64,000 nt of DNA from Adhaeribacter terrigena. GTDB lineage: Bacteria; Bacteroidota; Bacteroidia; Cytophagales; Hymenobacteraceae. The stretch covers positions 62,001-126,000 of the forward strand of contig NZ_JAEHFX010000007.1 of NCBI RefSeq assembly GCF_016623615.1, read 5' to 3'. Below, one piece after another: positions 1-64,000 of the stretch. Below the pieces are notes generated by a model, which did not search any database, was not told where the DNA came from, and saw nothing but the letters and a program-made list of their open reading frames with translations. The first letter of the stretch is position 1, and every line of letters begins with the position of its first letter. A program made the translations under genes and the position numbers.

Positions 1-335
<335 letters not shown>

Positions 336-414
336 CCGGAGAATTGTTGATTGCTGATTGTTAATTGTTGGGTGGTTAATTGGTATTGAGAACGGGTTTT
401 AAAGTAGCGTGTTG

Positions 415-459
415 TTTTCAGGCGCTATACTTTTAGCCCGAAAAACCATAGCATTTTTA
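415..459. repeat. 42-bp A/T-tract element, copy near start of 493 gene
   Basis: Two overlapping half copies: TTTTCAGGCGCTATACTTTT runs into ACTTTTAGCCCG and AAAAACCATAGCATTTTT. It lies 34 nt upstream of the next start codon. Confidence 0.6.
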
Positions 460-492
460 CACTTCCGGTTTTTTTCGTAACTTCCTGTAATT

Positions 493-1308
493 ATGGCAAA
501 AGTAAAATTACAAATAAACGTTCCGGAGCCCTGCGAACAGGACTGGAACGCGATGATTCCGCAAGGCAACGGACGGTTTTGCGACGTTTGCCAGAAATGC
601 GTGATCGATTTCAGCACCAAATCCGACCGGGAAGTAATTGAAATTTTCAGCCGCAGCAATAATAAAGTTTGCGGACGTTTCCGGGAAGATCAATTAAACC
701 GGAATCTGATCTTGCCGCAACAGGCCCTCATTTCCGGCTGGCGCTTGTTTGCCCTGACTTTTGGAGCTCTTTTCGCTACCGATCTTGCACATGCCCAAAC
801 CACCAAGCCGAAACAAGCTGTACTGAAAAACTATACTTCTGCCAAACCTGCGCAGCAAAACTGCAAATTCCTGATGATCAGCGGAACCGTAAAAAACCGT
901 TACGGCGAACCATTGAAAGAAGCGTTTATCGGCTTAAAAAATAAACCCGGCATTCTGGCTTATACAGATAGCTCTGGAAATTTCCGGTTCAAACTTCCGG
1001 AAAACTGGATCACCAATTCGAAGCAAAAACGGGTAATTTTAACGTTCAGCCGCACGGGATATCATTTATATGAACAGCCGGTTTCCACGCTCAAAAATCA
1101 CAGGTTTGCCATTACGCTGGATGCTTTGCCGGAAGAAATGAAAAAGGAAGAAAATGTGGCTGAAATTACAGCTTATGAACCGCCGGTAATTGGCCCTGAA
1201 AAAATTAGCACAATTATTACTGGAGAAATTCTTCGTATTCCAACAAGAATAATTGTTACTTCGAAAGACGACAGCTACTACAAAATGAAGCACGACCTGA
1301 AAGATTAA
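493..1308 (+). CDS. Cys-motif protein with carboxypeptidase-like regulatory domain
   Basis: 271 aa. The N-terminal 65 residues carry a cysteine cluster (PCEQDW, then FCDVCQKC, then CGRF) that looks like a small metal-binding or redox module; this N-terminal type recurs in Bacteroidota proteins of unknown role. A hydrophobic segment around residues 80-100 ends in AHAQ and could be a membrane anchor. From about residue 128 a carboxypeptidase-regulatory-like beta-sandwich is suggested by ISGTVKNRYGEPLKEAFIG and TDSSGNFRF. Function is unknown; the layout suggests a cytoplasmic Cys module linked across the membrane to a periplasmic beta domain. The stop overlaps the stop of the convergent protease gene by 4 nt. 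Confidence 0.75.
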   Translation: MAKVKLQINVPEPCEQDWNAMIPQGNGRFCDVCQKCVIDFSTKSDREVIEIFSRSNNKVCGRFREDQLNRNLILPQQALISGWRLFALTFGALFATDLAHAQTTKPKQAVLKNYTSAKPAQQNCKFLMISGTVKNRYGEPLKEAFIGLKNKPGILAYTDSSGNFRFKLPENWITNSKQKRVILTFSRTGYHLYEQPVSTLKNHRFAITLDALPEEMKKEENVAEITAYEPPVIGPEKISTIITGEILRIPTRIIVTSKDDSYYKMKHDLKD

Positions 1309-2576
1309 ATTCTTCGTTTCAGGGTAACTTCTGCATAGATCAATTGCCCGTCGCGTTTTAAAAGCAAATTCATCTTCCGGTCAGGATAGGAATGAAAAAT
1401 GCGGCTGATCTCGGTTAGGGTATAAGACGAAGCGGAATGAAGGTCCAGCGAAAGCAGTTCATCGCCGGGGAGAATGCCGGCTTCCGCGGCGGCAGAATTT
1501 TCGTGTACATTTGTAACGCGGTAAGTCCGGTATTTTGGCGGAACGGCAACCAGGTCGATGCCACACATATCGTATTCAAAAGGCCGGGCCAGCGAAATAC
1601 GGTTACGTAAATAAAGTTTTTGGTGCGGGTAATCGAAAATAACGGAAAACCGCTTGAATAATTCCAGACCCAGACTGCCGTTCCGGGAAACGGTGGTTTT
1701 GGCCTGAATATCCGCCGAATCGGGAAAAGAAGCCAGCACTGCATTTACGGTATAGCGCCCCAGTTTTAGCGCCGGAATGCGGCCCAGAAAACCACTAACG
1801 CTGCCCGCCAAACCTACGCCCAAATGCGAACGCAATACTTTTTCCGGTAATTTAATTCGTTTATCGGAGCTGCAATCCAAAGACAAGGCAAAGCCGGCGC
1901 CGGTGTCGAGCAGGAGTTTTACGGGTACTTTTCCGGCGTCAGTTTCTATTTCGGTTTGCAGGTAAGGTTTGTTTCCTTCCAGTTTCAAGGGCAAGGCTTC
2001 GTGCTTCGGGGGAGCTTTAAATTCCGCAGGCTGGTGCAGGATCAGGTTTAGCTTTTTAAAATCTACCTCTATTACAAAGCTGTTGAAAAAATCGTAGCCC
2101 AGAATGCCGGTCACCGGAATGCCAATGTAACTTCCCAGCTGAATTACATCTTCGGAAAGCACCGCGAACGTCAGGTTTTCGGAAGTTACGCCCGGCAATT
2201 GAACCTGGAGGTCGGGCGTAAAATAAGCATGCAGATCGGAGCCGGATCCTACGCCTGCAATTTCAAGCGCCGGACCACGGGAAAACCGGATGGAATCGCG
2301 CAGGCCGGCGTCGGTAATAAGGGAAGAACTTACGCCCGTATCTACCAGAAAATTGAAAGGCCCTTTTCCGTTCAGCTTCGCTTCTACAATTATTAAATTC
2401 CGGTGCAGCTGAAACGGGATCTTTTGCTTTTTCCGGCCTTCGGTAAATTTGAAAATTTGCGCCTGAACCGGAAAAGCAAAAATCAGTAGCAAACCAAAAA
2501 GCAGCAGCAAACCCGGGTTTTTGGGGCAAAAACCATAGCGTTTCCGGACTAAAAAATGCGGGTTTTGATCTTGCAA
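1305..2576 (-). CDS. Secreted retropepsin-like aspartyl protease with PDZ domain
   Basis: 423 aa. Two catalytic-type motifs are visible, FLVDTGVSSS (D79) and LLLDTGAGF (about residue 223), so both lobes of an aspartic protease are on one chain. The C-terminal 80 residues (VTNVHENSAAAEAGILPGDELL) form a PDZ domain, probably for substrate binding. A signal peptide is plausible at residues 22-40 ending PVQAQ. The n-region before it (RKRYGF) is encoded by a copy of the 42-bp element, so the mature protein should be unaffected. There is no other in-frame ATG near, so the start at 2576 is kept. Likely periplasmic or surface; substrate unknown. Confidence 0.85.
   Translation of the reverse strand: MQDQNPHFLVRKRYGFCPKNPGLLLLFGLLLIFAFPVQAQIFKFTEGRKKQKIPFQLHRNLIIVEAKLNGKGPFNFLVDTGVSSSLITDAGLRDSIRFSRGPALEIAGVGSGSDLHAYFTPDLQVQLPGVTSENLTFAVLSEDVIQLGSYIGIPVTGILGYDFFNSFVIEVDFKKLNLILHQPAEFKAPPKHEALPLKLEGNKPYLQTEIETDAGKVPVKLLLDTGAGFALSLDCSSDKRIKLPEKVLRSHLGVGLAGSVSGFLGRIPALKLGRYTVNAVLASFPDSADIQAKTTVSRNGSLGLELFKRFSVIFDYPHQKLYLRNRISLARPFEYDMCGIDLVAVPPKYRTYRVTNVHENSAAAEAGILPGDELLSLDLHSASSYTLTEISRIFHSYPDRKMNLLLKRDGQLIYAEVTLKRRI
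2517..2550. repeat. 42-bp element inside the aspartyl protease N-terminus
   Basis: GTTTTTGGGGC then AAAAACCATAGCGTTT, followed by CCGGACTAAAAAA. It is read in frame as part of the protease n-region, upstream of the hydrophobic signal core. Confidence 0.65.
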
Positions 2577-2626
2577 AGCAACTGATTTTTACCGCAATAA
2601 ATTGCAGAATTGAAAGGGCATTTCCT

Positions 2627-2668
2627 AGTTTTTCAGGGCGAAACGATAGCGTTTTCAGGTCAAAAACT
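2627..2668. repeat. 42-bp A/T-tract element, complete copy
   Basis: A reference copy with both arms: AGTTTTTCAGG, core GAAACGATAGCGTTTT, then CAGGTCAAAAACT. Exactly 42 nt and nearly palindromic. It sits between the divergent protease and fabG genes. Confidence 0.85.
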
Positions 2669-2762
2669 AAAATTGCCCGGAAGCGGATAAACCGGACAGC
2701 CGGAAACGAAAAATAATGATTTGCGAAACTTGTTAAGACGGAGCCGGTTTTAAAAACTTTTT

Positions 2763-2770
2763 TACCTTTG
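2763..2770 (+). promoter_or_regulatory. -7 box for fabG, almost on the start codon
   Basis: TACCTTTG matches TAnnTTTG and ends 5 nt before the fabG ATG, so transcription would begin at or next to the start codon. No clear -33 TTTG is present at the usual spacing. Confidence 0.5.
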
Positions 2771-2775
2771 AGGTT

Positions 2776-3522
2776 ATGAAAGTATTAGAAGGAAAAACTG
2801 CTTTAATAACCGGCGCCTCCAAAGGAATTGGCCGCGCCATTGCCCAGAAATTCGCCGATATGGGGGCGAATGTGGCTTTTACGTATTTATCGAGCGTGGA
2901 AAAAGGCCAGGCGCTGGAAAATGAACTGAGCGCTGGTGGTGCCAAAGTAAAAGGCTTCCGCTCCGATGCTTCCGATTTCAAACAAGCCGAAGAACTGGTA
3001 GAAAATGTGGTAAAGGAGTTCGGCAAGCTGGATATTCTGGTAAACAACGCCGGCATTACCCGCGACGGCCTTTTAATGCGCATGACCGAAGAAAACTGGG
3101 ATGCGGTGATCAACACCAACCTGAAATCGGTTTTCAACCTGACCAAAGCCGCTACCAAGCACATGATGCGCGCCAAATCGGGTTCTATCATCAACATGAC
3201 TTCCGTAGTAGGCATTAAAGGCAACGCCGGACAAGCCAATTACGCGGCTTCCAAATCGGGCATTATCGGTTTCACGAAATCAGTTGCTTTAGAATTAGGC
3301 TCCCGGAATATTCGTTCCAACGCCATTGCTCCGGGTTTTATTGAAACCGAAATGACCGGCGAACTGGATCAGAACGTAGTAGATGGCTGGAAACAAGCCA
3401 TTCCGTTAAAACGCGCCGGCACCGTAGAAGACATTGCCAACGCGGCCGTATTCCTGGCTTCAGACCAATCTTCTTACATCACCGGCCAGGTATTGCAGGT
3501 AGATGGCGGTATGCTCACTTAG
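2776..3522 (+). CDS. fabG: 3-oxoacyl-ACP reductase FabG
   Basis: 248 aa short-chain dehydrogenase, the usual FabG length. It reduces 3-oxoacyl-ACP with NADPH in fatty acid elongation. Visible signatures: cofactor loop TGASKGIGRAIA, NNAGITRDGLLMRM (typical FabG wording), catalytic Ser in MTSVVG, and YAASK catalytic Tyr/Lys. The C-terminus YITGQVLQVDGGMLT is standard. It is a single gene here, not in a fab operon. A -7 box 5 nt from the ATG suggests a leaderless or nearly leaderless transcript. The downstream inverted repeat starts 8 nt after the stop. Confidence 0.93.
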   Translation: MKVLEGKTALITGASKGIGRAIAQKFADMGANVAFTYLSSVEKGQALENELSAGGAKVKGFRSDASDFKQAEELVENVVKEFGKLDILVNNAGITRDGLLMRMTEENWDAVINTNLKSVFNLTKAATKHMMRAKSGSIINMTSVVGIKGNAGQANYAASKSGIIGFTKSVALELGSRNIRSNAIAPGFIETEMTGELDQNVVDGWKQAIPLKRAGTVEDIANAAVFLASDQSSYITGQVLQVDGGMLT

Positions 3523-3529
3523 TTGTTCG

Positions 3530-3551
3530 TTGTTGGTTGTTAGTTGTTGGT
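3530..3551. repeat. Left inverted repeat flanking the IVP gene
   Basis: 22 nt that match the reverse complement of 3950-3971 with one mismatch. The sequence has a 7-bp period (TTGTTGG, TTGTTAG, TTGTTGG) and similar tracts occur at about 345-385 and 54107-54155 without a gene, so it may be a simple repeat and not a true transposon end. Confidence 0.6.
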
Positions 3552-3602
3552 GACGCAATAACTTTAAAGGTTTGGAGTTGGTAAATGTAGCACAGGAATT
3601 TT

Positions 3603-3975
3603 ATGCAGAAAGCTTATACAACGTTAGAAGTCTGGCAGAAAAGTCGTGAATTAGTAACCATAATCTATCAACTTACAGGTAATTTTCCGAAAGAAGAATT
3701 ATTTGGGTTAACCAGTCAGATCAGAAGAAGCGCCGTATCAGTTCCGTCTAACATTGCCGAAGGTTGTGTTAGAAATACATCCAAAGACACGCTGCAATTT
3801 CTATATATTGCCCGTGGTTCGTTATACGAACTGGAAAACACAACTTTACCTCGCTATAGATGTGAAATATCTGGACCAAACAAATTTTGATACAGGAGTA
3901 CAACTAATCACAACCTGCAAAAAACTCCTGAACGGTTTCATAAATTATTACCAACAACTAACAACCACCAACTAA
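3603..3975 (+). pseudogene. Four-helix-bundle protein (23S rRNA IVP family), frameshifted
   Basis: The reading frame begins MQKAYTTLEVWQKSRELV and holds the family hallmarks SQIRRSAVSVPSNIAEG and ARGSLYELE. It then breaks: the expected continuation ETQLYLAIDVKYLDQ is found in the next frame. The cause is one extra A in the run at 3835-3838; with three As the frame runs on to the stop at about 3975 (about 124 aa, the normal family length). It could be a recent mutation or a sequencing error. These small proteins, first seen in 23S rRNA intervening sequences, are common stand-alone genes in Bacteroidota and their function is unknown. The gene is flanked by a 22-nt inverted repeat (3530-3551, 3950-3971), and its last codons are encoded by the right repeat. 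Confidence 0.85.
3950..3971. repeat. Right inverted repeat flanking the IVP gene
   Basis: Reverse complement of 3530-3551 with one mismatch. It overlaps the 3' end of the IVP gene (residues QQLTTTN) and ends 12 nt before the TTG start of the next gene. Confidence 0.6.
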
Positions 3976-3983
3976 GAACCAAA

Positions 3984-6065
3984 TTGGAGCAATTCAGAAT
4001 TCTGTTAACCCATTCGGCCTGGTTTCTGCCGCTTTGCCTTTTGGTGGGGGCGGCGTACGCCTGGCTGTTGTATTCCAAAAATCCGCTGTGGAGTAAGCAA
4101 TTAAACTACCTGCTGGCGGCTTTGCGGTTTGTGGTGGTTAGTTTTCTGTGTTTTTTGCTGCTAGGGCCGGTGGTACGTTATTTTTCCAATACCGAAGAAA
4201 AACCCGCTATCGTTTTCGCCATCGATAATTCCGAATCCGTTCGGCTTTTTACCGATTCCGTTGCGCTGCGCCAAACCCGCGAAAAACTGGCTGATATCAG
4301 TGAAGCACTGCGTAAAAACGGTATCGAAACGACCATAAAAAGTCTGAATGCCACGCAGGTTTCAAACCTGAACGCGATCCGTTTCGACCAGAAAAGTACC
4401 AACCTGGATGTGCTGCTCAACAACGTGGCCGAAACCTACGAGAACCGCAATTTAGCCGCCGTAGTGTTGCTTTCTGATGGCATTGCCAACCAGGGAAAAT
4501 CGCCGGCTTATTCCGATTTTCCGTTCCGGCTTTACCCCGTTGCCCTCGGCGATACCGTTCCGAAACGCGACCTGAGCCTGCCGGCTTTGCAATACAACAA
4601 GGTAGCTTTCAGCGGCAACAAATTCCCGCTGGTGGCCGAGATCCGCAACGATGGTTTTTCCGGCCGGAATGCTAGCGTTTTATTAAAAGAAAACGGTAGC
4701 ATTTTAGAGCGAAAAACCATTGCCCTGCAACCAAACAAGCCTTCGCAAACCGTTACCTTCCAGATCACCGCGGCCCAGCCCGGCAAAAAACACTATGAGG
4801 TTGTAATAGAAGCTTTACCTGGCGAATTCACCAGACTCAACAATGCCAAGCACGCTTATTTAGAAGTAGTAAAGGGCAAGCTGAAAGTTTTGCTGGCCGC
4901 TGCCGCCCCGCACCCCGATATTAAAGCGCTGAAAAGCGCGATAGAAACCGATGAAAACTTTGAAGTAACGCTTTACCTGCCGGGTATTTATCCGCTCAAA
5001 AAATCGGATTACGACCTGGCCATTTTACACCAGTTACCTTCGCGTTTACGCACCGGCTCAGAAGTTTTACAGCTGGTGCAGCAACAGAAAATCCCGGCGT
5101 TTTACATCGTGGGCGCGCAATCGGATCTGGCTGAATTCAACAAGCAGCAGGCCGGTGTTTTTATTGCGCCACGCGGCAACCAGACCGACGAAGTGGTTCC
5201 GGTGATCAACAGCAGTTTCACGCGTTTCGGTTTTGCCGATAGAGCTGCCGAAGCTTTTAAAACCTACCCGCCGCTCACTGTTCCATTTGCCGATTTCAGA
5301 TTAAACCCGGCTACGGAAGTCGTTTTGCAGCAGCAGGTTGGCCGTTTAAAAACCGATCGTCCGTTACTGGCCGTTCAAACCGGCAACGAAAACACGAACG
5401 GCGTTCTATTAGGCGAAGGCCTCTGGCAATGGCGCCTGAACGAAGCCGTGGCCAACGAAAAACCGGCGCATTTCGATAAACTGATCACCGATCTGGTGCA
5501 GCTTTTAACCACCAAGCAAAATAAAAAACGCCTGAATGTGTACCCCGTGCAGGATGAGTTTTTAGTTTCGGAAGATGTGCGTTTCCAGAGCGAAGTTTAT
5601 AATGCGATCTACGAGAAAATCTACGGTCAGCAGATAACCCTTACTTTAACCGATGAAAAGAAGAAAAGCCGGACTTTCAATTTTGTGAACGGCGAAAACT
5701 TCTCGGGTTTGAACGTAGGCAATTTGCCGGGGGGCGTTTATAAATACACCGCTGCAACTACCTTAGATGGCAAACGCGTGCAGGATTCCGGGGAGTTTCT
5801 GGTGCAGGATCTGGCGCTGGAAACCTTAACTTCGCTGGCCGATCATAACCTGCTTTACCAGCTGGCGCGCAAAAACAACAACAAACTTTATTACCCCAAC
5901 CAACTCGAGCAACTTGAAAAAGACCTGTTAGAGACGGATTTTAAAAACGTGATCTACACCCAGGAAAGCCTCAAAGACCTTATCAATCTGAAATGGCTGT
6001 TCTTCGTAATTCTGGCTCTGGTTTCAATTGAATGGTTTCTGCGTAAATATTACGGCAGCATTTAA
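3984..6065 (+). CDS. VWA-like membrane protein, TTG start
   Basis: 693 aa. Two transmembrane helices at the N-terminus (about residues 14-30 and 42-65), a large periplasmic part, and a third helix near the C-terminus (WLFFVILALVSIEWFL). After the second helix AIVFAIDNSESV resembles a VWA MIDAS (DxSxS), and VVLLSDGIANQGKSP fits the second VWA strand motif. The architecture resembles Bat-type or glutamine-amidotransferase-like VWA proteins of Bacteroidota; the exact role is unknown. The only start near the membrane segment is TTG at 3984, right after the IVP cassette, so insertion may have replaced the original start region. The complementary 42-bp pair at 6099-6137 may terminate it. Confidence 0.8.
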   Translation: MEQFRILLTHSAWFLPLCLLVGAAYAWLLYSKNPLWSKQLNYLLAALRFVVVSFLCFLLLGPVVRYFSNTEEKPAIVFAIDNSESVRLFTDSVALRQTREKLADISEALRKNGIETTIKSLNATQVSNLNAIRFDQKSTNLDVLLNNVAETYENRNLAAVVLLSDGIANQGKSPAYSDFPFRLYPVALGDTVPKRDLSLPALQYNKVAFSGNKFPLVAEIRNDGFSGRNASVLLKENGSILERKTIALQPNKPSQTVTFQITAAQPGKKHYEVVIEALPGEFTRLNNAKHAYLEVVKGKLKVLLAAAAPHPDIKALKSAIETDENFEVTLYLPGIYPLKKSDYDLAILHQLPSRLRTGSEVLQLVQQQKIPAFYIVGAQSDLAEFNKQQAGVFIAPRGNQTDEVVPVINSSFTRFGFADRAAEAFKTYPPLTVPFADFRLNPATEVVLQQQVGRLKTDRPLLAVQTGNENTNGVLLGEGLWQWRLNEAVANEKPAHFDKLITDLVQLLTTKQNKKRLNVYPVQDEFLVSEDVRFQSEVYNAIYEKIYGQQITLTLTDEKKKSRTFNFVNGENFSGLNVGNLPGGVYKYTAATTLDGKRVQDSGEFLVQDLALETLTSLADHNLLYQLARKNNNKLYYPNQLEQLEKDLLETDFKNVIYTQESLKDLINLKWLFFVILALVSIEWFLRKYYGSI
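4685..4722. repeat. Possible degenerate 42-bp element inside the VWA gene
   Basis: AAAACGGTAGCATTTT then AGAGCGAAAAACC, read as ENGSILERKTIAL. It resembles the copy at 429-459 but lies in an internal coding region, so chance similarity is possible. Confidence 0.35.
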
Positions 6066-6098
6066 AAAAACAGCTTTTTTTCTGATTGCTGCGGCCTG

Positions 6099-6137
6099 AA
6101 AACGCTATACTTTTCAATGCAAAAAGTATAGCGTTTT
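6099..6137. terminator. Two 42-bp element cores fused head to head as a perfect hairpin
   Basis: AAAACGCTATACTTTT (6099-6114) and its exact complement (6122-6137) enclose a 7-nt loop CAATGCA, giving a 16-bp stem followed by Ts. It lies 34 nt after the VWA gene stop and could act as a terminator, although the stem is AT-rich. It also shows how two element copies can share one arm. Confidence 0.6.
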
Positions 6138-6201
6138 TATTTGCCATTATCCGGAAATACTGGTGCCTTACCCGGCAAAGGCGCTTTGGCCGGAAATTCC
6201 G

Positions 6202-6209
6202 TATCTTTG
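6202..6209 (+). promoter_or_regulatory. -7 box upstream of 6240 gene
   Basis: TATCTTTG, with TTTGG 13 nt upstream (shorter than the usual spacing). It lies 30 nt before the ATG. Confidence 0.5.
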
Positions 6210-6239
6210 TAAACCAACTATACCTGATCTGCAGCTTTT

Positions 6240-6881
6240 ATGGCCCAACAAACCTTCTTTTTGAATAATGATCCGGCGCAACCGCTAACCTTAACCTGGG
6301 GCTTCAACTGGAAAAACCTGAGAATCACCTATCTCGGCGAGGCAGTTGGAGAAATAAATTCAAAAAAGGAATTGCTGCAGGGCCAGGAATTTACCTTGCC
6401 TAATAATCAGACCCTTACTGTAAAACTAAAGGGTAGCTTTATGCCCCAGCTCGAAGTGTTGGCCGATCAGCAAGCTCTGAGCGGCAGCGCCACGCATCCC
6501 GAGTCGGTTCTGGAGCAGGCTTTTAAACTTTCGGCCATCCTGGGCGCATTAAATTTCGTACTGGGTTTTGTTGCTATTTTCTGGCCGACCGAAGTACTTT
6601 TGCGTTTAGGCATGGGTATGGAAACCGTTTTTACCGGTGCGCTGATCATGGCTTTGGCCTACGGCATCAAAAAACGCTCGATGGCCGCGCTGATCGCTTC
6701 TATCTGTTTCTGGATCTTAGATTACGGGCTTAGTATTTACTTTGCTTCCCAAAACGAAGGCGCCGTAAACCCGAGCTCCGGTCTTATTATGCGGATGGTT
6801 ATTGTTTTTACCTTGTATCGCGGTATTGCCGCCCTGAAACAAATCAGGCAGCAACAGGCTGCCATTGAACTTGCAAAATAA
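6240..6881 (+). CDS. Integral membrane protein of unknown function
   Basis: 213 aa. Residues 1-90 are a soluble beta-rich region ([40 protein letters not shown]). From about residue 97 there are four hydrophobic helices ([66 protein letters not shown]). No enzyme motif seen. It is followed 22 nt later by the cyclophilin gene, so the two may share a transcript from the -7 box at 6202. Confidence 0.75.
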
Positions 6882-6903
6882 TTCTTTACAAATTTATACA
6901 TAT

Positions 6904-7368
6904 ATGAAAACTGCGGAAATCATTACCGACAAAGGCACCATGAAAGTAGAATTCTACGAAAAAGATGCCCCTAAAACGGTTAAAAACTTTATCGATCTGG
7001 CTGAAAAAGGCTTCTACGACGGCTTATCTTTTCACCGCGTAATTCCTGATTTCGTGATCCAGGGCGGTTGCCCGAACTCCCGCGAAGGCGCGAAAGGCAC
7101 ACCTGGCACCGGCGGACCAGGTTACAAAATAGATTGCGAACTGACCGGCGAAAACCAGTTCCACGACCGTGGCGTGCTATCGATGGCGCATGCGGGCCGC
7201 AATACTGGTGGCTCGCAGTTCTTCGTTTGCCACAGCCGTAAAAATACCGCGCATTTAGACCGCGTGCACACCTGCTTCGGTAAAGTGGTTGAAGGCCTGG
7301 ACGTGATCGACCAGATCAAAGCCGGCGACCGCATTCAGAAGATCACCGTTACAAATGTGGAAGGGTAA
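6904..7368 (+). CDS. Peptidyl-prolyl cis-trans isomerase, cyclophilin type
   Basis: 154 aa cytosolic single-domain cyclophilin, which isomerises X-Pro bonds. Clear motifs: [14 protein letters not shown] with the catalytic Arg, GGSQFFV, and [15 protein letters not shown] (the position usually FG.V). No signal peptide. An upstream in-frame TTG at 6865 would add 13 odd residues and overlap the previous gene; ATG at 6904 aligns with family N-termini ([11 protein letters not shown]) and is preferred. A very long hairpin downstream (7431-7490) terminates it. Confidence 0.93.
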
Positions 7369-7430
7369 TTAATGTGTTAATTTTTTAATGTGCTGATGTG
7401 CTATTTTTTCACGGGTAGTTTTCAGCCGTT

Positions 7431-7490
7431 AAAAACCCATTAAAAGTAAAGGCCGGAAAGTTTTCCGGCCTTTACTTTTAATGGGTTTTT
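7431..7490. terminator. 29-bp perfect-stem bidirectional terminator
   Basis: Arms 7431-7459 and 7462-7490 are exact complements around a 2-nt centre, with the GC-rich inner part AAAGGCCGGAAA and outer poly-A/poly-T. It lies between the convergent cyclophilin and M49-like genes and can serve both. Confidence 0.85.
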
Positions 7491-7572
7491 CAGTTGATTA
7501 TCGGGTAAACCAGAGCTGGCGAAAGTGTTCAGCGACAGCGTCACTTGCGCCAGCTAGTACCCGTTATGATTT

Positions 7573-7604
7573 CATTCTCGCATTCTCGTATTCTCGCATT
7601 CTCG
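7573..7604. repeat. Tandem 8-bp repeat, four units
   Basis: CATTCTCG, CATTCTCG, TATTCTCG, CATTCTCG in a row, just downstream of the M49-like gene stop. Confidence 0.85.
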
Positions 7605-7625
7605 CATTTTCAAATCTTCAAATTC

Positions 7626-9323
7626 TTAAATCCCCAGCACGTCTTTACCTTGCTCAAAGGTAACATCTACCGGAATATTGGCTTTTTGCAGGCGGTCGAG
7701 GTCTTTTTGTAATTCCGGACCAACTTTGCCTTGCTCGGTGAAGAGTTTTTTCACGCCTTCGTAGTCGCCGTTGCCTTGCAGGGTAAGCAGAATTTCGGAA
7801 AGCTTATTCATAGCCTGCTCCATTTTGGCATAATCTACGCGGTAGGTGCCGGTTTTAGCATCGCGCTGGAAAGCACCTTGTTCGGCAAAATAATTGAACC
7901 GCACCATATTAGCTGCCCCGTGCGCCTCACCTGCCCCAAACCGAACGGAACGAATTACGCTGGCCAGGAAAGTGGTGTAATAATCTTTCAGATCGCCTTC
8001 AATCATGCCTTTTTTATGGAGTTGCGTGATCATGTATAGTCCCAGAATATCGGCTTTACCTTCTTCAATGCCTGAGCCCTGTTCTTTAAGCGCTTCCCGC
8101 ACCAGGCCTTTGCCGTTCACGGTTTTCTTGATGCCTAAGCCGTGCGCCACTTCGTGAAACATGGTGGTAGCAAAAAACGCATCGAAAGTTAGGTGTTTGC
8201 GCTGATCCTGGGCAATGAGCATGTTCCCGATCGGCATTAAGATTTTGTTGAATTTGGCGCGCATGGCATTTTTGAGTTGCAGCCGGCGCGCGCCTTTTTT
8301 CAGTTGTACTTCTTCGTCGTTGGGCAGGTTTATGGCAATGGTTTTACCGCCAGTGTTGGCGTGACCGGCGTAATAAAGCACATCGTAAGCGTTTAAGTCA
8401 GCATCGGTGCCTGGTTTTTCTGCCTTATATTTGGCCGGAACCGGTAAGCCTTTCTGCAATTCGGGTAACGTGGCCGCATATTTTTCCAGCTTTTTGCTCC
8501 ATTCTTTATCTTTCACCAACAAATAAGCTTCGTGCGCGGCTTTATAACCGAAAAGCTTGTCTTCGTAAACCTCGATCGGACCAACCACAAAATCGATGGT
8601 ATTGGTTTTCATGTCCATCCAGGCAAGGTCGCTAGGCTGGTATTTATCCGTTAACAAAGCATCGGCGCGCAGGGTCAGGTATTTTTTCAGGCCCGGATCT
8701 TCAGCTAAAGCAGCGGCTTGTTTCAGTAATTCGGAAGCTTGTTTCAGCTGCGTGGCATACGCAGTGCGGTACGGAATCGTAACAAGCTTACCTTTGGAAT
8801 CGCGGCGCAGCAAGGTATATTGGCTCGTTTTCTCGGGGAGGTTTGCGCTTTCGAATTCGGCTTTGGTCATGTTGGCCGGGTAGAAATTGGCGCCTTCCGG
8901 TTTCTCGCCTACGCCCGGCACAAAGGGTTTATCTTCGTTCAGGCGGTCCCAGGGGCCATAATTCATTTCGATGTAGCGTTTCAGATCGGCATCGGTAGTA
9001 GCATTAACCAGCGAATCGTAATTGGTATAGGTCTGCTGCTTGAAAATATCGTCCATAATTTTTGCGCAATCCAGCAGCAGCGGGATCATTTGCTTTTCTT
9101 TGGCCGTGAGTTTGCTCAGGTCGGCGGTTAAACGCACCGGTGCGTATTGTTTAATGCGATCGGCTATGGTTGCAGTTTGCACCGTATCGGTCGTGGCGGT
9201 GGTATCGGCGGGTAAATTGGCGGCGTTCGGAATTTTTTCGGTTTCCTGTACCGTACGTTTGTTTTCGCAGGCAAAAAGCATGGTTGCAGCCAAGGCGCTG
9301 CATAGAAAATGGTTACGGTTCAT
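7626..9323 (-). CDS. M49-like zinc peptidase lipoprotein (DPP III family type)
   Basis: 565 aa. Lipoprotein signal: MNRNHFLCSALAATMLFAC, with Cys19 as likely lipid site and no clear +2 retention Asp. The zinc site is FHEVAHGLG with a downstream EEGKADILGLY, matching the two-part metal motif of the DPP III / M49 superfamily. Classical DPP III has HExxxH, while here the spacing is HExxH, as in some bacterial relatives. Predicted to act in the periplasm or at the cell surface; substrate unknown. The start at 9323 places the lipobox correctly. Confidence 0.75.
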   Translation of the reverse strand: MNRNHFLCSALAATMLFACENKRTVQETEKIPNAANLPADTTATTDTVQTATIADRIKQYAPVRLTADLSKLTAKEKQMIPLLLDCAKIMDDIFKQQTYTNYDSLVNATTDADLKRYIEMNYGPWDRLNEDKPFVPGVGEKPEGANFYPANMTKAEFESANLPEKTSQYTLLRRDSKGKLVTIPYRTAYATQLKQASELLKQAAALAEDPGLKKYLTLRADALLTDKYQPSDLAWMDMKTNTIDFVVGPIEVYEDKLFGYKAAHEAYLLVKDKEWSKKLEKYAATLPELQKGLPVPAKYKAEKPGTDADLNAYDVLYYAGHANTGGKTIAINLPNDEEVQLKKGARRLQLKNAMRAKFNKILMPIGNMLIAQDQRKHLTFDAFFATTMFHEVAHGLGIKKTVNGKGLVREALKEQGSGIEEGKADILGLYMITQLHKKGMIEGDLKDYYTTFLASVIRSVRFGAGEAHGAANMVRFNYFAEQGAFQRDAKTGTYRVDYAKMEQAMNKLSEILLTLQGNGDYEGVKKLFTEQGKVGPELQKDLDRLQKANIPVDVTFEQGKDVLGI

Positions 9324-9408
9324 AAAGGAGATTCTGTAACTAAAAAAAATGATGAACCGGAAATTTAGGGTTTGTAAACCGAAAATGGAAATAAAGCCGG
9401 CCGGATAT

Positions 9409-9450
9409 AAAAAATATTTTAAAAATGGTATGTTTCCGGCTTCAAAAAGT
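9409..9450. repeat. 42-bp A/T-tract element
   Basis: Core AAAAATGGTATGTTTCC followed by GGCTTCAAAAAGT; the left arm is degenerate AT-rich. It lies between divergent genes. Confidence 0.6.
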
Positions 9451-9497
9451 AACCTGCAACCTGATTTTCAGGTTTAGAGAATAAACCTTAACCACTT

Positions 9498-10349
9498 ATG
9501 CTTTTGAACGAAGATGTACTGAATCAGCCGGTTACGCCTGTTCCGGCGGTCAGCAGACAACGAACCGTAGCGGCTAACAGCACCATTTTATTTCTGCTGG
9601 CTTACCTGGTTAGCTACCTCGCCTACCAAATAGCCACCCTGGCGGCCGCATTTTCGGCCCGCATCCCTACCGTATTTCACCTGGGGCACCTCGAATTTAA
9701 GATCCCCGACTCCGCCTGGCGTACTGCCGATGTGATCGCGGTTTACGCCGCCGGTCCGGTCGTGGCGCTGGCGCTGGCATTTTTGGCTGGAGTGCTTTTT
9801 ATGGTTGTCCGGAAGAAAAGAGGGCTGCAAAAAACGTTCTTTCTCTGGACTTTCCTGCACGGCTGCAACCTGTTTTTCGGGGCTTTAATTGCCGGTACCA
9901 TCACCAAAAGCGGCTTCTGGTTTGCCATTCGGTGGAGCGGTTTCAACGATACGGCGCTTTGGATCATGGCTTTCCTTTTCATTTTTATCTTGCTGGCCAT
10001 CGGCGTTTTAGCGGCCCCGGCCTTCCTGTTTTCCTGCGATTCTATTTCCCTGATGGAATTTCAGAACCGGCCTAAAATGCTGGCAGCAACGGTAATGTAC
10101 CCCTGGCTTTTTGGTAGCTTTTTCCTGGTGCTGCTTAAATTCCCGGACCTGCAGTATTACGAATTGCTGCAAATTTTCACCCTGATGCTGATCTTGCTGC
10201 CCGTCTATTTTCTGAACCAGCAAAACCTTTTTTCTGAAACCGTGGAAATGCCGAAAAGAACGCGGCTGGCCCAAACTGCATTGGTGCTTTTGGTAATTAT
10301 GGCGGTTGCTTATCGCTTGCTATTACAACACGGTAGGTTTTTTAACTGA
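9498..10349 (+). CDS. Multipass membrane protein, unknown function
   Basis: 283 aa with about seven hydrophobic helices (for example TILFLLAYLVSYLAYQIATL, VIAVYAAGPVVALALAFLAG, ALWIMAFLFIFILLAIGVLA, TALVLLVIMAVAYRLLL). A short hydrophilic N-terminal tail of about 25 residues precedes the first helix. No family motif recognised. It stands alone between a divergent peptidase gene and a lipoprotein gene 83 nt downstream. Confidence 0.75.
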   Translation: MLLNEDVLNQPVTPVPAVSRQRTVAANSTILFLLAYLVSYLAYQIATLAAAFSARIPTVFHLGHLEFKIPDSAWRTADVIAVYAAGPVVALALAFLAGVLFMVVRKKRGLQKTFFLWTFLHGCNLFFGALIAGTITKSGFWFAIRWSGFNDTALWIMAFLFIFILLAIGVLAAPAFLFSCDSISLMEFQNRPKMLAATVMYPWLFGSFFLVLLKFPDLQYYELLQIFTLMLILLPVYFLNQQNLFSETVEMPKRTRLAQTALVLLVIMAVAYRLLLQHGRFFN

Positions 10350-10432
10350 AAAACTGCCTTGTAACTTTTCGGGCGAAATGGAGTTTGATGCAGGTAAGCT
10401 ATTGCTTCCTTTTAAACTTATTTTCAAAAACT

Positions 10433-11128
10433 ATGAAACCACTTTTTTGCTTCAAAACCATAGCCTTTTCCGCCGCGGTGGTATTTTGTTTAAGCAGCTG
10501 CGAACGCACCACCCGCACCGAAACCAACACCGAAGCCACCGACCGCGATACGGTTACCGTTAGCCGCACCGAAACCACTACCAAAACCAAAGCCGACGAC
10601 GAGGTGCGCGATTTTCAAGACTGGGTAAACGATAAAACCAACCGGGCCGATAGTAATGCCAAAGAAAAATGGCCGGAAGTAAAAGAAGATTTCAAAACCC
10701 GCAGTGCGCAGCTTGATGCTAAAATGGACAGCTTTTCTGCTGATACGCGCCGCGAATACGAAGCAGCCAAAGCCCGTTACCAGGCCTGGGAAAACCGCCG
10801 CGACACCCGCACCAGCCGCCCGCTCGATAATGCCCATCTCTCCAGCTGGCGCAACACTTTGCTCGGAAATTTCGGCAATTTAAAAACCGTAACGGCAACC
10901 AACGTTAAAGAAGTTTACCTCACGTTTATGGGAGCCGTTCGCGCCAAAAAAGCCAACTGGACGCAGGAAGACTGGGATTACGTGGACCAGGTTTACGGAG
11001 AACTGAACCAGCGCAAACGCGAGATCGACAATGCCATTTCTACCACCGATGCTGTAAAGATCAAAACCCTGCAGGCCGAATATTTAACCCTGGAGGCCTC
11101 GGCCGATGCCCAGGATGTAACCCGGTAA
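10433..11128 (+). CDS. Lipoprotein with helical C-terminal region
   Basis: 231 aa. Signal peptide MKPLFCFKTIAFSAAV ends in a lipobox LSSC. The next 30 residues are Thr/Arg/Asp-rich linker. The rest is strongly helical and charged (DFQDWVNDKTNRADSNAKEK, SAQLDAKMDSFSADTRREYE, WTQEDWDYVDQVYGELNQRK), suggesting helical bundles. No known family. ATG at 10433 is chosen over the upstream non-ATG start because it begins the signal peptide. Part of the signal peptide is encoded by a 42-bp element copy (10441-10482). Confidence 0.78.
   Translation: MKPLFCFKTIAFSAAVVFCLSSCERTTRTETNTEATDRDTVTVSRTETTTKTKADDEVRDFQDWVNDKTNRADSNAKEKWPEVKEDFKTRSAQLDAKMDSFSADTRREYEAAKARYQAWENRRDTRTSRPLDNAHLSSWRNTLLGNFGNLKTVTATNVKEVYLTFMGAVRAKKANWTQEDWDYVDQVYGELNQRKREIDNAISTTDAVKIKTLQAEYLTLEASADAQDVTR
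10441..10482. repeat. 42-bp element encoding part of a lipoprotein signal peptide
   Basis: ACTTTTTTGCTTC then AAAACCATAGCCTTTTCC, read in frame as LFCFKTIAFSAA in the signal peptide of the 10433 gene. Confidence 0.6.
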
Positions 11129-11159
11129 TTATTAACGGGATTTGCGGGGCTATAATAAA

Positions 11160-11256
11160 GTCCCCCTTTGGAGGGGGTAGGGAGAGGACTCACGCATTTC
11201 TGAATTAAATTATCGGAAAAACTGGAAATCCTCCCCTACCCCCTCCAAAGGGGGAC
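11160..11256. repeat. Inverted pair of G/C-tract repeats
   Basis: GTCCCCCTTTGGAGGGGG plus GTAGGGAGAGGA (11160-11188) faces its complement (11229-11256), able to form a hairpin of about 28 bp. A third copy stands at 27343-27371. Each copy is itself a small palindrome (CCCCCTTTGGAGGGGG). This type of repeat is widespread in Bacteroidota intergenic regions. Confidence 0.8.
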
Positions 11257-11258
11257 AA

Positions 11259-11294
11259 AAAAAAGCCTGCTTCGTTTCCGGAGCAGGCTTTTTT
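11259..11294. terminator. Bidirectional terminator
   Basis: AAAAAAGCCTGCT (11259-11271) pairs with AGCAGGCTTTTTT (11282-11294); it serves the convergent lipoprotein and ferritin-like genes. Confidence 0.85.
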
Positions 11295-11325
11295 AATTTC
11301 AACAATTGCTACTTTAACCCGGAGC

Positions 11326-11817
11326 TTACATAGCTTGCTGGTTAATGTAATTTTTCGCCAGTTTATTCAGGTTGGTATCGGCGTTTTGTTCTTCGTCTAA
11401 GGTAGTACGCAGAATCTTCGCAATATCGTCCATGCCTAAGCGGTCGGCATAATGCGCTGCCGTGCCGTAACCGGAAATTTCGTAGTGCTCAATGCGTTGC
11501 GCTTCGGCAATTAAACCGGCGTCTTTCACATCCGGGTCCGCATCTTCGTGAATCATGTCTTCGCCTTCTTCAATCAGGCCTTCCATGGCTTTGCATTTCA
11601 TGCGTCCCGGGCTGATGCCTAACTTTTCGCAGATCTGCTCAATGCGGGCTTTCTGTTCTTCGGTTTCGGTTAAATGCGCTTCAAAAGCAGCTTTCAGTTT
11701 CGGATCCTGCGCTTTTTTAGCCATTTTTGGTAAGGCTTCCAGCAATTGCTTTTCGGCGCTGTAAAGGTCTTTTAGTTGGTGATGAAACAGTTCTTCCAGA
11801 TTTTTAAGTTTAGGCAT
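11326..11817 (-). CDS. YciE/YciF ferritin-like protein (DUF892)
   Basis: 163 aa. It starts MPKLKNLEELFHHQLKDLYSAEKQL, the typical DUF892 opening, and contains paired helices with Glu/His residues suited to a di-metal site (HLTETEEQKARIEQ, AQRIEHYEISGYG, LDEEQNAD). Family members form ferritin-like four-helix bundles and are stress-induced in enterobacteria; the substrate is not known. Cytoplasmic, no signal peptide. Independent unit with its own terminator. Confidence 0.92.
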   Translation of the reverse strand: MPKLKNLEELFHHQLKDLYSAEKQLLEALPKMAKKAQDPKLKAAFEAHLTETEEQKARIEQICEKLGISPGRMKCKAMEGLIEEGEDMIHEDADPDVKDAGLIAEAQRIEHYEISGYGTAAHYADRLGMDDIAKILRTTLDEEQNADTNLNKLAKNYINQQAM

Positions 11818-11896
11818 AGCTTTATATTTGGGTTTGTATAATTTCTCCGGCTTGCATATACGGGGGCTTCCCTAAAAGCGTTTTATATAATTACAA

Positions 11897-12436
11897 TTAC
11901 TGCGTAACCGCCAGAATATGAACCTTTACCGTTTTACCCATGGGCGGGAAAGCCGATTTACCAAGGTTATAATCTTTGCGGTTCAGGGTAATATTGCCTG
12001 AATACACCACCTCGCTCCCTTGTTGTTCGCGCTGAAAGGGAATGGTTACCTCGTGGGTGCGGTCTTTAATGGTCAGATCGCCGGTAACTTTGTAGCCCTG
12101 GGCCGTTTTGGCAAAGCTTTTCGACTGGAATTTTATTTGGGGGTAGCGTTCGGCATCAAAGAATTTTTCTTTCCGGAGATCGGAATCGCGGGCGCGGTTT
12201 TCGGTATTTACGGTAGCCGCGTCCACGGTGGCCTGCATATTGCTGGCGGCCAGGTTATTTTCATCGAAATTTACGGTGCCCTGCATGCCCGTTATGGTAC
12301 CATCTACAGTTCCGCCCATATGGCTTATGCTGAAAGTTACCTTCGACTGGGAAGGAATGATCTGCGCAATAACTAGCTTCCTGCTTCCCAGAGCAAGTAA
12401 GAAGCCGATGAGTAAAAACCTTAGAATTTTCTTCAT
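11897..12436 (-). CDS. YceI family periplasmic protein
   Basis: 179 aa. Signal peptide MKKILRFLLIGFLLALGSRKLVIAQ, then the YceI lipocalin-like barrel: SKVTFSISHMGGTVDGTITG near the start, NTENRARDSDLRKEKFFDAERYP (the NxxRDxHLRxxxFFD signature) and LTIKDRTHEVTIPF. YceI proteins bind polyisoprenoid lipids in a hydrophobic pocket; the physiological role is unclear. Slightly short at the N-terminus but all core strands are present. Confidence 0.92.
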   Translation of the reverse strand: MKKILRFLLIGFLLALGSRKLVIAQIIPSQSKVTFSISHMGGTVDGTITGMQGTVNFDENNLAASNMQATVDAATVNTENRARDSDLRKEKFFDAERYPQIKFQSKSFAKTAQGYKVTGDLTIKDRTHEVTIPFQREQQGSEVVYSGNITLNRKDYNLGKSAFPPMGKTVKVHILAVTQ

Positions 12437-12632
12437 GCCGTAACCCGTATAAAAAACACAACCTGCCTTGCCTTTATACGCACGTTTTTCAACCCTAAAC
12501 CGGAATTGCCTAAAACCTGGAGCCCTTTACAAAATTTACCGGCTCGTAATCCGTTAGATAATTTCTCCGGAAAGGAATAATATCAGCCTGAAATTTCGGG
12601 ACACAGGTTTATTTCCGGATATTGCCGGGCCA

Positions 12633-12674
12633 GATTTTGCCGCCAAAAACGGTATCTTTCCGGCCTGAAAAACC
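12633..12674. repeat. 42-bp A/T-tract element
   Basis: GATTTTGCCGCC then AAAAACGGTATCTTTCC, then GGCCTGAAAAACC. The centre TATCTTT also resembles a -7 promoter box for the GH3 gene 30 nt downstream. Confidence 0.7.
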
Positions 12675-12703
12675 GTAACCCAATTATCTAATTACTTCGC
12701 TTC

Positions 12704-14641
12704 ATGTATTTCCTGGTTCCGGTTGGAAGAATGCCTTTTTCGTTTTTCCGCGTTCTTATTTGCTTTTCCATTCTGCTTCTTTCGCTTAGTAGCTGCCGCC
12801 GGAAACCGGTTGTTCCCGCAGAAAATCCTAAACCGCAATACCCTAAAACCGCAAAGCAAATTCAGCAGGGTACTTTTATGCAGGCCCTGAATACCGAATC
12901 GGAATGGGTAGATTCGGTTTTTAATACGCTCACGCCCGACGAACGCATTGCCCAGCTCATGATTGTGGAAGGTTATTCGAACCAGGGAAAAAAATACGAA
13001 AAAGACCTGCAGATGCTGGTAAAGAAATACAAAGTGGGCGGCATCATTTTCTTCCAGGGCGGGCCGATCAGGCAGGCGCGATTAACCAACAAACTGCAGG
13101 CCGTTTCCAAAGTACCGCTCATGCTCAGCATGGATGCCGAATCTGGCGTAGGTATGCGCCTGGACAGCGCCGTGCAATACCCGTTGCCCATGCTTTTAGC
13201 CGCCGCCCGCACCGATAGCTTTGCCTATAAAATGGGGGCCGAAATTGCGCACGAATTCCGGCGGCTGGGCATGCACCTGAACTTTGCGCCCGTAGCTGAC
13301 ATCAACAACAATCCGGCAAACCCCGTGATCAGTTACCGCGCTTTTGGCGAAAACAAGGAGATTGTAACGGCTAAATCGGTAGCGTTTATGAAAGGCATGC
13401 AGCACAACGGCGTAATTGCCTGCGCCAAGCATTTTCCCGGCCACGGCGATACCGATGTAGATTCACATTTCGACCTTCCGGTAGTACCTTTTACCCGTAA
13501 ACGCCTCGATTCGCTGGAACTTTATCCGTTCCGGGAGCTGATAAAAGAGGGCGTAGGCGGTATAATGGTGGCACACTTAAATATTCCGCTGCTCGACGAA
13601 CTTCCTAACATTCCGGCAACGCTCTCTTACCCCATAACCACCAAACTGCTGCAGCACGACCTGGGTTATAAAGGCCTGGTAATTACCGATGCCATGGTAA
13701 TGAAAGGCGTTACCAAATACCACCCCCCGGGCGTGGCCGAAGTAAAAGCCCTGCAGGCCGGCAACGATATTCTGGAGCGTCTGGTAAGCGTGCCGGTAGC
13801 GCTGCGCGAAATAAAAGCGGCCATTAAACGCGGCGAGATCAGCCAAGCAGAAATAGACCGGCGCTGCAAAAAAGTGCTAAAAGCCAAGCTTTGGGTAGGC
13901 CTGAACCAATATAAACCCATCGAAACCAAACACTTGTATGGCGACCTGCATTCGGCTGAATCGGATAAACTGAACCGGGAATTTGCCGAAGCTTCGGTAA
14001 CCGTTTTGCGGAACCACAAAAACACCCTGCCGCTTAGCTGGACCAAACTTTACAAAAACAAGACGAAAGTAGCCAGCATTAGTTTTGGAGCCTCAAAGCC
14101 TACCGTTTTTCAGAAACTGGCGCAGGAACAGATTCAGGCCCCGGCTTTTACTATTAACCGCAAAAACACCAAAGCCCGCGAGCTGCGCAACCTGCGCAAA
14201 GCCCTGAAAAAGTATGACCTGCTCCTGATCAGCATTTACGGACCAAACCTGCGGCCCAGCAACAATTTAGGTTACGGCAAACCCGAAACCGAATTCCTGA
14301 ACGAACTGGTTAGGTCGGGCAAAGCGGTGGTGCTTTTCTTCGATAATGCTTATTCCTTGCCTCAGTTTGAGGGAATACAAAATGCGCGGGCGCTGGTAGT
14401 TGGTTATCAGCAGATCACGCCGGTGCAAAAAGCCGTAGCCAAAGTGGTTTTCGGGCAACTAAAACCGCGCGGCATTTTGCCGGTAACCGTAAATGCGCAT
14501 TTTAAATATGGCGCCGGCTTAACTTTTCCTATTTTAGCGCCCGCATTGGCAAAACCGGCGCCGGCTAAGTTGATAGCACAGCAACATAAAAAAGCAACGC
14601 CCAAAAAAGCCCCAAGCCGGAAAAAAAGTAATTCCCGTTAA
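12704..14641 (+). CDS. GH3 family lipoprotein, beta-N-acetylhexosaminidase type
   Basis: 645 aa. A hydrophobic signal ends in LSSCRR, a lipobox. Catalytic domain features of the NagZ branch of GH3: [18 protein letters not shown] (His/Asp loop) and [13 protein letters not shown], where the Asp is the expected nucleophile. A second GH3-type alpha/beta domain follows (residues about 430-600; [32 protein letters not shown]). The tail is Lys/Pro/Ala-rich ([13 protein letters not shown]). Likely peptidoglycan or glycan hydrolysis at the envelope. ATG at 12731 is an alternative start that gives a shorter signal peptide. Confidence 0.88.
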
Positions 14642-14666
14642 TCAAGATCAAAAAACAAAAGAGAAA

Positions 14667-14855
14667 ATGAGGATCCGAAAGAAAGTAAAAGTATTACTGC
14701 CGCTGGAAGCCGGAAAATTTGTAGCCATGGGCGTTTTTGTGAAAGCCGCCGAAAAAGATAACTGGACCGAAGCCGAAATCCAGTATATAATAGACGAGGT
14801 GGTGGAAGCAGATGAAAGCGAAGGCCTGAAGATCCTGCAGGATTACGTGCAGTAG
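14667..14855 (+). CDS. Small conserved-looking protein of unknown function
   Basis: 62 aa: basic start ([18 protein letters not shown]) and acidic end ([18 protein letters not shown]). It begins 26 nt after the GH3 stop on the same strand and may be co-transcribed. The composition and codon use fit a real gene. Its stop codon lies in the first bases of a 42-bp element. Confidence 0.6.
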
Positions 14856-14896
14856 TTTTTTAACCGGAAAACGCTATGGTACAGGCCTTAAAAAGT
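14854..14896. repeat. 42-bp element overlapping a stop codon
   Basis: AGTTTTTTAACCGG then AAAACGCTATGGTAC, then AGGCCTTAAAAAGT; both arms present. Its first two bases belong to the TAG stop of the upstream gene. Confidence 0.8.
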
Positions 14897-14911
14897 ACTT
14901 AAACCAAAAAT

Positions 14912-15307
14912 TTAAGCGCGTTCAATCCAGGTTCTGGCAGAATTCAGATCCTGGAAATATTCTACGGGGTGCGTAAGCTGCGGCCGGATCTTACTCATCA
15001 TGCTGCTCATGGCCATCTGGTTGAACATATCGTCGGCAATAACCAGGGCCCATTTCTGAATATGGAGGCTTTTGAAAAGCGGCAACCATTCGTTCACGCT
15101 CCACTCCTGGTCTGCCTGCCGGATCGCCTTCATTTCCTTCATATTGTTTAGCCACTTGGTAAGGTTGTATTGCCGTGAGATCTGGATGGCAACTGTATTG
15201 GCTTCCCGGTATTCATCGGAGTTGGCAAACCCGTGCCACGTTAAAATAAGCAGGCTTTTTTCCGGCTCTATTTCAATGGTAGCAAATGGTTTGTCGAATT
15301 GTAGCAT
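14912..15307 (-). CDS. STAS-like protein of unknown function, paralogue of 57514 gene
   Basis: 131 aa. Pattern LLILTWHGFANSDEYREANT, then LTKWLNNMKEMKAI and WALVIADDMFNQM, aligns along its length with the protein at 57514-57921 (LVMTWKGLLPSKGFREVH, ISKLLCDARRMKTIG). The alternating beta-alpha layout resembles SpoIIAA/STAS-like domains, often regulatory. No signal peptide. Single gene between element copies. Confidence 0.7.
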   Translation of the reverse strand: MLQFDKPFATIEIEPEKSLLILTWHGFANSDEYREANTVAIQISRQYNLTKWLNNMKEMKAIRQADQEWSVNEWLPLFKSLHIQKWALVIADDMFNQMAMSSMMSKIRPQLTHPVEYFQDLNSARTWIERA

Positions 15308-15460
15308 GGGTATTTTCTTAATAACCAGATACTGGCTGGATAGTTTACCAAACCGGCTCCGGGCAATAACACTTTTTTAATGTTCAAATATATTTAATTT
15401 AGATATCGTGTGCAAATCATTAGCGCTTTCCTTAAACAGTTAGGGCCAAAGTCATAAATA

Positions 15461-15488
15461 AAAGAAGCCGGCATAAACCGGCTTCTTT
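15461..15488 (-). terminator. Terminator of the TonB receptor gene
   Basis: AAAGAAGCCGG and CCGGCTTCTTT flank a 6-nt loop 25 nt beyond the receptor stop. Confidence 0.75.
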
Positions 15489-15512
15489 GCATTGCAGGAG
15501 TATTTTACAGAT

Positions 15513-18008
15513 TTAGAACTCGATACGGTAATTTAAAACCGGTATCAGGCCCGCCTGCGTTGCCATTTCCACGGTGCGCGTGTAGGGGTCGTAATACTGG
15601 CGGTACATGTTCAGGCGGTTGCTTACATTCTGAATATCCAGCGACACGATATACGAAGCTTTGGGTTTGTTTTTGCGGTAACTCACGCGCAGGTCCGTCC
15701 GGAAATAAGCGTCAGCCTGCCGGGCGAAGGTTTCATTTTCTACGTACACTTCCGTACCTTCCTGCTGCGAGCGTTCCGGGTCAATTGGCGTATAGCGGTT
15801 GCCACCGGCCCACACCAGCTTCATATTCAGCCCGATTACGTTGTTTCGGTCTTTGCCCACTTTAAATTCCTTGCCGCCCAGCACATTTAAAATATAATTA
15901 CCGTTGAAACGCGTGTTGCGTTCTATGCCATCTAAAGCAGTGTATTTGGAATTATAAAGCGAGGTAGTGACCAGGAAATAATAATTATTGGTGAAGAATT
16001 TTTCGAGGCTTAGCTCCAGCCCGTAGTTGCGGCCCGTGCCTTTGCTTACCAGGCTGTCAGTAGTGAGGCCTTCTTCGGTGTTCAGGGCCGCGTACGCAGA
16101 TTTCGGATCGGCGGCTATTGCTACGTCATACAGATCCTGGTAATAAGTTTCGGCTTTCAGGCGCAGGTCTTCGCGCAGCATCAGGTCGTAGGAAAGTACC
16201 AGGTGGCGGGCTTTGGCGAGTTCCAGGTTTTTGTTGGCCTGGCTGTAGGTGCCATCGGCCAGCGGTTGCCGGGCAAAGTATGCGGCCATGCTTTCGTGGC
16301 GGCTGTGGATGCCGAAACCCAGCCCGATAGCCTGCGCACTGCTCAGGTTCCAGCGCAAACCGGCCCGCGGTTCTACTGAAGTGCTGCCGTTCAAACCCAG
16401 CCGCACCAGGTGCAGGCCACTGTTAAGCGTCAGGTTTTCCAGCAGACGGTACTTCCATTGGCCGTAAGCCTGGGTTAAACCGGTATTGCCGGCGTTTTCT
16501 ACGTAGGTCTGCATTATTTTTTCGGCGTTGCGGCCTTCGCTCATCATATCGAAACCAAGCTGGCTGTAAATGGCACCCAAACGAACGGTATGGCGGGCGC
16601 TTAATTTATGATTGTAGAGCACTGAAGCCCGGGCAGCCGTTTTCTGATAATTTTCGTGATAAACCAGGTACGGTTGCAGGTTGGGCATGAGCGAATCGTA
16701 CTGAAAAGCGCTTTTATTGGCCGAAAGCGATACAATGGTTTCCAGGTATGCGTGCGGATTCAGGAAATAGGTATTACTCACGCCCACGGTACCCATGCCG
16801 CCTTTATAAACATTGTTGAAGGCATCGCTGGCTTCCTGCCATTTGTTCACGTCTTTTTCAGCTTCCTGGGCATCGCGGCTTAAACCGCCCAAGCCCCAAA
16901 CGGTAAACGTGCCGGCTTTTTGGGTAGGCAGGTGCAGCTTAAAGGAAAAATCCTGAAAATCAGGGGCATTATCGCCGGCAATTTTAAAGCCCAGGTTGTT
17001 GAGAATGGCCAAGGTAGAATAACGGTAATTCGCCAGGTAAGAGCCTTTATAGCCTTTTTTGAACGGGCCTTCAGCGGCAAAATCTACACCCAGAACCCCG
17101 GCCTGAAAGGCGTATTCGCGTTTTTCGTTGTTGCCTTTGCGCAGTTTCATATCAAAAATCCCGCTCAGCGCATTGCCGTATTCGGCCGGGAAAGCGCCGG
17201 TATAAAAATCGGAGTTATCGATCATGTTCACGCTCAGCATGCTGATCGGGCCGCCGGAGGCGCCTTCCTGGGCAAAATGGGTCGGGTTTGGTACTTCAAT
17301 GCCCTCGATACGCCATAGAACGCCTCTCGGCGAATTACCCCGCACCACAATTTCATTGCTCATATCGTCGGTAGCGGCTACGCCGGCAAAACTCTGAGCG
17401 GCGCGGGCCGGGTCGTTCATAGCGGCAGCGTAATGCCTGGTTTCTTCTACGGAAATACTGCGGGCGCTCAAAGTAGCCATTTCGTTTTGCGGACGGCCTT
17501 TTTCCTGCTGCGCCTTTATCACGACTTCCTGCATTAACCGAATATTTTCGGCCAAACCAACCGTGAGCACCAGTTCTTTGCCCGAACCCAGCAGCAATTC
17601 CGGGAGGGTTTGTTCTTCGTAGCCCAGGTAATTTATCTTTAAAGTATGGCGGCCTACCGGCACTTTTTCGATCTTGAAATTGCCGTCGGCATCGGTTACG
17701 CTGCCTTTAACCGGATTGGTACTGATCACCGCTACCGACACCCCGATGAGCGGCATCTGCGATTCCCGGTCCAGCACTTTGCCGCGAATGGTTTGGGTCA
17801 GGTTCTGGGCACTGCTTAAAAAGGGCAATCCGAAAAAAAACAAGAAAAAAGCTGCCAACAGCTTCGTTTGCACTTTTTTAGCCCGAAACCCTAGCGTTTT
17901 TCCGGATTTATTTTCGAACTGGCGCTGGTATTCCTGCTGGGCTTTTTTCCAACCGGCGTTATAGTCCTGCACGTTTATTGGGGTGGTTGTTTTGCTTGGC
18001 TGATTCAT
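15513..18008 (-). CDS. TonB-dependent outer-membrane receptor
   Basis: 831 aa. After an N-terminal extension of about 48 residues comes a hydrophobic signal (LLAAFFLFFFGLPFLSSAQ), then a carboxypeptidase-regulatory-like domain (IRGKVLDRESQMPLIGVSVA), a plug (about 175-290; AATDDMSNEIVVRGNSPRG) and a beta-barrel ending in VLNYRIEF with terminal Phe. It imports a ligand using TonB energy. It is last in a sigma/FecR/STN locus on one strand, so ligand-responsive control is likely. The N-terminal extension (MNQPSKTTTPINVQDYNAG) is unusual; part of it is read through a 42-bp element. An alternative GTG at 17873 would give a standard signal peptide. Confidence 0.88.
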   Translation of the reverse strand: MNQPSKTTTPINVQDYNAGWKKAQQEYQRQFENKSGKTLGFRAKKVQTKLLAAFFLFFFGLPFLSSAQNLTQTIRGKVLDRESQMPLIGVSVAVISTNPVKGSVTDADGNFKIEKVPVGRHTLKINYLGYEEQTLPELLLGSGKELVLTVGLAENIRLMQEVVIKAQQEKGRPQNEMATLSARSISVEETRHYAAAMNDPARAAQSFAGVAATDDMSNEIVVRGNSPRGVLWRIEGIEVPNPTHFAQEGASGGPISMLSVNMIDNSDFYTGAFPAEYGNALSGIFDMKLRKGNNEKREYAFQAGVLGVDFAAEGPFKKGYKGSYLANYRYSTLAILNNLGFKIAGDNAPDFQDFSFKLHLPTQKAGTFTVWGLGGLSRDAQEAEKDVNKWQEASDAFNNVYKGGMGTVGVSNTYFLNPHAYLETIVSLSANKSAFQYDSLMPNLQPYLVYHENYQKTAARASVLYNHKLSARHTVRLGAIYSQLGFDMMSEGRNAEKIMQTYVENAGNTGLTQAYGQWKYRLLENLTLNSGLHLVRLGLNGSTSVEPRAGLRWNLSSAQAIGLGFGIHSRHESMAAYFARQPLADGTYSQANKNLELAKARHLVLSYDLMLREDLRLKAETYYQDLYDVAIAADPKSAYAALNTEEGLTTDSLVSKGTGRNYGLELSLEKFFTNNYYFLVTTSLYNSKYTALDGIERNTRFNGNYILNVLGGKEFKVGKDRNNVIGLNMKLVWAGGNRYTPIDPERSQQEGTEVYVENETFARQADAYFRTDLRVSYRKNKPKASYIVSLDIQNVSNRLNMYRQYYDPYTRTVEMATQAGLIPVLNYRIEF
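17872..17913. repeat. 42-bp element inside the TonB receptor N-terminus
   Basis: ACTTTTTTAGCCC then GAAACCCTAGCGTTTTTCC. It is read on the minus strand as GKTLGFRAKK, just before the signal peptide. Confidence 0.7.
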
Positions 18009-18016
18009 AGTTTAGC

Positions 18017-18058
18017 AGTTTTTTTAGGCAAAAGGATAGCGTTTACCGCTGAAAAGCG
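18017..18058. repeat. 42-bp A/T-tract element
   Basis: AGTTTTTTTAGGC then AAAAGGATAGCGTTT, then ACCGCTGAAAAGCG, immediately upstream of the TonB receptor start. Confidence 0.7.
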
Positions 18059-18149
18059 GCTTTAAAAGTTTAAAACAAGTTTTTGGATTAGGTTCTAGAA
18101 GGTAAATGAATAAGCTGGCGCAAGTGGGAAGCGAAAGCGCCAGGGATAT

Positions 18150-19943
18150 TTAAAAACGCACGCCGGCATTAAAACCGATCCACATTTTTACATTGGTGCC
18201 GCCGGCGGAAGTGTGATCGTAAAAGGTTTTGGTTACAAGTTGCGAACCCACTTCCTGCAATTCCGGCTCCTGGTAGCGCGACACGAAAACGTTGTACACC
18301 GGTCCGCCAAAAAGGGCCAGGCGATTGGTTATTTGTAATGTAGCCAACAGGCGGAATTTATTGAGCAGATTCAGCTCATCTGCTTCTAAAATGCCTTTCG
18401 GAAATTTTTCAAAGCTTTCTTCAATTACATTGTAAGCCACCAGGTCGGTATTGATGCGGAAGTGTTTGGCAACCGGCCATTCAGCACCCAAACCAATGGA
18501 GTAAGCCCAGCGCTTTTTATCGTTCAGTTCGGCGCTTAAACCGGCCAGCGTGTAGAAACGCTGCACCCCGATCTTGTAAGTAAAGTTGGCGTCAAAATCA
18601 TCGGCTATATAAAATTCTGCGCGTTTGTAACCGCCTTTTTTAACGAAGTTGAACAACCCGATCGGTACGCCGGAAACGCTGTCGGCAATGTTAATGACCG
18701 AGATCTGGGTGCCCTGCACTACTTTGGCTACGTTCAGAAAACCCGAAGCCTGCAAACCGGAAACGGTATCGGCGATGTTGAGAAAGCCAGCCAATTGGGC
18801 GCCTTCTACGTTTTTAGCCAGGTTCATGTACCCTGCCCCCTGCACGCCGTGCACGTTTTTGGAGATGTTGAGAAAACCGGCAAACTGCGCACCTTTCATG
18901 TGGCCGTCGGCAATGTTCATGTAGCCGGCAAACTGCGCGCCTTTTACGTTGCCGTTGGCCAGGTTAAAAAAACCGGCAAACTGTCCGCCGTTCAGGGTGT
19001 AGCTTTCGTTGCGTTCTTCGGCCAAATAATACAGTTCAGGGCTGTTGCGCGTAATGTTAAAGAAGCCGGCATACTGCAAACCGCTCACATAGCTTTTCTC
19101 CACGTTCCCGAAACCCGAGATTTCCAGCCCTTCCAGACCTGCAGCCGTGCCTAAAATGGCGTGCGCCGAAATATTATTCACGTATTTGTTGGCCTGGGTG
19201 CCATTGGTGCTGAGGGGCGGCACAAAACCAACGTGATAGTTGCGGGTTAAAACGGTATCGGAATTTTCGGCGGCTTTTTCGTTTTGCAAACGCAGGGCGG
19301 CCAATTTGTCGAGCCAGGTTACTTTTTTGCCTTCCATTTTAAAGACCGTGAGGGTGTCGTACACATTTTCGTCGGCGGGCAGAGCAGTTTTAGCGGCCGG
19401 AAGCATAGCGTTTTGCGGGGCTTCTTCGGCAACTCTGGCTATGGCAGGCGTTTCGCTTTTCGCTTTCGGATGCTCTTTGGTTTCCGCGGCTTCCGGCTTT
19501 GGGGTTTCTGCGGCAGCTATATTTTTGGCGGGGGATTCCGGTTTGGTTTCGGCGGGTTTTATGGTGGTTTTGGCTACCGTTTTAGGGGCGGATACCTGCT
19601 GAAAAGTGGTGGTTTTGGGTTTGTTTTTCGGAAAGCCTTTTTTAATAATGATCTGCCCGTTACTTTGCTTGTAACCCAGATCGGTTTTCTCCAGCAGCAC
19701 GTCCAGCACTTCCGAAAAAGATTTGTTCTTGATTTCGGCGGTGAAGCGGGTTTTAGCCGGCAGCTCGTTGTTGAGGTACGAAAACCGGTAACCGTATTTT
19801 TTCTGAAGCTGCTGCAAAACCTGCGGCAACGTGGCGTTCTCTACCTTTATAGATATTTTTGTGTGCAGGTTTTGCGCAAAAAGGGTATTGATGGTAAAGC
19901 TCAGGCAAAGTATTCCCGTAATGAAGAATTTTAGCGTTCTCAT
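18150..19943 (-). CDS. STN-domain protein with surface repeats and C-terminal barrel
   Basis: 597 aa. Signal peptide ending NTLFAQ; STN domain at about residues 28-100 (ISIKVENATLPQVLQQLQKK, FSEVLDVLLEKTDLGY), normally the periplasmic signalling domain of TonB receptors. A Pro/Glu/Ala/Lys-rich linker follows (110-190). Then about nine repeats of 15-17 residues with the pattern VxGxQxAGFxNIA (residues about 255-420), like LA_2272-type surface repeats, and a C-terminal part that looks like an outer-membrane barrel, ending VRF. It lies between FecR and the TonB receptor, so it may pass a signal between the receptor and FecR or be a structural surface protein; this is inference. Confidence 0.75.
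   Translation of the reverse strand: MRTLKFFITGILCLSFTINTLFAQNLHTKISIKVENATLPQVLQQLQKKYGYRFSYLNNELPAKTRFTAEIKNKSFSEVLDVLLEKTDLGYKQSNGQIIIKKGFPKNKPKTTTFQQVSAPKTVAKTTIKPAETKPESPAKNIAAAETPKPEAAETKEHPKAKSETPAIARVAEEAPQNAMLPAAKTALPADENVYDTLTVFKMEGKKVTWLDKLAALRLQNEKAAENSDTVLTRNYHVGFVPPLSTNGTQANKYVNNISAHAILGTAAGLEGLEISGFGNVEKSYVSGLQYAGFFNITRNSPELYYLAEERNESYTLNGGQFAGFFNLANGNVKGAQFAGYMNIADGHMKGAQFAGFLNISKNVHGVQGAGYMNLAKNVEGAQLAGFLNIADTVSGLQASGFLNVAKVVQGTQISVINIADSVSGVPIGLFNFVKKGGYKRAEFYIADDFDANFTYKIGVQRFYTLAGLSAELNDKKRWAYSIGLGAEWPVAKHFRINTDLVAYNVIEESFEKFPKGILEADELNLLNKFRLLATLQITNRLALFGGPVYNVFVSRYQEPELQEVGSQLVTKTFYDHTSAGGTNVKMWIGFNAGVRF
19385..19426. repeat. Degenerate 42-bp element in the STN gene linker
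   Basis: AGTTTTAGCGGCCGG then AAGCATAGCGTTTTGC. It is read as QNAMLPAAKTAL in the low-complexity linker. Confidence 0.4.
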
Positions 19944-20149
19944 TAGAATTATTTTAATTTTTTAAAGTCGTTTGTTTTTAGATCTTGTTTCTATTGCCCG
20001 TTTTAAATGGGTGAGTAAATGGCAAATGGTATTTTCGGCAAATTTCCGATATTCCGTAGGCGAAAGCAACCGGCAAAGAATGTTCAGACTTGTAAAATCC
20101 TGCCCTTTTTAAAAGCTTTTCTTCACCTGGCTGCCAGCTGGAACGTGGC

Positions 20150-21175
20150 TTAATTACATCCTTTACCGTTTACCAGGTATTTTTCGCCTTGCTTCGTAAT
20201 AGTTAAATTCCCCGTCATGGTTAGAATATCGAGCACCTCCTGCAGTTCCGGTTCCTGGAAGGATGTGGTAAAGCGGCAGTTATTCAAAGCCGGGTTCTGA
20301 ATTTCAATTTCAATGTTAAAGTAGGTTTCCAGTTCGGCGGTTATTTGTTCCAGGCGCTGGTTATTGAAGTTCAGCTGTTTGGTTTTCCAGGCCTGGAAGT
20401 TTGGTTCGGCTATTACTTTTTTGGCTGGTTTTGCTACCGTTTTTTCGCCAATTACGCCCTCCTGGCCGGGGGTTAAGAAAACAGCATCGTCGGTTTCGGT
20501 TCTGGCAAAGGCCACTTTACCGGTTACTACCTGCACTTTCACTTCTTTTTTATCGTAAGCCCGCAGGTTGAAACTCGTACCGATCACTTCGGTTTTGGTG
20601 CCCTGCGCAAAAATGGTGAAGCGTTTTCCTTCGGCTTTGGCTACTTCAAAAAAAGCTTCGCCGGTTAGTTTTACGGTGCGGTTCTCTTTCTGAAAATTCT
20701 CGGGGTAAGCAAACGTACTGTTCTGGTTTAAACTCACTTTACTGCCATCGGCTAGCATAATGGTTTTGGTTTCGTTCGCAGCGGTAGTTACCTCGGTCCA
20801 GTGGTGGCTAGTGGCACGGGTTATAAAATAAATGCCGACTAAAATGAACAAGGCAAGGGAAGCGGCAATGCCGTAAACCGCGCTCAGAGGCATTTTCCGG
20901 ACCACCGGCGCTTTCGGTTTGGCCGTTTCCGGCATTTCGCCCGTTCTGGTTTGCACCTTGAGTTGGAAACGCTGCCAGCCTTTTTCTACATCAGGTTCGT
21001 AACCGGTTTCGGGCAAAGCAATGCCGGCCCAGACTTTTTTGGTCTGTTCAGCTACCGTTTCTGCTTCCGGATCCTGTTCCCGTTTTACACGGAGCCAGGT
21101 TTTATCTGCTTCTGCGGCATTTCCGCTTACTTCTCTGGCTAATTTTTCCCAGAAATCTTGCCCGTTTTTTTCCAT
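20150..21175 (-). CDS. FecR-type anti-sigma factor
   Basis: 341 aa. A cytoplasmic helical N-terminal part (about 1-95) that would hold the sigma factor, one transmembrane helix (AVYGIAASLALFILVGIYFI), then the periplasmic FecR domain (ETKTIMLADGSKVSLNQNS, TGEAFFEVAK, GTSFNLRAY) and a C-terminal STN-like DUF4974 domain (LNFNNQRLEQITAELETYF). It regulates the ECF sigma factor encoded at 22863, relaying a signal from a TonB-linked receptor. Family length is normal. Confidence 0.93.
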   Translation of the reverse strand: MEKNGQDFWEKLAREVSGNAAEADKTWLRVKREQDPEAETVAEQTKKVWAGIALPETGYEPDVEKGWQRFQLKVQTRTGEMPETAKPKAPVVRKMPLSAVYGIAASLALFILVGIYFITRATSHHWTEVTTAANETKTIMLADGSKVSLNQNSTFAYPENFQKENRTVKLTGEAFFEVAKAEGKRFTIFAQGTKTEVIGTSFNLRAYDKKEVKVQVVTGKVAFARTETDDAVFLTPGQEGVIGEKTVAKPAKKVIAEPNFQAWKTKQLNFNNQRLEQITAELETYFNIEIEIQNPALNNCRFTTSFQEPELQEVLDILTMTGNLTITKQGEKYLVNGKGCN

Positions 21176-21247
21176 TTATTTTTGCATATACACTATGCCG
21201 TGCTTATGCCAGCCAAAATTAATTCATATTTTTAATTCCTTGCCCAA

Positions 21248-21979
21248 TTAATCCCACTTCTGAATTTTACCGCTGCCCGAAACCGAGGTGCTCACGGCCG
21301 GATTCCCTTTGTAGCGCACCGTGCCGGAACCGCTGATTTTGGCTTGCAAGGATTCGGCAACCCGCACGTCGCTTTTACCTGAACCACTGATGTTTACTTC
21401 GGTTCTGGCCGTATAAAGATCGAAGGCGGCCAGTTTACCTGATCCAGAAATCTCCAGGTTGTGAGAGTACGCTTCGCCTTTTAAATTGATCTCCCCGGAG
21501 CCGGAAATGCGGGTTTCTACGTTATCGGCGCCCAGCAACGTCAGGTCTATTTCGCCACTGCCCGAAGATTTCAGCGCCAGATCGTTTATGTGCCAGTCGG
21601 TTAAGCCCCGCACTTTGTTAACGCCGGAAATAGAAAGCGAGGTAAGTTCCGGGGTGGTAATATAAACCCGAACCGGCTCGGAAATTTTTACGCGATGGCT
21701 CCGGAAATCGATCTCAAGTTTGTTGTTGCGGGTGGTGGTACGGACATCGGCCAGCACGTTTTCCTGCCCTTCCAGCACAATGTCTTTAGCCGGCCCCTGG
21801 GTTAAATACACTTCAAATTCACCACCCATTTCAATTTCATCGAAGTTGCCGACGGTGCGGGTACGGGTTACATCATCGCCGTGGCCGCGCAGCACTTCGC
21901 GCTCGCAGGCAGAAAAAGAAAATGCAGTGGCCACTAAAATAAAGGCGGCTATATGTTTTTTGAAAAAAGACAGGTTCAT
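21248..21979 (-). CDS. GIN-domain (DUF2807) lipoprotein, putative adhesin-like
   Basis: 243 aa. Signal peptide with lipobox FSAC at residues 22-25. The mature part is a DUF2807/GIN beta-helix: repeated SGSG turns (SGSGEIDLTL, SGSGEINLKG, SGSGKLAAF, SGSGKSDVRV, SGSGTVRYKG), each starting a strand. These domains are common in Bacteroidota and are described as head domains of trimeric adhesin-like proteins; the function is unproven. It lies between the sigma gene and FecR on the same strand. Confidence 0.9.
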   Translation of the reverse strand: MNLSFFKKHIAAFILVATAFSFSACEREVLRGHGDDVTRTRTVGNFDEIEMGGEFEVYLTQGPAKDIVLEGQENVLADVRTTTRNNKLEIDFRSHRVKISEPVRVYITTPELTSLSISGVNKVRGLTDWHINDLALKSSGSGEIDLTLLGADNVETRISGSGEINLKGEAYSHNLEISGSGKLAAFDLYTARTEVNISGSGKSDVRVAESLQAKISGSGTVRYKGNPAVSTSVSGSGKIQKWD

Positions 21980-22264
21980 GATTAGGTATGGTTAAAAATT
22001 TCTCAAAATGCGTTTTAGATTTGAAGCCGGATCCGGTGGCTTTCATCTATAAAACAAGAAACCGGGCCCCCACCCTACCCTGCTGCTGAAATTTTTTTAA
22101 TTATTTTTCAACCACCCAGCATTTCTAAATATGAACAGTCGTTTTTTTTGATTGGGGTGGAGATTTGGGAGATCCAGCAGGGTGCGTTTTATGAAATTGC
22201 ATTTGTTTCCGGGTTTAGTCTATTAAATGGGTGCTGTCTTTCTTCGTTATTGTTAGCGGATAGC

Positions 22265-22303
22265 AGTTTATAACCCTGAAAGCATACCGTTTTCAAAGTT
22301 AGC
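22265..22303. repeat. 42-bp element at the head of structured repeat A
   Basis: AGTTTATAACCCTG then AAAGCATACCGTTTTCAAAG. The same element precedes the other two structured repeats (at 35725 and 63765), so it seems to be part of the composite. Confidence 0.65.
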
Positions 22304-22336
22304 TTTCGTTTTTAACTGCTTTTTTTCTGCTTCTTA

Positions 22337-22570
22337 GTTAACTTTCTCCCTCAAGCCGGGCGGCTTCGTTTAGCTCCGCTGAATCTTCGATTTCTGCGTT
22401 CGCGTCTTCTATTCAAACTGGCCTTGCGGCCTGCCTGAAGGCACCGTATGAATAGGAGGCCGCGCACGCAGAAACTGGTGTCAGTTCCCTTCGTAGCTCG
22501 CTTTCTTTTTATTTTACTCTCTCAGATAACTTGATTTTCAGGAAACGCTGCCCTGGCGATATGCGTGAAA
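22337..22570 (+). repeat. Structured dispersed repeat, copy A
   Basis: It starts GTTAACTTTCTCCCTCAAGC and ends GGCGATATGCGTGAAA. Main stem: TTTCTGCG (22391-22398) with CGCAGAAA (22467-22474), and CTATTCA (22409-22415) with TGAATAG (22449-22455). Two small apical hairpins follow: GGCC-TTGC-GGCC and GCC-TGAA-GGC. The stems are kept in copies B and C by compensating changes. It fills most of the 883-nt gap between the sigma and GIN genes. No protein is supported in it. Confidence 0.8.
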
Positions 22571-22784
22571 GGAATATATAAGGAGGGTACTGCCCCTACA
22601 GTAAATTCGGTTTGTTGATTCTGGAAATTCTAAAATTGACTAAGCCGAACTTCGCTTCTGAAAATTCAGATTCAGCTAAGAATCCTTTTATCCCTTAAAC
22701 CTACAAATCCCAATTGGCTTCGCCGAACTACGTTACAGACAAAAATCCTGGCAATCATATAAATCCTGAAAATCGTGTTCAGAC

Positions 22785-22812
22785 ATTCATTGCTGTCTGC
22801 TTTAGCTGACGG
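22785..22812. repeat. Partial copy of nested palindromic repeat
   Basis: ATTCATTGCTGTCTGCTTTA then GCTGACGG; one mismatch to the left end of the repeat at 61798-61825. It lies 51 nt from the sigma gene stop, next to an AATCCTGAAAATCG tract also seen near 35400. Confidence 0.75.
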
Positions 22813-22862
22813 TTCTACAGGCAAAAAAGCTCCCTCCCCTGTTTCTGGAAGCAGTGGTGGAA

Positions 22863-23444
22863 TCAAAGCAGCTGTTGCAGCAAAAATAAAAATACGGCTA
22901 CCAGGTAATCCTTCAGATTTTCGCGGAGGCGTTGCAGGGCTATGCCCATGTGTTTTTCGACCGATTTAATTGAAATATCGAGTCGTTCGGCAATTTCTTT
23001 GTAACTCAGTTCTTCGAAGCGGCTCAGGGAAAACACTATTTTGGTTTTAGGGGGCAGCGCATCGATGGCTTTCTGAATTTCGGTTTCGGTTTCGAGCAGG
23101 TTCAGGTTTTTTTCGGCCGTTTCGCCGCCGCCAAAAGCCATGTCCAGCGTATCGATGTCGGTGCTTTGTTTCTGGGTTTTCAGGAAATTTAGGGCGGCGT
23201 TGTAGCAGGAACGGTACAGGTACGCATGCATAGCCTCGTTCATTTCCAGGCTTTCGCGCTTTTCCCAGACCTTGATAAATACTTCCTGCACCAGGTCTTC
23301 GGCAAAGGTGGCGTCGCGCAGCATGCGGTAAAGACTTTTGCATAGCGGCGCATAATACGTCCGGAAAAGTAAAGCTACTTTTTCGTCGGGCGTAAGATTC
23401 TGGTATAGCGATACAACCGCGCCGGCTGTTTTTTCTTCTTCCAT
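22863..23444 (-). CDS. ECF RNA polymerase sigma-70 factor
   Basis: 193 aa from the ATG at 23444. Region 2 is seen as TFAEDLVQEVFIKVWEKRES and region 4 as LSYKEIAERLDISIKSVEKH (helix-turn-helix), the pattern of Bacteroidota FecI-like sigma factors. An upstream TTG (23468) lies within the probable -7 box, so ATG is preferred. The partner FecR is at 20150-21175 on the same strand, with a structured repeat and a GIN gene in between. The C-terminus ends in a hydrophobic run (LVAVFLFLLQQLL), which is common in this subgroup. Confidence 0.93.
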   Translation of the reverse strand: MEEEKTAGAVVSLYQNLTPDEKVALLFRTYYAPLCKSLYRMLRDATFAEDLVQEVFIKVWEKRESLEMNEAMHAYLYRSCYNAALNFLKTQKQSTDIDTLDMAFGGGETAEKNLNLLETETEIQKAIDALPPKTKIVFSLSRFEELSYKEIAERLDISIKSVEKHMGIALQRLRENLKDYLVAVFLFLLQQLL

Positions 23445-23465
23445 GTAACGGGGGCAATGCTGGCG

Positions 23466-23473
23466 CAAAAGTA
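23466..23473 (-). promoter_or_regulatory. -7 box of the sigma factor gene
   Basis: TACTTTTG on the minus strand, 21 nt before the ATG; no strong -33 box. Confidence 0.5.
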
Positions 23474-23507
23474 GCTTATTTCTGCCAATAGCACCGGAGT
23501 TTTTCCG

Positions 23508-23548
23508 CCGCCAACCCTACCGTTTTAGTTAAACCCACAGCCGGAAAG
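23508..23548. repeat. 42-bp A/T-tract element
   Basis: AGTTTTTCCGCCGC then CAACCCTACCGTTTT, then AGTTAAACC. It lies upstream of the sigma gene, between divergent genes. Confidence 0.6.
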
Positions 23549-23666
23549 GGGAACGTCTATAGCTGCAGAAATCTTTAAAGCAATACAAAAAAAGGTCATC
23601 TTAAATCATGACCGGTATCATTGGTCGCGCTTTTTCAGCTGGCAATATTTCGTAAAAAAAAGCCTT

Positions 23667-24233
23667 ATGAAAAAGATAACATTCGCCCTGACTGCACTAG
23701 CCCTTTTTGCGCTGGCATCCTGTTCCCAAACCCAGAACCCCGAAACGGCCTCGGCTGCTGAAACCCATTTGGAAGAAGCCGGCGTGCCTTCCGGAGGACA
23801 ATCGGCCGTAGCCGATGATGAATCGCAGAAGAATGTGGTGCAGACTGCCGTTGGTTCTCCCGACCATACCACACTGGTAACGGCCGTTAAAACCGCCGGC
23901 CTGGTAGATGTGCTTTCCAACGCCGGACCGTTTACCGTTTTTGCGCCCACCAATGCGGCTTTCGATAAACTGCCGGCTGGTACGGTAGAAGCCCTTTTAA
24001 AAGAAGAAAAACGCGGCGACCTGAAAAACATTCTGCAATACCACGTGTACGTGGGTTCACTGCGCACAGAAAGTTTTGAAGACGGCCAGAGTCTGGGCCA
24101 GGTAAACGGCGGCCGAGTAACCATGGGCGTCAAAGACGGCAAAGTCACCGTAAACGGGGCTACTATCCTGGCTTCCATTCCAACTTCTAACGGCGTGATT
24201 CACGTTATAGACCAGGTTTTACTGCCCAAATAG
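23667..24233 (+). CDS. Fasciclin (FAS1) domain lipoprotein
   Basis: 188 aa. Lipobox LASC at residues 16-19. A single FAS1 domain fills residues about 55-187: HTTLVTAVKTAGLVDVLSN, GPFTVFAPTNAAFDKLP, ILQYHVYVG and VIHVIDQVLLP. FAS1 domains mediate adhesion or matrix contacts; surface-anchored here. Independent gene with its own terminator. The last codons and stop overlap a 42-bp element. Confidence 0.93.
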   Translation: MKKITFALTALALFALASCSQTQNPETASAAETHLEEAGVPSGGQSAVADDESQKNVVQTAVGSPDHTTLVTAVKTAGLVDVLSNAGPFTVFAPTNAAFDKLPAGTVEALLKEEKRGDLKNILQYHVYVGSLRTESFEDGQSLGQVNGGRVTMGVKDGKVTVNGATILASIPTSNGVIHVIDQVLLPK

Positions 24234-24257
24234 ATAGCGTTTTCCATTACATAAAAG
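24215..24257. repeat. 42-bp element overlapping the fasciclin gene stop
   Basis: GGTTTTACTGCCC then AAATAGATAGCGTTTTCC, then ATTACATAAAAG. The TAG at 24231-24233 is the fasciclin stop. Confidence 0.5.
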
Positions 24258-24297
24258 CCCGGCAATTACCGTAAAGGTTTCTGCCGGGCTTCTTTTT
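24256..24297 (+). terminator. Terminator of the fasciclin gene
   Basis: AGCCCGGCA (24256-24264) pairs with TGCCGGGCT (24282-24290), followed by TCTTTTTC. Confidence 0.8.
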
Positions 24298-24315
24298 CAC
24301 TTGTAAGGGCCAGAT

Positions 24316-24801
24316 TCAATCTGCAGTTTTATTCATTAAAGCAATTCCACCGGAAGCCATGATCGCATCTTCGGCCAGGCCTAAAACCATGTTTGGCAAA
24401 CCGCTTTCCTGGCCTAACTTTTTACGGAGATAGAAAAACCCGTAAGCCGCCACCACAGCCCCCGCTACGCCTAATAAGGCGCCGTTGACTTTTGGCTTTT
24501 CATTTGCGCCTGCTACCGTTGCGCCCACTATTGCTCCCGAAATAATGCGCGGGATCAATTGCTGAACCGAGATCCGGTCGCCGGTCATGGGTAATTTATC
24601 GCCGATCAGTTCAGCGCCCGCCAGGAATTTTAAGCTGGTAGCTACCATAGGCCGCTGCAGGTAACGCAAGCGGGTGTTGTACAATGCGCCGGCCGGATCG
24701 TTGGTAAGGAAATGGCTCAGCAACGCCGGGGCGGCCATGGCGCGCATGCCGGCAATAGCCCCGAGGCCTATGGCTTGCAGGTTGGAGTTTGTAGAGTTCA
24801 T
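24316..24801 (-). CDS. DUF4126-type membrane protein
   Basis: 161 aa. The start NSNLQAIGLGAIAGMRAMAA is typical of DUF4126, followed by Gly/Ala-rich helices (LIPRIISGAIVGATVAGA, GALLGVAGAVVAAYGFFYL, GLAEDAIMASGGIALM). Family members are small integral membrane proteins of unknown role. No operon partner. The upstream side carries a 42-bp element copy. Confidence 0.82.
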   Translation of the reverse strand: MNSTNSNLQAIGLGAIAGMRAMAAPALLSHFLTNDPAGALYNTRLRYLQRPMVATSLKFLAGAELIGDKLPMTGDRISVQQLIPRIISGAIVGATVAGANEKPKVNGALLGVAGAVVAAYGFFYLRKKLGQESGLPNMVLGLAEDAIMASGGIALMNKTAD

Positions 24802-24829
24802 AGTTTGCTGTTTTTTAGTAGAGCGGTAT

Positions 24830-24861
24830 ACGGAAACGGTAGGGTTTTGGGGTGGAAAAGT
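24830..24861. repeat. 42-bp element, right part
   Basis: GGAAACGGTAGGGTTTTGG then GGTGGAAAAGT; the left arm is lost. It sits upstream of the DUF4126 gene. Confidence 0.6.
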
Positions 24862-24960
24862 AATAACTATTTGAATCTTCTAAAATTAACAAAAATCAAA
24901 ACAGCGAGTCGTTATCAAATCTATTGAAAATTTATAATACGGAAAGAACATGCATCTAAC

Positions 24961-24998
24961 AAAAAGCCCCGCTCCTTCCCAGGAAAAAGCGGGGCTTT
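24961..24998 (-). terminator. Terminator of tex
   Basis: AAAGCCCCGCT (24963-24973) pairs with AGCGGGGCTTT (24988-24998), just beyond the tex stop at 25020. Confidence 0.8.
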
Positions 24999-25019
24999 CA
25001 AATTATTAACTAAAAACGT

Positions 25020-27284
25020 CTACTTAAACATCCCTTTTAAAGCAGCCAATTTGCTCTGGAAATCGCCTTCCGGTTCGGCTTCTTTTCTTGGGGCATTTCC
25101 ACGTTGCTTACCGCCGCCACTTCCGCCGCTAGCCGGTTTCGCGGCCATCGGGTCCGACTTCATGGAAAGGGCGATGCGTTTGCGGTTGGCATCGACTTCC
25201 AGCACGGTTACTTCCACACGTTGCGCTACTTTTACGGCTTCGGCCGGGTTGGTAATAAAGCGGTCAGATAAATGGCTCACGTGAACCAGTCCATCCTGGT
25301 GCACCCCGATATCAACGAAAGCGCCGAATGCGGTAATGTTGGTTACGATGCCTGGCAGTTTCATACCCACGCGCAGGTCGGAAATTTCGTTTACGCCTTC
25401 GGTGAAACTGAACGCTTCGAAGCTTTCGCGCGGGTCGCGGCCGGGTTTGGCAAGTTCTTTTACAATGTCCTGAAGCGTTGGCAGACCTACGGTTTCGGTT
25501 ACGTATTTCTTCAGATCGATCTTATTCCGCAGCTCCGCATTTTTCATCAGCTCCGCGATGGACGTATTCAGGTCTTTCGCCATACGTTCTACCACGTCGT
25601 AGCTTTCCGGGTGAACCGCGCTGGCGTCCAGCGGATTTTCGGCGTTGCGGATGCGCAAGAAACCTGCTGCCTGCTCAAAAGCTTTATCGCCTAAGCGCGG
25701 CACTTTTTTCAGTTCTAATCTTGAACGGAACGGACCGTTGGCATTGCGGTAATCGATGATGTTCTGCGCCAGGCTCGGGCCTAAACCGGAAACGTAGGTT
25801 AACAATTGCTTGCTGGCAGTATTAACTTCCACGCCCACGGCGTTTACCGAGCTCATTACCACGTCGTCCAGCGAATGCTTCAGGGCGGTCTGGTCTACGT
25901 CGTGCTGGTACTGGCCAACGCCGATAGATTTAGGATCGAGCTTTACCAGTTCCGCCAGCGGATCCATTAAACGGCGGCCGATGGAAACGGCGCCGCGAAC
26001 GGTAATGTCCTGATCCGGGAATTCTTCGCGGGCAATTTCGGAAGCGGAATAAATGGAGGCACCACTTTCGTTTACCATTACGGTGGCAATTTCTTTAGGC
26101 AAATTCAGGCTGCGCACGAAGGTCTCGGTTTCGCGGCTGGCTGTGCCGTTACCAATGGCAATGGCTTCTACTTCGTACTTTTTCGCTAATTTCTCTACCG
26201 TTTCAGCAGCCATTTTAGCCTGGCCGGCACCGGTGTGCGGATAAATAGTCTCGTTGTGCAGCAGTTTGCCTTGTTTGTCTAATACTACCAGTTTACAACC
26301 GGTCCGGAAGCCAGGATCTAAAGCCAATACGGTTTTCTGGCCCATGGGCGCGGCTAATAAAAGCTGGCGCAGATTATCGGCAAAAACGCGGATGGCTTCT
26401 TCGTCGGCGCGTTTTTTAGAGCTCATGCGCACTTCGGTTTCCATGCTAAACTTCAGCATGCGTTTGTAGGCATCTTTTACGGCGAGTTTCACTTGTTCGG
26501 CAGCAGCGTTGTGGCCTTTCACGAACTGATTTTCCAGAATATCGATGGCCGCTTCTTCTTCCGGCTGGGCATCGAGCATCAGGATCATTTCCTTTTCACC
26601 ACGGCGTAAGGCTAAAACCCGGTGCGAAGGCGCTTTTTCGATCGGCTCTTCCCACTCGAAATAGTCTTTGTACTTCTGGCCTTCTTCTTCTTTGCCGGCC
26701 ACAACGCGGCTTTTGAACACGCCTTTTTTCTCGAACAGGTTACGAATTTTGGTACGCGCTTCGGCATCTTCGTTTACCCATTCGGCAATGATGTCGCGGG
26801 CACCGGCCAGGGCTTCTTCTTTGTCTTTTACTTCTTTTTCTTCGCTTACAAATTGTTCGGCTTCGGCCTCTACATCAAATGCAGCCTGTTCGAAAAGTTT
26901 GGTAGCCAGCGGCTCCAAGCCTTTTTCGCGGGCAATGGTAGCTTTGGTGCGGCGTTTCGGTTTGTAAGGCAGGTAAATATCTTCGAGCACGGCCATGGTT
27001 TCGGCGGCCATGATCTTTGCTTCCAGTTCCGGCGTCAGTTTTTCCTGGTCTTTGATGGATTTCAGGATGGCTTCGCGGCGTTTTTCAAGTTCGCGGAGTT
27101 GCTCCAGGCGGTCGCGGATGGCCGCGATCTGCACTTCGTCGAGCTCGCCGGTAACTTCTTTCCGGTAACGGGCAATGAAAGGCACCGTGGCGCCTTCGGC
27201 TAATAAATTGGCGGTAGCTTCCAGGGCTTTTAAACCGATGTTGAGCTCCGAAGCTATTTTGAAGTAATGTTGCAGATCGTCCAT
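25020..27284 (-). CDS. tex: Tex family RNA-binding transcription accessory protein
   Basis: 754 aa, normal for Tex. Order of domains: helical N-terminal part (VPFIARYRKEVTGELDEVQI is a family hallmark), YqgF/RNase H-like domain (VLALDPGFRTGCKLVVLD), helix-hairpin-helix repeats (NTASKQLLTYVSGLGPSLAQ), and a C-terminal S1 domain (GIVTNITAFGAFVDIGVHQD, VHVSHLSDRFI). The tail is Gly/Lys/Arg-rich. It binds nucleic acid and affects transcription; a cytoplasmic housekeeping protein. The upstream side carries an 8-bp-period tract and a C-tract repeat. Confidence 0.96.
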   Translation of the reverse strand: MDDLQHYFKIASELNIGLKALEATANLLAEGATVPFIARYRKEVTGELDEVQIAAIRDRLEQLRELEKRREAILKSIKDQEKLTPELEAKIMAAETMAVLEDIYLPYKPKRRTKATIAREKGLEPLATKLFEQAAFDVEAEAEQFVSEEKEVKDKEEALAGARDIIAEWVNEDAEARTKIRNLFEKKGVFKSRVVAGKEEEGQKYKDYFEWEEPIEKAPSHRVLALRRGEKEMILMLDAQPEEEAAIDILENQFVKGHNAAAEQVKLAVKDAYKRMLKFSMETEVRMSSKKRADEEAIRVFADNLRQLLLAAPMGQKTVLALDPGFRTGCKLVVLDKQGKLLHNETIYPHTGAGQAKMAAETVEKLAKKYEVEAIAIGNGTASRETETFVRSLNLPKEIATVMVNESGASIYSASEIAREEFPDQDITVRGAVSIGRRLMDPLAELVKLDPKSIGVGQYQHDVDQTALKHSLDDVVMSSVNAVGVEVNTASKQLLTYVSGLGPSLAQNIIDYRNANGPFRSRLELKKVPRLGDKAFEQAAGFLRIRNAENPLDASAVHPESYDVVERMAKDLNTSIAELMKNAELRNKIDLKKYVTETVGLPTLQDIVKELAKPGRDPRESFEAFSFTEGVNEISDLRVGMKLPGIVTNITAFGAFVDIGVHQDGLVHVSHLSDRFITNPAEAVKVAQRVEVTVLEVDANRKRIALSMKSDPMAAKPASGGSGGGKQRGNAPRKEAEPEGDFQSKLAALKGMFK

Positions 27285-27288
27285 TTGT

Positions 27289-27325
27289 TGGATTTGAAAA
27301 TTTGGAGATTGGAAGATTTGAAAAT
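27289..27325. repeat. 8-bp-period degenerate tract upstream of tex
   Basis: Units GATTTGAA, AATTTGGA, GATTGGAA, GATTTGAA repeat with an 8-bp period. Confidence 0.6.
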
Positions 27326-27342
27326 GCTCTGGAATGCGTTTA

Positions 27343-27371
27343 TCCTCCCCCTACCCCCTCCGAAGGGGGAC
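27343..27371. repeat. Third copy of the G/C-tract palindromic repeat
   Basis: TCCTCCCCCTACCCCCTCC then GAAGGGGGAC; matches the arms at 11160-11256. Confidence 0.8.
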
Positions 27372-27532
27372 TGATCGGGATTGTGTATTCAGAATATTTA
27401 GTTCTTCAGATGTTTGTGATTCGTATTTTAAACCTGGTTTTAACTTTTATCAGACTTCAAAAATACGGTTAATTTAGAGGAAGCCCAAGCGGGAATCGGG
27501 CTTGAATTTGAAGAATGTTTTCGGTATGGGTT

Positions 27533-27913
27533 TTAAATCTGGGCAGATTTCTGTTTTGCTTCGAAGCGTTTAAGTTTTCTTTCTACTATTGGAATGAGAA
27601 GGACCAGGGAGAAACAGTAGAAGAAATTTATAGGCAAAAAAGTGGCGGTAAACGATAAAATATCTTTAAAAAGAAAAAAGTAAAGTAGTGAAATTGCCAC
27701 GGTTACATGGGTAATAATAAGCATATATTTGGCGGCTAATTTATTTGCATAATGCCAGATCTCCAGGTTTTCCATGGAACGAGGAGTGCGGTAACCGTAA
27801 AAGCCATTAATATCTTTGGGTTGCTTCAGATAATAAATGATACCCATTAGAAGCCAAAGCAGGTAATAGACAATTATTAGAAATAATACGATCTTCTTTT
27901 CTATTTCTGGCAT
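27533..27913 (-). CDS. SdpI-like small membrane protein
   Basis: 126 aa. Contains NGFYGYRTPRSMENLEIWHY followed by ANKLAAKY, the GYRTPRSMxNxxxWxxAN signature of the SdpI/YhfL family, framed by three hydrophobic helices (LFLIIVYYLLWLLMGIIYYL, MLIITHVTVAISLLYFFLF, FFYCFSLVLLIPIV). In Bacillus SdpI gives immunity to the SdpC toxin; no toxin gene is seen here, so the role is unknown. Stand-alone gene. Confidence 0.85.
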   Translation of the reverse strand: MPEIEKKIVLFLIIVYYLLWLLMGIIYYLKQPKDINGFYGYRTPRSMENLEIWHYANKLAAKYMLIITHVTVAISLLYFFLFKDILSFTATFLPINFFYCFSLVLLIPIVERKLKRFEAKQKSAQI

Positions 27914-27954
27914 TCTTTTTCAGAACTTAATAAAACCTGTTTGATTTATCAAAG

Positions 27955-27984
27955 AGGGAATATACCGTTTTCTTTCTAAAAACT
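27955..27984. repeat. Partial 42-bp element
   Basis: ATATACCGTTTTCTTTC then TAAAAACT; right half only, 16 nt from the next copy. Confidence 0.5.
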
Positions 27985-27999
27985 CTGTAACTTTGGTAT

Positions 28000-28036
28000 A
28001 GTTTTTATACTGAAAACGATACCGTTTTTGATAAAC
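28000..28036. repeat. 42-bp A/T-tract element
   Basis: AGTTTTTATACTG then AAAACGATACCGTTTTTG, 5 nt upstream of the 28042 start; it would lie in the leader if the TAACTTTG at 27988 is the promoter. Confidence 0.7.
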
Positions 28037-28041
28037 CGATC

Positions 28042-28557
28042 ATGAAAAAAATACTTTTAAGTTTATTACTGGTTTTTGCCACCACGCTTGGCTTTGCGCA
28101 AAGCACCAAAACGAAAACTAAATCTAAAACCACTACGCCAGCCAAAACGGCCGTAAAGAAACCGGTTACCAAGAAAACAGCGGCCGAAAAACTGCCCCAG
28201 GAAACGCCGGAACAAAAAGCCGAGCGTGAAAAAATGGCGATAGAAAAAGGGCGCGCCTTAACGCAGAACATGGATAAGAACCTGCGCTTTTCGCCGGAGC
28301 AATTCGAAGCGGTTCTGAAGATCAACCAGCAAAGCATTGCCCAGGTAGAACTGGCAAAATTCCAGTACCTGAAGAAAATGAAAAAGATGAACGCTGAAAT
28401 TCAGAATATTGGAGCCAGCCGCTTGAGTTTACTCAAAGATGTTCTTACCCCGCAGCAGTTCCAGAAATACAACCAGAAGCGCGAAGAAAAAATGGGCATG
28501 CCAGGAACGTCACCGCAACAACAACGCGTACCGGCCATGGAACAGCACAGCAACTAG
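28042..28557 (+). CDS. Secreted protein, Spy/CpxP-like helical type
   Basis: 171 aa. Signal peptide MKKILLSLLLVFATTLGFAQ, a Lys/Thr/Ala-rich linker (STKTKTKSKTTTPAKTAVKK), then helical charged segments (ERVKM-like: ALTQNMDKNLRFSPEQFEAV, SRLSLLKDVLTPQQFQKYNQ). The LTPQQFxKY pattern is typical of Bacteroidota Spy/CpxP-like periplasmic proteins, but the LTxxQ motifs are not strict. Role inferred as envelope-associated and unproven. It is followed by a strong terminator. Confidence 0.7.
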   Translation: MKKILLSLLLVFATTLGFAQSTKTKTKSKTTTPAKTAVKKPVTKKTAAEKLPQETPEQKAEREKMAIEKGRALTQNMDKNLRFSPEQFEAVLKINQQSIAQVELAKFQYLKKMKKMNAEIQNIGASRLSLLKDVLTPQQFQKYNQKREEKMGMPGTSPQQQRVPAMEQHSN

Positions 28558-28587
28558 TAAAACCTTGATTTTCAAATTTTTATTCCT

Positions 28588-28619
28588 AAACCGCTGCCTC
28601 AACAGGCAGCGGTTTTTTG
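28588..28619 (+). terminator. Terminator whose T-tract opens a 42-bp element
   Basis: AAACCGCTGCCT pairs with AGGCAGCGGTTT (loop CAAC), then TTTTTT. The T-run is also the first arm of the element at 28611-28652. Confidence 0.85.
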
Positions 28620-28652
28620 CTTTAAAAGGATAGCGTTTTTCGGCTGGCAACC
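28611..28652. repeat. 42-bp element starting in a terminator T-run
   Basis: GGTTTTTTGCTTT then AAAAGGATAGCGTTTTTC, then GGCTGGCAACC. Confidence 0.7.
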
Positions 28653-29057
28653 ATTTACGCGTGATATAAACTTATCTGCCCGGTTTCAGACTTCCCTCCT
28701 ATTTTTAATCCAAATCTTCTGCTTATTGTTTCGTTCTGTTTTTCTGAATCTTAGCAGCCTTTTACTTAGCCAGGGTGAAATTCATGGCGCACTATTATTT
28801 CTCCTTAACCAGCCTAAGAATTGGTTGTGTCGTTCACGCTATACTTTTGGACTCACACCCTCATTTTCAGGCTTAAAACGCAACTTAAAACTCTTAAATC
28901 GGCCATAAATATAACTATTCCAACAAAACACTTGCATCCCTATTACGACCGCTGTTTGGGCCCCAACTTCTAAAGTATCGGGGCGTTAAACCCAACATAA
29001 GCAAAAACACTAATAAAACTTCAAAATATCGGTCCATAAATTTTACTTATACCTGCT
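28653..29057. other. Intergenic stretch with no supported gene
   Basis: 405 nt without a convincing ORF. It holds a weak half element at 28834-28858 (CACGCTATACTTTTGG) and AT-rich sequence before the T9SS protein at 29058. The rest shows no recognisable structure. Confidence 0.6.
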
Positions 29058-30128
29058 ATGAAAAGAACCTTACTTCCTATCCTTATCTTCGTTTTATCCT
29101 GTTTATCTTTCACAGCTTCGGCGCAAACTTCTGACCCATGCTATGGCTGCGATTACGAGCCGCTTTGCGTGATTGAGGATGAAGGCTTCCGCTTTGAATA
29201 TTTCGGCGCAATTGATCAGGGCAACGGCACCACCCAACTCAAATTCAAGGTTTTTAACGCCAGCCGCTTCCCTTTCACCAGCATCATGTTCGATCTGCCG
29301 GGCACTAATATCCCGGCCATTTCGCCGCAAACCAGTTATGTAAGCCGTTTCTGGTACAGCGTAGACAATAACTACAACCAGGAGTTCATTAAATTTACCG
29401 GCCTTAACACGCTTAATTACCGTTACGATCAAAGCGATATTTTCCGCTACACGGTAGACAGTGCCACTTTTTACAACGGCCAGAACAACGTGATTGAAAT
29501 TCAGGCGGAAGCCGGCACCATGACCGGGATCGCAGTTTTTGATCTGAACGAATGCGGCGACATGCCGATCAACCCGCTTCCGGTAGAATTAACCAGCTTT
29601 AAAGGCAACGTAACCGCTCAAGGCGTGGCGCTGACCTGGGAAACGGCTTCGGAAAAAAATAACGCTTACTTCTCCGTTCAATACAGCACCGATGGCCGCA
29701 ATTTTGAATCGGTAGGTTACGTGGAAGGAAACGGCACTTCAGCTGCAGCGCATCGTTACAACTTCACCCATAAAGATCCGGCCGGCGGCAAAGCTTACTA
29801 CCGCCTGAAGCAAGTCGATTTTGACAATACATCCGCTTACAGCAAAGTAATTGTGCTCGAAACCAAAACCAAGGCGAATTTACCGCTACGCGTTTTCCCT
29901 AACCCGACTACGGGCAACGAAGTGAACCTGCAATTCGAGCATGTGAACGCCGAAAAAGTAAACGTAACCCTTACCGACCTGAACGGCCGCGTAATTCTGA
30001 AACAAACCACCCAGGCTGCCCGCACCGTAAACGTTAACCTGCAGGGCGCCAATTTAAAACCAGGCATCTACATCCTGAACGTACAGGCCGGTTTACAGAC
30101 CGCACACCAGAAAATTGTAGTACAATAA
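29058..30128 (+). CDS. T9SS-secreted protein with C-terminal sorting domain
   Basis: 356 aa. Signal peptide ends SFTASAQ. Residues about 24-170 form a unique beta-rich region with two Cys pairs (CYGCDYEPLC). Then comes the common linker domain NPLPVELTSFKGNVTAQG ... YYRLKQVDFD, and the type A sorting domain RVFPNPTTGNEVNLQF ... LKPGIYILNVQ, which targets the protein through the type IX secretion system to the surface. Ligand or function of the N-terminal region is unknown. The terminator follows at 30157. Confidence 0.9.
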   Translation: MKRTLLPILIFVLSCLSFTASAQTSDPCYGCDYEPLCVIEDEGFRFEYFGAIDQGNGTTQLKFKVFNASRFPFTSIMFDLPGTNIPAISPQTSYVSRFWYSVDNNYNQEFIKFTGLNTLNYRYDQSDIFRYTVDSATFYNGQNNVIEIQAEAGTMTGIAVFDLNECGDMPINPLPVELTSFKGNVTAQGVALTWETASEKNNAYFSVQYSTDGRNFESVGYVEGNGTSAAAHRYNFTHKDPAGGKAYYRLKQVDFDNTSAYSKVIVLETKTKANLPLRVFPNPTTGNEVNLQFEHVNAEKVNVTLTDLNGRVILKQTTQAARTVNVNLQGANLKPGIYILNVQAGLQTAHQKIVVQ

Positions 30129-30156
30129 CCTGAACCAAATCTGAATAGAGCTATGA

Positions 30157-30203
30157 AAACGCAGAAAGGCTGCCTTGCAAAAGGCAGCCTTTCTGCGTTT
30201 AAA
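30157..30203 (+). terminator. 20-bp perfect-stem terminator
   Basis: Arms 30157-30176 and 30181-30200 are exact complements with loop GCAA, followed by AAAAAT; inner sequence AAAGGCTGCCTT. It follows the T9SS gene. Confidence 0.85.
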
Positions 30204-30218
30204 AATAGGGCTTACCGG

Positions 30219-30249
30219 AAAAAACGGTATCTTTAAAACCCAAAAAACT
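30219..30249. repeat. 42-bp element, right part
   Basis: GAAAAAACGGTATCTTTAAA then ACCCAAAAAACT; the TATCTTT centre is close to a -7 promoter box for the next gene. Confidence 0.6.
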
Positions 30250-30263
30250 ATACTATCGCCCGC

Positions 30264-30533
30264 ATGACCGACAAGAATATTTACCTCGTAATTACGCCAA
30301 ATGGCCAGCGCCTAGACCTGACCAAAGCCCGTTCTTTAAAAGGCAATAACCTTTACCCTTTCGGGCCGCATAATTTCGCCATTTACCAGACGCCCGATAA
30401 TATTTTTGTAAAAGGAACCAACCGCGGCGAACGCGAAACGATGCTGAATTACTACGAAATTATTGAGGAAGCGGAAGCCCGCAGTTACCAGCACCCGTAT
30501 ACGCGCGAAGACGAGGTTGAAGAAATGAGCTAA
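30264..30533 (+). CDS. Small protein of unknown function
   Basis: 89 aa. Starts MTDKNIYLVITPNGQRLDLT and ends acidic (YTREDEVEEMS). No signal peptide or known motif. Codon use matches neighbours. It ends 9 nt before the convergent nucleoside kinase stop, and has a TATCTTT-like promoter centre in the upstream element. Confidence 0.6.
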   Translation: MTDKNIYLVITPNGQRLDLTKARSLKGNNLYPFGPHNFAIYQTPDNIFVKGTNRGERETMLNYYEIIEEAEARSYQHPYTREDEVEEMS

Positions 30534-30542
30534 AAAACGGTG

Positions 30543-31157
30543 TTAAAAAAGCCCGAAAAGTTCGATGTTTATTTTATTGATGATATAACCCAGATCCTCG
30601 GGGCGTGCTACAAAATCGAGGTTATTCACGTCTATGGTCAGTACCTTGCCGTGCTTGTAATTGGCGATCCATTCATCGTAGTGTTCGTTCAGTTTTTTCA
30701 GGTAATCAAGCCGGATGCCGCTTTCGTAATCGCGGTTGCGTTTTTCGATCTGAGTGATGAGCTTGGGCAGGTCGGCTTTTAAGTAGATGAGCAGATCGGG
30801 CGGCTGCACCATGGTGATCATGCTTTCGTAAAGCCGGAAATAATTTTCGTAGTCGCGTTCGCTCAACATATCGGAGCTGCGCAGGTTTTTAGCAAAAATG
30901 TGCGCGTCTTCGTAAATGGTGCGGTCCTGAATTACGCCTTTGGTGCGCTGCTGAATCTGCTGGGTCTGGTTAAAGCGGCTGTTCAGAAAAAATACCTGCA
31001 AGTGAAAAGCCCAGCGCGGCATGTCGTTATAAAAATCTTTCAGATACGGGTTATCCTCCACGCTTTCCAGGTGAACATCCCAGTTAAAATGCTGCGCCAG
31101 CTTGGCCGCTAAAGTAGTTTTTCCGGCGCCAATGTTGCCGGCAATTGCAATGTGCAT
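30543..31157 (-). CDS. Deoxynucleoside kinase
   Basis: 204 aa from the ATG at 31157 (a TTG two codons upstream is less likely). P-loop GNIGAGKTT, then the substrate-binding region LESVEDNPYLKDFYNDMPRW, and QDRTIYEDAHIFA with the ERS/DRT-like motif. It phosphorylates deoxynucleosides for dNTP salvage. Length is normal for bacterial dNK/dGK types. Specificity cannot be set from the sequence alone. The upstream 42-bp element copy (31166) lies next to the start. Confidence 0.92.
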   Translation of the reverse strand: MHIAIAGNIGAGKTTLAAKLAQHFNWDVHLESVEDNPYLKDFYNDMPRWAFHLQVFFLNSRFNQTQQIQQRTKGVIQDRTIYEDAHIFAKNLRSSDMLSERDYENYFRLYESMITMVQPPDLLIYLKADLPKLITQIEKRNRDYESGIRLDYLKKLNEHYDEWIANYKHGKVLTIDVNNLDFVARPEDLGYIINKINIELFGLF

Positions 31158-31165
31158 AAGCAATA

Positions 31166-31197
31166 AAAAAAACGTTAGGGTTTCGGGCCGTAAAAGT
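31166..31197. repeat. 42-bp element, right part
   Basis: AAAAAAAACGTTAGGGTTTC then GGGCCGTAAAAGT, 8 nt upstream of the dNK start. Confidence 0.6.
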
Positions 31198-31545
31198 AAA
31201 GCAAAGCTGCCAGATTTTACGGGTTAATTCCTGGCCATACCCTGGGTTTTATTTTTTATACCCTGATTCACCTTAAAGGGCTTATTACCACCTGAATTTA
31301 AATTTTTAAGCTGAATACCAACAGCTTAAACGAAATCCTCCGGATTGGATGCAATTTATACTGAAAATATGTAACCTTTTCAGACATATCGAATGCAGGC
31401 TGCAAACGCGTTTTATATAAATATTTTAAAAAAAATTGAACAAAATATTTTGAAACTCGAAAACCAATTGCAATATTTCAGAGAATTTAAGACTAATCCC
31501 TGAAAATTCTTAAAAAACATTCTCACCTAAAACCATTAAAACCTT
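31198..31545. other. AT-rich intergenic stretch
   Basis: 348 nt, very AT-rich (TTTATATAAATATTTT near 31411), with no gene or clear promoter seen; the divergent promoters of dNK and the M43 protease must lie here. Confidence 0.5.
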
Positions 31546-32892
31546 ATGAAAAAATTTTACGCTTTCGCAGCGGCAAGCTTGCTGTGCGTTTCCGGTGCTA
31601 TTGCTCAGACCAGTGGTTTTGAGCGTTGTTCTGCCATGGAAGTCTTGCATCAGCAGATGCAAAACGATCCTAAAATGGAATCGCGCATGCAGGCCATTGA
31701 AGCCCACACCCAAAAATTCCTGCAAAACAAGAGCACTACGGCTAATCAACGGACAAACGCTGTAGTTACCATTCCGGTAGTAGTGCACGTTGTCTGGAAT
31801 ACTGCTTCCCAAAACATCACCGATTGCCAGATCCAGTCCCAGTTAGCAGTTCTGAACGAAGATTTCAGAAAGTTAAATGCCGACAATTCTAAAACCCCTG
31901 CTTTATACGCCGGTTTAGCAGCCGATGCCCAGATCCAGTTTGTATTGGCAACCAAAGACCCTAATGGAAATGCGACAACCGGCATTACCAGAACCAAAAC
32001 CAAAACCCGCACTTTTTCCGGCAATAATGCGATCAAATTTACCAGCCAGGGCGGAAAAGACGCCTGGAATACTTCCCAATACCTGAATTTCTGGATCGCA
32101 CCAAATTTAGTAGATCGCGGCGTACAATTGTTAGGTTATGGCCAGTTTCCGGGCGGCCCGGCTAGCACCGATGGCGTAGTTATGGCCTACGGGGCTTTTG
32201 GCTCCCGCGCAAAATGCCCTAGCGGCGTTTACTATCAGGGCTATGACTTAGGCAGAACTACAACCCACGAAGTAGGCCATTTTCTGAACCTGCGCCATAT
32301 CTGGGGTGATGCTACCTGCGGTAACGACCTGGTTTCTGATACCCCAACCCAGCAAACTTCTAACTATGGCTGCCCTACCTTCCCGAAAATAACCTGCAGC
32401 AACCAGGGCGATATGAGCATGAACTTCATGGATTATACCGACGACCCTTGCATGTATATGTTTACCACAGGTCAGGCGGCGCGCATGGCTGCAGTGCTGG
32501 CACCAGGTGGTTTCCATTACAGCTTAACTACTTCTACAGCGGCCTCCACTCCGGTGGCAACTACTACTACTTCTACCCAGGGTGCTACCACCACTGCTTC
32601 CAGAGACATGAACTTTGCTGCCGCTACTGTATTCCCGAACCCGGTTAAAGCCGAAATGAACGTGAGTTACTCGGTAACGGCAGAAAACACGAATGTGGAA
32701 GTAGAAATTTATAACCTGCTGGGCGCCTTGGTAGGCACTTATAAAGAAGGTGCAAAACCTGCCGGCAAACACGTGTTCAGCATTAATTCCGATAACAGCC
32801 GCAGCTTTGGCGCGCTTTCCAACGGAATGTATTTCTGCCGCATTAACGGCGCAGAAGAAGGCAAACTGGTTCGCTTTGTAATAGAAAGATAA
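31546..32892 (+). CDS. M43-type zinc metalloprotease, T9SS cargo
   Basis: 448 aa. Signal peptide MKKFYAFAAASLLCVSGAIAQ, a short pro-region, then a pappalysin-like M43 protease with zinc motif TTHEVGHFLNLRHIWGD (HExxHxxxxxH) and the Met-turn SMNFMDYTDDPCMYMFT. The C-terminal 80 residues are a type A sorting domain (TVFPNPVKAEMNVSYSV, ALSNGMYFCRI), so it is exported by T9SS to the surface or medium. A Ser/Thr/Ala linker separates the two. An upstream AT-rich region of about 350 nt may hold control sites. Confidence 0.93.
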   Translation: MKKFYAFAAASLLCVSGAIAQTSGFERCSAMEVLHQQMQNDPKMESRMQAIEAHTQKFLQNKSTTANQRTNAVVTIPVVVHVVWNTASQNITDCQIQSQLAVLNEDFRKLNADNSKTPALYAGLAADAQIQFVLATKDPNGNATTGITRTKTKTRTFSGNNAIKFTSQGGKDAWNTSQYLNFWIAPNLVDRGVQLLGYGQFPGGPASTDGVVMAYGAFGSRAKCPSGVYYQGYDLGRTTTHEVGHFLNLRHIWGDATCGNDLVSDTPTQQTSNYGCPTFPKITCSNQGDMSMNFMDYTDDPCMYMFTTGQAARMAAVLAPGGFHYSLTTSTAASTPVATTTTSTQGATTTASRDMNFAAATVFPNPVKAEMNVSYSVTAENTNVEVEIYNLLGALVGTYKEGAKPAGKHVFSINSDNSRSFGALSNGMYFCRINGAEEGKLVRFVIER

Positions 32893-32911
32893 TAACCGCC
32901 CCCTTTTCATT

Positions 32912-32946
32912 AAAAAAGTCCGGCAAGCATTGCCGGACTTTTTTTG
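32912..32946. terminator. Bidirectional terminator
   Basis: AAAAAAGTCCGGCA pairs with TGCCGGACTTTTTT (32931-32944); between the convergent protease and OMP genes. Confidence 0.88.
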
Positions 32947-32949
32947 TGT

Positions 32950-33609
32950 TTAATCGAATAGTTTGAACCGCGGTTTCTCTTCCGGCACTACTTCCTCTTC
33001 TTTATCGGGGAATAATCTGAATTTCTTTTTCTCCGGCTTTTTCTCTTCCTCGCCACCAAAAAAGTTAAAGCTGCTTTTCTCTTTCTCTTTTTTCTTCGTT
33101 CCGAATATGCCGCCGGAATTTTTATCGTTGTCGCCACCGAAGAGGTTGAGCTTTTTCTTCTTTTCCTTAATTAAAATGTAGCGCAGCGAAAACCCGCCCT
33201 GCAAACCAAAATAATCTTCGTGGTTAAAATGAATGGCTGGTTTTAAATCGGCGGAAAGCAATAAGCGGGTAAAGATCAGTTTGGCTTCGAGCCCTAAAAC
33301 GCCATCTACGCCGTAAAAAGCGCCGTTATCTTTCAGATCACCAATGTGCCCGCCGGCGCCAACATAGTAATTAAGGCCGTGGGTAATAATTGGGAAATGC
33401 TGCTGAAAAAGGGCGGTCGCGCTTACTTCGCGGGTGCCGGCCATGCCCAGAAATTCGATGGTGCTTTTAGGTAAAACGCGTTGCTGCAAGGTTAAACCCA
33501 GCCGGTGTTTTTCTACGCGCAAACCTACCGCGGTAATGTATTTCTGCGCCTGGGCCGTAAAAGTAAAAGCCAGCATTCCGGCCACAACCAACAAAATTCT
33601 GTTCTTCAT
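32950..33609 (-). CDS. Outer-membrane barrel-like protein with charged tail
   Basis: 219 aa. Signal peptide MKNRILLVVAGMLAFTFTAQAQ, then beta-strand pattern up to residue 150 shared with the protein at 63079: AVGLRVEKHRLGLTL, YYVGAGGHIGDLKDNG, GVDGVLGLEAKLI, LLSADLKPAIHFN. The last 65 residues are unlike the paralogue: Lys/Glu blocks with recurring LF and FF pairs (KLNLFGGDNDKN, FNFFGGEEEKKP, KFRLFPDKEEE, FKLFD). The tail may be a late fusion or binding region. Function unknown. Confidence 0.75.
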   Translation of the reverse strand: MKNRILLVVAGMLAFTFTAQAQKYITAVGLRVEKHRLGLTLQQRVLPKSTIEFLGMAGTREVSATALFQQHFPIITHGLNYYVGAGGHIGDLKDNGAFYGVDGVLGLEAKLIFTRLLLSADLKPAIHFNHEDYFGLQGGFSLRYILIKEKKKKLNLFGGDNDKNSGGIFGTKKKEKEKSSFNFFGGEEEKKPEKKKFRLFPDKEEEVVPEEKPRFKLFD

Positions 33610-33709
33610 AAAATCGGGAAAATACCTTTCTGCCCAACGAAATTACGCTTTTATTTGGTCAGAACTAAAAGCTTCTTGCTGGCAAGGTGCCGCTTTGCGC
33701 GAATTGCCT

Positions 33710-33717
33710 TATCTTTG
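33710..33717 (+). promoter_or_regulatory. -7 box of the CDGSH gene
   Basis: TATCTTTG with CTTTG 13 nt upstream, 26 nt before the ATG at 33744. Confidence 0.5.
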
Positions 33718-33743
33718 AAAGAACTAAAAACCGTACCAAAACC

Positions 33744-33968
33744 ATGGCAAAAACCAAACTTACTGTAAATAATAACGGCTCTTTAAGAGTAGAGGGCGAA
33801 TTTGAAATTGTAGATGCGCAAGGCAACGTGTATGGTTTAGCCGGCCGCGAACTGGTAAGCATCTGCCGTTGTGGCCTTTCCAAAAACAAACCGTTCTGCG
33901 ACGGTTCACACAAGGGCCATTTCGAGCACAACGCTGTAGCTTTTGATCTGCCGGAAAAGAAAGCTTAA
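33744..33968 (+). CDS. CDGSH iron-sulfur domain protein
   Basis: 74 aa from the ATG at 33744, which follows a -7 box; the longer ORF from 33687 overlaps that box. The 2Fe-2S motif is CRCGLSKNKPFCDGSHKGHF (three Cys and one His ligand, the mitoNEET type). Small cytosolic redox or cluster-carrier protein. It is 24 nt upstream of an acetyltransferase gene on the same strand. Confidence 0.92.
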   Translation: MAKTKLTVNNNGSLRVEGEFEIVDAQGNVYGLAGRELVSICRCGLSKNKPFCDGSHKGHFEHNAVAFDLPEKKA

Positions 33969-33992
33969 TTTCAGTCTGCTGCATTCCGTTTT

Positions 33993-34493
33993 ATGGTTGC
34001 AATCACCTTAACGCCGGCTTCGGAAATAGATATTCCGGAGCTGCGCGCCCTGGCTTTAACTACCTGGGAACCGACCTATAAAAATATACTGAGCCGGGAG
34101 CAACTGCTTTTTATGCAGGAGGAAATTTACAACGAAACTGCGTTGGCAAAACAAATGCAGCACGGCCAGCAATTCTATTTTATTCAGCAGGAAGCATGTT
34201 CTGTGGGTTTTCTTTCACTCACGTTAATGAACTCAACAGAGCAACGCTACAAACTGAATAAGCTTTATTTATTGCCGGAAATGCAGGGCAAAGGAATTGG
34301 AAAAGCTGCGCTCGATGCTGCCGCAGAAACGGTACAGAAAATGGGCGGAAAAGTGCTGGAACTGAACGTAAACAAATTCAATCCGGCCAAATTTTTTTAC
34401 GAACGCTGCGGCTTTTCCGTGATCCGGGAAGAAGATATTCCGATCGGCAATTACTGGATGAATGATTTTGTGATGGAGAAAAAGCTGGCCTAA
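33993..34493 (+). CDS. GNAT family N-acetyltransferase
   Basis: 166 aa. Acetyl-CoA pyrophosphate loop LLPEMQGKGIGKAAL (Q/RxxGxG/A), preceded by LNKLYL and followed by LNVNKFNPAKFFYERCGF, the standard GNAT motif B. Substrate unknown. It overlaps the convergent DUF2062 gene by 4 nt at the stops and may be co-transcribed with the CDGSH gene. Confidence 0.9.
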   Translation: MVAITLTPASEIDIPELRALALTTWEPTYKNILSREQLLFMQEEIYNETALAKQMQHGQQFYFIQQEACSVGFLSLTLMNSTEQRYKLNKLYLLPEMQGKGIGKAALDAAAETVQKMGGKVLELNVNKFNPAKFFYERCGFSVIREEDIPIGNYWMNDFVMEKKLA

Positions 34494-34984
34494 GCTACCG
34501 CTGCCTGGGTGCGCACAAACCGCCGAAATACCGGCAGCGTGGCATAATAAACCAACAAACCCAGTGGAATCGCTAATAAAGCCCAGGCCGCAATGCCCAG
34601 CAAATTGGCAACCCAAAGTTTGTTCAGGGTTTCTACCCAGTCTTCTTTAATCATGTGCATGATCTGGGCCAGCGAATACCGCAACGGCGTGCCGCCAAAA
34701 ATAAAAATACCGAGTTTAACCAGCGGGATAGCAATGATGATCTGGATCGGATTTACAAAATAGCTGATCAGCAGCAGGATCGGGCTGTTCAGGCGCAGGC
34801 GCGCGGCCACGAGCGTACCTATTAAAGTAGTAACCCCAAAAGCCGGAATCAGGCCGATTACCGCACCCAGGGTAACAGTAAGCGACAATTTTTCGGGCGT
34901 AATACCCGCTTTGAGTAAAGCCAGGAGCGGTTTTACCAGTTTGCGTTTAAAAAAATTTTCTTTGGTTTGTAAAGCTGTTTCCAA
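34490..34984 (-). CDS. DUF2062 membrane protein
   Basis: 164 aa. Pattern GITPEKLSLTVTLGAVIGLI, PAFGVTTLIGTLVAARLRLN and SYFVNPIQIIIAIPLVKLG matches DUF2062, a small membrane family of unknown role. Three or four hydrophobic helices. The C-terminus overlaps the acetyltransferase gene stop by 4 nt. Confidence 0.87.
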   Translation of the reverse strand: METALQTKENFFKRKLVKPLLALLKAGITPEKLSLTVTLGAVIGLIPAFGVTTLIGTLVAARLRLNSPILLLISYFVNPIQIIIAIPLVKLGIFIFGGTPLRYSLAQIMHMIKEDWVETLNKLWVANLLGIAAWALLAIPLGLLVYYATLPVFRRFVRTQAAVA

Positions 34985-35046
34985 TACTCCGGAAGGTTAA
35001 GCGGTGATCTCCTGCAAGGACCGGGTTTGCAGTTCAGAGGTTTATA

Positions 35047-35086
35047 CGTAAAAAACGCCGCAGGTAACCTGAAAAACGGCATTTTT
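35047..35086. terminator. Weak hairpin with A/T tails
   Basis: AAAAACGCCG faces CGGCATTTTT with one mismatch around CAGGTAACCTG, a small inner hairpin. It lies 60 nt upstream of the DUF2062 start; no gene reads into it from the left, so the role is unclear. Confidence 0.35.
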
Positions 35087-35139
35087 AATAAAAATATAAT
35101 TTCGGGTATTTTCGTTCCACAAAACTAAGGCCATTTCTG

Positions 35140-35181
35140 ACTTTTTCGTGTAAAAAGTATTGCGTTTTAGATCAGATTTTC
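35140..35181. repeat. 42-bp A/T-tract element
   Basis: ACTTTTTCGTG then TAAAAAGTATTGCGTTTTAG, then ATCAGATTTT. Confidence 0.6.
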
Positions 35182-35467
35182 AGGATTAACGGATTGGCAG
35201 GACATTAGTGTGGATCAGGATTATTATCATGCCCCCTAGGGACAGGTCGCAACCTTTCCGTACGTCATCCGATCAAATTGTCTGAATTAAGATCTTCGGG
35301 ATTTAATAGATTGACAGGAAGGGTTGTCTGAATCAGGATTTACAGAATTTTAGAATTTACAGAATTAAGGAATTAAATGTAGGGGCACCCTTGGGGTGCC
35401 CTTTCCCGTTATTGTCTGAACACGATTTTAAAAATTATAAGGATTGACAGGATTTCTCAACATCCGA
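35182..35467. repeat. Degenerate AATCCTG/ACAGGATT intergenic repeats
   Basis: Several variants of TCAGGATTAACGGATTGACA and GATTTACAGAATTTTAG occur in series, with TTGTCTGAA(C/T) between them; similar text occurs at 22740-22785. No ORF is supported. Confidence 0.5.
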
Positions 35468-35681
35468 TTTCACGCATATCGCCAGCGCAGCGCGCCTGAA
35501 AACCACGTTAGCAGAGAAACTAAACTAAAAAGAAAGCTGACTACGAAGGAGAATGACATCAGTTTCTGTTCCAAAGACTTTGGATTAACCGGTGCCGAGG
35601 AACGAGGCAGCCCGGTAGGGCAGGTGAATCCACGGCTTTGGAGCAGAAACGAAGCCTCCCGGCTTGAGGTAGAAAGTTAAC
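35468..35681 (-). repeat. Structured dispersed repeat, copy B
   Basis: Inverted relative to copies A and C. Main stem: arms 35562-35576 and 35636-35650 (GTTTCTGTTCCAAAG with one mismatch), inner helix TGGATT (35581-35586) with AATCCA (35627-35632). In element orientation the apical hairpins are GCCC-TACC-GGGC and GCC-(9 nt)-GGC. It lies in the 943-nt gap before xseA. A 78-codon ORF across it is not considered real. Confidence 0.8.
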
Positions 35682-35724
35682 TATAAAACTCAAAACCTAG
35701 AAGTAAAGAACAGAAGCAACGCTA

Positions 35725-35755
35725 TAAAAACGCTATACTTTCAAGCTTAAAAACT
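35725..35755. repeat. 42-bp element at the head of structured repeat B
   Basis: AAAAACGCTATACTTTC then AAGCTTAAAAACTC. Confidence 0.7.
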
Positions 35756-35810
35756 CAATAGCAAAATATTACTACCAACCCGACGGGATCTCTCCTAACG
35801 TCGGGATGAC
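35756..35810 (-). repeat. Hairpin unit linked to structured repeat B
   Basis: CGACG (35781-35785) pairs with CGTCG (35799-35803) around GATCTCTCCTAA. The same unit, with a different but still paired stem, is at 63711-63764. Confidence 0.7.
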
Positions 35811-35816
35811 AAGAGG

Positions 35817-35848
35817 AAAAAATGCTATGCTTTCAAGCATAAAAACTC
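35817..35848. repeat. 42-bp element, right part
   Basis: AAAAAATGCTATGCTTTC then AAGCATAAAAACT; GCATGC-type symmetry between ATGCTTTCAAGCAT. Confidence 0.65.
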
Positions 35849-35898
35849 CTTAATTCCGGATCACAATACCAAACAAATTAAATTGAAAATCCCTACCT

Positions 35899-35906
35899 TA
35901 GCTTTG
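35899..35906 (+). promoter_or_regulatory. -7 box of xseA
   Basis: TAGCTTTG, 21 nt before the xseA ATG; a weak TTG lies upstream. Confidence 0.5.
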
Positions 35907-35927
35907 TAAAATCAAGAAGTTGGCAGC

Positions 35928-37493
35928 ATGGGTTTATTCACGAAAATTACGTACACAGACGTTTCTTACGCCACCCGCGCCAGTCAGCCGCTTACGCTTT
36001 TCCAGCTCCAGAATAAGATCCGCGAAGCGCTGGAAGAAGCTTTTCCGGCCGGTTACTGGGTGGTTGCCGAAATTTCGGAAGTACGAACGCATGCCAGCGG
36101 CCATTGCTATTTAACCCTTACCGAAAAAGACAACCGTAATCAGAATAATTTAATCGCCCAGGCCAAAGGCACGATCTGGCGCAACAATTACCGCGAAATC
36201 TCTACTTATTTCGAAAGCCAGACCGGCCACAAATTGCGCTCCGGACTCAAAATTCTCTTGAATGCCAGCGTGCGTTTTCACGAACTGTACGGCTTCAACC
36301 TCGATATTCTCGACATCGACCCGAACTATACCATTGGCGATCTGGCGCGGCAGAAGCAGGAAACGCTCCGGAAACTGCAAGCCAACGGCCTTTTAGAAAA
36401 AAACAAACAGCGCTTCCTGCCCGAAGTGCCGCAACGCGTGGCCGTAATTTCTTCGGCTACCGCCGCCGGATTCGAAGATTTCATGAAGCAGCTGGCGCAG
36501 AATCCATACGGCTACCATTTTCAAACCACTTTGTTCGAAGCAAGCATGCAGGGCAACGAAGCGGCGGCTTCGGTAAGGCAGGCGTTGCGGTTAATCGAAA
36601 TGCAGCAAAGCCAGTTCGATGCGGTGATTTTAATTCGTGGTGGTGGCGCGCAAACCGATCTTTTGTGTTTCGACGATTATGAACTGGCGGCGACAATCGG
36701 CAATTTTTCGTTGCCGGTACTTACCGGAATCGGCCACGAACGCGACGAAACGGTGGCCGATATTGTAGCCCATACCAAACTGAAAACCCCTACTGCTGTC
36801 GCTGCTTTTTTAATTGATTGCTGCCTGACTTTTGAAGCGCATTTAGATACCGTTTTCGAAGACCTGAAAGACCTGGCAGCCGTGATTGTGAAACGCAAAA
36901 ACGCGCAGCTCGAAAACCAGGTTCTGCAATTATCGCAGCAAACCAACCGTTATTTAAAGCAGCAGGATTCCAGGCTCGAAATGCTGGTGCGCAGTTTATC
37001 GGTAAAGCCGAAAAAATACCTGACCGAACAGGATAAACTCATCAGCTGCCACGAACTGAACCTGGTAAATTTCACGCGAAAAAAGCTCGAAAATTCGGAA
37101 GTAAAACTTTTGCAGCAAAGCCACAAACTCGAAAATATTAGCCGCCAAACGGTAGCACAAAAGCAGCAAAAACTCGAGCATCTAATTTACTGCATCAGCA
37201 CTTCCGCCAAAAACAATATCAGCAATAAACAGCTTCTTTTTCAACCCTTTACCAATAAAATTAAAGCCGAAACGCAGCAGTTTTTGCGCGAAAAAACCTA
37301 CCGTTTGCAGCTCACCGAAATGGAAGTAAAAAACCGCGATCCGGAGCAAATGCTGCTGCGCGGCTACACCTTAACTTACGTGCACGGCCAGCTGGTGCGC
37401 AGCGCCAAAGACTTGAAACCCGGCGACCTGATCCAGACGCATTTTGCCGACGGAGGCGCCGAAAGTACCATTACCAACCTGACAATTTTATGA
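35928..37493 (+). CDS. xseA: Exodeoxyribonuclease VII large subunit
   Basis: 521 aa. N-terminal OB fold for DNA binding (FPAGYWVVAEISEVRTHASG), then the catalytic domain with VAVISSATAAGFEDF, LIRGGGAQTDLLCFDDYELA and TGIGHERDETVADIVAHTKL, followed by long coiled-coil helices (residues 290-460). It degrades single-stranded DNA together with XseB in mismatch repair and recombination. It overlaps xseB by 4 nt (ATGA), so the two are translationally coupled. Confidence 0.96.
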   Translation: MGLFTKITYTDVSYATRASQPLTLFQLQNKIREALEEAFPAGYWVVAEISEVRTHASGHCYLTLTEKDNRNQNNLIAQAKGTIWRNNYREISTYFESQTGHKLRSGLKILLNASVRFHELYGFNLDILDIDPNYTIGDLARQKQETLRKLQANGLLEKNKQRFLPEVPQRVAVISSATAAGFEDFMKQLAQNPYGYHFQTTLFEASMQGNEAAASVRQALRLIEMQQSQFDAVILIRGGGAQTDLLCFDDYELAATIGNFSLPVLTGIGHERDETVADIVAHTKLKTPTAVAAFLIDCCLTFEAHLDTVFEDLKDLAAVIVKRKNAQLENQVLQLSQQTNRYLKQQDSRLEMLVRSLSVKPKKYLTEQDKLISCHELNLVNFTRKKLENSEVKLLQQSHKLENISRQTVAQKQQKLEHLIYCISTSAKNNISNKQLLFQPFTNKIKAETQQFLREKTYRLQLTEMEVKNRDPEQMLLRGYTLTYVHGQLVRSAKDLKPGDLIQTHFADGGAESTITNLTIL

Positions 37494-37744
37494 ACCAGAA
37501 CCTAACCTATAAAGAAGCCACGCAGGAGCTCGAAGCCATCCTGAAAGCCATAGAAACCGACGCCGTAGATGTAGATGAACTGACCCAGAAAGTGCAGCGC
37601 TCTTCCGAACTCATCAAGATCTGCAAGCAGAAACTGCGTTCCGCCGAAGCCGCCATCAACCAGGTTTTCGAAGACATTGAATGCAACGACGAACCTGAAA
37701 CGAAACCGAACTCTGACAAACCCGCGACGGGCAAATTGTTCTAA
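37490..37744 (+). CDS. xseB: Exodeoxyribonuclease VII small subunit
   Basis: 84 aa. LTYKEATQELEAILKAIETD is the family opening and LTQKVQRSSELIKICKQKL completes the two-helix hairpin. It regulates and assembles with XseA. The C-terminal 20 residues are a polar tail (NDEPETKPNSDKPATGK). Start overlaps the end of xseA. Confidence 0.95.
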   Translation: MNQNLTYKEATQELEAILKAIETDAVDVDELTQKVQRSSELIKICKQKLRSAEAAINQVFEDIECNDEPETKPNSDKPATGKLF

Positions 37745-37762
37745 AAAACGATAGCAATTTAC
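37743..37762. repeat. Partial 42-bp element at the xseB stop
   Basis: AAAAAACGATAGCAATTTAC begins within the TAA stop and runs to the next ATG. Confidence 0.5.
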
Positions 37763-38449
37763 ATGGAAAAACTCTTATTGCTGCACGGCGCGCTGGGTTG
37801 CCAGACCGGTTTCAACGCACTGAAAGCCGCTTTATCGGAACATTACGAGGTTTATTGCCTCGATTTTTACGGCCACGGTTCGGAAGCATTTTCTACGGAA
37901 CCGTTTAAAATTGAAGGCTTTTCTGAACAGGTTTTTAACTGGCTCGAAGAAAATAAGATCGAGGCTATTTCCATTTTTGGCTACAGCATGGGCGGTTACG
38001 TGGCGTTGCATTTAGCGGCCAGGTATCCGGAAAAAGTAAAGCGCATTTTCACGCTCGCTACCAAATTCGACTGGACCGAAGCTTCGGCCGAAAAAGAAAC
38101 CAAACTGCTCGATCCGGATAAGATTGAAGCCAAGGTGCCGATGTTTGCCAGTGAACTTTCCGAACGCCACGGCGCGCACCTCTGGAAAAACGTGCTCCGC
38201 AAAACCGCCGAAATGATGCTTGGTTTAGGCCGGCAAAAAGCACTTTCCGAGGAAGAACTTGCGCAAATTGAAATTCCGGTTTTAGTTAGCGTCGGCGACC
38301 GCGACCCGATGGTTAGCCTGGAAGAAACCGTGGCGGTTAGCAAACAACTGAAAAATGCCGCCCTGTTGGTTTTACCCAATACGGTGCATCCGCTGGAGAA
38401 AATTCCGGTGGTGAGGTTGGTTTTTGAGTGCCGGCAGTTTTTTGGGTGA
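37763..38449 (+). CDS. Alpha/beta-fold hydrolase
   Basis: 228 aa. Oxyanion region LLLHGALGC, nucleophile elbow FGYSMGGYVAL (Ser), VSVGDRDPMV (Asp) and TVHPLEK (His) give a full catalytic triad. Substrate unknown; family includes esterases and lactonases. It starts 18 nt after xseB and is likely in the same operon. Its last codons (CRQFFG, stop) are read from the left arm of a 42-bp element. Confidence 0.9.
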   Translation: MEKLLLLHGALGCQTGFNALKAALSEHYEVYCLDFYGHGSEAFSTEPFKIEGFSEQVFNWLEENKIEAISIFGYSMGGYVALHLAARYPEKVKRIFTLATKFDWTEASAEKETKLLDPDKIEAKVPMFASELSERHGAHLWKNVLRKTAEMMLGLGRQKALSEEELAQIEIPVLVSVGDRDPMVSLEETVAVSKQLKNAALLVLPNTVHPLEKIPVVRLVFECRQFFG

Positions 38450-38470
38450 TTTGGGTAGCGTTTTTGGGTA
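38436..38470. repeat. 42-bp element overlapping a stop codon
   Basis: AGTTTTTTGGGTGATTTGG then GTAGCGTTTTTGGG. The TGA at 38447-38449 is the stop of the hydrolase. Confidence 0.6.
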
Positions 38471-38514
38471 TTGACAAGGGCATATATTAATTGACGACAA
38501 TTCATCGAACATTC

Positions 38515-39333
38515 ATGTTAAGAATATTTCTATTTTTAATCCTCAACGCTATAAGCGTAAATGTTTTTGCTCAAAGTAAAGCTGACAGTCTTTTTATGTC
38601 TGGTGGAGAAGCTTTTGAGCTTGAAAATTACTCGGAGGCCATTAAAAACTTTAAAGAATTAGTTAGAAATTATAAGGGTTTTGAATACTATAATCAAGCA
38701 GTCTATAATCTTGCATATACTTACGATGCCTCTGACAGCTTAGACCAAGCAATATTATGGTATGAGAAAATTAGAAGTTCAAATGTTAAAGATAATAGTA
38801 GAGTTGGAGGAAGAGGCATTTTTGAGCCTTACGCAAATTATAAGCACTTTTCTACCTCAAATATTGCTTCCATTGAATATAATAGAGGGAATTATGAAAA
38901 AGCATTAGATTATTATACGCAGAGCTTAAATAAGTTTCCATATTTTAATTCTTCAGGCACAGATCTGAGAATTAATGAAAATAGATTAAAGATTTATCTT
39001 GTTGACTGTCTAAAAAAGCTAAAAAGATTCGATGAAGCTCTTGATATAATTGTTCTTCAAGCTTTAGCCTCTAAGGGAAGTAGTAACTACCAGTCCGTTG
39101 TAAAAAGTGCGATTGTATTGATCAATGAGAATTTCGACAAAAATAAGATAGCGTCTGAAATTGAGAACTCTTTAACGACAATTAAAAGAAAAGGGACCGG
39201 TTCTTTTGAATTAAATTGGAGAAATAAAAAAACTACAATACATCCTTATTCAGCAGGGCAGAATCTTACTGTGGCTAAATTGAAAGATGAAATTAAACAG
39301 TCTCTTTTCTGGACAGAACTCACTAAACCATAA
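38515..39333 (+). CDS. TPR-repeat secreted protein, AT-rich
   Basis: 272 aa from the ATG at 38515, which gives a signal peptide MLRIFLFLILNAISVNVFAQ. TPR-like helices follow: FMSGGEAFELENYSEAIKNF, YNQAVYNLAYTYDASDSLDQ, IEYNRGNYEKALDYYTQSLN, CLKKLKRFDEALDI. Probably a protein-interaction scaffold in the periplasm. The gene is much richer in A and T than its neighbours (many AAT, TTA and AAA codons), which suggests recent transfer. No mobile gene is next to it. Confidence 0.8.
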   Translation: MLRIFLFLILNAISVNVFAQSKADSLFMSGGEAFELENYSEAIKNFKELVRNYKGFEYYNQAVYNLAYTYDASDSLDQAILWYEKIRSSNVKDNSRVGGRGIFEPYANYKHFSTSNIASIEYNRGNYEKALDYYTQSLNKFPYFNSSGTDLRINENRLKIYLVDCLKKLKRFDEALDIIVLQALASKGSSNYQSVVKSAIVLINENFDKNKIASEIENSLTTIKRKGTGSFELNWRNKKTTIHPYSAGQNLTVAKLKDEIKQSLFWTELTKP

Positions 39334-39355
39334 CTGACGTCAGAATTAAGCACAA

Positions 39356-39388
39356 AAAAAAGAGGAACCAGCTTGGCACCTCTTTTTT
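39356..39388. terminator. Bidirectional terminator
   Basis: AAAAAAGAGG pairs with CCTCTTTTTT around AACCAGCTTGGCA, between convergent TPR and M13 genes. Confidence 0.8.
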
Positions 39389-39420
39389 GCTTTAAAACGA
39401 TACCGTTTTCTGGTTACCAG
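39379..39420. repeat. 42-bp element joining a terminator to a stop codon
   Basis: CCTCTTTTTTGCTTT then AAAACGATACCGTTTTC. Its left arm is the terminator T-tract and its right end covers the stop of the M13 gene (39414-39416). Confidence 0.7.
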
Positions 39421-41510
39421 ATCCGGATGCGTTCTTCCGGTTTGCGTACCATTTTGTCGCCTTCTTTGCAACCGAAAGCTTCGTAGAATTGCGGCATGTT
39501 GGCTAACGGACCATTGCAACGGAATTTACCCGGTGAATGCGGATCGGTCATTACCTGCTGACGCAAATATTGGTCGGTAGCATTTATGCGCCAGTTCTGT
39601 GCCCAGGCCAGGAAGAAACGCTGGTTTTGGGTGAACCCGTCGTATTTCGGATCGGTTTTGCCGGCGTTGGCTTTTTGTAAAGCAGTAAAAGCAATGTTCA
39701 GACCGCCAATATCGGCAATGTTTTCGCCCATGGTCAGCTGTCCGTTCACGAAAACGCTGTCCAGTGGCTGGTAAGCGCTATATTGCTTGTCCACCATTTC
39801 GGTGTGTTTGGCAAAACGTTCGGCATCTTCTTTGGTCCACCAGTCTTTCAGGTTGCCTTCGTGGTCGTACTGGCGTCCCTGATCATCAAATCCGTGGGTC
39901 AGTTCGTGGCCGATCACAGCCCCCATTCCGCCATAATTTACGGCGTCATCCGCTTTCGGATCGAAGAAAGGCGGCTGCAGAATACCGGCCGGGAACACGA
40001 TCTCGTTCATAGACGGATTGTAATACGCGTTAACGGTTGGCGGGCTCATGTGCCATTCGTTGCGGTCTACCGGTTTACCCAGTTTCGAAGCCATATCGTT
40101 GTAATCGAACATGCGCGCACGCAGCACATTCATTACATAAGGGCCGCGGTTCACGTCGAACGTAGAATAATCTTTCCACTGATCCGGGTAACCGATCTTA
40201 ACCGCGAAAGCATCCAGTTTCTGCATGGCTTTCTGCTTGGTTTCTTCGCTCATCCAGTCCAGCGTTTTTACGTGCTCCTGAAAAGCAGCCTGCAGGTTTT
40301 TGATCATGGTAAGGGCTTTGGCTTTGGCTTCCGGCGAGAAGGTTTTCTCTACGTAAAGCTGGCCTAAGGCTTCGCCCAGAGCGTTGTCAGTAGCGCGAGC
40401 CATGCGTTTCCAGCGCGGCTGCATTTGCTTGGCACCGCTCAGGGTTTTGCTGAAGAAATTAAAGTTTTCCTGCGCGTAAGCATTTGGTAAGGCACTGGCT
40501 AAAGAAGAAACCATCCGCAAACGCATGTAGGTTTTCCAGTCAGCAACCGGAACCGATTTCAGCATCGCGTTCAGCTCTTTAAAGAAAGCCGGCTGGCCCA
40601 CAATTACTTCTTTGGCTGCACCCAGTTTCATGTTGGTCAGCCAGTTTTTTACGTTCAGGTTCGGCATCAGCTTCTGGAATTCTGCTACCGTCATTTTGTT
40701 GTAATTAGCATACGGATCGCGCAGCTCCACTCTCGATTTGGAAGCTTTGGCTAAACGCGTTTCAATGGCCATTACCTTATTGGCATTGGCTACAGCCTGT
40801 TTTTCCGAATCGCCTAATAACGTAAACATGTTGCGCAGGTAATTCAGGTAAGCCGTGCGGATCTCCTTCGAACGTTTGTCGTCTTTCAGGTAATAATCGC
40901 GGTCCGGCAAACCAATTCCGCCCTGGAACACGAACAGCGCATATTGCGTGCTGATCTTATCGTCCTGACCCACATACGAACCGAACATCGGGCCGAAGCC
41001 ATGCATCTGGTGGGTGGCCAGCATATTCTGCAGGCCTTTCAGGTCTTTCACGGCATTCAGACGGTCCAGCTCCGGTTTCAGCGGTGCCAGGCCGGCGGTT
41101 TCAATTCCCGCGGAGTCCATGCCGGAATAAAAGTAATCGCCCACTTTTTGCAGGTTGCTGCCTTTTTCGGCGTTGGTGGTAGCCGCAGCGTTGTTAAGTA
41201 ACTGGCGCAGAATAGCGTTGTTACGTTCCGCTACTTCGTTAAAGCTGCTCCAGATGCTTTCGGTAGCCGGCACCGGGTTGTTCTTTATCCAGTTACCGTT
41301 GGCGTACAAATAAAAATCATCACACGGCTTCACCGATTTATCGATGTTGGGCACATCTATGCCCACCCCTTTGGCAACTGCCAACATTTCCGGAGCCGGA
41401 GTGGCAATTACTTTGGCCGAAGATTGTTGCTGCGCTTCCGGCGCTTTGCACTGGGTTAGCAACATAGCTGCCAACGCCAACGAAACTGGTATAAACGATC
41501 TTTTTTTCAT
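39414..41510 (-). CDS. M13 family metallopeptidase (neprilysin type), lipoprotein
   Basis: 698 aa. Lipobox LTQC at residues 18-21. Zinc motif VIGHELTHGFDDQGRQYD and the third ligand ENIADIGGLN are canonical for M13, as is NAYYNPSMNEIVFPAGILQP. It degrades oligopeptides in the periplasm or at the surface; normal full length. The C-terminus RIW is typical. Single gene. Confidence 0.95.
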   Translation of the reverse strand: MKKRSFIPVSLALAAMLLTQCKAPEAQQQSSAKVIATPAPEMLAVAKGVGIDVPNIDKSVKPCDDFYLYANGNWIKNNPVPATESIWSSFNEVAERNNAILRQLLNNAAATTNAEKGSNLQKVGDYFYSGMDSAGIETAGLAPLKPELDRLNAVKDLKGLQNMLATHQMHGFGPMFGSYVGQDDKISTQYALFVFQGGIGLPDRDYYLKDDKRSKEIRTAYLNYLRNMFTLLGDSEKQAVANANKVMAIETRLAKASKSRVELRDPYANYNKMTVAEFQKLMPNLNVKNWLTNMKLGAAKEVIVGQPAFFKELNAMLKSVPVADWKTYMRLRMVSSLASALPNAYAQENFNFFSKTLSGAKQMQPRWKRMARATDNALGEALGQLYVEKTFSPEAKAKALTMIKNLQAAFQEHVKTLDWMSEETKQKAMQKLDAFAVKIGYPDQWKDYSTFDVNRGPYVMNVLRARMFDYNDMASKLGKPVDRNEWHMSPPTVNAYYNPSMNEIVFPAGILQPPFFDPKADDAVNYGGMGAVIGHELTHGFDDQGRQYDHEGNLKDWWTKEDAERFAKHTEMVDKQYSAYQPLDSVFVNGQLTMGENIADIGGLNIAFTALQKANAGKTDPKYDGFTQNQRFFLAWAQNWRINATDQYLRQQVMTDPHSPGKFRCNGPLANMPQFYEAFGCKEGDKMVRKPEERIRIW

Positions 41511-41623
41511 AGAATTATTTTTGACGCTGAAAATTTAGGCAATATTTTCGAATTAATAGCATAAAAGCCTTGCACACACGCATTTTGTATGTTTCCGCAC
41601 GTTGCTGCCCGTATCCGCACATT

Positions 41624-41665
41624 ACTTTTTAAGCCTGAAACCATACCATTTTTAAATTTGCAGCT
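41624..41665. repeat. 42-bp A/T-tract element
   Basis: ACTTTTTAAGCCTG then AAACCATACCATTTTT, then AAATTTGCAG; upstream of the M13 gene. Confidence 0.65.
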
Positions 41666-41680
41666 TTACCGGAAAACAAA

Positions 41681-41710
41681 AAAAACCAGCCCGGTTAAGA
41701 GCTGGTTTTT
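41681..41710 (-). terminator. Terminator of the second TonB receptor
   Basis: AAAAACCAGC (41681-41690) pairs with GCTGGTTTTT (41701-41710). Confidence 0.8.
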
Positions 41711-41745
41711 GAGGAAAAAAGGATAGCGTTCTTGACTTATAAACT
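41704..41745. repeat. 42-bp element joining a terminator to a stop codon
   Basis: GGTTTTTGAGG then AAAAAAGGATAGCGTTC, then TTGACTTATAAACT; the right end covers the stop of the TonB receptor gene (41737-41739). Confidence 0.7.
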
Positions 41746-44562
41746 AACCGAAGCGCCTAATACAAAAGTACGGCCGCGATTGAAGAATACTTCAATGGAA
41801 TTCGGATCGAACTGGTTGATTCCGGAACGGGTTGGAGCATCGGTAATGTAGAATTCATTCAGCACGTTCAGCACCGAGCCATTAAGCGTCAGTTTCAGGT
41901 CTTTATAGAATTTAAACGAATAACCGGAGTGAATATCGATGTTACGGCTGGTTGGCAGACGGAAAGCATCCTGCGGGGTTTTACCGGCCGGCAAGGCATC
42001 CGGCGAGAAATCTGCATAATTTTTGGCGAACATCAGGTAAGTAGGGCGAATGTAGAAACCTTTAATCGGTTCGTAACGCACACCCAGCATAAACTGGTTT
42101 TGTGCCGAACCACCCACGTGAATACCTTTGGCATTAAAATCTGCTTCACCAATCTGAACCCCTGTTTCAGTTACAATCCGGGCCTTTCCTTCTGAATTCC
42201 AGCGCCAGTCGCCCAACGAGATAGCAGCATTCAGGGAAACTTTACGACTGATCTCCTGGGCTAATTCCAGCTCCACGCCCAGGTGGCGGGCATCCATGCC
42301 GGTAATATTGTAGTAAAGCATGCCACCGGTGGCTTCATCCTGCACTGAACGGGAAATAGAACGGTCGTACCAGGTAGTGTGGTACCCATTCAGGTTGGCT
42401 TTAAAATTTCCGCGGTTGATCCCATACCCAACTTCAAAAGACATTACGCCTTCGTTCTGGTTGTTGGCAAATTGCTCACCGGAGCGGGTATCGAACACGA
42501 AGTTGAAGAACTGCGGCTTATTAATATAACCTAAGTTGAAGAAGAGGTTGTTGAATTCGTTCAGGTTGTAGTTCAGACCACCTTTAATGGTATAACCGGT
42601 AAATTTTACCCAGTCGCTTTCTTTCAGCTTGCCGGTACCGGAAACCTGCTGAATGTTTTTGGCGCTGGTACCACTTCCTACCGTTACCGGGGAGTTCTGA
42701 TTAAGCTGTACGGTATCTTTTCCGGAGATCACATAATCGGACTGGGTATAATAAATATTATTAACCTGGTTTACAATGGTAGCCGGGGTGGTATAAAAAC
42801 CGACCGGGGTTTGGGAACCATTAATGCTGTAAATTTTCGGCAGGAAATAATCTTTGCGCTTATAGGCCGTATTCGAAAGCGTGCCGCTTACAAAAGCCGA
42901 AAGTACCGGCGTTTTATACTCGGCCATCAGGAAACCACCAATATAGCGCACGTAACCATCGTTATTGAAGCTGATCTTGTCACCTTCATAAAGCTTCTTA
43001 TTCGGATCCTGGTTGGCGTGGCCGGAAATGTTGCTGGCAAAATTCGCCCCTAGCAGATCGTGAACCTGGCTGTAGTGTTCGCCTTTGTAGGTACGGCCAT
43101 CAATACCAGCCGATAACGTAGTTCTTTCAGTAGCCTTATAATCCATGCCCGAAATAAAACCATACCAGCGGTGATTGTTTACGTTGGCGCGCAGAATATT
43201 GGTAGCTTTGGTAGTTTCCCGGTTTCTGTAGTTAGCATCGTAAATACTCTGGAAATTTGGGCGGCCATTTTTAGTAGCAATGGTACTCAGCGGGCTCACT
43301 CCACCCCCGTTACCGATTGAAGCATACACCACGTTGCTCATGAATAGCTTTTCGGAAATGGTCCAGAAATGGTTCAGGTTGAATTGCGGCTTGTGGTAAT
43401 AGTTCTGGCGTTCGTTCAGTTTTTCGCGGTTATGAATGGTATCCCCGTCAGAAAGCGTGTACCGATCCAGTTCACCCCAGTGGGCATTATAGTCAAAACC
43501 ATAATCACCTATAATCTTGCCATCGTTATCTTTATAGTTGGTAGCACCCAGTTCCTGGGCTTTATCGGCGCTGTAGGTTGCAATGTTTTTGGCAAAAGAA
43601 CGCTGCCCGTGTTTCTGCGGCGAACCTAAACCGGTTAAAGAAAGCGTATGGTTGCCGAATTTCTTGCTGATGTTGGCAAAATAGCTCCAGGAATCGTCCC
43701 AGGTGCCTTCTACCCAGCCATCGCCGGTGCGGCGCGAACCGTAAACTGTAAAAGCCCAGTCGCCTTGCAACTGACCGGAAGAATACATAAGCGAAGTTTT
43801 TGAGTAACTGTTGCTGCCAATTTCCTGGCGGGCTACAAAGCTGCGTTTGTTTTCAAAACCTTTGGTAAGAATATTCATGGTACCCCCAACCGAAGGCGTT
43901 GCCAGTTTAGAAGCACTTAAACCACGCTGTACCTGCGTAGATTTGGTTACATCGCCCAGATCCCAGTTAGACCAGAACACGCGGCCGTTTTCCATATCGT
44001 TTACCGGCACCCCGTTTACCATTACGGCAATGTTTTCCTGGCTGAAACCCCGGATGCTGATACGCGATTCGCCCGGGCCACCGCCCTGATTGGTCGCGTA
44101 AACTCCTGGCGTTTCATTTAGCAATAAAGGTAGGTCGCGGCCCGCTAAACTTTCGCGGATGGTAGATTCTTTAATGGCAGAGAAAGCCACCGGCGTTTCA
44201 CGTTCCACGGCTACGTCGGCCACAATTTCCACTTCATTCAAAGTAGCATTATCTTCGCCCAGGCGGAAGGTTACAAAAGCGTCTTTATTTGAAATTACCA
44301 CCGTTTCGGTAGCCGAAAGATAACCGATATAACTGGCTGTTACGGTGTAGGTACCCGGTTTCAGGTTTTCTACTTTAAACGTACCATTCACTTCGGTAAG
44401 TCCGCCGGTAGTGGTTCCGGGGCTGGAAACCTGCACGCTGGCGCCGGCCAGGCCTTCGCCTGAAGCTTTGTCTACCAGTTTGCCTTTCAGCGCGTAAGTT
44501 TGCGCGTAAGCCGCCTGCACTGTAAAGATCAGCACGAAAAAAGCGGATAAAATATTTTTCAT
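41737..44562 (-). CDS. TonB-dependent receptor with carboxypeptidase-like domain
   Basis: 941 aa. Signal peptide ending AAYAQ; regulatory-like domain LKGKLVDKASGEGLAGASVQ; plug with LPLLLNETPGVYATNQGGGP and ESRISIRGFSQENIAVMVNG; barrel ending VLGASVSL. It transports a ligand across the outer membrane. No SusD partner is next to it, so it is not a classic Sus pair. Own promoter (44587-44615) and terminator. Confidence 0.92.
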   Translation of the reverse strand: MKNILSAFFVLIFTVQAAYAQTYALKGKLVDKASGEGLAGASVQVSSPGTTTGGLTEVNGTFKVENLKPGTYTVTASYIGYLSATETVVISNKDAFVTFRLGEDNATLNEVEIVADVAVERETPVAFSAIKESTIRESLAGRDLPLLLNETPGVYATNQGGGPGESRISIRGFSQENIAVMVNGVPVNDMENGRVFWSNWDLGDVTKSTQVQRGLSASKLATPSVGGTMNILTKGFENKRSFVARQEIGSNSYSKTSLMYSSGQLQGDWAFTVYGSRRTGDGWVEGTWDDSWSYFANISKKFGNHTLSLTGLGSPQKHGQRSFAKNIATYSADKAQELGATNYKDNDGKIIGDYGFDYNAHWGELDRYTLSDGDTIHNREKLNERQNYYHKPQFNLNHFWTISEKLFMSNVVYASIGNGGGVSPLSTIATKNGRPNFQSIYDANYRNRETTKATNILRANVNNHRWYGFISGMDYKATERTTLSAGIDGRTYKGEHYSQVHDLLGANFASNISGHANQDPNKKLYEGDKISFNNDGYVRYIGGFLMAEYKTPVLSAFVSGTLSNTAYKRKDYFLPKIYSINGSQTPVGFYTTPATIVNQVNNIYYTQSDYVISGKDTVQLNQNSPVTVGSGTSAKNIQQVSGTGKLKESDWVKFTGYTIKGGLNYNLNEFNNLFFNLGYINKPQFFNFVFDTRSGEQFANNQNEGVMSFEVGYGINRGNFKANLNGYHTTWYDRSISRSVQDEATGGMLYYNITGMDARHLGVELELAQEISRKVSLNAAISLGDWRWNSEGKARIVTETGVQIGEADFNAKGIHVGGSAQNQFMLGVRYEPIKGFYIRPTYLMFAKNYADFSPDALPAGKTPQDAFRLPTSRNIDIHSGYSFKFYKDLKLTLNGSVLNVLNEFYITDAPTRSGINQFDPNSIEVFFNRGRTFVLGASVSL

Positions 44563-44586
44563 GAAATAGGAAAAAGTTTAACCCTG

Positions 44587-44615
44587 CAAAGGTACGGCTT
44601 AACACCCGGAACAAA
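44587..44615 (-). promoter_or_regulatory. Promoter of the second TonB receptor
   Basis: On the minus strand TTTG (44612-44615), 17 nt, then TACCTTTG (44587-44594), 24 nt before the ATG. A good match to the Bacteroidota consensus. Confidence 0.7.
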
Positions 44616-44664
44616 AAATCGGTCGGGCAGTAGGGAGCAATATTTTACTTCTTCTTAACGTGTT

Positions 44665-45000
44665 TTAAAGCAATTCTTTAGCCGGGTCCCAGAAATGCTT
44701 ATCAAAATCCTGGATCTGGTCCTTAATAATGATCAGGCCTTCACTTTCAAGGGCACTTTGCATCGCGTTTGGGTCGCCGAAATGTTGCTTGCCGGTCAGC
44801 AATCCGTTGCGGTTCACCACGCGGTAAGCCGGAAGATCGGTTAGCGGGTGCGCGGCAATTAAAGCCCAGCCAACCATGCGCGCCGAACCTTTGGAACCTA
44901 AATAACTGGCAATGGCTCCGTAAGAAGTAACCCGGCCTTTAGGTATAAGCTTAACCACGGCGTACACATCTTCAAAAAAATTACCTTTCTTATCTTTCAT
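44665..45000 (-). CDS. Alkyltransferase-like (ATL) DNA-binding protein
   Basis: 111 aa. It matches the C-terminal domain of O6-methylguanine methyltransferase: IPKGRVTSYGAIASYLGSKG, ARMVGWAL, and LPAYRVVNRNG, where the active-site PCHRV is PAYRV. The reactive Cys is therefore missing, as in ATL proteins that bind alkylated bases and hand them to nucleotide excision repair. Cytoplasmic single gene. Confidence 0.9.
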   Translation of the reverse strand: MKDKKGNFFEDVYAVVKLIPKGRVTSYGAIASYLGSKGSARMVGWALIAAHPLTDLPAYRVVNRNGLLTGKQHFGDPNAMQSALESEGLIIIKDQIQDFDKHFWDPAKELL

Positions 45001-45319
45001 TGCAAATCTGAAAATAAATTTCCGGAATTATTTTAGTGGTTTAAGAAGTCAGGGCCGGCATTTTCCAAAATTCTGAAATTTCAAATTAAACCTTTTATCT
45101 GTAGCTACATCTAAAGTTTCCGGTTGCCCGGAAAGTACGAAAATTAACAAAAGCTTTTACAAATGTTGTCTTTTCAAAGGCATTTTCGTATTAGCTTTGT
45201 TTAAATTTCAATTTACCTGAAACCAGTCCGGAAAATAGCGGAACAGTATATGGAAATGGCTTTTCCGCCGTTTAAGGAAAAACCAGTTTCTGTTTCAGTA
45301 CGCTTTTCTGGTTGAAATA
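45001..45319. other. Intergenic stretch with one -7-like box
   Basis: 319 nt between the divergent ATL and efflux genes. TAGCTTTG at 45192-45199 could start the efflux operon with a leader of about 190 nt; nothing else is recognisable. Confidence 0.45.
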
Positions 45320-45354
45320 TTTTTAAAAACGCTAGGGATTTAGCCCTCAAAAGT
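45320..45354. repeat. 42-bp A/T-tract element in the efflux operon leader
   Basis: TTTTTAAAAACGCTAGGGATT then TAGCCCTCAAAAGT, 40 nt before the adaptor start. Confidence 0.55.
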
Positions 45355-45393
45355 CGGCCCCGGAAACCGGCTAAAGCTCCGCTTCACTGCATT

Positions 45394-46491
45394 ATGAAAA
45401 CAAAATACATTGTTTACGCCATCTTACTCGTTGCACTTGGTTCCCTTATTTTTTACCGGATCTCTGCTAATAAAAAACTGGAAGGCAAAAGTGGCCCCGG
45501 TGGAAAAGGCGGCGGCAAAGGCGGTCCGGGCGGCGGCATGCCAGCCATGCGCGTAAGCGGCGTAGTGCTCCAACCACAGCAATTTTCCAACACGCTTTCC
45601 GTAACCGGAACAATAGAAGCCAACGAACAGGTAACGATCAGAAGTGAAATTTCCGGCCGGGTAAGCAATATTTCTTTTCAGGAAGGCAGCCGCGTTAGCA
45701 AGGGCCAGGTTTTATTGAAAATAGACGATTCTGAACTGCGCGCCCAGTTGGCCCAGGCCCAGACCAGGCAAAAACTCGCCGCCGAAAATGAACGACGCGC
45801 CGGCCTGCTTTTACAAAAAGAAGCCATCAGCAAGGAAGAATTCGACGTAGCCCGCTCCGAATTATTAACCACCAAGGCTCAGACCCAACTTATACAGGCG
45901 CAAATTGCCAAAACTGCCATTAAAGCGCCTTTTTCCGGACAAATTGGTTTGCGCAACATTTCCGAGGGCGGTTTCCTTTCGCCCGAAGTTGTAGTTGCCA
46001 ACCTGGTAAATACCGATCCGGTAAAGATCACTTTCTCCGTACCCGAAAAATATTCGAACCAGGTAAAAGTAAATACAGAGATCAGTTTTACCATTGCCGG
46101 AAATACTAAAAAATACAACGCTACGGTTTACGCCATTGAGCCCGGCATAGAATCTGCCACCCGCACGCTCCAGCTCCGCGCCCGGGCTGCGAATCCAGAG
46201 AATATTTTGCGTCCCGGTTCCTTTGCCAATATTGAACTGCCGCTTACCGAAATAGAAAATGCCTTACTGGTTCCTTCCGAAGCGATTATCCCGATCCAGA
46301 ACGGAAAGAAAGTGTTTGTAGCGAAAAACGGCAAAGCCAAAGAAGTTAAAGTAGAAACCGGCACCCGTACCGAAAAAGACGTGCTTATTACTTCCGGCCT
46401 TACCGCAGGCGATACTGTTTTAACTTCCGGTATTATGACGCTGAAAGCCGATGCACCGGTAAAAGTAAAGATTGAGGCAGCGAAAAAATAG
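45394..46491 (+). CDS. RND efflux periplasmic adaptor subunit
   Basis: 365 aa membrane fusion protein. One N-terminal transmembrane helix (YIVYAILLVALGSLIFY) followed by a Gly-rich linker (residues 35-50). Barrel-sandwich/lipoyl halves: TIEANEQVTIRSEISGRVSN and APFSGQIGLRNISEGGFLSP, with a coiled-coil hairpin between (LRAQLAQAQTRQKLAAENER). The beta-barrel domain follows (TRTLQLRARAANPENILRPG). It links the pump to TolC. First gene of the efflux operon. Confidence 0.94.
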   Translation: MKTKYIVYAILLVALGSLIFYRISANKKLEGKSGPGGKGGGKGGPGGGMPAMRVSGVVLQPQQFSNTLSVTGTIEANEQVTIRSEISGRVSNISFQEGSRVSKGQVLLKIDDSELRAQLAQAQTRQKLAAENERRAGLLLQKEAISKEEFDVARSELLTTKAQTQLIQAQIAKTAIKAPFSGQIGLRNISEGGFLSPEVVVANLVNTDPVKITFSVPEKYSNQVKVNTEISFTIAGNTKKYNATVYAIEPGIESATRTLQLRARAANPENILRPGSFANIELPLTEIENALLVPSEAIIPIQNGKKVFVAKNGKAKEVKVETGTRTEKDVLITSGLTAGDTVLTSGIMTLKADAPVKVKIEAAKK

Positions 46492-46521
46492 CCGGCTACC
46501 GAAAAAAAAGTATAAACCCGC

Positions 46522-46563
46522 ACTTTTAAGCTCGAAAACGGTAGCGTTTTGGAGGTAAAAAGT
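46522..46563. repeat. 42-bp A/T-tract element, complete reference copy
   Basis: ACTTTTAAGCTCG, core AAAACGGTAGCGTTTT, then GGAGGTAAAAAGT; 42 nt with tract centres near 4.5, 15.5, 27.5 and 38. It lies inside the efflux operon between adaptor and pump genes. Confidence 0.85.
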
Positions 46564-46584
46564 CAGGCATAAAAAACAAGTAAT

Positions 46585-49500
46585 ATGAGTTTATCTACCA
46601 CCAGTATCAAGCGGCCGGTCTTCACCATAGTGGTCAACCTCATGCTGATCCTGTTCGGCGTGATCGGGTATACCTTTCTGGGCATCCGCGAATTTCCTTC
46701 TATCGATCCGGCGGTGGTGTCGGTGCGCACCAGTTATACCGGCGCCAATGCCGATATTATTGAATCGCAGATAACCGAACCGCTCGAAAAAGCCATCAAC
46801 TCGATCGATGGGATCCGGAATATTTCCTCGTCGAGCAACCAGGGAACCAGCAACATTACCATCGAATTTAACCTGGAAAAAGACCTGGAAGAAGCCGCCA
46901 ACGACGTGCGCGACAAAGTTTCGCAGGCCATCCGGAATTTACCCGAAGATATTGATTCGCCGCCGGTAGTTTCCAAAGCCGATGCCGACGCCGACGCCAT
47001 TATTACCATGACGGTGAGCAGTGACAACCGCAACCAGCTTGAACTTAGTGATTATGCTGAAAACGTAATCGCGCAGCGCTTACAAACCATTCCGGGCGTG
47101 AGTGCGGTGCAGATCTGGGGGCAGAAACGCTACGCCATGCGCCTCTGGCTCGACCCGGCCAAACTGGCTTCTTACGGCCTGACCGTGAGCGATGTACGCA
47201 ACGCCCTGAACCGCGAAAACGTAGAACTTCCCTCCGGAAAAGTAACCGGCTCCAATACCGAACTGGTGGTAAAAACCCTGGGAAATCTTTCCAACGAAGG
47301 GGCGTTCAACAACCTGATCGTAAAATCGGAGGAAGGTAAAATAATCCGTTTCAGCGACATTGGAAGTGCCGAGCTTGGCCCGGAAAACCTGGAAACCAAA
47401 ATGACCGAATCGGGACAGCCCATGGTTGGTTTAGCCATCATTCCGCAGCCGGGCACCAATTATTTAGAAATTTCAGAGGCCTTTTATGAGCAGTTCGAAA
47501 AACTAAAAAATGAACTGCCCCAGGATCTGAAACTGAATATTGCCATGGACAACACCATTTTCGTAAAAAATTCGGTGATCGAAGTAGGCGAAACCATTGC
47601 CATTTCCTTGGTGCTGGTGGTACTCATCATTTACCTGTTCTTCCGCGACTGGAGCATTGCCTTCCGGCCTTTGATCGATATTCCGGTTTCGTTGATCGCC
47701 ACGTTCTTTATCATGTACCTCTGCGGTTTCTCGGTAAATGTGCTTACCCTGCTGGCCATTGTACTGGCAACCGGTCTGGTAGTAGACGATGGCATTGTGG
47801 TAACCGAAAACATTTTCAAGAAAGTAGAGGAAGGCATGAGCCCGATCGAGGCTGCCATAAAAGGTTCGAACGAGATCTTCCTGGCCGTAATTTCCATTTC
47901 CATTACATTGGCCGCGGTGTTTTTGCCGGTCATTTTCCTGGAAGGTTTTGTGGGCCGGTTGTTCCGGGAATTTGGCGTGGTGATCGGGGCGGCGGTGCTT
48001 ATTTCGGCCTTCGTTTCGCTTACCTTAACACCTATGCTGAACGCTTACCTCATGAAAAAAGGTGGCCATAAAAAATCGAAATTCTACGATCTTACCGAGC
48101 CGTATTTTCAGAAAATGAATAAAGGCTACGCCGAAACGCTGGGAAAATTCATGCAAAAACGCTGGCTTAGTTTCCCGATCATTCTGGCCTGTCTGGGCAT
48201 GATCGTGCTTTTCTACATAAATCTGCAAAAAGAAACCGCTCCTTACGACGACCGGAGCATGCTGCGTTTACAGGTTTCTGCCCCGGAAGGCGCCTCGTAT
48301 GAATACATGGATCGTTTCATGAACGACCTAACGCAGCTTTTGAACGATTCAATTCCCGAGAAACAAGTGGCGCTGGTAATTACTTCGCCGGGTTTTGGTG
48401 GCTCCGGAGCGGTAAACAGCGGCATGGTGCGCCTTGCATTAAAAGACCCTTCGGAACGCGAACGTTCGCAGAAAGATATCGCCGAAGACCTGACCAGTTT
48501 AACCAAACGCTATTCCGAAGCCCGGACTACGGTCATTCAGCAGCCAACCATTTCAGTAAACCGGCGCGGCGGGCAGCCCATTCAATACATTATCCAGGCA
48601 CCTAACTTTCAGAAACTAGAAGAAAAGATCCCGGTATTTCTGGATGAAGCCGCCAAAGACCCTACCTTCAGCATGGTAGATGTAAACCTGAAATTCAACA
48701 AGCCGGAAATAAACATTACCATAGACCGCGAAAAAGCGCAAAGTCTGGGCGTATCGGTTCTGGATGTGGCCCAAACCTTACAACTTTCGCTCAGCGGGCA
48801 GCGCTTTGGTTATTTTATCATGAACGGGCGGCAATACCAGGTAATCGGGCAATTTGAAGAAACCGACCGCGATGCGCCCATTGACCTGACTTCGTTGTTT
48901 GTGCGCAGCAATACCGGTCAGCTTATTCAGCTCGACAACCTAGTGAAAGTTGAAGAAAGAAGTGCGCCGCCGCAACTTTACCACAATAACCGTTACATGT
49001 CGGCTACGATTTCGGCGGGCCTGGCGCCGGGCAAAAGCATTGGCGACGGCATTGAAGCCATGGACCGCGTAGCTGATAAAGTACTGGACGATACCTTCTC
49101 TACGGACCTGGGCGGCGAATCGCGTGACTTTGTGGAAAGCAGCTCGAACACGGCTTTTGCCTTTGCCCTGGCTTTACTGCTTATTTATTTAATCCTGGCC
49201 GCACAATTCGAAAGCTTTATCGATCCGCTCATTATTATTTTAACTGTACCTATGGCGGTAGCAGGAGCCATGCTTTCGTTGTGGCTATTCGGACAGACCT
49301 GGAATATTTTCAGCCAGATCGGTACCATCATGCTCATTGGCCTGGTTACTAAAAACGGGATTTTAATTGTGGAATTTGCGAATCAGCTGCGCGAGCAGGG
49401 CAAACCTAAAATGGAAGCCATTATGGAAGCTTCCGAAGCCCGCCTCCGCCCTATTTTAATGACGAGTCTGGCCATTGCGCTGGGCGCTTTACCAATTGCT

Positions 49501-49698
49501 TTAGCCTTAGGCGCCGCTGCGCAAAGCCGCATGGGCATGGGTATTGTAATTGTTGGCGGCACCATGTTCTCGTTAATTCTGACCTTATTCGTGATCCCGG
49601 CTATTTATTCGATGTGGAGCAAAGAACGCAAGCATCATCCGGAGTTCGATCATATTGAGGAATTTGAAAGAGAAGTAGCCATGAAAACCGGGCACTAG
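46585..49698 (+). CDS. RND efflux pump permease
   Basis: 1037 aa, full length for the AcrB/HAE1 family. Twelve transmembrane helices are expected; TM1 is PVFTIVVNLMLILFGVIGYT. The TM4 proton-relay Asp pair is seen in LATGLVVDDGIVVTENIFKK, and TM10-12 in GTIMLIGLVTKNGILIVEFA and MGIVIVGGTMFSLILTLFVI. Drives drug or metabolite export with proton motive force. The 93-nt gap to the adaptor is nearly filled by a 42-bp element. Confidence 0.95.
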   Translation: MSLSTTSIKRPVFTIVVNLMLILFGVIGYTFLGIREFPSIDPAVVSVRTSYTGANADIIESQITEPLEKAINSIDGIRNISSSSNQGTSNITIEFNLEKDLEEAANDVRDKVSQAIRNLPEDIDSPPVVSKADADADAIITMTVSSDNRNQLELSDYAENVIAQRLQTIPGVSAVQIWGQKRYAMRLWLDPAKLASYGLTVSDVRNALNRENVELPSGKVTGSNTELVVKTLGNLSNEGAFNNLIVKSEEGKIIRFSDIGSAELGPENLETKMTESGQPMVGLAIIPQPGTNYLEISEAFYEQFEKLKNELPQDLKLNIAMDNTIFVKNSVIEVGETIAISLVLVVLIIYLFFRDWSIAFRPLIDIPVSLIATFFIMYLCGFSVNVLTLLAIVLATGLVVDDGIVVTENIFKKVEEGMSPIEAAIKGSNEIFLAVISISITLAAVFLPVIFLEGFVGRLFREFGVVIGAAVLISAFVSLTLTPMLNAYLMKKGGHKKSKFYDLTEPYFQKMNKGYAETLGKFMQKRWLSFPIILACLGMIVLFYINLQKETAPYDDRSMLRLQVSAPEGASYEYMDRFMNDLTQLLNDSIPEKQVALVITSPGFGGSGAVNSGMVRLALKDPSERERSQKDIAEDLTSLTKRYSEARTTVIQQPTISVNRRGGQPIQYIIQAPNFQKLEEKIPVFLDEAAKDPTFSMVDVNLKFNKPEINITIDREKAQSLGVSVLDVAQTLQLSLSGQRFGYFIMNGRQYQVIGQFEETDRDAPIDLTSLFVRSNTGQLIQLDNLVKVEERSAPPQLYHNNRYMSATISAGLAPGKSIGDGIEAMDRVADKVLDDTFSTDLGGESRDFVESSSNTAFAFALALLLIYLILAAQFESFIDPLIIILTVPMAVAGAMLSLWLFGQTWNIFSQIGTIMLIGLVTKNGILIVEFANQLREQGKPKMEAIMEASEARLRPILMTSLAIALGALPIALALGAAAQSRMGMGIVIVGGTMFSLILTLFVIPAIYSMWSKERKHHPEFDHIEEFEREVAMKTGH

Positions 49699-49729
49699 GT
49701 TTTGAATGCGGGAATGAATTATCGGGTCA

Positions 49730-49865
49730 TTCTGAGCCTGTCGAAGAAACTATTGGGTACTACTATGGAATTCGAGCGAAACAAAGAATTTCTTGCAGTA
49801 GGTTTCTAATTAGCTTTCCTGAAGGTTCGGCACACGATGTTTCCCTTTCAAGGTCGGGATGACGC
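49730..49865. repeat. Intergenic TCATTCTGAG-type repeat
   Basis: TCATTCTGAGCCTGTCGAAG at the left and TCGGGATGACGC at the right resemble widespread bacterial intergenic repeats that pair at their ends (GTCAT/ATGAC). It lies between pump and TolC genes. Confidence 0.45.
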
Positions 49866-49946
49866 AATAAATTAAAGGCAATAAATCTTTAAGCTAACAG
49901 TATTTTCTGCTTAGGGATTTCTGTTAAAAATATACTGGAACAAAAA

Positions 49947-51263
49947 ATGAAGCATAAAATTCTTTTCCTGAGCATATTACTGGTCGGCTTTTTGAAAGCT
50001 GGCAGCTCAAGCGCACAGGAAATTTTAACCCTGGAAGAAGCCGTACGGATTGCGCTGGAACGGAATTATGACATCAGGCTGGCCAGGAATAATGTTGAAA
50101 TTGAAGACCTGAATGTAAGCTGGGCCAATGCCGGTTTAACGCCGCGCGTAGATGCGGTACTGAACGACAATAACGGTATTCAGACGACCCGCCAAACCCA
50201 GGCCGATGGCTCCATTCGCGAACGGAACAATGCCCGGAATTCGAACCTGAATTATGGCGCGGAGCTGAACTGGACGGTTTTTGACGGTTTCGGCATGTTT
50301 GCCCGCCACGACCAGTTACAGGAATTCCGGAAACTGAGCGAAACCGAGTTGCAGCAAACCGTTCTGACCAAAGTGGGCGAAGTAATGCGCACGTATTACG
50401 ATCTGATCCAGCAAAAGCAGCAACTCTCAGCCTACGATTCTGCCATTGTGATCTCCCGCATGCGCTTAAATGTAGCCCAGAACCGCTTTACCATTGGCAA
50501 AGCAGCGAAGCTGGCCGTGCTGAACGCGCAGGTAGACCTGAATACCGATACTACCAACCTGCTGCGCCAGCGCGAACTTTATATCAACACCAAAACCCTG
50601 CTGAACGAGATCATTGGCCGTGATATTGCCACGCCATTTGAAGTGACGGATTCTATCCGGATAGACGCTTCACTTACTTTAGGGCATCTTTCTAGCCTGG
50701 CGCAACAGCAAAACCCGAGCTTAAAAGCAGCCGGAATTAACAAACGCATTGCCGAACTCGATAAAAAACAGGTGCGCGCCATCCGGTACCCGGCCGTGGG
50801 CGTAAATTCAGGGTATAATTTCAGCCGTTCAGAATCTGCGCTGGGCTTTGCTACTTCTTCTTCCGGACGTGGCTTTACGTATGGCCTTTCGGCTTCGGTA
50901 AATCTGTTTAACGGCGGTTTGCAGCGCCGGAACGAAAAAATAGCAGAGCTGCAGATAAAAAATGCGCAGATAGACCAGGAAAAAACGAACCAGACCATTA
51001 GTTCGCAGCTTACCCGGGCTTACCAGGTTTACCTTACCAATTTAGATCTGGTAACGCTGGAAAAGAACAACGTGGAAATTTCACGGCGCAACCAGGAAAT
51101 AACTTTAGACAAATACGAGTTAGGCACCCTTACGCCGGTAGAATTCCGCGATGCGCAGCTGAATTATTTAAATGCCAAAGTACGCTACAGCAATGCGCAA
51201 TACCTGGCCAAAATAGCCGAAATTGCCCTGAAAGAAATTGCCGGCAACCTACCTTTGCAATAA
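49947..51263 (+). CDS. TolC family outer-membrane efflux protein
   Basis: 438 aa. Signal peptide ending GSSSAQ, then two homologous OEP halves rich in long helices: LTLEEAVRIALERNYDIRLA at the start (a family hallmark) and NPSLKAAGINKRIAELDKKQ in the second half. It completes the tripartite RND pump with the two upstream genes. Followed by a strong terminator. Confidence 0.94.
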   Translation: MKHKILFLSILLVGFLKAGSSSAQEILTLEEAVRIALERNYDIRLARNNVEIEDLNVSWANAGLTPRVDAVLNDNNGIQTTRQTQADGSIRERNNARNSNLNYGAELNWTVFDGFGMFARHDQLQEFRKLSETELQQTVLTKVGEVMRTYYDLIQQKQQLSAYDSAIVISRMRLNVAQNRFTIGKAAKLAVLNAQVDLNTDTTNLLRQRELYINTKTLLNEIIGRDIATPFEVTDSIRIDASLTLGHLSSLAQQQNPSLKAAGINKRIAELDKKQVRAIRYPAVGVNSGYNFSRSESALGFATSSSGRGFTYGLSASVNLFNGGLQRRNEKIAELQIKNAQIDQEKTNQTISSQLTRAYQVYLTNLDLVTLEKNNVEISRRNQEITLDKYELGTLTPVEFRDAQLNYLNAKVRYSNAQYLAKIAEIALKEIAGNLPLQ

Positions 51264-51289
51264 AATTCTGCCACTAAAAAAAACTTAAC

Positions 51290-51324
51290 AAAAAGGCCGG
51301 TTAAGAAATTTAACCGGCCTTTTT
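51290..51324 (+). terminator. 15-bp perfect-stem terminator of the efflux operon
   Basis: AAAAAGGCCGGTTAA pairs with TTAACCGGCCTTTTT around GAAAT. Confidence 0.88.
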
Positions 51325-51360
51325 GGTTGGAAAAACGGTAGGTTTTCCGGACTAAAAAGT
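51319..51360. repeat. 42-bp element sharing the terminator T-tract
   Basis: CTTTTTGGTTGG, AAAAACGGTAGGTTTT, CCGGACTAAAAAGT; both arms present. Confidence 0.82.
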
Positions 51361-51400
51361 CTGCTTTTAAAACAGCAGAAGCGCTGGCTTTAAGCCCTGC

Positions 51401-51437
51401 AATTTTATAAAACGCTATACTTTTCAGGCTCAAAACT
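51401..51437. repeat. 42-bp A/T-tract element
   Basis: AATTTTATAAAACGCTATAC then TTTTCAGGCTCAAAACT; 40 nt from the previous copy. Confidence 0.72.
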
Positions 51438-51469
51438 GTCTGCCATTTTCATTGTTTTTTAAAGGAAGA

Positions 51470-51847
51470 TCAAAGCGGATTTTCTGCTTTTTGCTCGAGC
51501 ACCAGTTCCATGCCGGAGGTAAAATAAAACGTTACTTTCCGGCTGAAATAGTCTTCTTCATCGTCTTCGCGGTATCGGGTTATGATGGCATTTAAAACGC
51601 CTTCTTCTTCGCTGAAAGTAAAGTTAAGCTGCGGGTTATAGATAATTTCGGTTTCTTTAAACAATTCCCAGTGCCCGGTTTTTGCTGTGCCATCGGTAAC
51701 TATTACGGAACCTTTATTCTGAAAAACCACTTTGCTGCAGGTTGCAAAAACGGAAGTATCAGAAACCTGACCGCCTGGCCGTTCCAATACATCCCAACTG
51801 CCCAGCAGATGCTCCGTAGCTATAATATTCAGATCGAGGTAACGCAC
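51470..51847 (-). CDS. Lipocalin-like small protein, unknown function
   Basis: 125 aa. LLGSWDVLERPGG followed by alternating strands (KVVFQNKGSVIVTD, KTGHWELFKETEIIYN, VTFYFTSGMELVLEQ) gives a lipocalin-like pattern. No signal peptide. It starts 9 nt after the CHASE gene stop and is probably in one transcript with it. Confidence 0.65.
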   Translation of the reverse strand: MRYLDLNIIATEHLLGSWDVLERPGGQVSDTSVFATCSKVVFQNKGSVIVTDGTAKTGHWELFKETEIIYNPQLNFTFSEEEGVLNAIITRYREDDEEDYFSRKVTFYFTSGMELVLEQKAENPL

Positions 51848-51856
51848 AGCTACAGA

Positions 51857-53101
51857 TTAACCTTTAGAATTTTTAAGTCTTGAAATTTCTTCCTGCAATG
51901 CTTTTACCTCTTTTGCTAACTGCAGATTCCGGAATTTCACTTTCACTTCCATATCCTCGTATGCGTTTTTAAGGTTCTCGGCGTAGTTACTCAATTGTTT
52001 GTTCTTAGCGGCCAGTTCCTGCGTTCGTTCTGCTACTTTGCGGTCCAGGCTGTGGTTCAGTTCGCGTAATTCCAGGGTCATTTTATCGGCCAGTTTAAGG
52101 GCATTTTCGCGGGTATTGGCCAGGGTGCGCAGCAAAAAGAAAAGCGAAACATTAAGCAGAATTCCGCCGAAAAGAATTACGTAAGCCAGCGTTTTACCCT
52201 TGGCGGTTTCGTAGTCGCGCACCGGCAAAAGCCGCAGCGTCCACTGATTATTGTAAACCGGGAAAGAGGCTGTGTAAGTAGAATCGGACATTTCCGGGCG
52301 CACAACCCAGGAGCGGTATAGCAATTTACTCGTATCGGTGCGGGCGCCATCGTAGAGTTCTACCTGGTAAGGCAGATCCCGACGACTGAGCTCCCGCTGC
52401 AATACGCCCTTCATAAAATTTTCAGCAACAAATGGCGCGTACGCCCAACCTAAAAACCGTTTAGTGGAATTCTCCTCAAGGGCTTCGGAGCGAAAAACCG
52501 GCACGTAAATCAGGAAACCGGGGGTTCTATTTTTATCCTGCACCAGCACTACCCGGTCCGAAATGGCGGCCTTACCCGTATTCCGGGCTTTTTCCATGGC
52601 CCTGCGGCGGGTTGGGTCCGAACCCATATCAAACCCGAGCGCTCTATGATTACGCAGCTGCGGCTCGATGAATTTGATCACGAAAAATTCTTTTGCCCCC
52701 GGCACCTTGCCCAAACTGGTTATCGAAAAATCGGGAGCCCGGTCGCGGCGGTTTTCCATTACAAACGCCAGCGAATCTGACTTGTTTACCGGAACAGCAA
52801 AACCAAGACCGTATATACCCGGATAATTTATATCTAATTGTAAAGCGGTCACAAAATCACGCCAGTCGTAACGGTTTACCTGTTCGGAACTGGCTACAAA
52901 AGCGCCGGCCGCAACCTGCTCATCTACATAGGTTTGCAAACGAAAAGCAATATTCTGCCTGATCTTTTCGAGCTGGTCCTGGTAATACGTTCGCCGGCTG
53001 ATCTCATGCCAGCGCAGTTCGTTCCGGAAAAATAAAAAAGTAACAACAAGCCCTGAAATCAGCAGCACAAATGGCAATGCGTTATATAATTTTTCTTTCA
53101 T
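51857..53101 (-). CDS. CHASE-domain membrane protein without output domain
   Basis: 414 aa. TM1 (ALPFVLLISGLVVTFLFF), an extracellular CHASE domain (residues about 40-260; YPGIYGLGFAVPVNKSD, ALGFDMGSDPTRRRAMEKA and AISDRVVLVQD are CHASE hallmarks), TM2 (LAYVILFGGILLNVSLFFLL), then only a coiled coil (about 335-414; LELRELNHSLDRKVAERTQE). The histidine kinase or cyclase domain that normally follows is absent. Possibly signals through a partner. It may share a transcript with the 51470 gene. Confidence 0.85.
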   Translation of the reverse strand: MKEKLYNALPFVLLISGLVVTFLFFRNELRWHEISRRTYYQDQLEKIRQNIAFRLQTYVDEQVAAGAFVASSEQVNRYDWRDFVTALQLDINYPGIYGLGFAVPVNKSDSLAFVMENRRDRAPDFSITSLGKVPGAKEFFVIKFIEPQLRNHRALGFDMGSDPTRRRAMEKARNTGKAAISDRVVLVQDKNRTPGFLIYVPVFRSEALEENSTKRFLGWAYAPFVAENFMKGVLQRELSRRDLPYQVELYDGARTDTSKLLYRSWVVRPEMSDSTYTASFPVYNNQWTLRLLPVRDYETAKGKTLAYVILFGGILLNVSLFFLLRTLANTRENALKLADKMTLELRELNHSLDRKVAERTQELAAKNKQLSNYAENLKNAYEDMEVKVKFRNLQLAKEVKALQEEISRLKNSKG

Positions 53102-53175
53102 GCTTTAAAAGTTTACCAGCCAACACCTGAGGCCGGCACCAAAAATAATGAACAATTCTGCCAACGCTTTCGCTA

Positions 53176-53183
53176 CAAAAGTA
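53176..53183 (-). promoter_or_regulatory. -7 box of the CHASE gene
   Basis: TACTTTTG on the minus strand, 74 nt upstream of the ATG. Confidence 0.4.
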
Positions 53184-53281
53184 CTTATTCCGGGACAGTA
53201 AACAGTATAACAAGGTTGTTTAATTCGGCCTTGTTTTTCACCTGATGATAAGAGCGTTCTGTATACAGGTTCGTGTATTTT

Positions 53282-54097
53282 TTACTTCTGCTGGCATTGC
53301 GTACATATATACGTAGCGCGGCCTCCAACAACCATTTTTGTGATCTCAGTTTTGCACCGCGGGCAGTTTTTATGCGCATCTTTTTCGGCGTGCGGCGAGT
53401 CATCCCATTCGCGGGAATGAATGAGAAAAGTAGCCGGCATTTGGCGGTAAACGGCCTCTTCTTCGATAGAGATCTGCAGTACGTTTTGCGTGGCTTCCAG
53501 CAGGTTTTGAATTTCCGGATCGGTTAGTTCGGCGGCAATTATTTCCGGGTGCAGTTTTGCCTGGAACAGAATTTCATCTACGAGCCAGTTGCCAATTCCG
53601 GCCAGGATTTTCTGATCGAGCAGCGCAGATTTAAGCGCAGTTTTTCTTTTCCGCAGGCTTTTTGCCAGTTCAGCGCCGGAAATTTCCAATGCATCGGGCC
53701 CGAGTTTTTTAGCTGTTTTATATACCGTTTCGCTTTCCCATAAACCGATCCGGCCAAACTTACGCGAATCTGCAAAAGCCAGTTTAAAGCCGCTGTCGAA
53801 GAAAAAAGTAGCCCGTTCAAAACGCGGCGCATCTTCCGGAATACGGTAATAATGTAGATCGCCGGTCATGCCGAAATGCAGGCTCAGCACCTTGCCGTTG
53901 TCGAGCGTTACGAGTAAATGTTTCCCGATCCGGGTGGTTTTTACCATTTGGCGCCCCATTATTTGCTCCCGGAAATCTTCGGCCGGCATGGTGATCTGGC
54001 GCTTTGCATCTACAGCCGTAAAACCGGTAATTTTCTGGTGCATGCTGGTTGCTTCCAGGTATTTGCGGAGCGTTTCTACTTCGGGTAATTCGGGCAT
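53282..54097 (-). CDS. mutM: Formamidopyrimidine-DNA glycosylase
   Basis: 271 aa. MPELPEVETLRKYL supplies the catalytic Pro2/Glu3; TRIGKHLLVTL and HFGMTGDL are standard. The helix-two-turn-helix (ALLDQKILAGIGNWLVDEIL) and a C-terminal zinc finger (CPRCKTEI then YICTQCQ) complete it. It removes oxidised guanine and cleaves the abasic site in base-excision repair. Start set by the required N-terminal Pro. Confidence 0.95.
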   Translation of the reverse strand: MPELPEVETLRKYLEATSMHQKITGFTAVDAKRQITMPAEDFREQIMGRQMVKTTRIGKHLLVTLDNGKVLSLHFGMTGDLHYYRIPEDAPRFERATFFFDSGFKLAFADSRKFGRIGLWESETVYKTAKKLGPDALEISGAELAKSLRKRKTALKSALLDQKILAGIGNWLVDEILFQAKLHPEIIAAELTDPEIQNLLEATQNVLQISIEEEAVYRQMPATFLIHSREWDDSPHAEKDAHKNCPRCKTEITKMVVGGRATYICTQCQQK

Positions 54098-54106
54098 TAA
54101 TCTGGT

Positions 54107-54155
54107 TGTTGATTGTTGGTTAGTTGTTGTTGGTTGCTGGTTGTTAGCTTTGGGT
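54107..54155. repeat. 7-bp-period TTGTTGG tract
   Basis: TTGTTGA, TTGTTGG, TTAGTTG, TTGTTGG, TTGCTGG, TTGTTAG. Similar to the repeats flanking the IVP gene at 3530 and 3950, but with no gene here. Confidence 0.6.
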
Positions 54156-54233
54156 TTTAGGTTTTAAAGAATTCCGAAAATAATAAAAAGCATTTCCCAG
54201 ATCATGAACTTAATTTTCCGGAATAATTTTTCA

Positions 54234-54299
54234 AATTTCCTTCGTAGCGTATGTAGCGTAGGGTTTAAACCCTACGCTACATACGCTACGAAGGAAATT
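54234..54299. repeat. 66-bp perfect palindrome
   Basis: Arms of 33 nt (54234-54266 and 54267-54299) are exact complements with no loop; the centre is GGGTTTAAACCC. Each arm repeats GTAGCGTA twice (GTAGCGTATGTAGCGTA). It lies between mutM and the radical SAM gene, both on the minus strand. AT-rich outer ends and no poly-T run argue against a simple terminator. Confidence 0.9.
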
Positions 54300-54342
54300 A
54301 AATAAGAAACCTTTCAATTACAGTATCTTCAAAACCTTAAAC

Positions 54343-54384
54343 AGTTTTTCAGGCCAAAAGCATACCGTTTTCTTTTCGAAAATG
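54343..54384. repeat. 42-bp A/T-tract element
   Basis: AGTTTTTCAGGCC, AAAAGCATACCGTTTTC, TTTTCGAAAATG; 42 nt, 44 nt from the palindrome. Confidence 0.75.
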
Positions 54385-54478
54385 CAGCTGCCGCCAGTAA
54401 AAAAGTACCATCCCGGCTTCCGTTTAAACATATAAAACGCAGTAATGGCTTTTTAATTTTATTTAAATCCTGCTGCTA

Positions 54479-55546
54479 TTAAAATAAACCGAGCTGTTTG
54501 CCGGTCAGTTGGCAGAAGTGGTTGTAATTGTAGGGTTTCATGCTGCGGCCTGCCAGGTATTTTTTCTTACTCACTCGGAAAAGATTGGCAATATTGGCCG
54601 CAAAATTTCCTTCGCCAATAATGCGGGTCCCGAAACGGCTGTCGTTTAATTTTCCGCCGTGGCAATGCGCGGTCTGGTACAATACTTTTTCGGCCCGGTC
54701 CGGGTAGGCTTTACGCACCCAATCTTCAAAAACAGCGCCGACAGCGCCATTCAGCCGCACAATGGTGTAAGCGGCATTGCTGGCTCCGGCTTCGGCGGCG
54801 GCGCGCATGAGTTCCGGAATTTCGTAATCGTTCAGGGCCGGAATAATGGGTGCCAGCATCACGTTTACCGGAATGCCGGCATCGGTTAACTGCTTTACCA
54901 CTTCCAGCCTTTTTTTACCCGAAACCGTGCGCGGTTCGAGTTTGCGGCGCAGTTCTTCGTTTAACGTGGTGATGGAAATATTTACGTGCACCAGGTCCAG
55001 GGCATTGAGTTTTTGCAGCAGGTCGAGGTCGCGGAGAATGAGGGCGTTTTTGGTGATGATGCTGACCGGATGTTTGTAGCGCAGCAGCACTTCCAGAATT
55101 TTGCGGGTAAGCTGTTTTTTGGCTTCTATGGGTTGGTAGCAATCGGTATTGCCGGCCAGCATAATGGGCTTGGGTTCCCATTTCGGGTTTTCGAGTTGTT
55201 TCACCAGAACCTGCGGCGCATTTTCTTTTATGATGATCTTGGTTTCGAAATCGAGGCCGGCGCCGTAGCCCCAATACTCGTGCGTATTGCGGGCGTAGCA
55301 ATATACGCAGCCATGCTCGCAACCCTGGTACGGATTCAGCGAATAACCTAAACCAAGATCCGGGCTGTTTATTTTGTTTACGATCTTTTTGGGCAGCTCG
55401 GTAAAATATTCCGTTTTGGGCGCTTCTGCCAGCCAGGGTTCATCAAGGCCCTCCAGGTGTTCGGTTACGTAAGCTTGCTTCTGAAATTTATTGGCCGGAT
55501 CGAATTGCGCGCCTCTACCCTTCCATAGTTCGTCCTTTTTTTCCAT
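54479..55546 (-). CDS. PA0069-family radical SAM protein
   Basis: 355 aa. Fe-S motif NPYQGCEHGCVYCYARNTHE (CxxxCxxC), preceded by GLGYSL. The N-terminus (LWKGRGAQFDPANKFQKQAY) is the conserved opening of this family, which is related to the spore photoproduct lyase SplB fold. Later DLVHVNISITTLNEELRRKL and APIIPALNDYEIP form the barrel. The substrate is unknown. Confidence 0.93.
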   Translation of the reverse strand: MEKKDELWKGRGAQFDPANKFQKQAYVTEHLEGLDEPWLAEAPKTEYFTELPKKIVNKINSPDLGLGYSLNPYQGCEHGCVYCYARNTHEYWGYGAGLDFETKIIIKENAPQVLVKQLENPKWEPKPIMLAGNTDCYQPIEAKKQLTRKILEVLLRYKHPVSIITKNALILRDLDLLQKLNALDLVHVNISITTLNEELRRKLEPRTVSGKKRLEVVKQLTDAGIPVNVMLAPIIPALNDYEIPELMRAAAEAGASNAAYTIVRLNGAVGAVFEDWVRKAYPDRAEKVLYQTAHCHGGKLNDSRFGTRIIGEGNFAANIANLFRVSKKKYLAGRSMKPYNYNHFCQLTGKQLGLF

Positions 55547-55686
55547 GCTTAAAGTTACGGATTTACTAAATTTAAAAGTATTTTCAAGCCAATTATTTTA
55601 GCGCTACCTGTTAATATTTCTAAAACTACCGTAAAAACTAATTAACTTAGCAATTTCTTATATGTGAAGGAAAATCAATTCCCGTA

Positions 55687-55711
55687 TTTTGCGGCTTTTA
55701 CATTACTTTTG
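55687..55711 (+). promoter_or_regulatory. Promoter-like boxes before the 55729 gene
   Basis: TTTTG (55687-55691) then TACTTTTG (55704-55711); the 12-nt spacing is shorter than the usual 18-20. 17 nt before the ATG. Confidence 0.45.
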
Positions 55712-55728
55712 CAGAAAATATTTCAAGC

Positions 55729-56199
55729 ATGCTTTTACCTGAAAACGTCGAAATTATAGCTTACCAAACTCTCCACCGCGAAGCCTTTCGGGACCTGAAC
55801 CACGAATGGATCACGAAATTCTTTGCTTTGGAAGCTGCCGATAGTAACATGCTCGAGAATCCGGAAAGGTATATTCTGGAAAAAGGCGGGTATATTTTTA
55901 TGGCGCTGCTGCACGGAGAACCTGTGGGCACGGTTGCATTAATTAAAAACCCGGATGGTTCTTTTGAGCTGGCAAAAATGGCGGTAACCGATAAAGCCAA
56001 AGGCCTGAAGATCGGGTACGCCCTGGGCAAAGTTGCGCTCGAAAAAGCCAGCGAAATAAAAGCCCCGAAAGTAGAATTGCTCTCGAACCGAAAACTCGCG
56101 CCGGCCCTGAACCTTTATAAAAAACTGGGCTTCGAGGAAGTGCCTTTACCGCCCAACGATTACCAGCGCGCCGATATAAAAATGGAAATCCGTTTCTGA
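55729..56199 (+). CDS. GNAT family N-acetyltransferase
   Basis: 156 aa. MALLHGEPVGTVALI, LAKMAVTDKAKGLKIGYALG (acetyl-CoA loop, KGLKIG) and NRKLAPALNLYKKLGFEEVP are GNAT motifs D, A and B. Substrate unknown. Its stop is followed at once by a 42-bp element. Confidence 0.9.
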   Translation: MLLPENVEIIAYQTLHREAFRDLNHEWITKFFALEAADSNMLENPERYILEKGGYIFMALLHGEPVGTVALIKNPDGSFELAKMAVTDKAKGLKIGYALGKVALEKASEIKAPKVELLSNRKLAPALNLYKKLGFEEVPLPPNDYQRADIKMEIRF

Positions 56200-56239
56200 A
56201 ATTTTAAGTAAAAACGGTACAGTTTTATAAACAAAAAGT
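56199..56239. repeat. 42-bp element between a stop and a terminator
   Basis: It begins at the last base of the TGA stop: AAATTTTAAGTAAAAACGGT, ACAGTTTTATAAAC, AAAAAGT. Its right arm is also the 5' arm of the terminator at 56233. Confidence 0.72.
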
Positions 56240-56264
56240 CACTGCCGCCGGCAGTGACTTTTTT
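56233..56264. terminator. Bidirectional terminator flanked by two 42-bp elements
   Basis: AAAAAGTCACTGCC pairs with GGCAGTGACTTTTT. The outer AAAAAGT and ACTTTTT are the arms of the flanking element copies. Confidence 0.85.
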
Positions 56265-56298
56265 ATGCGCAAAGCATAGCGTTTTTAACCGTTACAAT
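56257..56298. repeat. 42-bp element, inverted to the 56199 copy
   Basis: ACTTTTTTATGCGC then AAAGCATAGCGTTTTT, then AACCG; lies before the stop of the 56306 gene. Confidence 0.75.
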
Positions 56299-56305
56299 CT
56301 TGAAA

Positions 56306-57277
56306 TTATCGTTCCGAACCAGGGTTCCAGGCGTTGCCGGAAATCGGATCGTAATAGCGGTTCCTTGGGTAGGCTTCGCTTTCGAAAGGAGTAGCCGTGT
56401 TTCCGTAATCCAGATCTGAGGTTCCGGAATACATATCCTGGTCGTAGCCACTGCCCTGGCGGTTGCGGGCGCGCTGCCGCGAACCGTAATTATCGTAAGG
56501 CGAGAATTCCTGGTGGCTGCGCAGATTCAGGTCATCGGTAATGCTGCCTTGCGTAGAATTATTGTAGTTACCGCGGTTATACTGGCTTTCGGAAGTATCG
56601 TAAATTTCGTAGCGCGAATCGTCTTCAGCAGGTGTAAAACGGTTGTAACGGCCGGTTTGTCTTTGTTCGCTTTCTTCCGTTCTGCGCCAGCCGCGGGTAT
56701 TATCAGCACCCTGCGATCCGTACCGGGAACTTCCATCGTAACTTTCGCGCTCGCCGGGCGCAAAACTGTTGCTATCGCGGTAAGCGCCGTAAACCTGGTG
56801 GCGCGGACGCGGTGCAGGCTCGTGGTGGCCGCTTGCCCAGCGTTCGTTATTGTAACCGTTGCTGGCCGAGCCGAAGCCCTGGGCGCCGCCGTAGCTGCCC
56901 ATAGAACCGGCATTGCGCGATGCTCCGTACGTTGCTCCGGTGCCATAATCGCTTTGGTGCCGACCGCGGTCGGCGCCGTTGCGCGAATTACCGGCGTGGC
57001 CGTAGCTGTAATCGCGGCCGTAATTTTCCTGGTTCAGGTTGCGGTAGGTATCGCGGTTTTCAGGGCTGTTATCTAAGCGGTAAGCACCCCGGAATCTTTC
57101 GCGCTCGTCGTTGCGGTAATCAATGCGGTTGGGGTGCCACATATCTTCCTGCCGACGTTGCGGATCGTTGTTCCGGTTCTGACCGCTATTCCGGTTTTGA
57201 TCGGAATTCCGGTTCTGCGGGTACTGATTCTGTTCATCCCAATTGCGGGACTGGTCATAATTTCTATTACGGTTCAT
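56306..57277 (-). CDS. Low-complexity Arg/Asn/Tyr/Gly-rich protein
   Basis: 323 aa with no hydrophobic segment. Opening NRNRNYDQSRNWDEQNQ and repeats of NRN, NSG, YGS and SYDGSSRYGS throughout; RG/YG-rich and predicted disordered. It resembles stress-associated SWFG-like or RNA-binding low-complexity proteins, but no domain is certain. Neighbouring small hydrophilic genes suggest a stress-type cluster; this is inference. Confidence 0.7.
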   Translation of the reverse strand: MNRNRNYDQSRNWDEQNQYPQNRNSDQNRNSGQNRNNDPQRRQEDMWHPNRIDYRNDERERFRGAYRLDNSPENRDTYRNLNQENYGRDYSYGHAGNSRNGADRGRHQSDYGTGATYGASRNAGSMGSYGGAQGFGSASNGYNNERWASGHHEPAPRPRHQVYGAYRDSNSFAPGERESYDGSSRYGSQGADNTRGWRRTEESEQRQTGRYNRFTPAEDDSRYEIYDTSESQYNRGNYNNSTQGSITDDLNLRSHQEFSPYDNYGSRQRARNRQGSGYDQDMYSGTSDLDYGNTATPFESEAYPRNRYYDPISGNAWNPGSER

Positions 57278-57513
57278 AGTTTAAATTTTGAGTTTTGATC
57301 TGGTAAAGAAATATGCTTACTGTAAACGATTCCGGCCGCCTGCGGTTGTGGAAATAATTCCCCGCTGGTTAACAGCCGGCTACCGGTTTTTAACGCAGTA
57401 GCACTTGTATTTCTAAAAATTAACTTTAACTTTATGACAAGATTTATGGTAATTCCAACTTTAAATCTTATACTTCAGAAACCTGGTTACATCTCACCCT
57501 TAATCGAGGTATT

Positions 57514-57921
57514 ATGCAGTCAACCCTAGTAGTTTGTTTCGAGAATGAGTGCTGCACCCTGGAGCATGATACGGACAACCAATGCCTGGTCATGACCTGG
57601 AAAGGTTTGCTGCCCAGCAAAGGCTTCCGGGAGGTTCACCAGCACGCGCTGCACCTGATGCGCAAACATAAAATCAGCAAACTACTATGCGATGCCCGCC
57701 GCATGAAAACCATTGGTAGCGAAGACGCCGCCTGGATCGAAAATTTCTGGATTCCCAGCGCGGTGGTAGCCGGTTACCGGTATTGCGCCATTGTAGAATC
57801 AGATTATATTTTCAATCAGATCTCCATTAACAACATCACCGAAAAAATAGACCCGGAAAGCATAACGATCGGGCATTTTAAAACCCGGGAAGAAGCGTTG
57901 CACTGGCTCCGGCATAGCTGA
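57514..57921 (+). CDS. STAS-like protein, paralogue of 14912 gene
   Basis: 135 aa. LVMTWKGLLPSKGFREVHQH, ISKLLCDARRMKTIGSEDAA, YRYCAIVESDYIFNQISINN correspond block by block to the 14912 protein. Role unknown; a regulatory STAS/SpoIIAA-like fold is inferred. It contains a CCT(L) with three Cys near the start. Its stop codon is the first base set of a 42-bp element. Confidence 0.7.
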   Translation: MQSTLVVCFENECCTLEHDTDNQCLVMTWKGLLPSKGFREVHQHALHLMRKHKISKLLCDARRMKTIGSEDAAWIENFWIPSAVVAGYRYCAIVESDYIFNQISINNITEKIDPESITIGHFKTREEALHWLRHS

Positions 57922-57962
57922 GTTTTTCAACCCGAAACCCTACCGTTTCTGCTATTTGGTGC
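57921..57962. repeat. 42-bp element filling a convergent gap
   Basis: AGTTTTTCAACCC, GAAACCCTACCGTTTCTG, CTATTTGGT. It starts on the last base of the left gene stop (57919-57921) and covers the stop of the opposite gene (57952-57954). Confidence 0.78.
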
Positions 57963-58173
57963 GCAGGTTATTGGCATTGCTGCCGTCGAGCTTGCGCGTA
58001 TCTTCTTCTTTTTCGGCCGCCACATTTCCTTCCGCCACCGTGCCTTCGGGCTTCAGGTCCAGTTCGTCGGTTTTAATGTCTTCCAGCGGTTCAGGGTTAT
58101 CGTCAGGCAAACGTTTGCTTTCGTCGGCGTTGGTTATCTGGTCTTTGTCGTCGGGATTATTTAAGGCGGCCAT
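57952..58173 (-). CDS. Small acidic hydrophilic protein
   Basis: 73 aa, almost all charged or polar (MAALNNPDDKDQITNADESK, LEDIKTDELDLKPEGTVAEG), no hydrophobic core and no Cys. Probably disordered, like stress hydrophilins. Similar in type to the next gene (58231). The gene is short but the codon use and its neat boundaries with the 42-bp elements support it. Confidence 0.6.
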   Translation of the reverse strand: MAALNNPDDKDQITNADESKRLPDDNPEPLEDIKTDELDLKPEGTVAEGNVAAEKEEDTRKLDGSNANNLRTK

Positions 58174-58188
58174 GGCTTTCAGAATTTT

Positions 58189-58230
58189 AGTTTTTTGGTT
58201 GAAAAGGATAGCGTTTTTTCCAGCGCTTAT
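58189..58230. repeat. 42-bp element filling an intergenic gap
   Basis: AGTTTTTTGGTTG, AAAAGGATAGCGTTTTTT, CCAGCGCTTAT. It ends one base before the stop of the 58231 gene. Confidence 0.75.
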
Positions 58231-58482
58231 TTAGTCGTTCTCGTTATTGGCGTCGCCGTCGTTGGTATCGCGGTCTTCCAGGCTTTTACCGGGGTTGGCG
58301 GCGCGGGTTCCGTCAAAATTTTCGTCGGAAGTTGGCGAACCGCGGCGGTGCGACGTCGGGCTCAGATCAGGTGGCGTGGCTTCGCCGGTGGATCCTTCGT
58401 TGGCTAAACGAATGGCTTCCTGGCGCTGGTATTCGGCATCCTGTTCTTCAGGACTTAAAGGTCTTTGGTTTTGAGCATTCAT
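58231..58482 (-). CDS. Small hydrophilic protein, probably disordered
   Basis: 83 aa: NAQNQRPLSPEEQDAEYQRQ, then EGSTGEATPPDLSPTSHRRG and a tail rich in Asp/Asn (LEDRDTNDGDANNEND). No fold or motif recognised. On the same strand as and upstream of the 57952 gene, separated by one 42-bp element, so the two may be one transcript. Confidence 0.6.
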   Translation of the reverse strand: MNAQNQRPLSPEEQDAEYQRQEAIRLANEGSTGEATPPDLSPTSHRRGSPTSDENFDGTRAANPGKSLEDRDTNDGDANNEND

Positions 58483-58650
58483 TTTTTCGGGGTTTTTATG
58501 TAAGAAGTAAGCGTATTTAAATTCACCTGTTTTACTCCCGTTTCCCGTTTTATGTTTTCCTGCCTGCCCTAAACCACACGCCGTGCAACATTTTCGCAGG
58601 GCAATAGTTTAAACAGTGTCTATTCCCTTACAAACCAAAAACAGAAAACC

Positions 58651-59100
58651 ATGAAAAAGTTATTATCAATGTTGTTTGCCTTGGTGCTGAGCAGCGCATT
58701 TGTGCAGGCGCAAACCACGCAGGAAACAACAACAAAAGCGAAAGCCAAAGGCTCGATGTCTGCAAATCCGCAAATGCAAAACCCCGCTATGAAAGACGGC
58801 ATTATGATGCAAGGCGGTAAACTGATGATGGTAAACAAAGGCGTGGCGGCTGTAATAACCGAAGACCAGACGCTGAGCAACGGCATGGTGGTTATGAAAG
58901 ACGGTAACGTAAAAAAGGCCGATGGCACCACCATGATGCTGCACGAAGGCGACCACCTGACCATGGATGGCAAAATTATGCACCACCACCCGAACATGCA
59001 GGCAGACGGTAAGGCCAAAAAAGGCAAAGGCAAAATAAAAGTAGACGATGACGAAACGAAAACGAAAGGCAGCATGGGTAATTCGAAAACCAAATACTAA
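58651..59100 (+). CDS. DUF6799-type secreted protein
   Basis: 149 aa. Signal peptide MKKLLSMLFALVLSSAFVQAQ. The body has the Met/Gly/Lys-rich strand pattern MKDGIMMQGGKLMMVNKGVA, TLSNGMVVMKDGNVKKADGT and HLTMDGKIMHHHP of DUF6799. The Met/His content hints at metal binding, but this is inference. C-terminal Lys-rich tail. Followed by a terminator. Confidence 0.85.
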   Translation: MKKLLSMLFALVLSSAFVQAQTTQETTTKAKAKGSMSANPQMQNPAMKDGIMMQGGKLMMVNKGVAAVITEDQTLSNGMVVMKDGNVKKADGTTMMLHEGDHLTMDGKIMHHHPNMQADGKAKKGKGKIKVDDDETKTKGSMGNSKTKY

Positions 59101-59128
59101 GAATTGACCTGGCGCTGATTTCGATCTG

Positions 59129-59165
59129 AAAACTGCCCTGCAAACCACGGGGCAGTTTTTGTTTT
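59129..59165 (+). terminator. Terminator sharing its T-tract with a 42-bp element
   Basis: AAAACTGCCC (59129-59138) pairs with GGGCAGTTTT (59150-59159). Confidence 0.8.
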
Positions 59166-59195
59166 AAAAACCTACCGTTTTTGCCCGTATTAATT
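59154..59195. repeat. 42-bp A/T-tract element
   Basis: AGTTTTTGTTTT, AAAAACCTACCGTTTTTG, CCCGTATTAATT. Confidence 0.72.
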
Positions 59196-59206
59196 GCGTA
59201 TCTTTG
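59179..59206 (+). promoter_or_regulatory. Promoter-like boxes of the 59234 gene
   Basis: TTTTG (59179-59183) and TATCTTTG (59199-59206), 27 nt before the ATG. The -33-like TTTTG is the right tract of the 42-bp element, so element and promoter overlap. Confidence 0.5.
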
Positions 59207-59233
59207 TTTCTGGAAGCGAAGAAAAATTACGGT

Positions 59234-59878
59234 ATGAAAAACCTGAAAGAAAACGAACGGGAAGTAATTAAACTCATAAACTTTTTCCGGAAACGGGCTG
59301 AACGCCTGATAGAAGAAGGTGCTCTGAGCGAAGAAGAACAACAGGTTACCAGCTCCTGCCAGAAACTGGAAGAAAGCCTTTATATACATGCCGCCAACCG
59401 CGATGCCGTACTGGAAAAACGCGACCAGCTGAACACGATCGTGAAAGACAATGCGGCCTGCCCGAAATGCGAAAGCAACGCAAACCTGAAATTTGTAACG
59501 GTAGAAAAGAATGAACAGGGCTGGAAATCGAACCGCTATAAATGCCGCCGCTGCAACATTGCCTTTACCTGGAACCGCCCCAATAACCCCTGGGACCTGG
59601 TACTGTTTTTAAAAGTTGTAGTAGCCGATATGGAAGCCGCCGCGCAGGACGAAAACGAAACGGAGCAAGCCCGCCAGGTGGCCGCCTATAACCGCGACAT
59701 GATGCTCGAAAACCTGGCCAAACTGGAACCGGTACTGCAAAGCTCCGACGAAGAACTGGCTGAAATGGAAGCCCGCGAACGCGAAATGAGCAAGCTGATC
59801 CACCAGTTCAAAAACTATCTTTTGATAGAAAAAATAAAGCTCGATACCTGGGTAGAGCCCAAAAGCCTGCGGGACTAA
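59234..59878 (+). CDS. Zinc-ribbon and coiled-coil protein, unknown function
   Basis: 214 aa from the ATG at 59234. N-terminal helical region (KNLKENEREVIKLINFFRKR), then a zinc ribbon CPKCESNANLKF and YKCRRCNIAFTWNRPNNPWD (four Cys), then charged helices (AEMEAREREMSKLIHQFKN). Cytoplasmic; possibly nucleic acid binding. It is 171 nt upstream of the CvfB gene, in the same direction. Confidence 0.7.
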   Translation: MKNLKENEREVIKLINFFRKRAERLIEEGALSEEEQQVTSSCQKLEESLYIHAANRDAVLEKRDQLNTIVKDNAACPKCESNANLKFVTVEKNEQGWKSNRYKCRRCNIAFTWNRPNNPWDLVLFLKVVVADMEAAAQDENETEQARQVAAYNRDMMLENLAKLEPVLQSSDEELAEMEAREREMSKLIHQFKNYLLIEKIKLDTWVEPKSLRD

Positions 59879-59880
59879 TT

Positions 59881-59921
59881 TAAATGGCTTAATGGTTAAA
59901 TTGCTAAATGGTTGAATGGTT
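59881..59921. repeat. 8-bp-period degenerate tandem array
   Basis: TAAATGGC, TTAATGGT, TAAATTGC, TAAATGGT, TGAATGGT. It is matched in inverse sense by 60015-60049. Confidence 0.65.
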
Positions 59922-59931
59922 TTTAGTACAT

Positions 59932-59973
59932 AGTTTTTCAGGGTGAAACCATACCATTTTTTTAAGCAATTTT
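59932..59973. repeat. 42-bp A/T-tract element
   Basis: AGTTTTTCAGGGTG, AAACCATACCATTTTTTT, AAGCAATTTT, between two inverted 8-bp arrays. Confidence 0.72.
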
Positions 59974-60014
59974 CTTTTAAAGCACGCAATTTCAAATTTC
60001 AGGTTAGATCAATT

Positions 60015-60049
60015 AATAATTTAACCATTTAGCAATTTAACAATTAAAT
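60015..60049. repeat. 8-bp-period array, inverted copy
   Basis: TTAATAAT, TTAACCAT, TTAGCAAT, TTAACAAT. AACCATTTAGCAATTTAA is the complement of part of 59890-59915. Confidence 0.65.
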
Positions 60050-60886
60050 ATGGTCGCGATCGGGAATTACAACGAACTGGAAGTAGTGAAATTTGTGGAT
60101 TTTGGCGTTTACCTCGATTCGGAAGACGGCGAAATTCTGCTGCCGATCAAATACGTGCCGGAAAATTTAGAACTCGGCGATAAGCTGAACGTTTTTATTT
60201 ACCGCGATTCCGAAGACCGCATGATTGCCACCACCCTGAAACCGAAAGCTACCGTAGGGCAGTTTGCTGCCCTGGAAGTGAAGGATTCGAGCAAGATCGG
60301 GGCGTTTATGGAATGGGGCCTGGAGAAAGATCTGTTTGTTCCTTTCCATAACCAGCGCACACCTATGCAGCCCGGCGAAAAACACGTGGTTTATATTTAC
60401 CTCGACGAATCTTCGGACCGCATTGTGGGTTCGGCCAAACTTAATAAATACCTGAAACCCGTAGACGATGAACTGCAGGAAGGCCAGGCGGTAAAACTAC
60501 TCATTACCAGCGCTTCTGAACTGGGTTACAATGTGATCATCAACGATAAATATGCCGGCGTTTTATATCACAACGAAGTTTTCCGGAACCTGGAAATGGG
60601 CGAAGAAACCAAAGGCTTTATCCGGAAGATCCGTGAAGACGGCAAAATTGACGTAAGCCTGCAGCAAACCGGTTTTGCCGAAGTGCAGGATGCTTCGCAG
60701 CAGGTGCTGGATAAACTAAAAACCGAAGGCGGCACGCTGAACCTTTCCGACAGCAGCGATCCGCAGGATATTTATGCGGTACTTGGCATGAGCAAAAAGA
60801 CCTTTAAAAAAGCCATTGGCACGCTTTACCGTGCCGGTAAAGTTCGCCTGGAACCAAACCGCATTACGTTAACCGGCGAAGAATAA
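60050..60886 (+). CDS. cvfB: CvfB/YitL family S1-type RNA-binding protein
   Basis: 278 aa. A row of S1-like domains (VKFVDFGVYLDSEDGEILLP, SSKIGAFMEWGLEKDLFVPF, SASELGYNVIINDKYAGVLY), then a winged-helix end (DIYAVLGMSKKTFKKAIGTL, LEPNRITLT) as in CvfB. Binds RNA; in staphylococci it affects virulence gene expression. Cytoplasmic. Ends with a terminator. Confidence 0.93.
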   Translation: MVAIGNYNELEVVKFVDFGVYLDSEDGEILLPIKYVPENLELGDKLNVFIYRDSEDRMIATTLKPKATVGQFAALEVKDSSKIGAFMEWGLEKDLFVPFHNQRTPMQPGEKHVVYIYLDESSDRIVGSAKLNKYLKPVDDELQEGQAVKLLITSASELGYNVIINDKYAGVLYHNEVFRNLEMGEETKGFIRKIREDGKIDVSLQQTGFAEVQDASQQVLDKLKTEGGTLNLSDSSDPQDIYAVLGMSKKTFKKAIGTLYRAGKVRLEPNRITLTGEE

Positions 60887-60904
60887 TTCCGGAATTATAT
60901 CTGC

Positions 60905-60943
60905 AAAAAACCTCACCGCTTTAATGGACCAGTGAGGTTTTTT
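60905..60943 (+). terminator. Terminator of cvfB
   Basis: AAAAAACCTCAC pairs with GTGAGGTTTTTT; the T-tract is the first arm of the element at 60937. Confidence 0.85.
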
Positions 60944-60978
60944 GCTTTTAAAACGGTAGGGTTTCGGACTGAAAAAGT
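60937..60978. repeat. 42-bp element sharing the cvfB terminator T-tract
   Basis: GTTTTTTGCTTTT, AAAACGGTAGGGTTTC, GGACTGAAAAAGT; both arms present. Confidence 0.82.
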
Positions 60979-61047
60979 AATGATAACTTTCGCGACATTT
61001 TTGAGGTAATTAGGCTTTAAAGGTTATTTCAATTAATTAAGAAACTT

Positions 61048-61722
61048 ATGGTGCCACAGAAAACCGCTCTGATCGCAGGAGCCTCCGGCCTGGTTGGAAG
61101 TTATTTATTGCGCATGCTTTTGCAAAGCAACCATTACGACAAAGTTATTTCCGTAGGCCGCCGCAATCTGGAACTCGAACATCCGAAACTCGAGCAAAAG
61201 ATCGTGGATTTTGAGAAATTAGCCGTAACCAATAACCTGATAGCCGACGATATTTTCTGTTGTCTGGGCACTACCATGAAGAAAGCCGGCTCGAAGGAAA
61301 ATTTCTATAAAGTAGATTACACCTACGTAGTAGAACTGGCTAAAGCTACTTCCCGGCATTTTGCGCGGCAGTTCCTGGTAGTTTCAGCCATGGGTGCAGA
61401 TCCGGACTCAAAATTTTATTACAACCGCGTAAAAGGTGAAATGGAGAAGGCCGTTAAAGCGCTTCCTTTTACGGCCGTGCATATTTTCCGCCCTTCCCTG
61501 CTTACCGGCGACCGCCAGGAAAAACGCCTGGGCGAAAAAATCGGCGAAGTGGTGTTTTCCGTTTTGAACCCGGTTATGCTGGGCCCGCTGGAAAAATACC
61601 GTTCCGTACCGGCCCGCTCGGTAGCCAAAGCCATGCTGCAAACGGCCCTGGAAAGCGGCGGCGGCGTAAAAATCCACGAATCGGATGAGATCGCAAAAGC
61701 CGGAGAGGTGATTAAGGAATAA
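61048..61722 (+). CDS. NAD(P)-binding oxidoreductase, HTATIP2-like
   Basis: 224 aa. Rossmann start TALIAGASGLVGSYLLRMLL (GxxGxxG), then DDIFCCLGTTMKKAGSKE and FLVVSAMGADPDSKFYYNRV followed by KGEMEKAV, the usual SDR YxxxK-like site (YYNRVK). Atypical short-chain dehydrogenase close to human HTATIP2 and bacterial nucleoside-diphosphate-sugar epimerases. Substrate unknown. Single gene. Confidence 0.88.
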   Translation: MVPQKTALIAGASGLVGSYLLRMLLQSNHYDKVISVGRRNLELEHPKLEQKIVDFEKLAVTNNLIADDIFCCLGTTMKKAGSKENFYKVDYTYVVELAKATSRHFARQFLVVSAMGADPDSKFYYNRVKGEMEKAVKALPFTAVHIFRPSLLTGDRQEKRLGEKIGEVVFSVLNPVMLGPLEKYRSVPARSVAKAMLQTALESGGGVKIHESDEIAKAGEVIKE

Positions 61723-61748
61723 TTTTGAATGGTTGAATGGTTAAATGA
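61722..61748. repeat. 8-bp-period tract AATGGTTG
   Basis: TGAATGGT, TGAATGGT, TAAATGAA after the stop of the oxidoreductase. Confidence 0.55.
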
Positions 61749-61762
61749 AGAAGTAGCGCATG

Positions 61763-61804
61763 ACTTTTCAGCTGTAAAACCCTACCGTTTTTGCGAAATT
61801 CATT
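61763..61804. repeat. 42-bp A/T-tract element
   Basis: ACTTTTCAGCTG, TAAAACCCTACCGTTTTT, GCGAAATTCATT. Confidence 0.72.
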
Positions 61805-61934
61805 GCCGTCTGCTTTAGCTGACGGAAAAAAACTTTTCCATTTTCCTGCTTTAGCCTAAATTCAATCCGGCATTTCGGCTAAAGCCATTTTTTCAGCCAG
61901 CATATCCGTTAGCTAAAGCAGACGGCAATGAATT
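61798..61934. repeat. Nested palindromic repeat, MITE-like
   Basis: Outer arms 61798-61825 (ATTCATTGCCGTCTGCTTTA, GCTGACGG) and 61906-61934 are near-perfect complements. Inside is a second pair: GCTTTAGCC (61848-61856) and GGCTAAAGC (61877-61885). Partial copy at 22785-22812. It has no ORF of its own. Confidence 0.8.
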
Positions 61935-61966
61935 CTTCAGAACATGAAAACGACATTTTCCTGGTT

Positions 61967-62008
61967 AGTTTTTTATCCTCAAACCCTACCGTTTTCTGCT
62001 CTACAAAA
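61967..62008. repeat. 42-bp A/T-tract element
   Basis: AGTTTTTTATCCTC, AAACCCTACCGTTTTC, TGCTCTACAAAA. Confidence 0.72.
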
Positions 62009-62079
62009 TTCCTGAAATCAATAATTCCAAATTCTACCATTTCAACCTTCAACACTGCAATAATTCGAAAATCCAACAA

Positions 62080-62150
62080 TTCACTCAATCACCAATTCTC
62101 TCATTCCCTCCTTCAACCATTCAACCATTCAACCATTAAATCATTAGAAA
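62080..62150. repeat. 8-bp-period tract
   Basis: CAACCATT three times in a row (62114-62137) within a looser series of CAATTCAC/CAATCACC-like units. An 89-codon ORF across the region is composed of this repeat and is not accepted. Confidence 0.7.
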
Positions 62151-62205
62151 CTAACCCAAACCTCCAGTGCTGCGTACTGCCGGATGCAAACCGATAACCT
62201 GAATC

Positions 62206-62979
62206 ATGGCTTCCCGAAACTTACGTGCGCATTTTCCGCGGGCTACTACTTACGATCCGCAATGGGTGCAGCAGCACTCTATGGGCGAAAACGTACTTTT
62301 TAACCTCGAAAGTTTAACCGAAAAAATAAAGCTGAAACCGGGCATGCGCGTGCTCGATCTGGGTTGCGGCAAAGCCATCAGCTCGGTTTTTCTGGCTACC
62401 GAATTTGGCGTGCAGGTGTGGGCAGTAGATGAAGCCATTTCGGCCACCGAAAACCTGGAGCGCATAAAAGAAGGCAAAGTTGAAGACAAAGTTTTCCCGA
62501 TCCAGGCCGATGCCCGGGCGCTGCCCTTCCCGGAAAATTATTTCGATGCCGTTATGGTAGTTGATTCTTACACCTATTTCGGTACCGACGAAAAATACCT
62601 GCCCTACATTTGCCGTTTCCTGAAACCCGCCGGCGTGATTGCCATTGCCGATGTGTGCTTTACCCGCGAAATAGAAACCCTGAAACAGGTGCCGCCTTTT
62701 CTGCGCAAAGATTTTCAGCATTACTGGTATTTCATTCATTCTATAGCCTGGTGGAAAAAACTCTGGGAAAAAACCGGGCTGGTAGAAATAACCTGCGCCG
62801 AGGAACTACCGGGCAAAGAACTGGTGCGTAAAGAATATGTGCGCTATTATGAAGACAATCCTAAAAAGGACGCTTTTGCCCGGGCATTAATGCAGGATAA
62901 AGAGCAGCTTATTTCTTTTTTCCGGCTCATCGGGCGGCGCACTTCGCAGGAAGCTTACCTGCAATCTTACAAAAAATAA
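62206..62979 (+). CDS. SAM-dependent methyltransferase
   Basis: 257 aa class I methyltransferase. Motif I MRVLDLGCGKAISSVFLA, motif II VWAVDEAI, then IQADARALPFPENYFDAVMV and FLKPAGVIAIADVCF. The C-terminal half (WYFIHSIAWWKKLWEKTGLV) is specific to a small-molecule or lipid methylase subgroup. Substrate unknown; cytoplasmic. Confidence 0.92.
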   Translation: MASRNLRAHFPRATTYDPQWVQQHSMGENVLFNLESLTEKIKLKPGMRVLDLGCGKAISSVFLATEFGVQVWAVDEAISATENLERIKEGKVEDKVFPIQADARALPFPENYFDAVMVVDSYTYFGTDEKYLPYICRFLKPAGVIAIADVCFTREIETLKQVPPFLRKDFQHYWYFIHSIAWWKKLWEKTGLVEITCAEELPGKELVRKEYVRYYEDNPKKDAFARALMQDKEQLISFFRLIGRRTSQEAYLQSYKK

Positions 62980-62996
62980 ACGTCGGCAAAGCTTTT

Positions 62997-63040
62997 AGTT
63001 TTCAGACCCAAAAAGATACCTTTTTTACCTACCCGAAAAA
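62997..63040. repeat. 42-bp A/T-tract element
   Basis: AGTTTTCAGACCC, AAAAAGATACCTTTTTTA, CCTACCCGAAAAA, 39 nt upstream of the barrel gene. Confidence 0.68.
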
Positions 63041-63078
63041 AGATTTTTTGCGTACAAATGCCTAACTCTTCAAGGTTT

Positions 63079-63633
63079 ATGAAAAATTACGCGTCGCTTT
63101 TAAAAATCATTTTCTGCATTGGCATGTTGGTTTTGCTTGGTTTTAAAGGTCAGGCGCAGCAACAGCAAAAAGGCCAGGTCCGCAACCTGAACGGCGGCCC
63201 GATCGTGGAATATTACAACGCGGTAGGGCTCCGGCTGGGCAATCAGTTTGGCATAACCGGCAAGCACTTTATGCGCGAAGGTAATGCTATCGAAATTATA
63301 GTGGGCAGCCACCTGGGCCGGAAAGGCGTTACTGGTACGTTTCTATACGAGTTTCACCGTAATGCTTTTGAAGCCAAAAGGTTGCTTTGGTATTATGGCG
63401 GTGGCGGGCACGTAGGCTATTTCAAATACAACGAATATTACGAGCCCGACAATAACCGTTATAACCGCTCCGGCAACTTTGTAACTGTTGGCGCCGATGG
63501 CATTATTGGCCTGGAATATGGTTTAGGAATTGTACCGCTAGCCATAAGCGCCGACGTAAAACCGTACCTGAATTTAATTGGTGGGGAAGCTGCGGGTGTA
63601 GATGGGGCGATCTCTGTCCGCTATGTTTTTTAG
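63079..63633 (+). CDS. Outer-membrane barrel protein, paralogue of 32950 gene
   Basis: 184 aa from the ATG at 63079 (an upstream ATG at 63058 adds 7 residues). Signal peptide MKNYASLLKIIFCIGMLVLL ending GQAQ. Strand blocks AVGLRLGNQFGITGKHF, WYYGGGGHVGYFK, VGADGIIGLEYGLG, AISADVKPYLNLIG and a terminal aromatic (ISVRYVF) indicate a small beta-barrel. Shares all blocks with the 32950 protein but lacks its charged tail. Function unknown. Confidence 0.78.
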   Translation: MKNYASLLKIIFCIGMLVLLGFKGQAQQQQKGQVRNLNGGPIVEYYNAVGLRLGNQFGITGKHFMREGNAIEIIVGSHLGRKGVTGTFLYEFHRNAFEAKRLLWYYGGGGHVGYFKYNEYYEPDNNRYNRSGNFVTVGADGIIGLEYGLGIVPLAISADVKPYLNLIGGEAAGVDGAISVRYVF

Positions 63634-63710
63634 TTTTTTATTTTGTTTTCTGTGCGTAAATGAAGCCAGGAAGGGTTAGATCTTAGTTTTTTTCTTTTGA
63701 AATTTTATCT

Positions 63711-63764
63711 ATCATCTCGATGATAGGAGAGATCTCATCACGTTGGTAGTAATGTTTGCTATTG
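63711..63764 (+). repeat. Hairpin unit linked to structured repeat C
   Basis: GATGA (63719-63723) pairs with TCATC (63735-63739) around TAGGAGAGATC; ends GTTGGTAGTAATGTTTGC. It matches 35756-35810 in inverse orientation, with a changed but still paired stem. Confidence 0.7.
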
Positions 63765-63806
63765 CGTTTTCAGGTCAGAAAGGATACCTTTTTTATAGCG
63801 AGCTTC
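63765..63806. repeat. 42-bp element at the head of structured repeat C
   Basis: CGTTTTCAGGTCAG, AAAGGATACCTTTTTT, ATAGCGAGCTTC; the flank ATAGCG is shared with copy B. Confidence 0.68.
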
Positions 63807-63838
63807 AGATCTTAATTATTAATGTTTAATTATTAATT

Positions 63839-64000
63839 AAACATTCTCCCTCCAGCCGGGTGGCTTCGTTTCTGCGTTCGCGGCTGCAACCTTACCTGCC
63901 CTACCGGGCTGCCTGAAGGCACCGGTAAGCTTGGAGGCCGCTCTCACAGAAACTGGTATCATGCTCCTTTGTAGCCCGCTTCTTTTTAGTTTAGTTTTCT
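63839..64000 (+). repeat. Structured dispersed repeat, copy C (cut by window end)
   Basis: Main stem GTTTCTG (63868-63874) with CAGAAAC (63947-63953), GCGGC (63880-63884) with GCCGC (63937-63941), CTTACC (63891-63896) with GGTAAG (63924-63929); apical hairpins GCCC-TACC-GGGC and GCC-TGAA-GGC. The conserved 3' part (CTTCTTTTTAGTTTAGTTTT) runs off the window. Confidence 0.8.

Follow-up and report, generated by a model that had tools for sequence, protein, structure and literature searches.

The genome of Adhaeribacter terrigena (GCF_016623615.1) is pervaded by a 29-bp motif that, judging by its sequence properties, most likely functions as a DNA uptake signal comparable to the USS of the Pasteurellaceae and the DUS of the Neisseriaceae, a reading that we favor with moderate confidence. 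We present it as a probable rather than a proven member of this class, since most of the sequence properties of a USS are observed, whereas a regular spacing and a pilus are not.

A directional motif occurring about once per kilobase

The sample analyzed comprises 464 kb, namely, the window (the whole 64-kb stretch of DNA under study) and 400 kb taken from C11 and C17, two contigs of the same genome. A repeat search of the window recovers the motif family, and profiles over the 464 kb define its conserved, directional unit of 29 bp as A[CG]TTTTT-N6-[A or T tract]-SMTA[CG]CGTTTT. Read 5' to 3', A[CG]TTTTT is followed by six loosely conserved bases, a stretch of A (or T), two positions that are mostly G/C, and [AC]TA[CG]CGTTTT; two AT tracts thus lie upstream of the core TA[CG]CGTTTT (AAAACG[CG]TA on the reverse strand). 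The original prediction had taken the unit to be 42 bp long. This did not hold: the right-hand 13 bp of that form lack a clear consensus when the 51 strictest copies are profiled, and positions 57950–57962 of the window match no arm. A 42-bp palindrome was likewise rejected as the unit, the right arm being without consensus in most copies. Motifs on the opposite strand scoring above 5 are found near 58 of 403 copies, in 44 cases at the palindromic offset; these 42-bp forms score on the other strand too because the core is near-palindromic.

With a PWM trained on the same 464-kb sample that it scored, 427 matches (overlaps unmerged) exceed the score threshold of 14, while a third-order Markov control of the same size yields 4. 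The nonoverlapping copies number 403 (0.87 per kb), of which 57 lie in the window; scaled from the sample, this amounts to about 3,850 copies per genome. As a check independent of the trained matrix, the exact pattern ASTTTTN14TASCGTTT was counted and is found 2225 times genome-wide (1116 forward and 1109 reverse) versus 0 for its backward control, and a shorter core pattern gives 366 versus 2. At the right distance from the TTTTT tract there are 172 perfect and 85 one-mismatch cores, the corresponding means at nine wrong distances being 0.4 and 3.8. The motif carries 29.1 bits of information where about 11.2 bits would suffice to find the sites, an excess that appears to fit a drive better than simple site recognition.

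Copies in the window are given here with their PWM scores in parentheses, those inside genes or beside stop codons being described further below. On the forward strand, they lie at 429–457 (28.2), 2516–2544 (33.8), 2627–2655 (36.3), 10441–10469 (31.8), 18017–18045 (27.5), 22265–22293 (32.1), 23498–23526 (30.6), 28000–28028 (35.3), 28611–28639 (33.3), 35140–35168 (25.1), 41624–41652 (36.6), 54343–54371 (38.8), 59932–59960 (33.9), 61763–61791 (34.1), 61967–61995 (34.8), 62997–63025 (26.8), and 63765–63793 (23.1), along with a weak copy at 59153–59181 (17.2). On the reverse strand, they lie at 9422–9450 (26.7), 12646–12674 (29.8), 24833–24861 (33.7), 30221–30249 (31.5), 31169–31197 (31.1), 35727–35755 (35.0), 35819–35847 (33.4), 45326–45354 (34.5), 46535–46563 (35.9), 51332–51360 (34.9), 51409–51437 (30.8), and 60950–60978 (38.2).

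Restriction to a single genus

Among the 511 distinct members of the order covered by our family and order searches, the motif is found only in one genus, which is represented by two genomes. The exact pattern matches 158 times in the congener (G001), while 198 further genomes of the 200 searched in the family have 0 to 3 matches each, the same as the backward control. Among 390 genomes of the order, which do not include the congener, none except A. terrigena rises above 7 matches, and the backward control reaches 9. When the A. terrigena matrix was applied to two other genera of the family, at 200 kb per genus, it returned 1 and 0 matches, equal to the reversed-sequence control. The top nine-mer excess, which reaches a z of 48 in the 464 kb of A. 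terrigena, is far weaker in two other genera (z of 8 and 14 in 200 kb each) and involves unrelated words there. Across 80 named loci around tex (1.4 Mb, many from distant phyla), there are 4 motif matches, and among the matches listed from a viral collection, 79 of 80 rows have a single match, with the remaining row (L231) scoring 4. In the open-licence PMC literature, the titles and opening parts of abstracts among the matches listed report no motif of this kind from Bacteroidota.

The congener possesses a weaker dialect of the motif, with 252 sites in 400 kb by its own matrix (the threshold passes about 5 in the control), an information content of 21.6 versus 29.1 bits, and a second spacing that is one base shorter. 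At its main spacing, there are 18 perfect versus 74 one-mismatch cores, and the prevalence of perfect cores that typifies uptake signals is not seen there.

Within A. terrigena, the surroundings of comEC and dprA contain 15 and 19 copies in 20 kb. Three of five integrase neighborhoods were examined, of which one holds 11 copies in 20 kb and the other two hold 42 and 26 copies in 60 kb each; the clearest island, with genes for DUF3987 and DUF6371 proteins, has 4 copies in 15 kb. This depletion near integrases is partial, and it lends weak, post hoc support to the uptake reading. A site-poor stretch of contig C11 (G000:C11:66825-85122) was considered as a prophage and rejected, as just one among ten of its proteins that were compared matches PHROGs and that one is an elongation factor; the stretch probably represents a conserved housekeeping operon.

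Competence and pilus genes

Both ComEC and DprA are present in A. terrigena, although their presence is not discriminating because they occur in 14 of the 14 genomes tested. Components of a type IV pilus machine are another matter: in A. terrigena, neither PilB/T2SSE (no match over the cutoff) nor PilC/T2SSF (no match) was found, and the pilus machine with a pilin receptor that accompanies known uptake signals was not recovered by these two models. T2SSE exceeds the cutoff in four of 39 genomes, at full length in the congener, G042, and G045 and in part in G037, while T2SSF is found in the congener alone among 14 genomes. The congener encodes PilB-, PilC-, and secretin-like proteins along with prepilin-like proteins, its T2SSE/T2SSF genes lying on a contig of 30.4 kb with 38.9% G+C. 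One of its pilins matches the Pfam domain ComP_DUS (1e-6, 30.0 bits, cutoff 27.3). The sequence of this pilin is closest to that of a PilA whose structure has been solved, and the same protein falls below every NCBIfam equivalog cutoff, so the match may reflect general similarity among pilins. For the genus, this pattern of pilus genes is suggestive, but it sits awkwardly with A. terrigena, in which they were not found although the motif is stronger than in the congener, a point that we count against the uptake reading. Their apparent absence may reflect an assembly gap or a recent loss.

Placement relative to genes and stop codons

With genes delineated by a simple hexamer caller rather than a curated annotation, motif density in the 464 kb is 3.2 per kb in intergenic DNA versus 0.29 per kb in genes. 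By type of spacer, it is 3.97 per kb between convergent, 3.17 between tandem, and 2.61 between divergent genes; by spacer length, it falls from 5.3 to 5.5 per kb at 30 to 150 bp to 1.5 per kb above 800 bp. Two or more copies share a spacer slightly more often than a Poisson expectation at lengths of 100 to 400 bp and less often in long spacers, a comparison in which density varies with spacer length. The interval from −15 to +10 bp around stops contains 61 of the 287 noncoding copies versus 39.1 ± 5.1 expected from within-spacer shuffles (the maximum over 500 shuffles being 53), while 20 copies lie near starts versus 28.9 ± 4.8 expected. Among the 183 copies in tandem spacers, 126 lie closer to the stop and 57 closer to the start. 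Genes themselves contain the centers of 110 of the 403 copies, 70 against and 40 with the direction of the gene, at densities of 0.53 per kb in the last 60 bp, 0.49 in the first 60 bp, and 0.28 in the middle. The 102 copies that lie wholly inside genes are distributed over the three frames as 64, 30, and 8 and fall in many different proteins.

It was the fit of individual copies to stop codons that had first drawn attention to these elements. The copy described as filling the gap between two convergent genes is indeed there, the motif unit occupying 57921–57949 (+, 34.6) between the TGA at 57919–57921, whose last base is the first A of the motif, and the opposite stop at 57952–57954 (CTA on the forward strand). 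A second copy had been placed one base before the next stop: the minus-strand stop at 58231–58233 is present, but the unit, at 58189–58217 (+, 36.7), ends 13 bp short of it. Copies at seven further stops were also borne out, the 29-bp units containing, touching, or lying at most 13 bp from them: 14868–14896 (−, 31.7) after the stop at 14853–14855, 24215–24243 (+, 28.2) containing that at 24231–24233, 37745–37773 (−, 25.5) directly after that at 37742–37744, 38436–38464 (+, 27.2) containing that at 38447–38449, 39381–39409 (+, 31.0) and 41704–41732 (+, 25.9) each 5 bp from those at 39414 and 41737, and 56211–56239 (−, 25.6) after that at 56199, with a copy inverted relative to it at 56257–56285 (+, 33.0). 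Three genes had been said to have their last amino acids encoded by the arm of an element, and copies do overlap three gene ends, at 24233, 38449, and 10349, the last by way of the copy at 10327–10355 (−, 27.2). Motif bases can supply or share a stop codon, as in TAA|AAAACG... or ACGGTAG|G.

The proposed comparison of distances to stops and starts with random placement, here made in the 464 kb, shows that placement in intergenic DNA is not uniform, and the enrichment at stop codons is real, but it is modest and secondary. The primary rule of placement is the avoidance of constrained DNA, that is, of genes and starts. The position of copies at 3' ends is more readily explained by their accumulating where DNA is under the least constraint, with a contribution from motif bases that can double as stop codons, and the fit to stop codons is a by-product. 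The original observation is thereby confirmed in part and its interpretation supported in part: a preference for 3' ends exists, while insertion there finds no support, 13 of 16 coding copies aligning gap-free with the congener and the genome giving no REP transposase match.

A signal in duplex DNA rather than in RNA

Positions 2 to 4 of the 403 copies read AAA in 257, TTT in 41, a mixture of A and T in 47, and something else in 58, whereas independence of positions predicts 179 AAA, 2.2 TTT, and 152 mixed. Thus, AAA and TTT interchange as blocks, the A-tract of either strand serving, which implies that the signal resides in the DNA duplex. The centers of the tracts, at about −8, 2.5, and 14.5, are 10.5 and 12 bp apart, or about one helical turn each, suggesting that the tracts lie on one face of the helix.

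Such a duplex-level readout with block flips of the A-tract would also suit binding sites of an abundant, genus-specific nucleoid protein that reads phased A-tracts together with the TA[CG]CG core, sites that would avoid genes because of coding constraint. This alternative, which we consider unlikely but worth keeping in view, further agrees with the intergenic preference, the confinement to one genus, and the failure to find a pilus machine in A. terrigena. Nevertheless, a nucleoid protein that binds about 3,850 sites, each of 29 bits, is not known to us. Cores free of mismatches are more numerous than those with one, and the information far exceeds what finding the sites needs; the portion of PMC1626085 available argues that core perfection and information of this order are unusual for the sites of intracellular binding proteins.

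The excess near stops and the peak density in convergent spacers could alternatively point to transcription terminators or transcript insulators at 3' ends, and a few overlapping inverted copies do form near-perfect hairpins followed by T. These include the three strongest folds, such as that at 6099–6139 in the window, where the copy at 6099–6127 (−, 30.5) and an inverted partner form a hairpin and T run after the stop at 6065. However, the 138 stop-proximal copies fold with a mean z of only −0.5, and 121 of them are not below −2; the stable stem-loop and U run of an intrinsic terminator is thus not a general feature of these 3' ends. Complementary covariation is also lacking inside the motif, where 2 of 350 position pairs exceed a z of 2 and a z of 3 is never exceeded; a single outlying pair of the wider stretch (−22/22, z of 4.3) falls outside the motif. 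Moreover, copies are plentiful in divergent spacers, where no terminator is needed, and the 110 centered in genes occur in both orientations. A comparison of the window with Rfam gives no family at or above its gathering score. We accordingly rejected RNA structure as the basis of the motif, given the weak folding and the lack of pair covariation, and regard a terminator or insulator role as improbable; the transcript insulation that had been suggested would apply to a small subset, the 17 of 138 stop-proximal folds below a z of −2.

Origin of coding copies by substitution

Thirty copies can be aligned to the part of the congener genome that was fetched, 16 coding and 14 noncoding. Of the coding copies, 13 align gap-free, and 9 of these 13 places still score above 14 in the congener by its own matrix, while 4 do not. 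Among the noncoding copies, 12 of 14 are gapped, and several match one and the same place in the congener, which is not orthologous. The xseA-like gene encodes a protein that is 80% identical in the two species. It contains copies at 36828–36856 (+, 25.6) and 37279–37307 (+, 27.9), both at identical places in the congener, and a weak one at 37146–37174 (−, 16.3) that is not kept there. XseA aligns without insertion to more distant orthologs that are themselves without the motif (of ten considered, L127, L129, and L132 were left out, and L130 and L134 align in part only). The gap-free alignment of coding copies to the congener, together with the lack of an insertion in xseA, indicates that coding copies arise by substitution, as uptake signals do.

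Among the other intragenic copies in the window, the one in a GH3-like gene at 14081–14109 (+, 32.5) is kept ungapped in the congener. Of two in FecR-like genes, that at 20415–20443 (+, 28.6), whose middle tract is TTTT, has a counterpart with one gap, and that at 21033–21061 (+, 23.7) was also included in the comparison. Copies not retained in the congener include those at 53703–53731 (+, 22.0) and 34326–34354 (−, 18.7, weak), as well as the noncoding copy at 57921; the copy at 58189 has a related one there in a gapped alignment. Further intragenic copies lie at 4315–4343 (−, 29.5), 4653–4681 (+, 28.5), 4690–4718 (−, 32.7), 9648–9676 (+, 18.3, weak), 17872–17900 (+, 38.7), 19386–19414 (+, 29.4), and 19555–19583 (+, 21.2).

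A REP/REPIN- or MITE-like repeat spread by a transposase, which the high copy number, extragenic bias, partial palindromy of 58 of 403 copies, and presence in one genus might bring to mind, is very improbable, and a REP/RAYT origin was rejected, for Y1_Tnp (RAYT) has 0 matches in A. terrigena while 20 of 22 other genomes match, the alignable coding copies are mostly gap-free, 102 copies sit wholly inside genes, the spacer bases are loosely conserved, and members of close tandem pairs are identical at 2.56 of 7 free positions versus 2.20 for random pairs.

Comparison with known uptake signals and repeats

The papers cited here, in their available text, document motif-tagged uptake of DNA in the Pasteurellaceae and the Neisseriaceae. 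The USS is there characterized by about one copy per kb, a preference for noncoding DNA, an excess of perfect over singly mismatched cores, segments about one helical turn apart, and an origin by mutation (PMC1626085); it extends up to 32 nt, and its predicted receptor is a minor pilin (PMC12616744). Like the USS of Haemophilus influenzae and other Pasteurellaceae, the A. terrigena motif has a 9-bp core with two AT-rich segments on one side, a very strong consensus, a density of about one per kb, an origin by mutation, and dialects between relatives (PMC1626085 and PMC12616744, as far as their text was available). A. terrigena also shares with uptake signals the lack of strand bias, the excess of perfect cores, a noncoding preference with many intragenic copies, and the possession of ComEC and DprA.

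The differences are equally plain. The core AAAACG[CG]TA is unrelated to AAGTGCGGT or ACAAGCGGT, the Hin and Apl cores, and the motif belongs to another phylum, Bacteroidota, and avoids genes more strongly. About a quarter of its copies are in genes, as against 47 to 70% in five Pasteurellaceae according to the accessible part of PMC2346458, which also reports no general orientation bias for these USS, one commoner orientation within genes, and intragenic copies that are biased towards the ends of genes. Published USS and DUS spacing is regular, whereas that in A. terrigena is no more regular than random (CV of 1.08), and close pairs are predominantly of the same orientation (61 versus 20 opposite). 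This irregular spacing, the excess of same-orientation pairs, the low genic share, the incomplete depletion near integrases, and the weaker motif of the congener we count against the uptake reading. The receptors of USS and DUS, known or predicted, are minor pilins, while pilus genes were not found in A. terrigena. With the DUS of Neisseriaceae, whose receptor is ComP, the motif shares its copy density, and there is the ComP_DUS match in the congener; the DUS is, however, short and contiguous and has no flanking motifs, as described in the consulted part of PMC1626085, and its sequence is unrelated.

REP/REPIN elements with their RAYT resemble the motif as many short, partly palindromic, mostly extragenic repeats but differ in that A. 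terrigena is without a RAYT match, the coding copies bear no insertion signature, most stop-proximal copies form no hairpin, and the motif is read as duplex DNA. Riemerella represents a different class of Bacteroidota. It is reported to prefer its own DNA in natural transformation (PMC7965970), for which the available text of that paper names no motif.

A proposed mechanism and its implications

Taking the motif as a probable uptake signal, we propose that a cell-surface DNA receptor would prefer DNA bearing it, that ComEC would then import one strand, and that DprA and RecA would recombine this strand into the chromosome. Biased uptake of this kind might drive the genome towards the motif over time, with gains where proteins, ribosome sites, and promoters allow them, mainly in intergenic DNA and just past stops. 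Terminator-like hairpins would then be a chance outcome of some overlapping inverted copies.

We further raise, as a possibility that is rather less than probable, that this genus of Bacteroidota evolved its own code for the uptake of self-DNA independently of Proteobacteria, a strong drive persisting in A. terrigena despite the loss of the pilus machine that its congener has retained, and the receptor being something other than a type IV pilus. Part of the same proposal, and put forward just as tentatively, is that the motif is convergent in layout with the Haemophilus signal, both having a 9-bp core and AT tracts on successive helical turns. If true, this would constitute a third, unrelated case of motif-tagged uptake, from another phylum, implying that such codes evolve repeatedly, and would suggest that the combination of a core with AT tracts in helical phase is dictated by the mechanics of uptake and not by family history. 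The two congeners, with pilus genes present in one and apparently missing from the other, offer a natural setting for a search for the receptor, and a motif tag on donor DNA could aid the transformation of a group with few genetic tools.

The sampled 464 kb of the genome that contains the window carries 403 copies of the 29-bp directional motif, and where two of these lie less than 150 bp apart, they share the same orientation in 61 pairs as against opposite orientations in 20. This predominance of same-orientation close pairs differs from the uptake signal sequence of Haemophilus influenzae and other Pasteurellaceae, for which inverted pairs have been described.

Two stretches of this genome, G000, are poor in the motif. 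The first, of 18 kb (contig C11, 66825-85122), has a single copy between its ends and includes an elongation-factor-like gene; it is probably a compact conserved housekeeping operon. The second (contig C21, 195169-209000), with few copies, combines an integrase gene with DUF3987 and DUF6371 genes and is likely to be a mobile island.

The window also contains a second, longer interspersed repeat family, present in both orientations (22323-22830, 35346-35706, 61890-61934, and 63712-63992), with arms of 36-124 bp that are about 73-86% alike in the window repeat search. The same search recovered perfect inverted repeats at 54234-54299 and 7431-7490 (arms of 33 and 29 nt, gap of 0 or 2 nt), which are possible terminators.

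In a congener with a weaker motif dialect, one contig of low GC content (38.9%; G001:C7:1-30408) bears PilB-, PilC-, secretin-, and prepilin-like genes, and next to them are genes of great length (at least 2182 aa); a family search of G000 returned no T2SSE match above the cut-off and no match to T2SSF. Further, a 19-kb contig catalogued as viral (IMGVR_UViG_3300046665_000281) has four motif copies in the 10.6 kb examined, and its source is perhaps a relative of Adhaeribacter.
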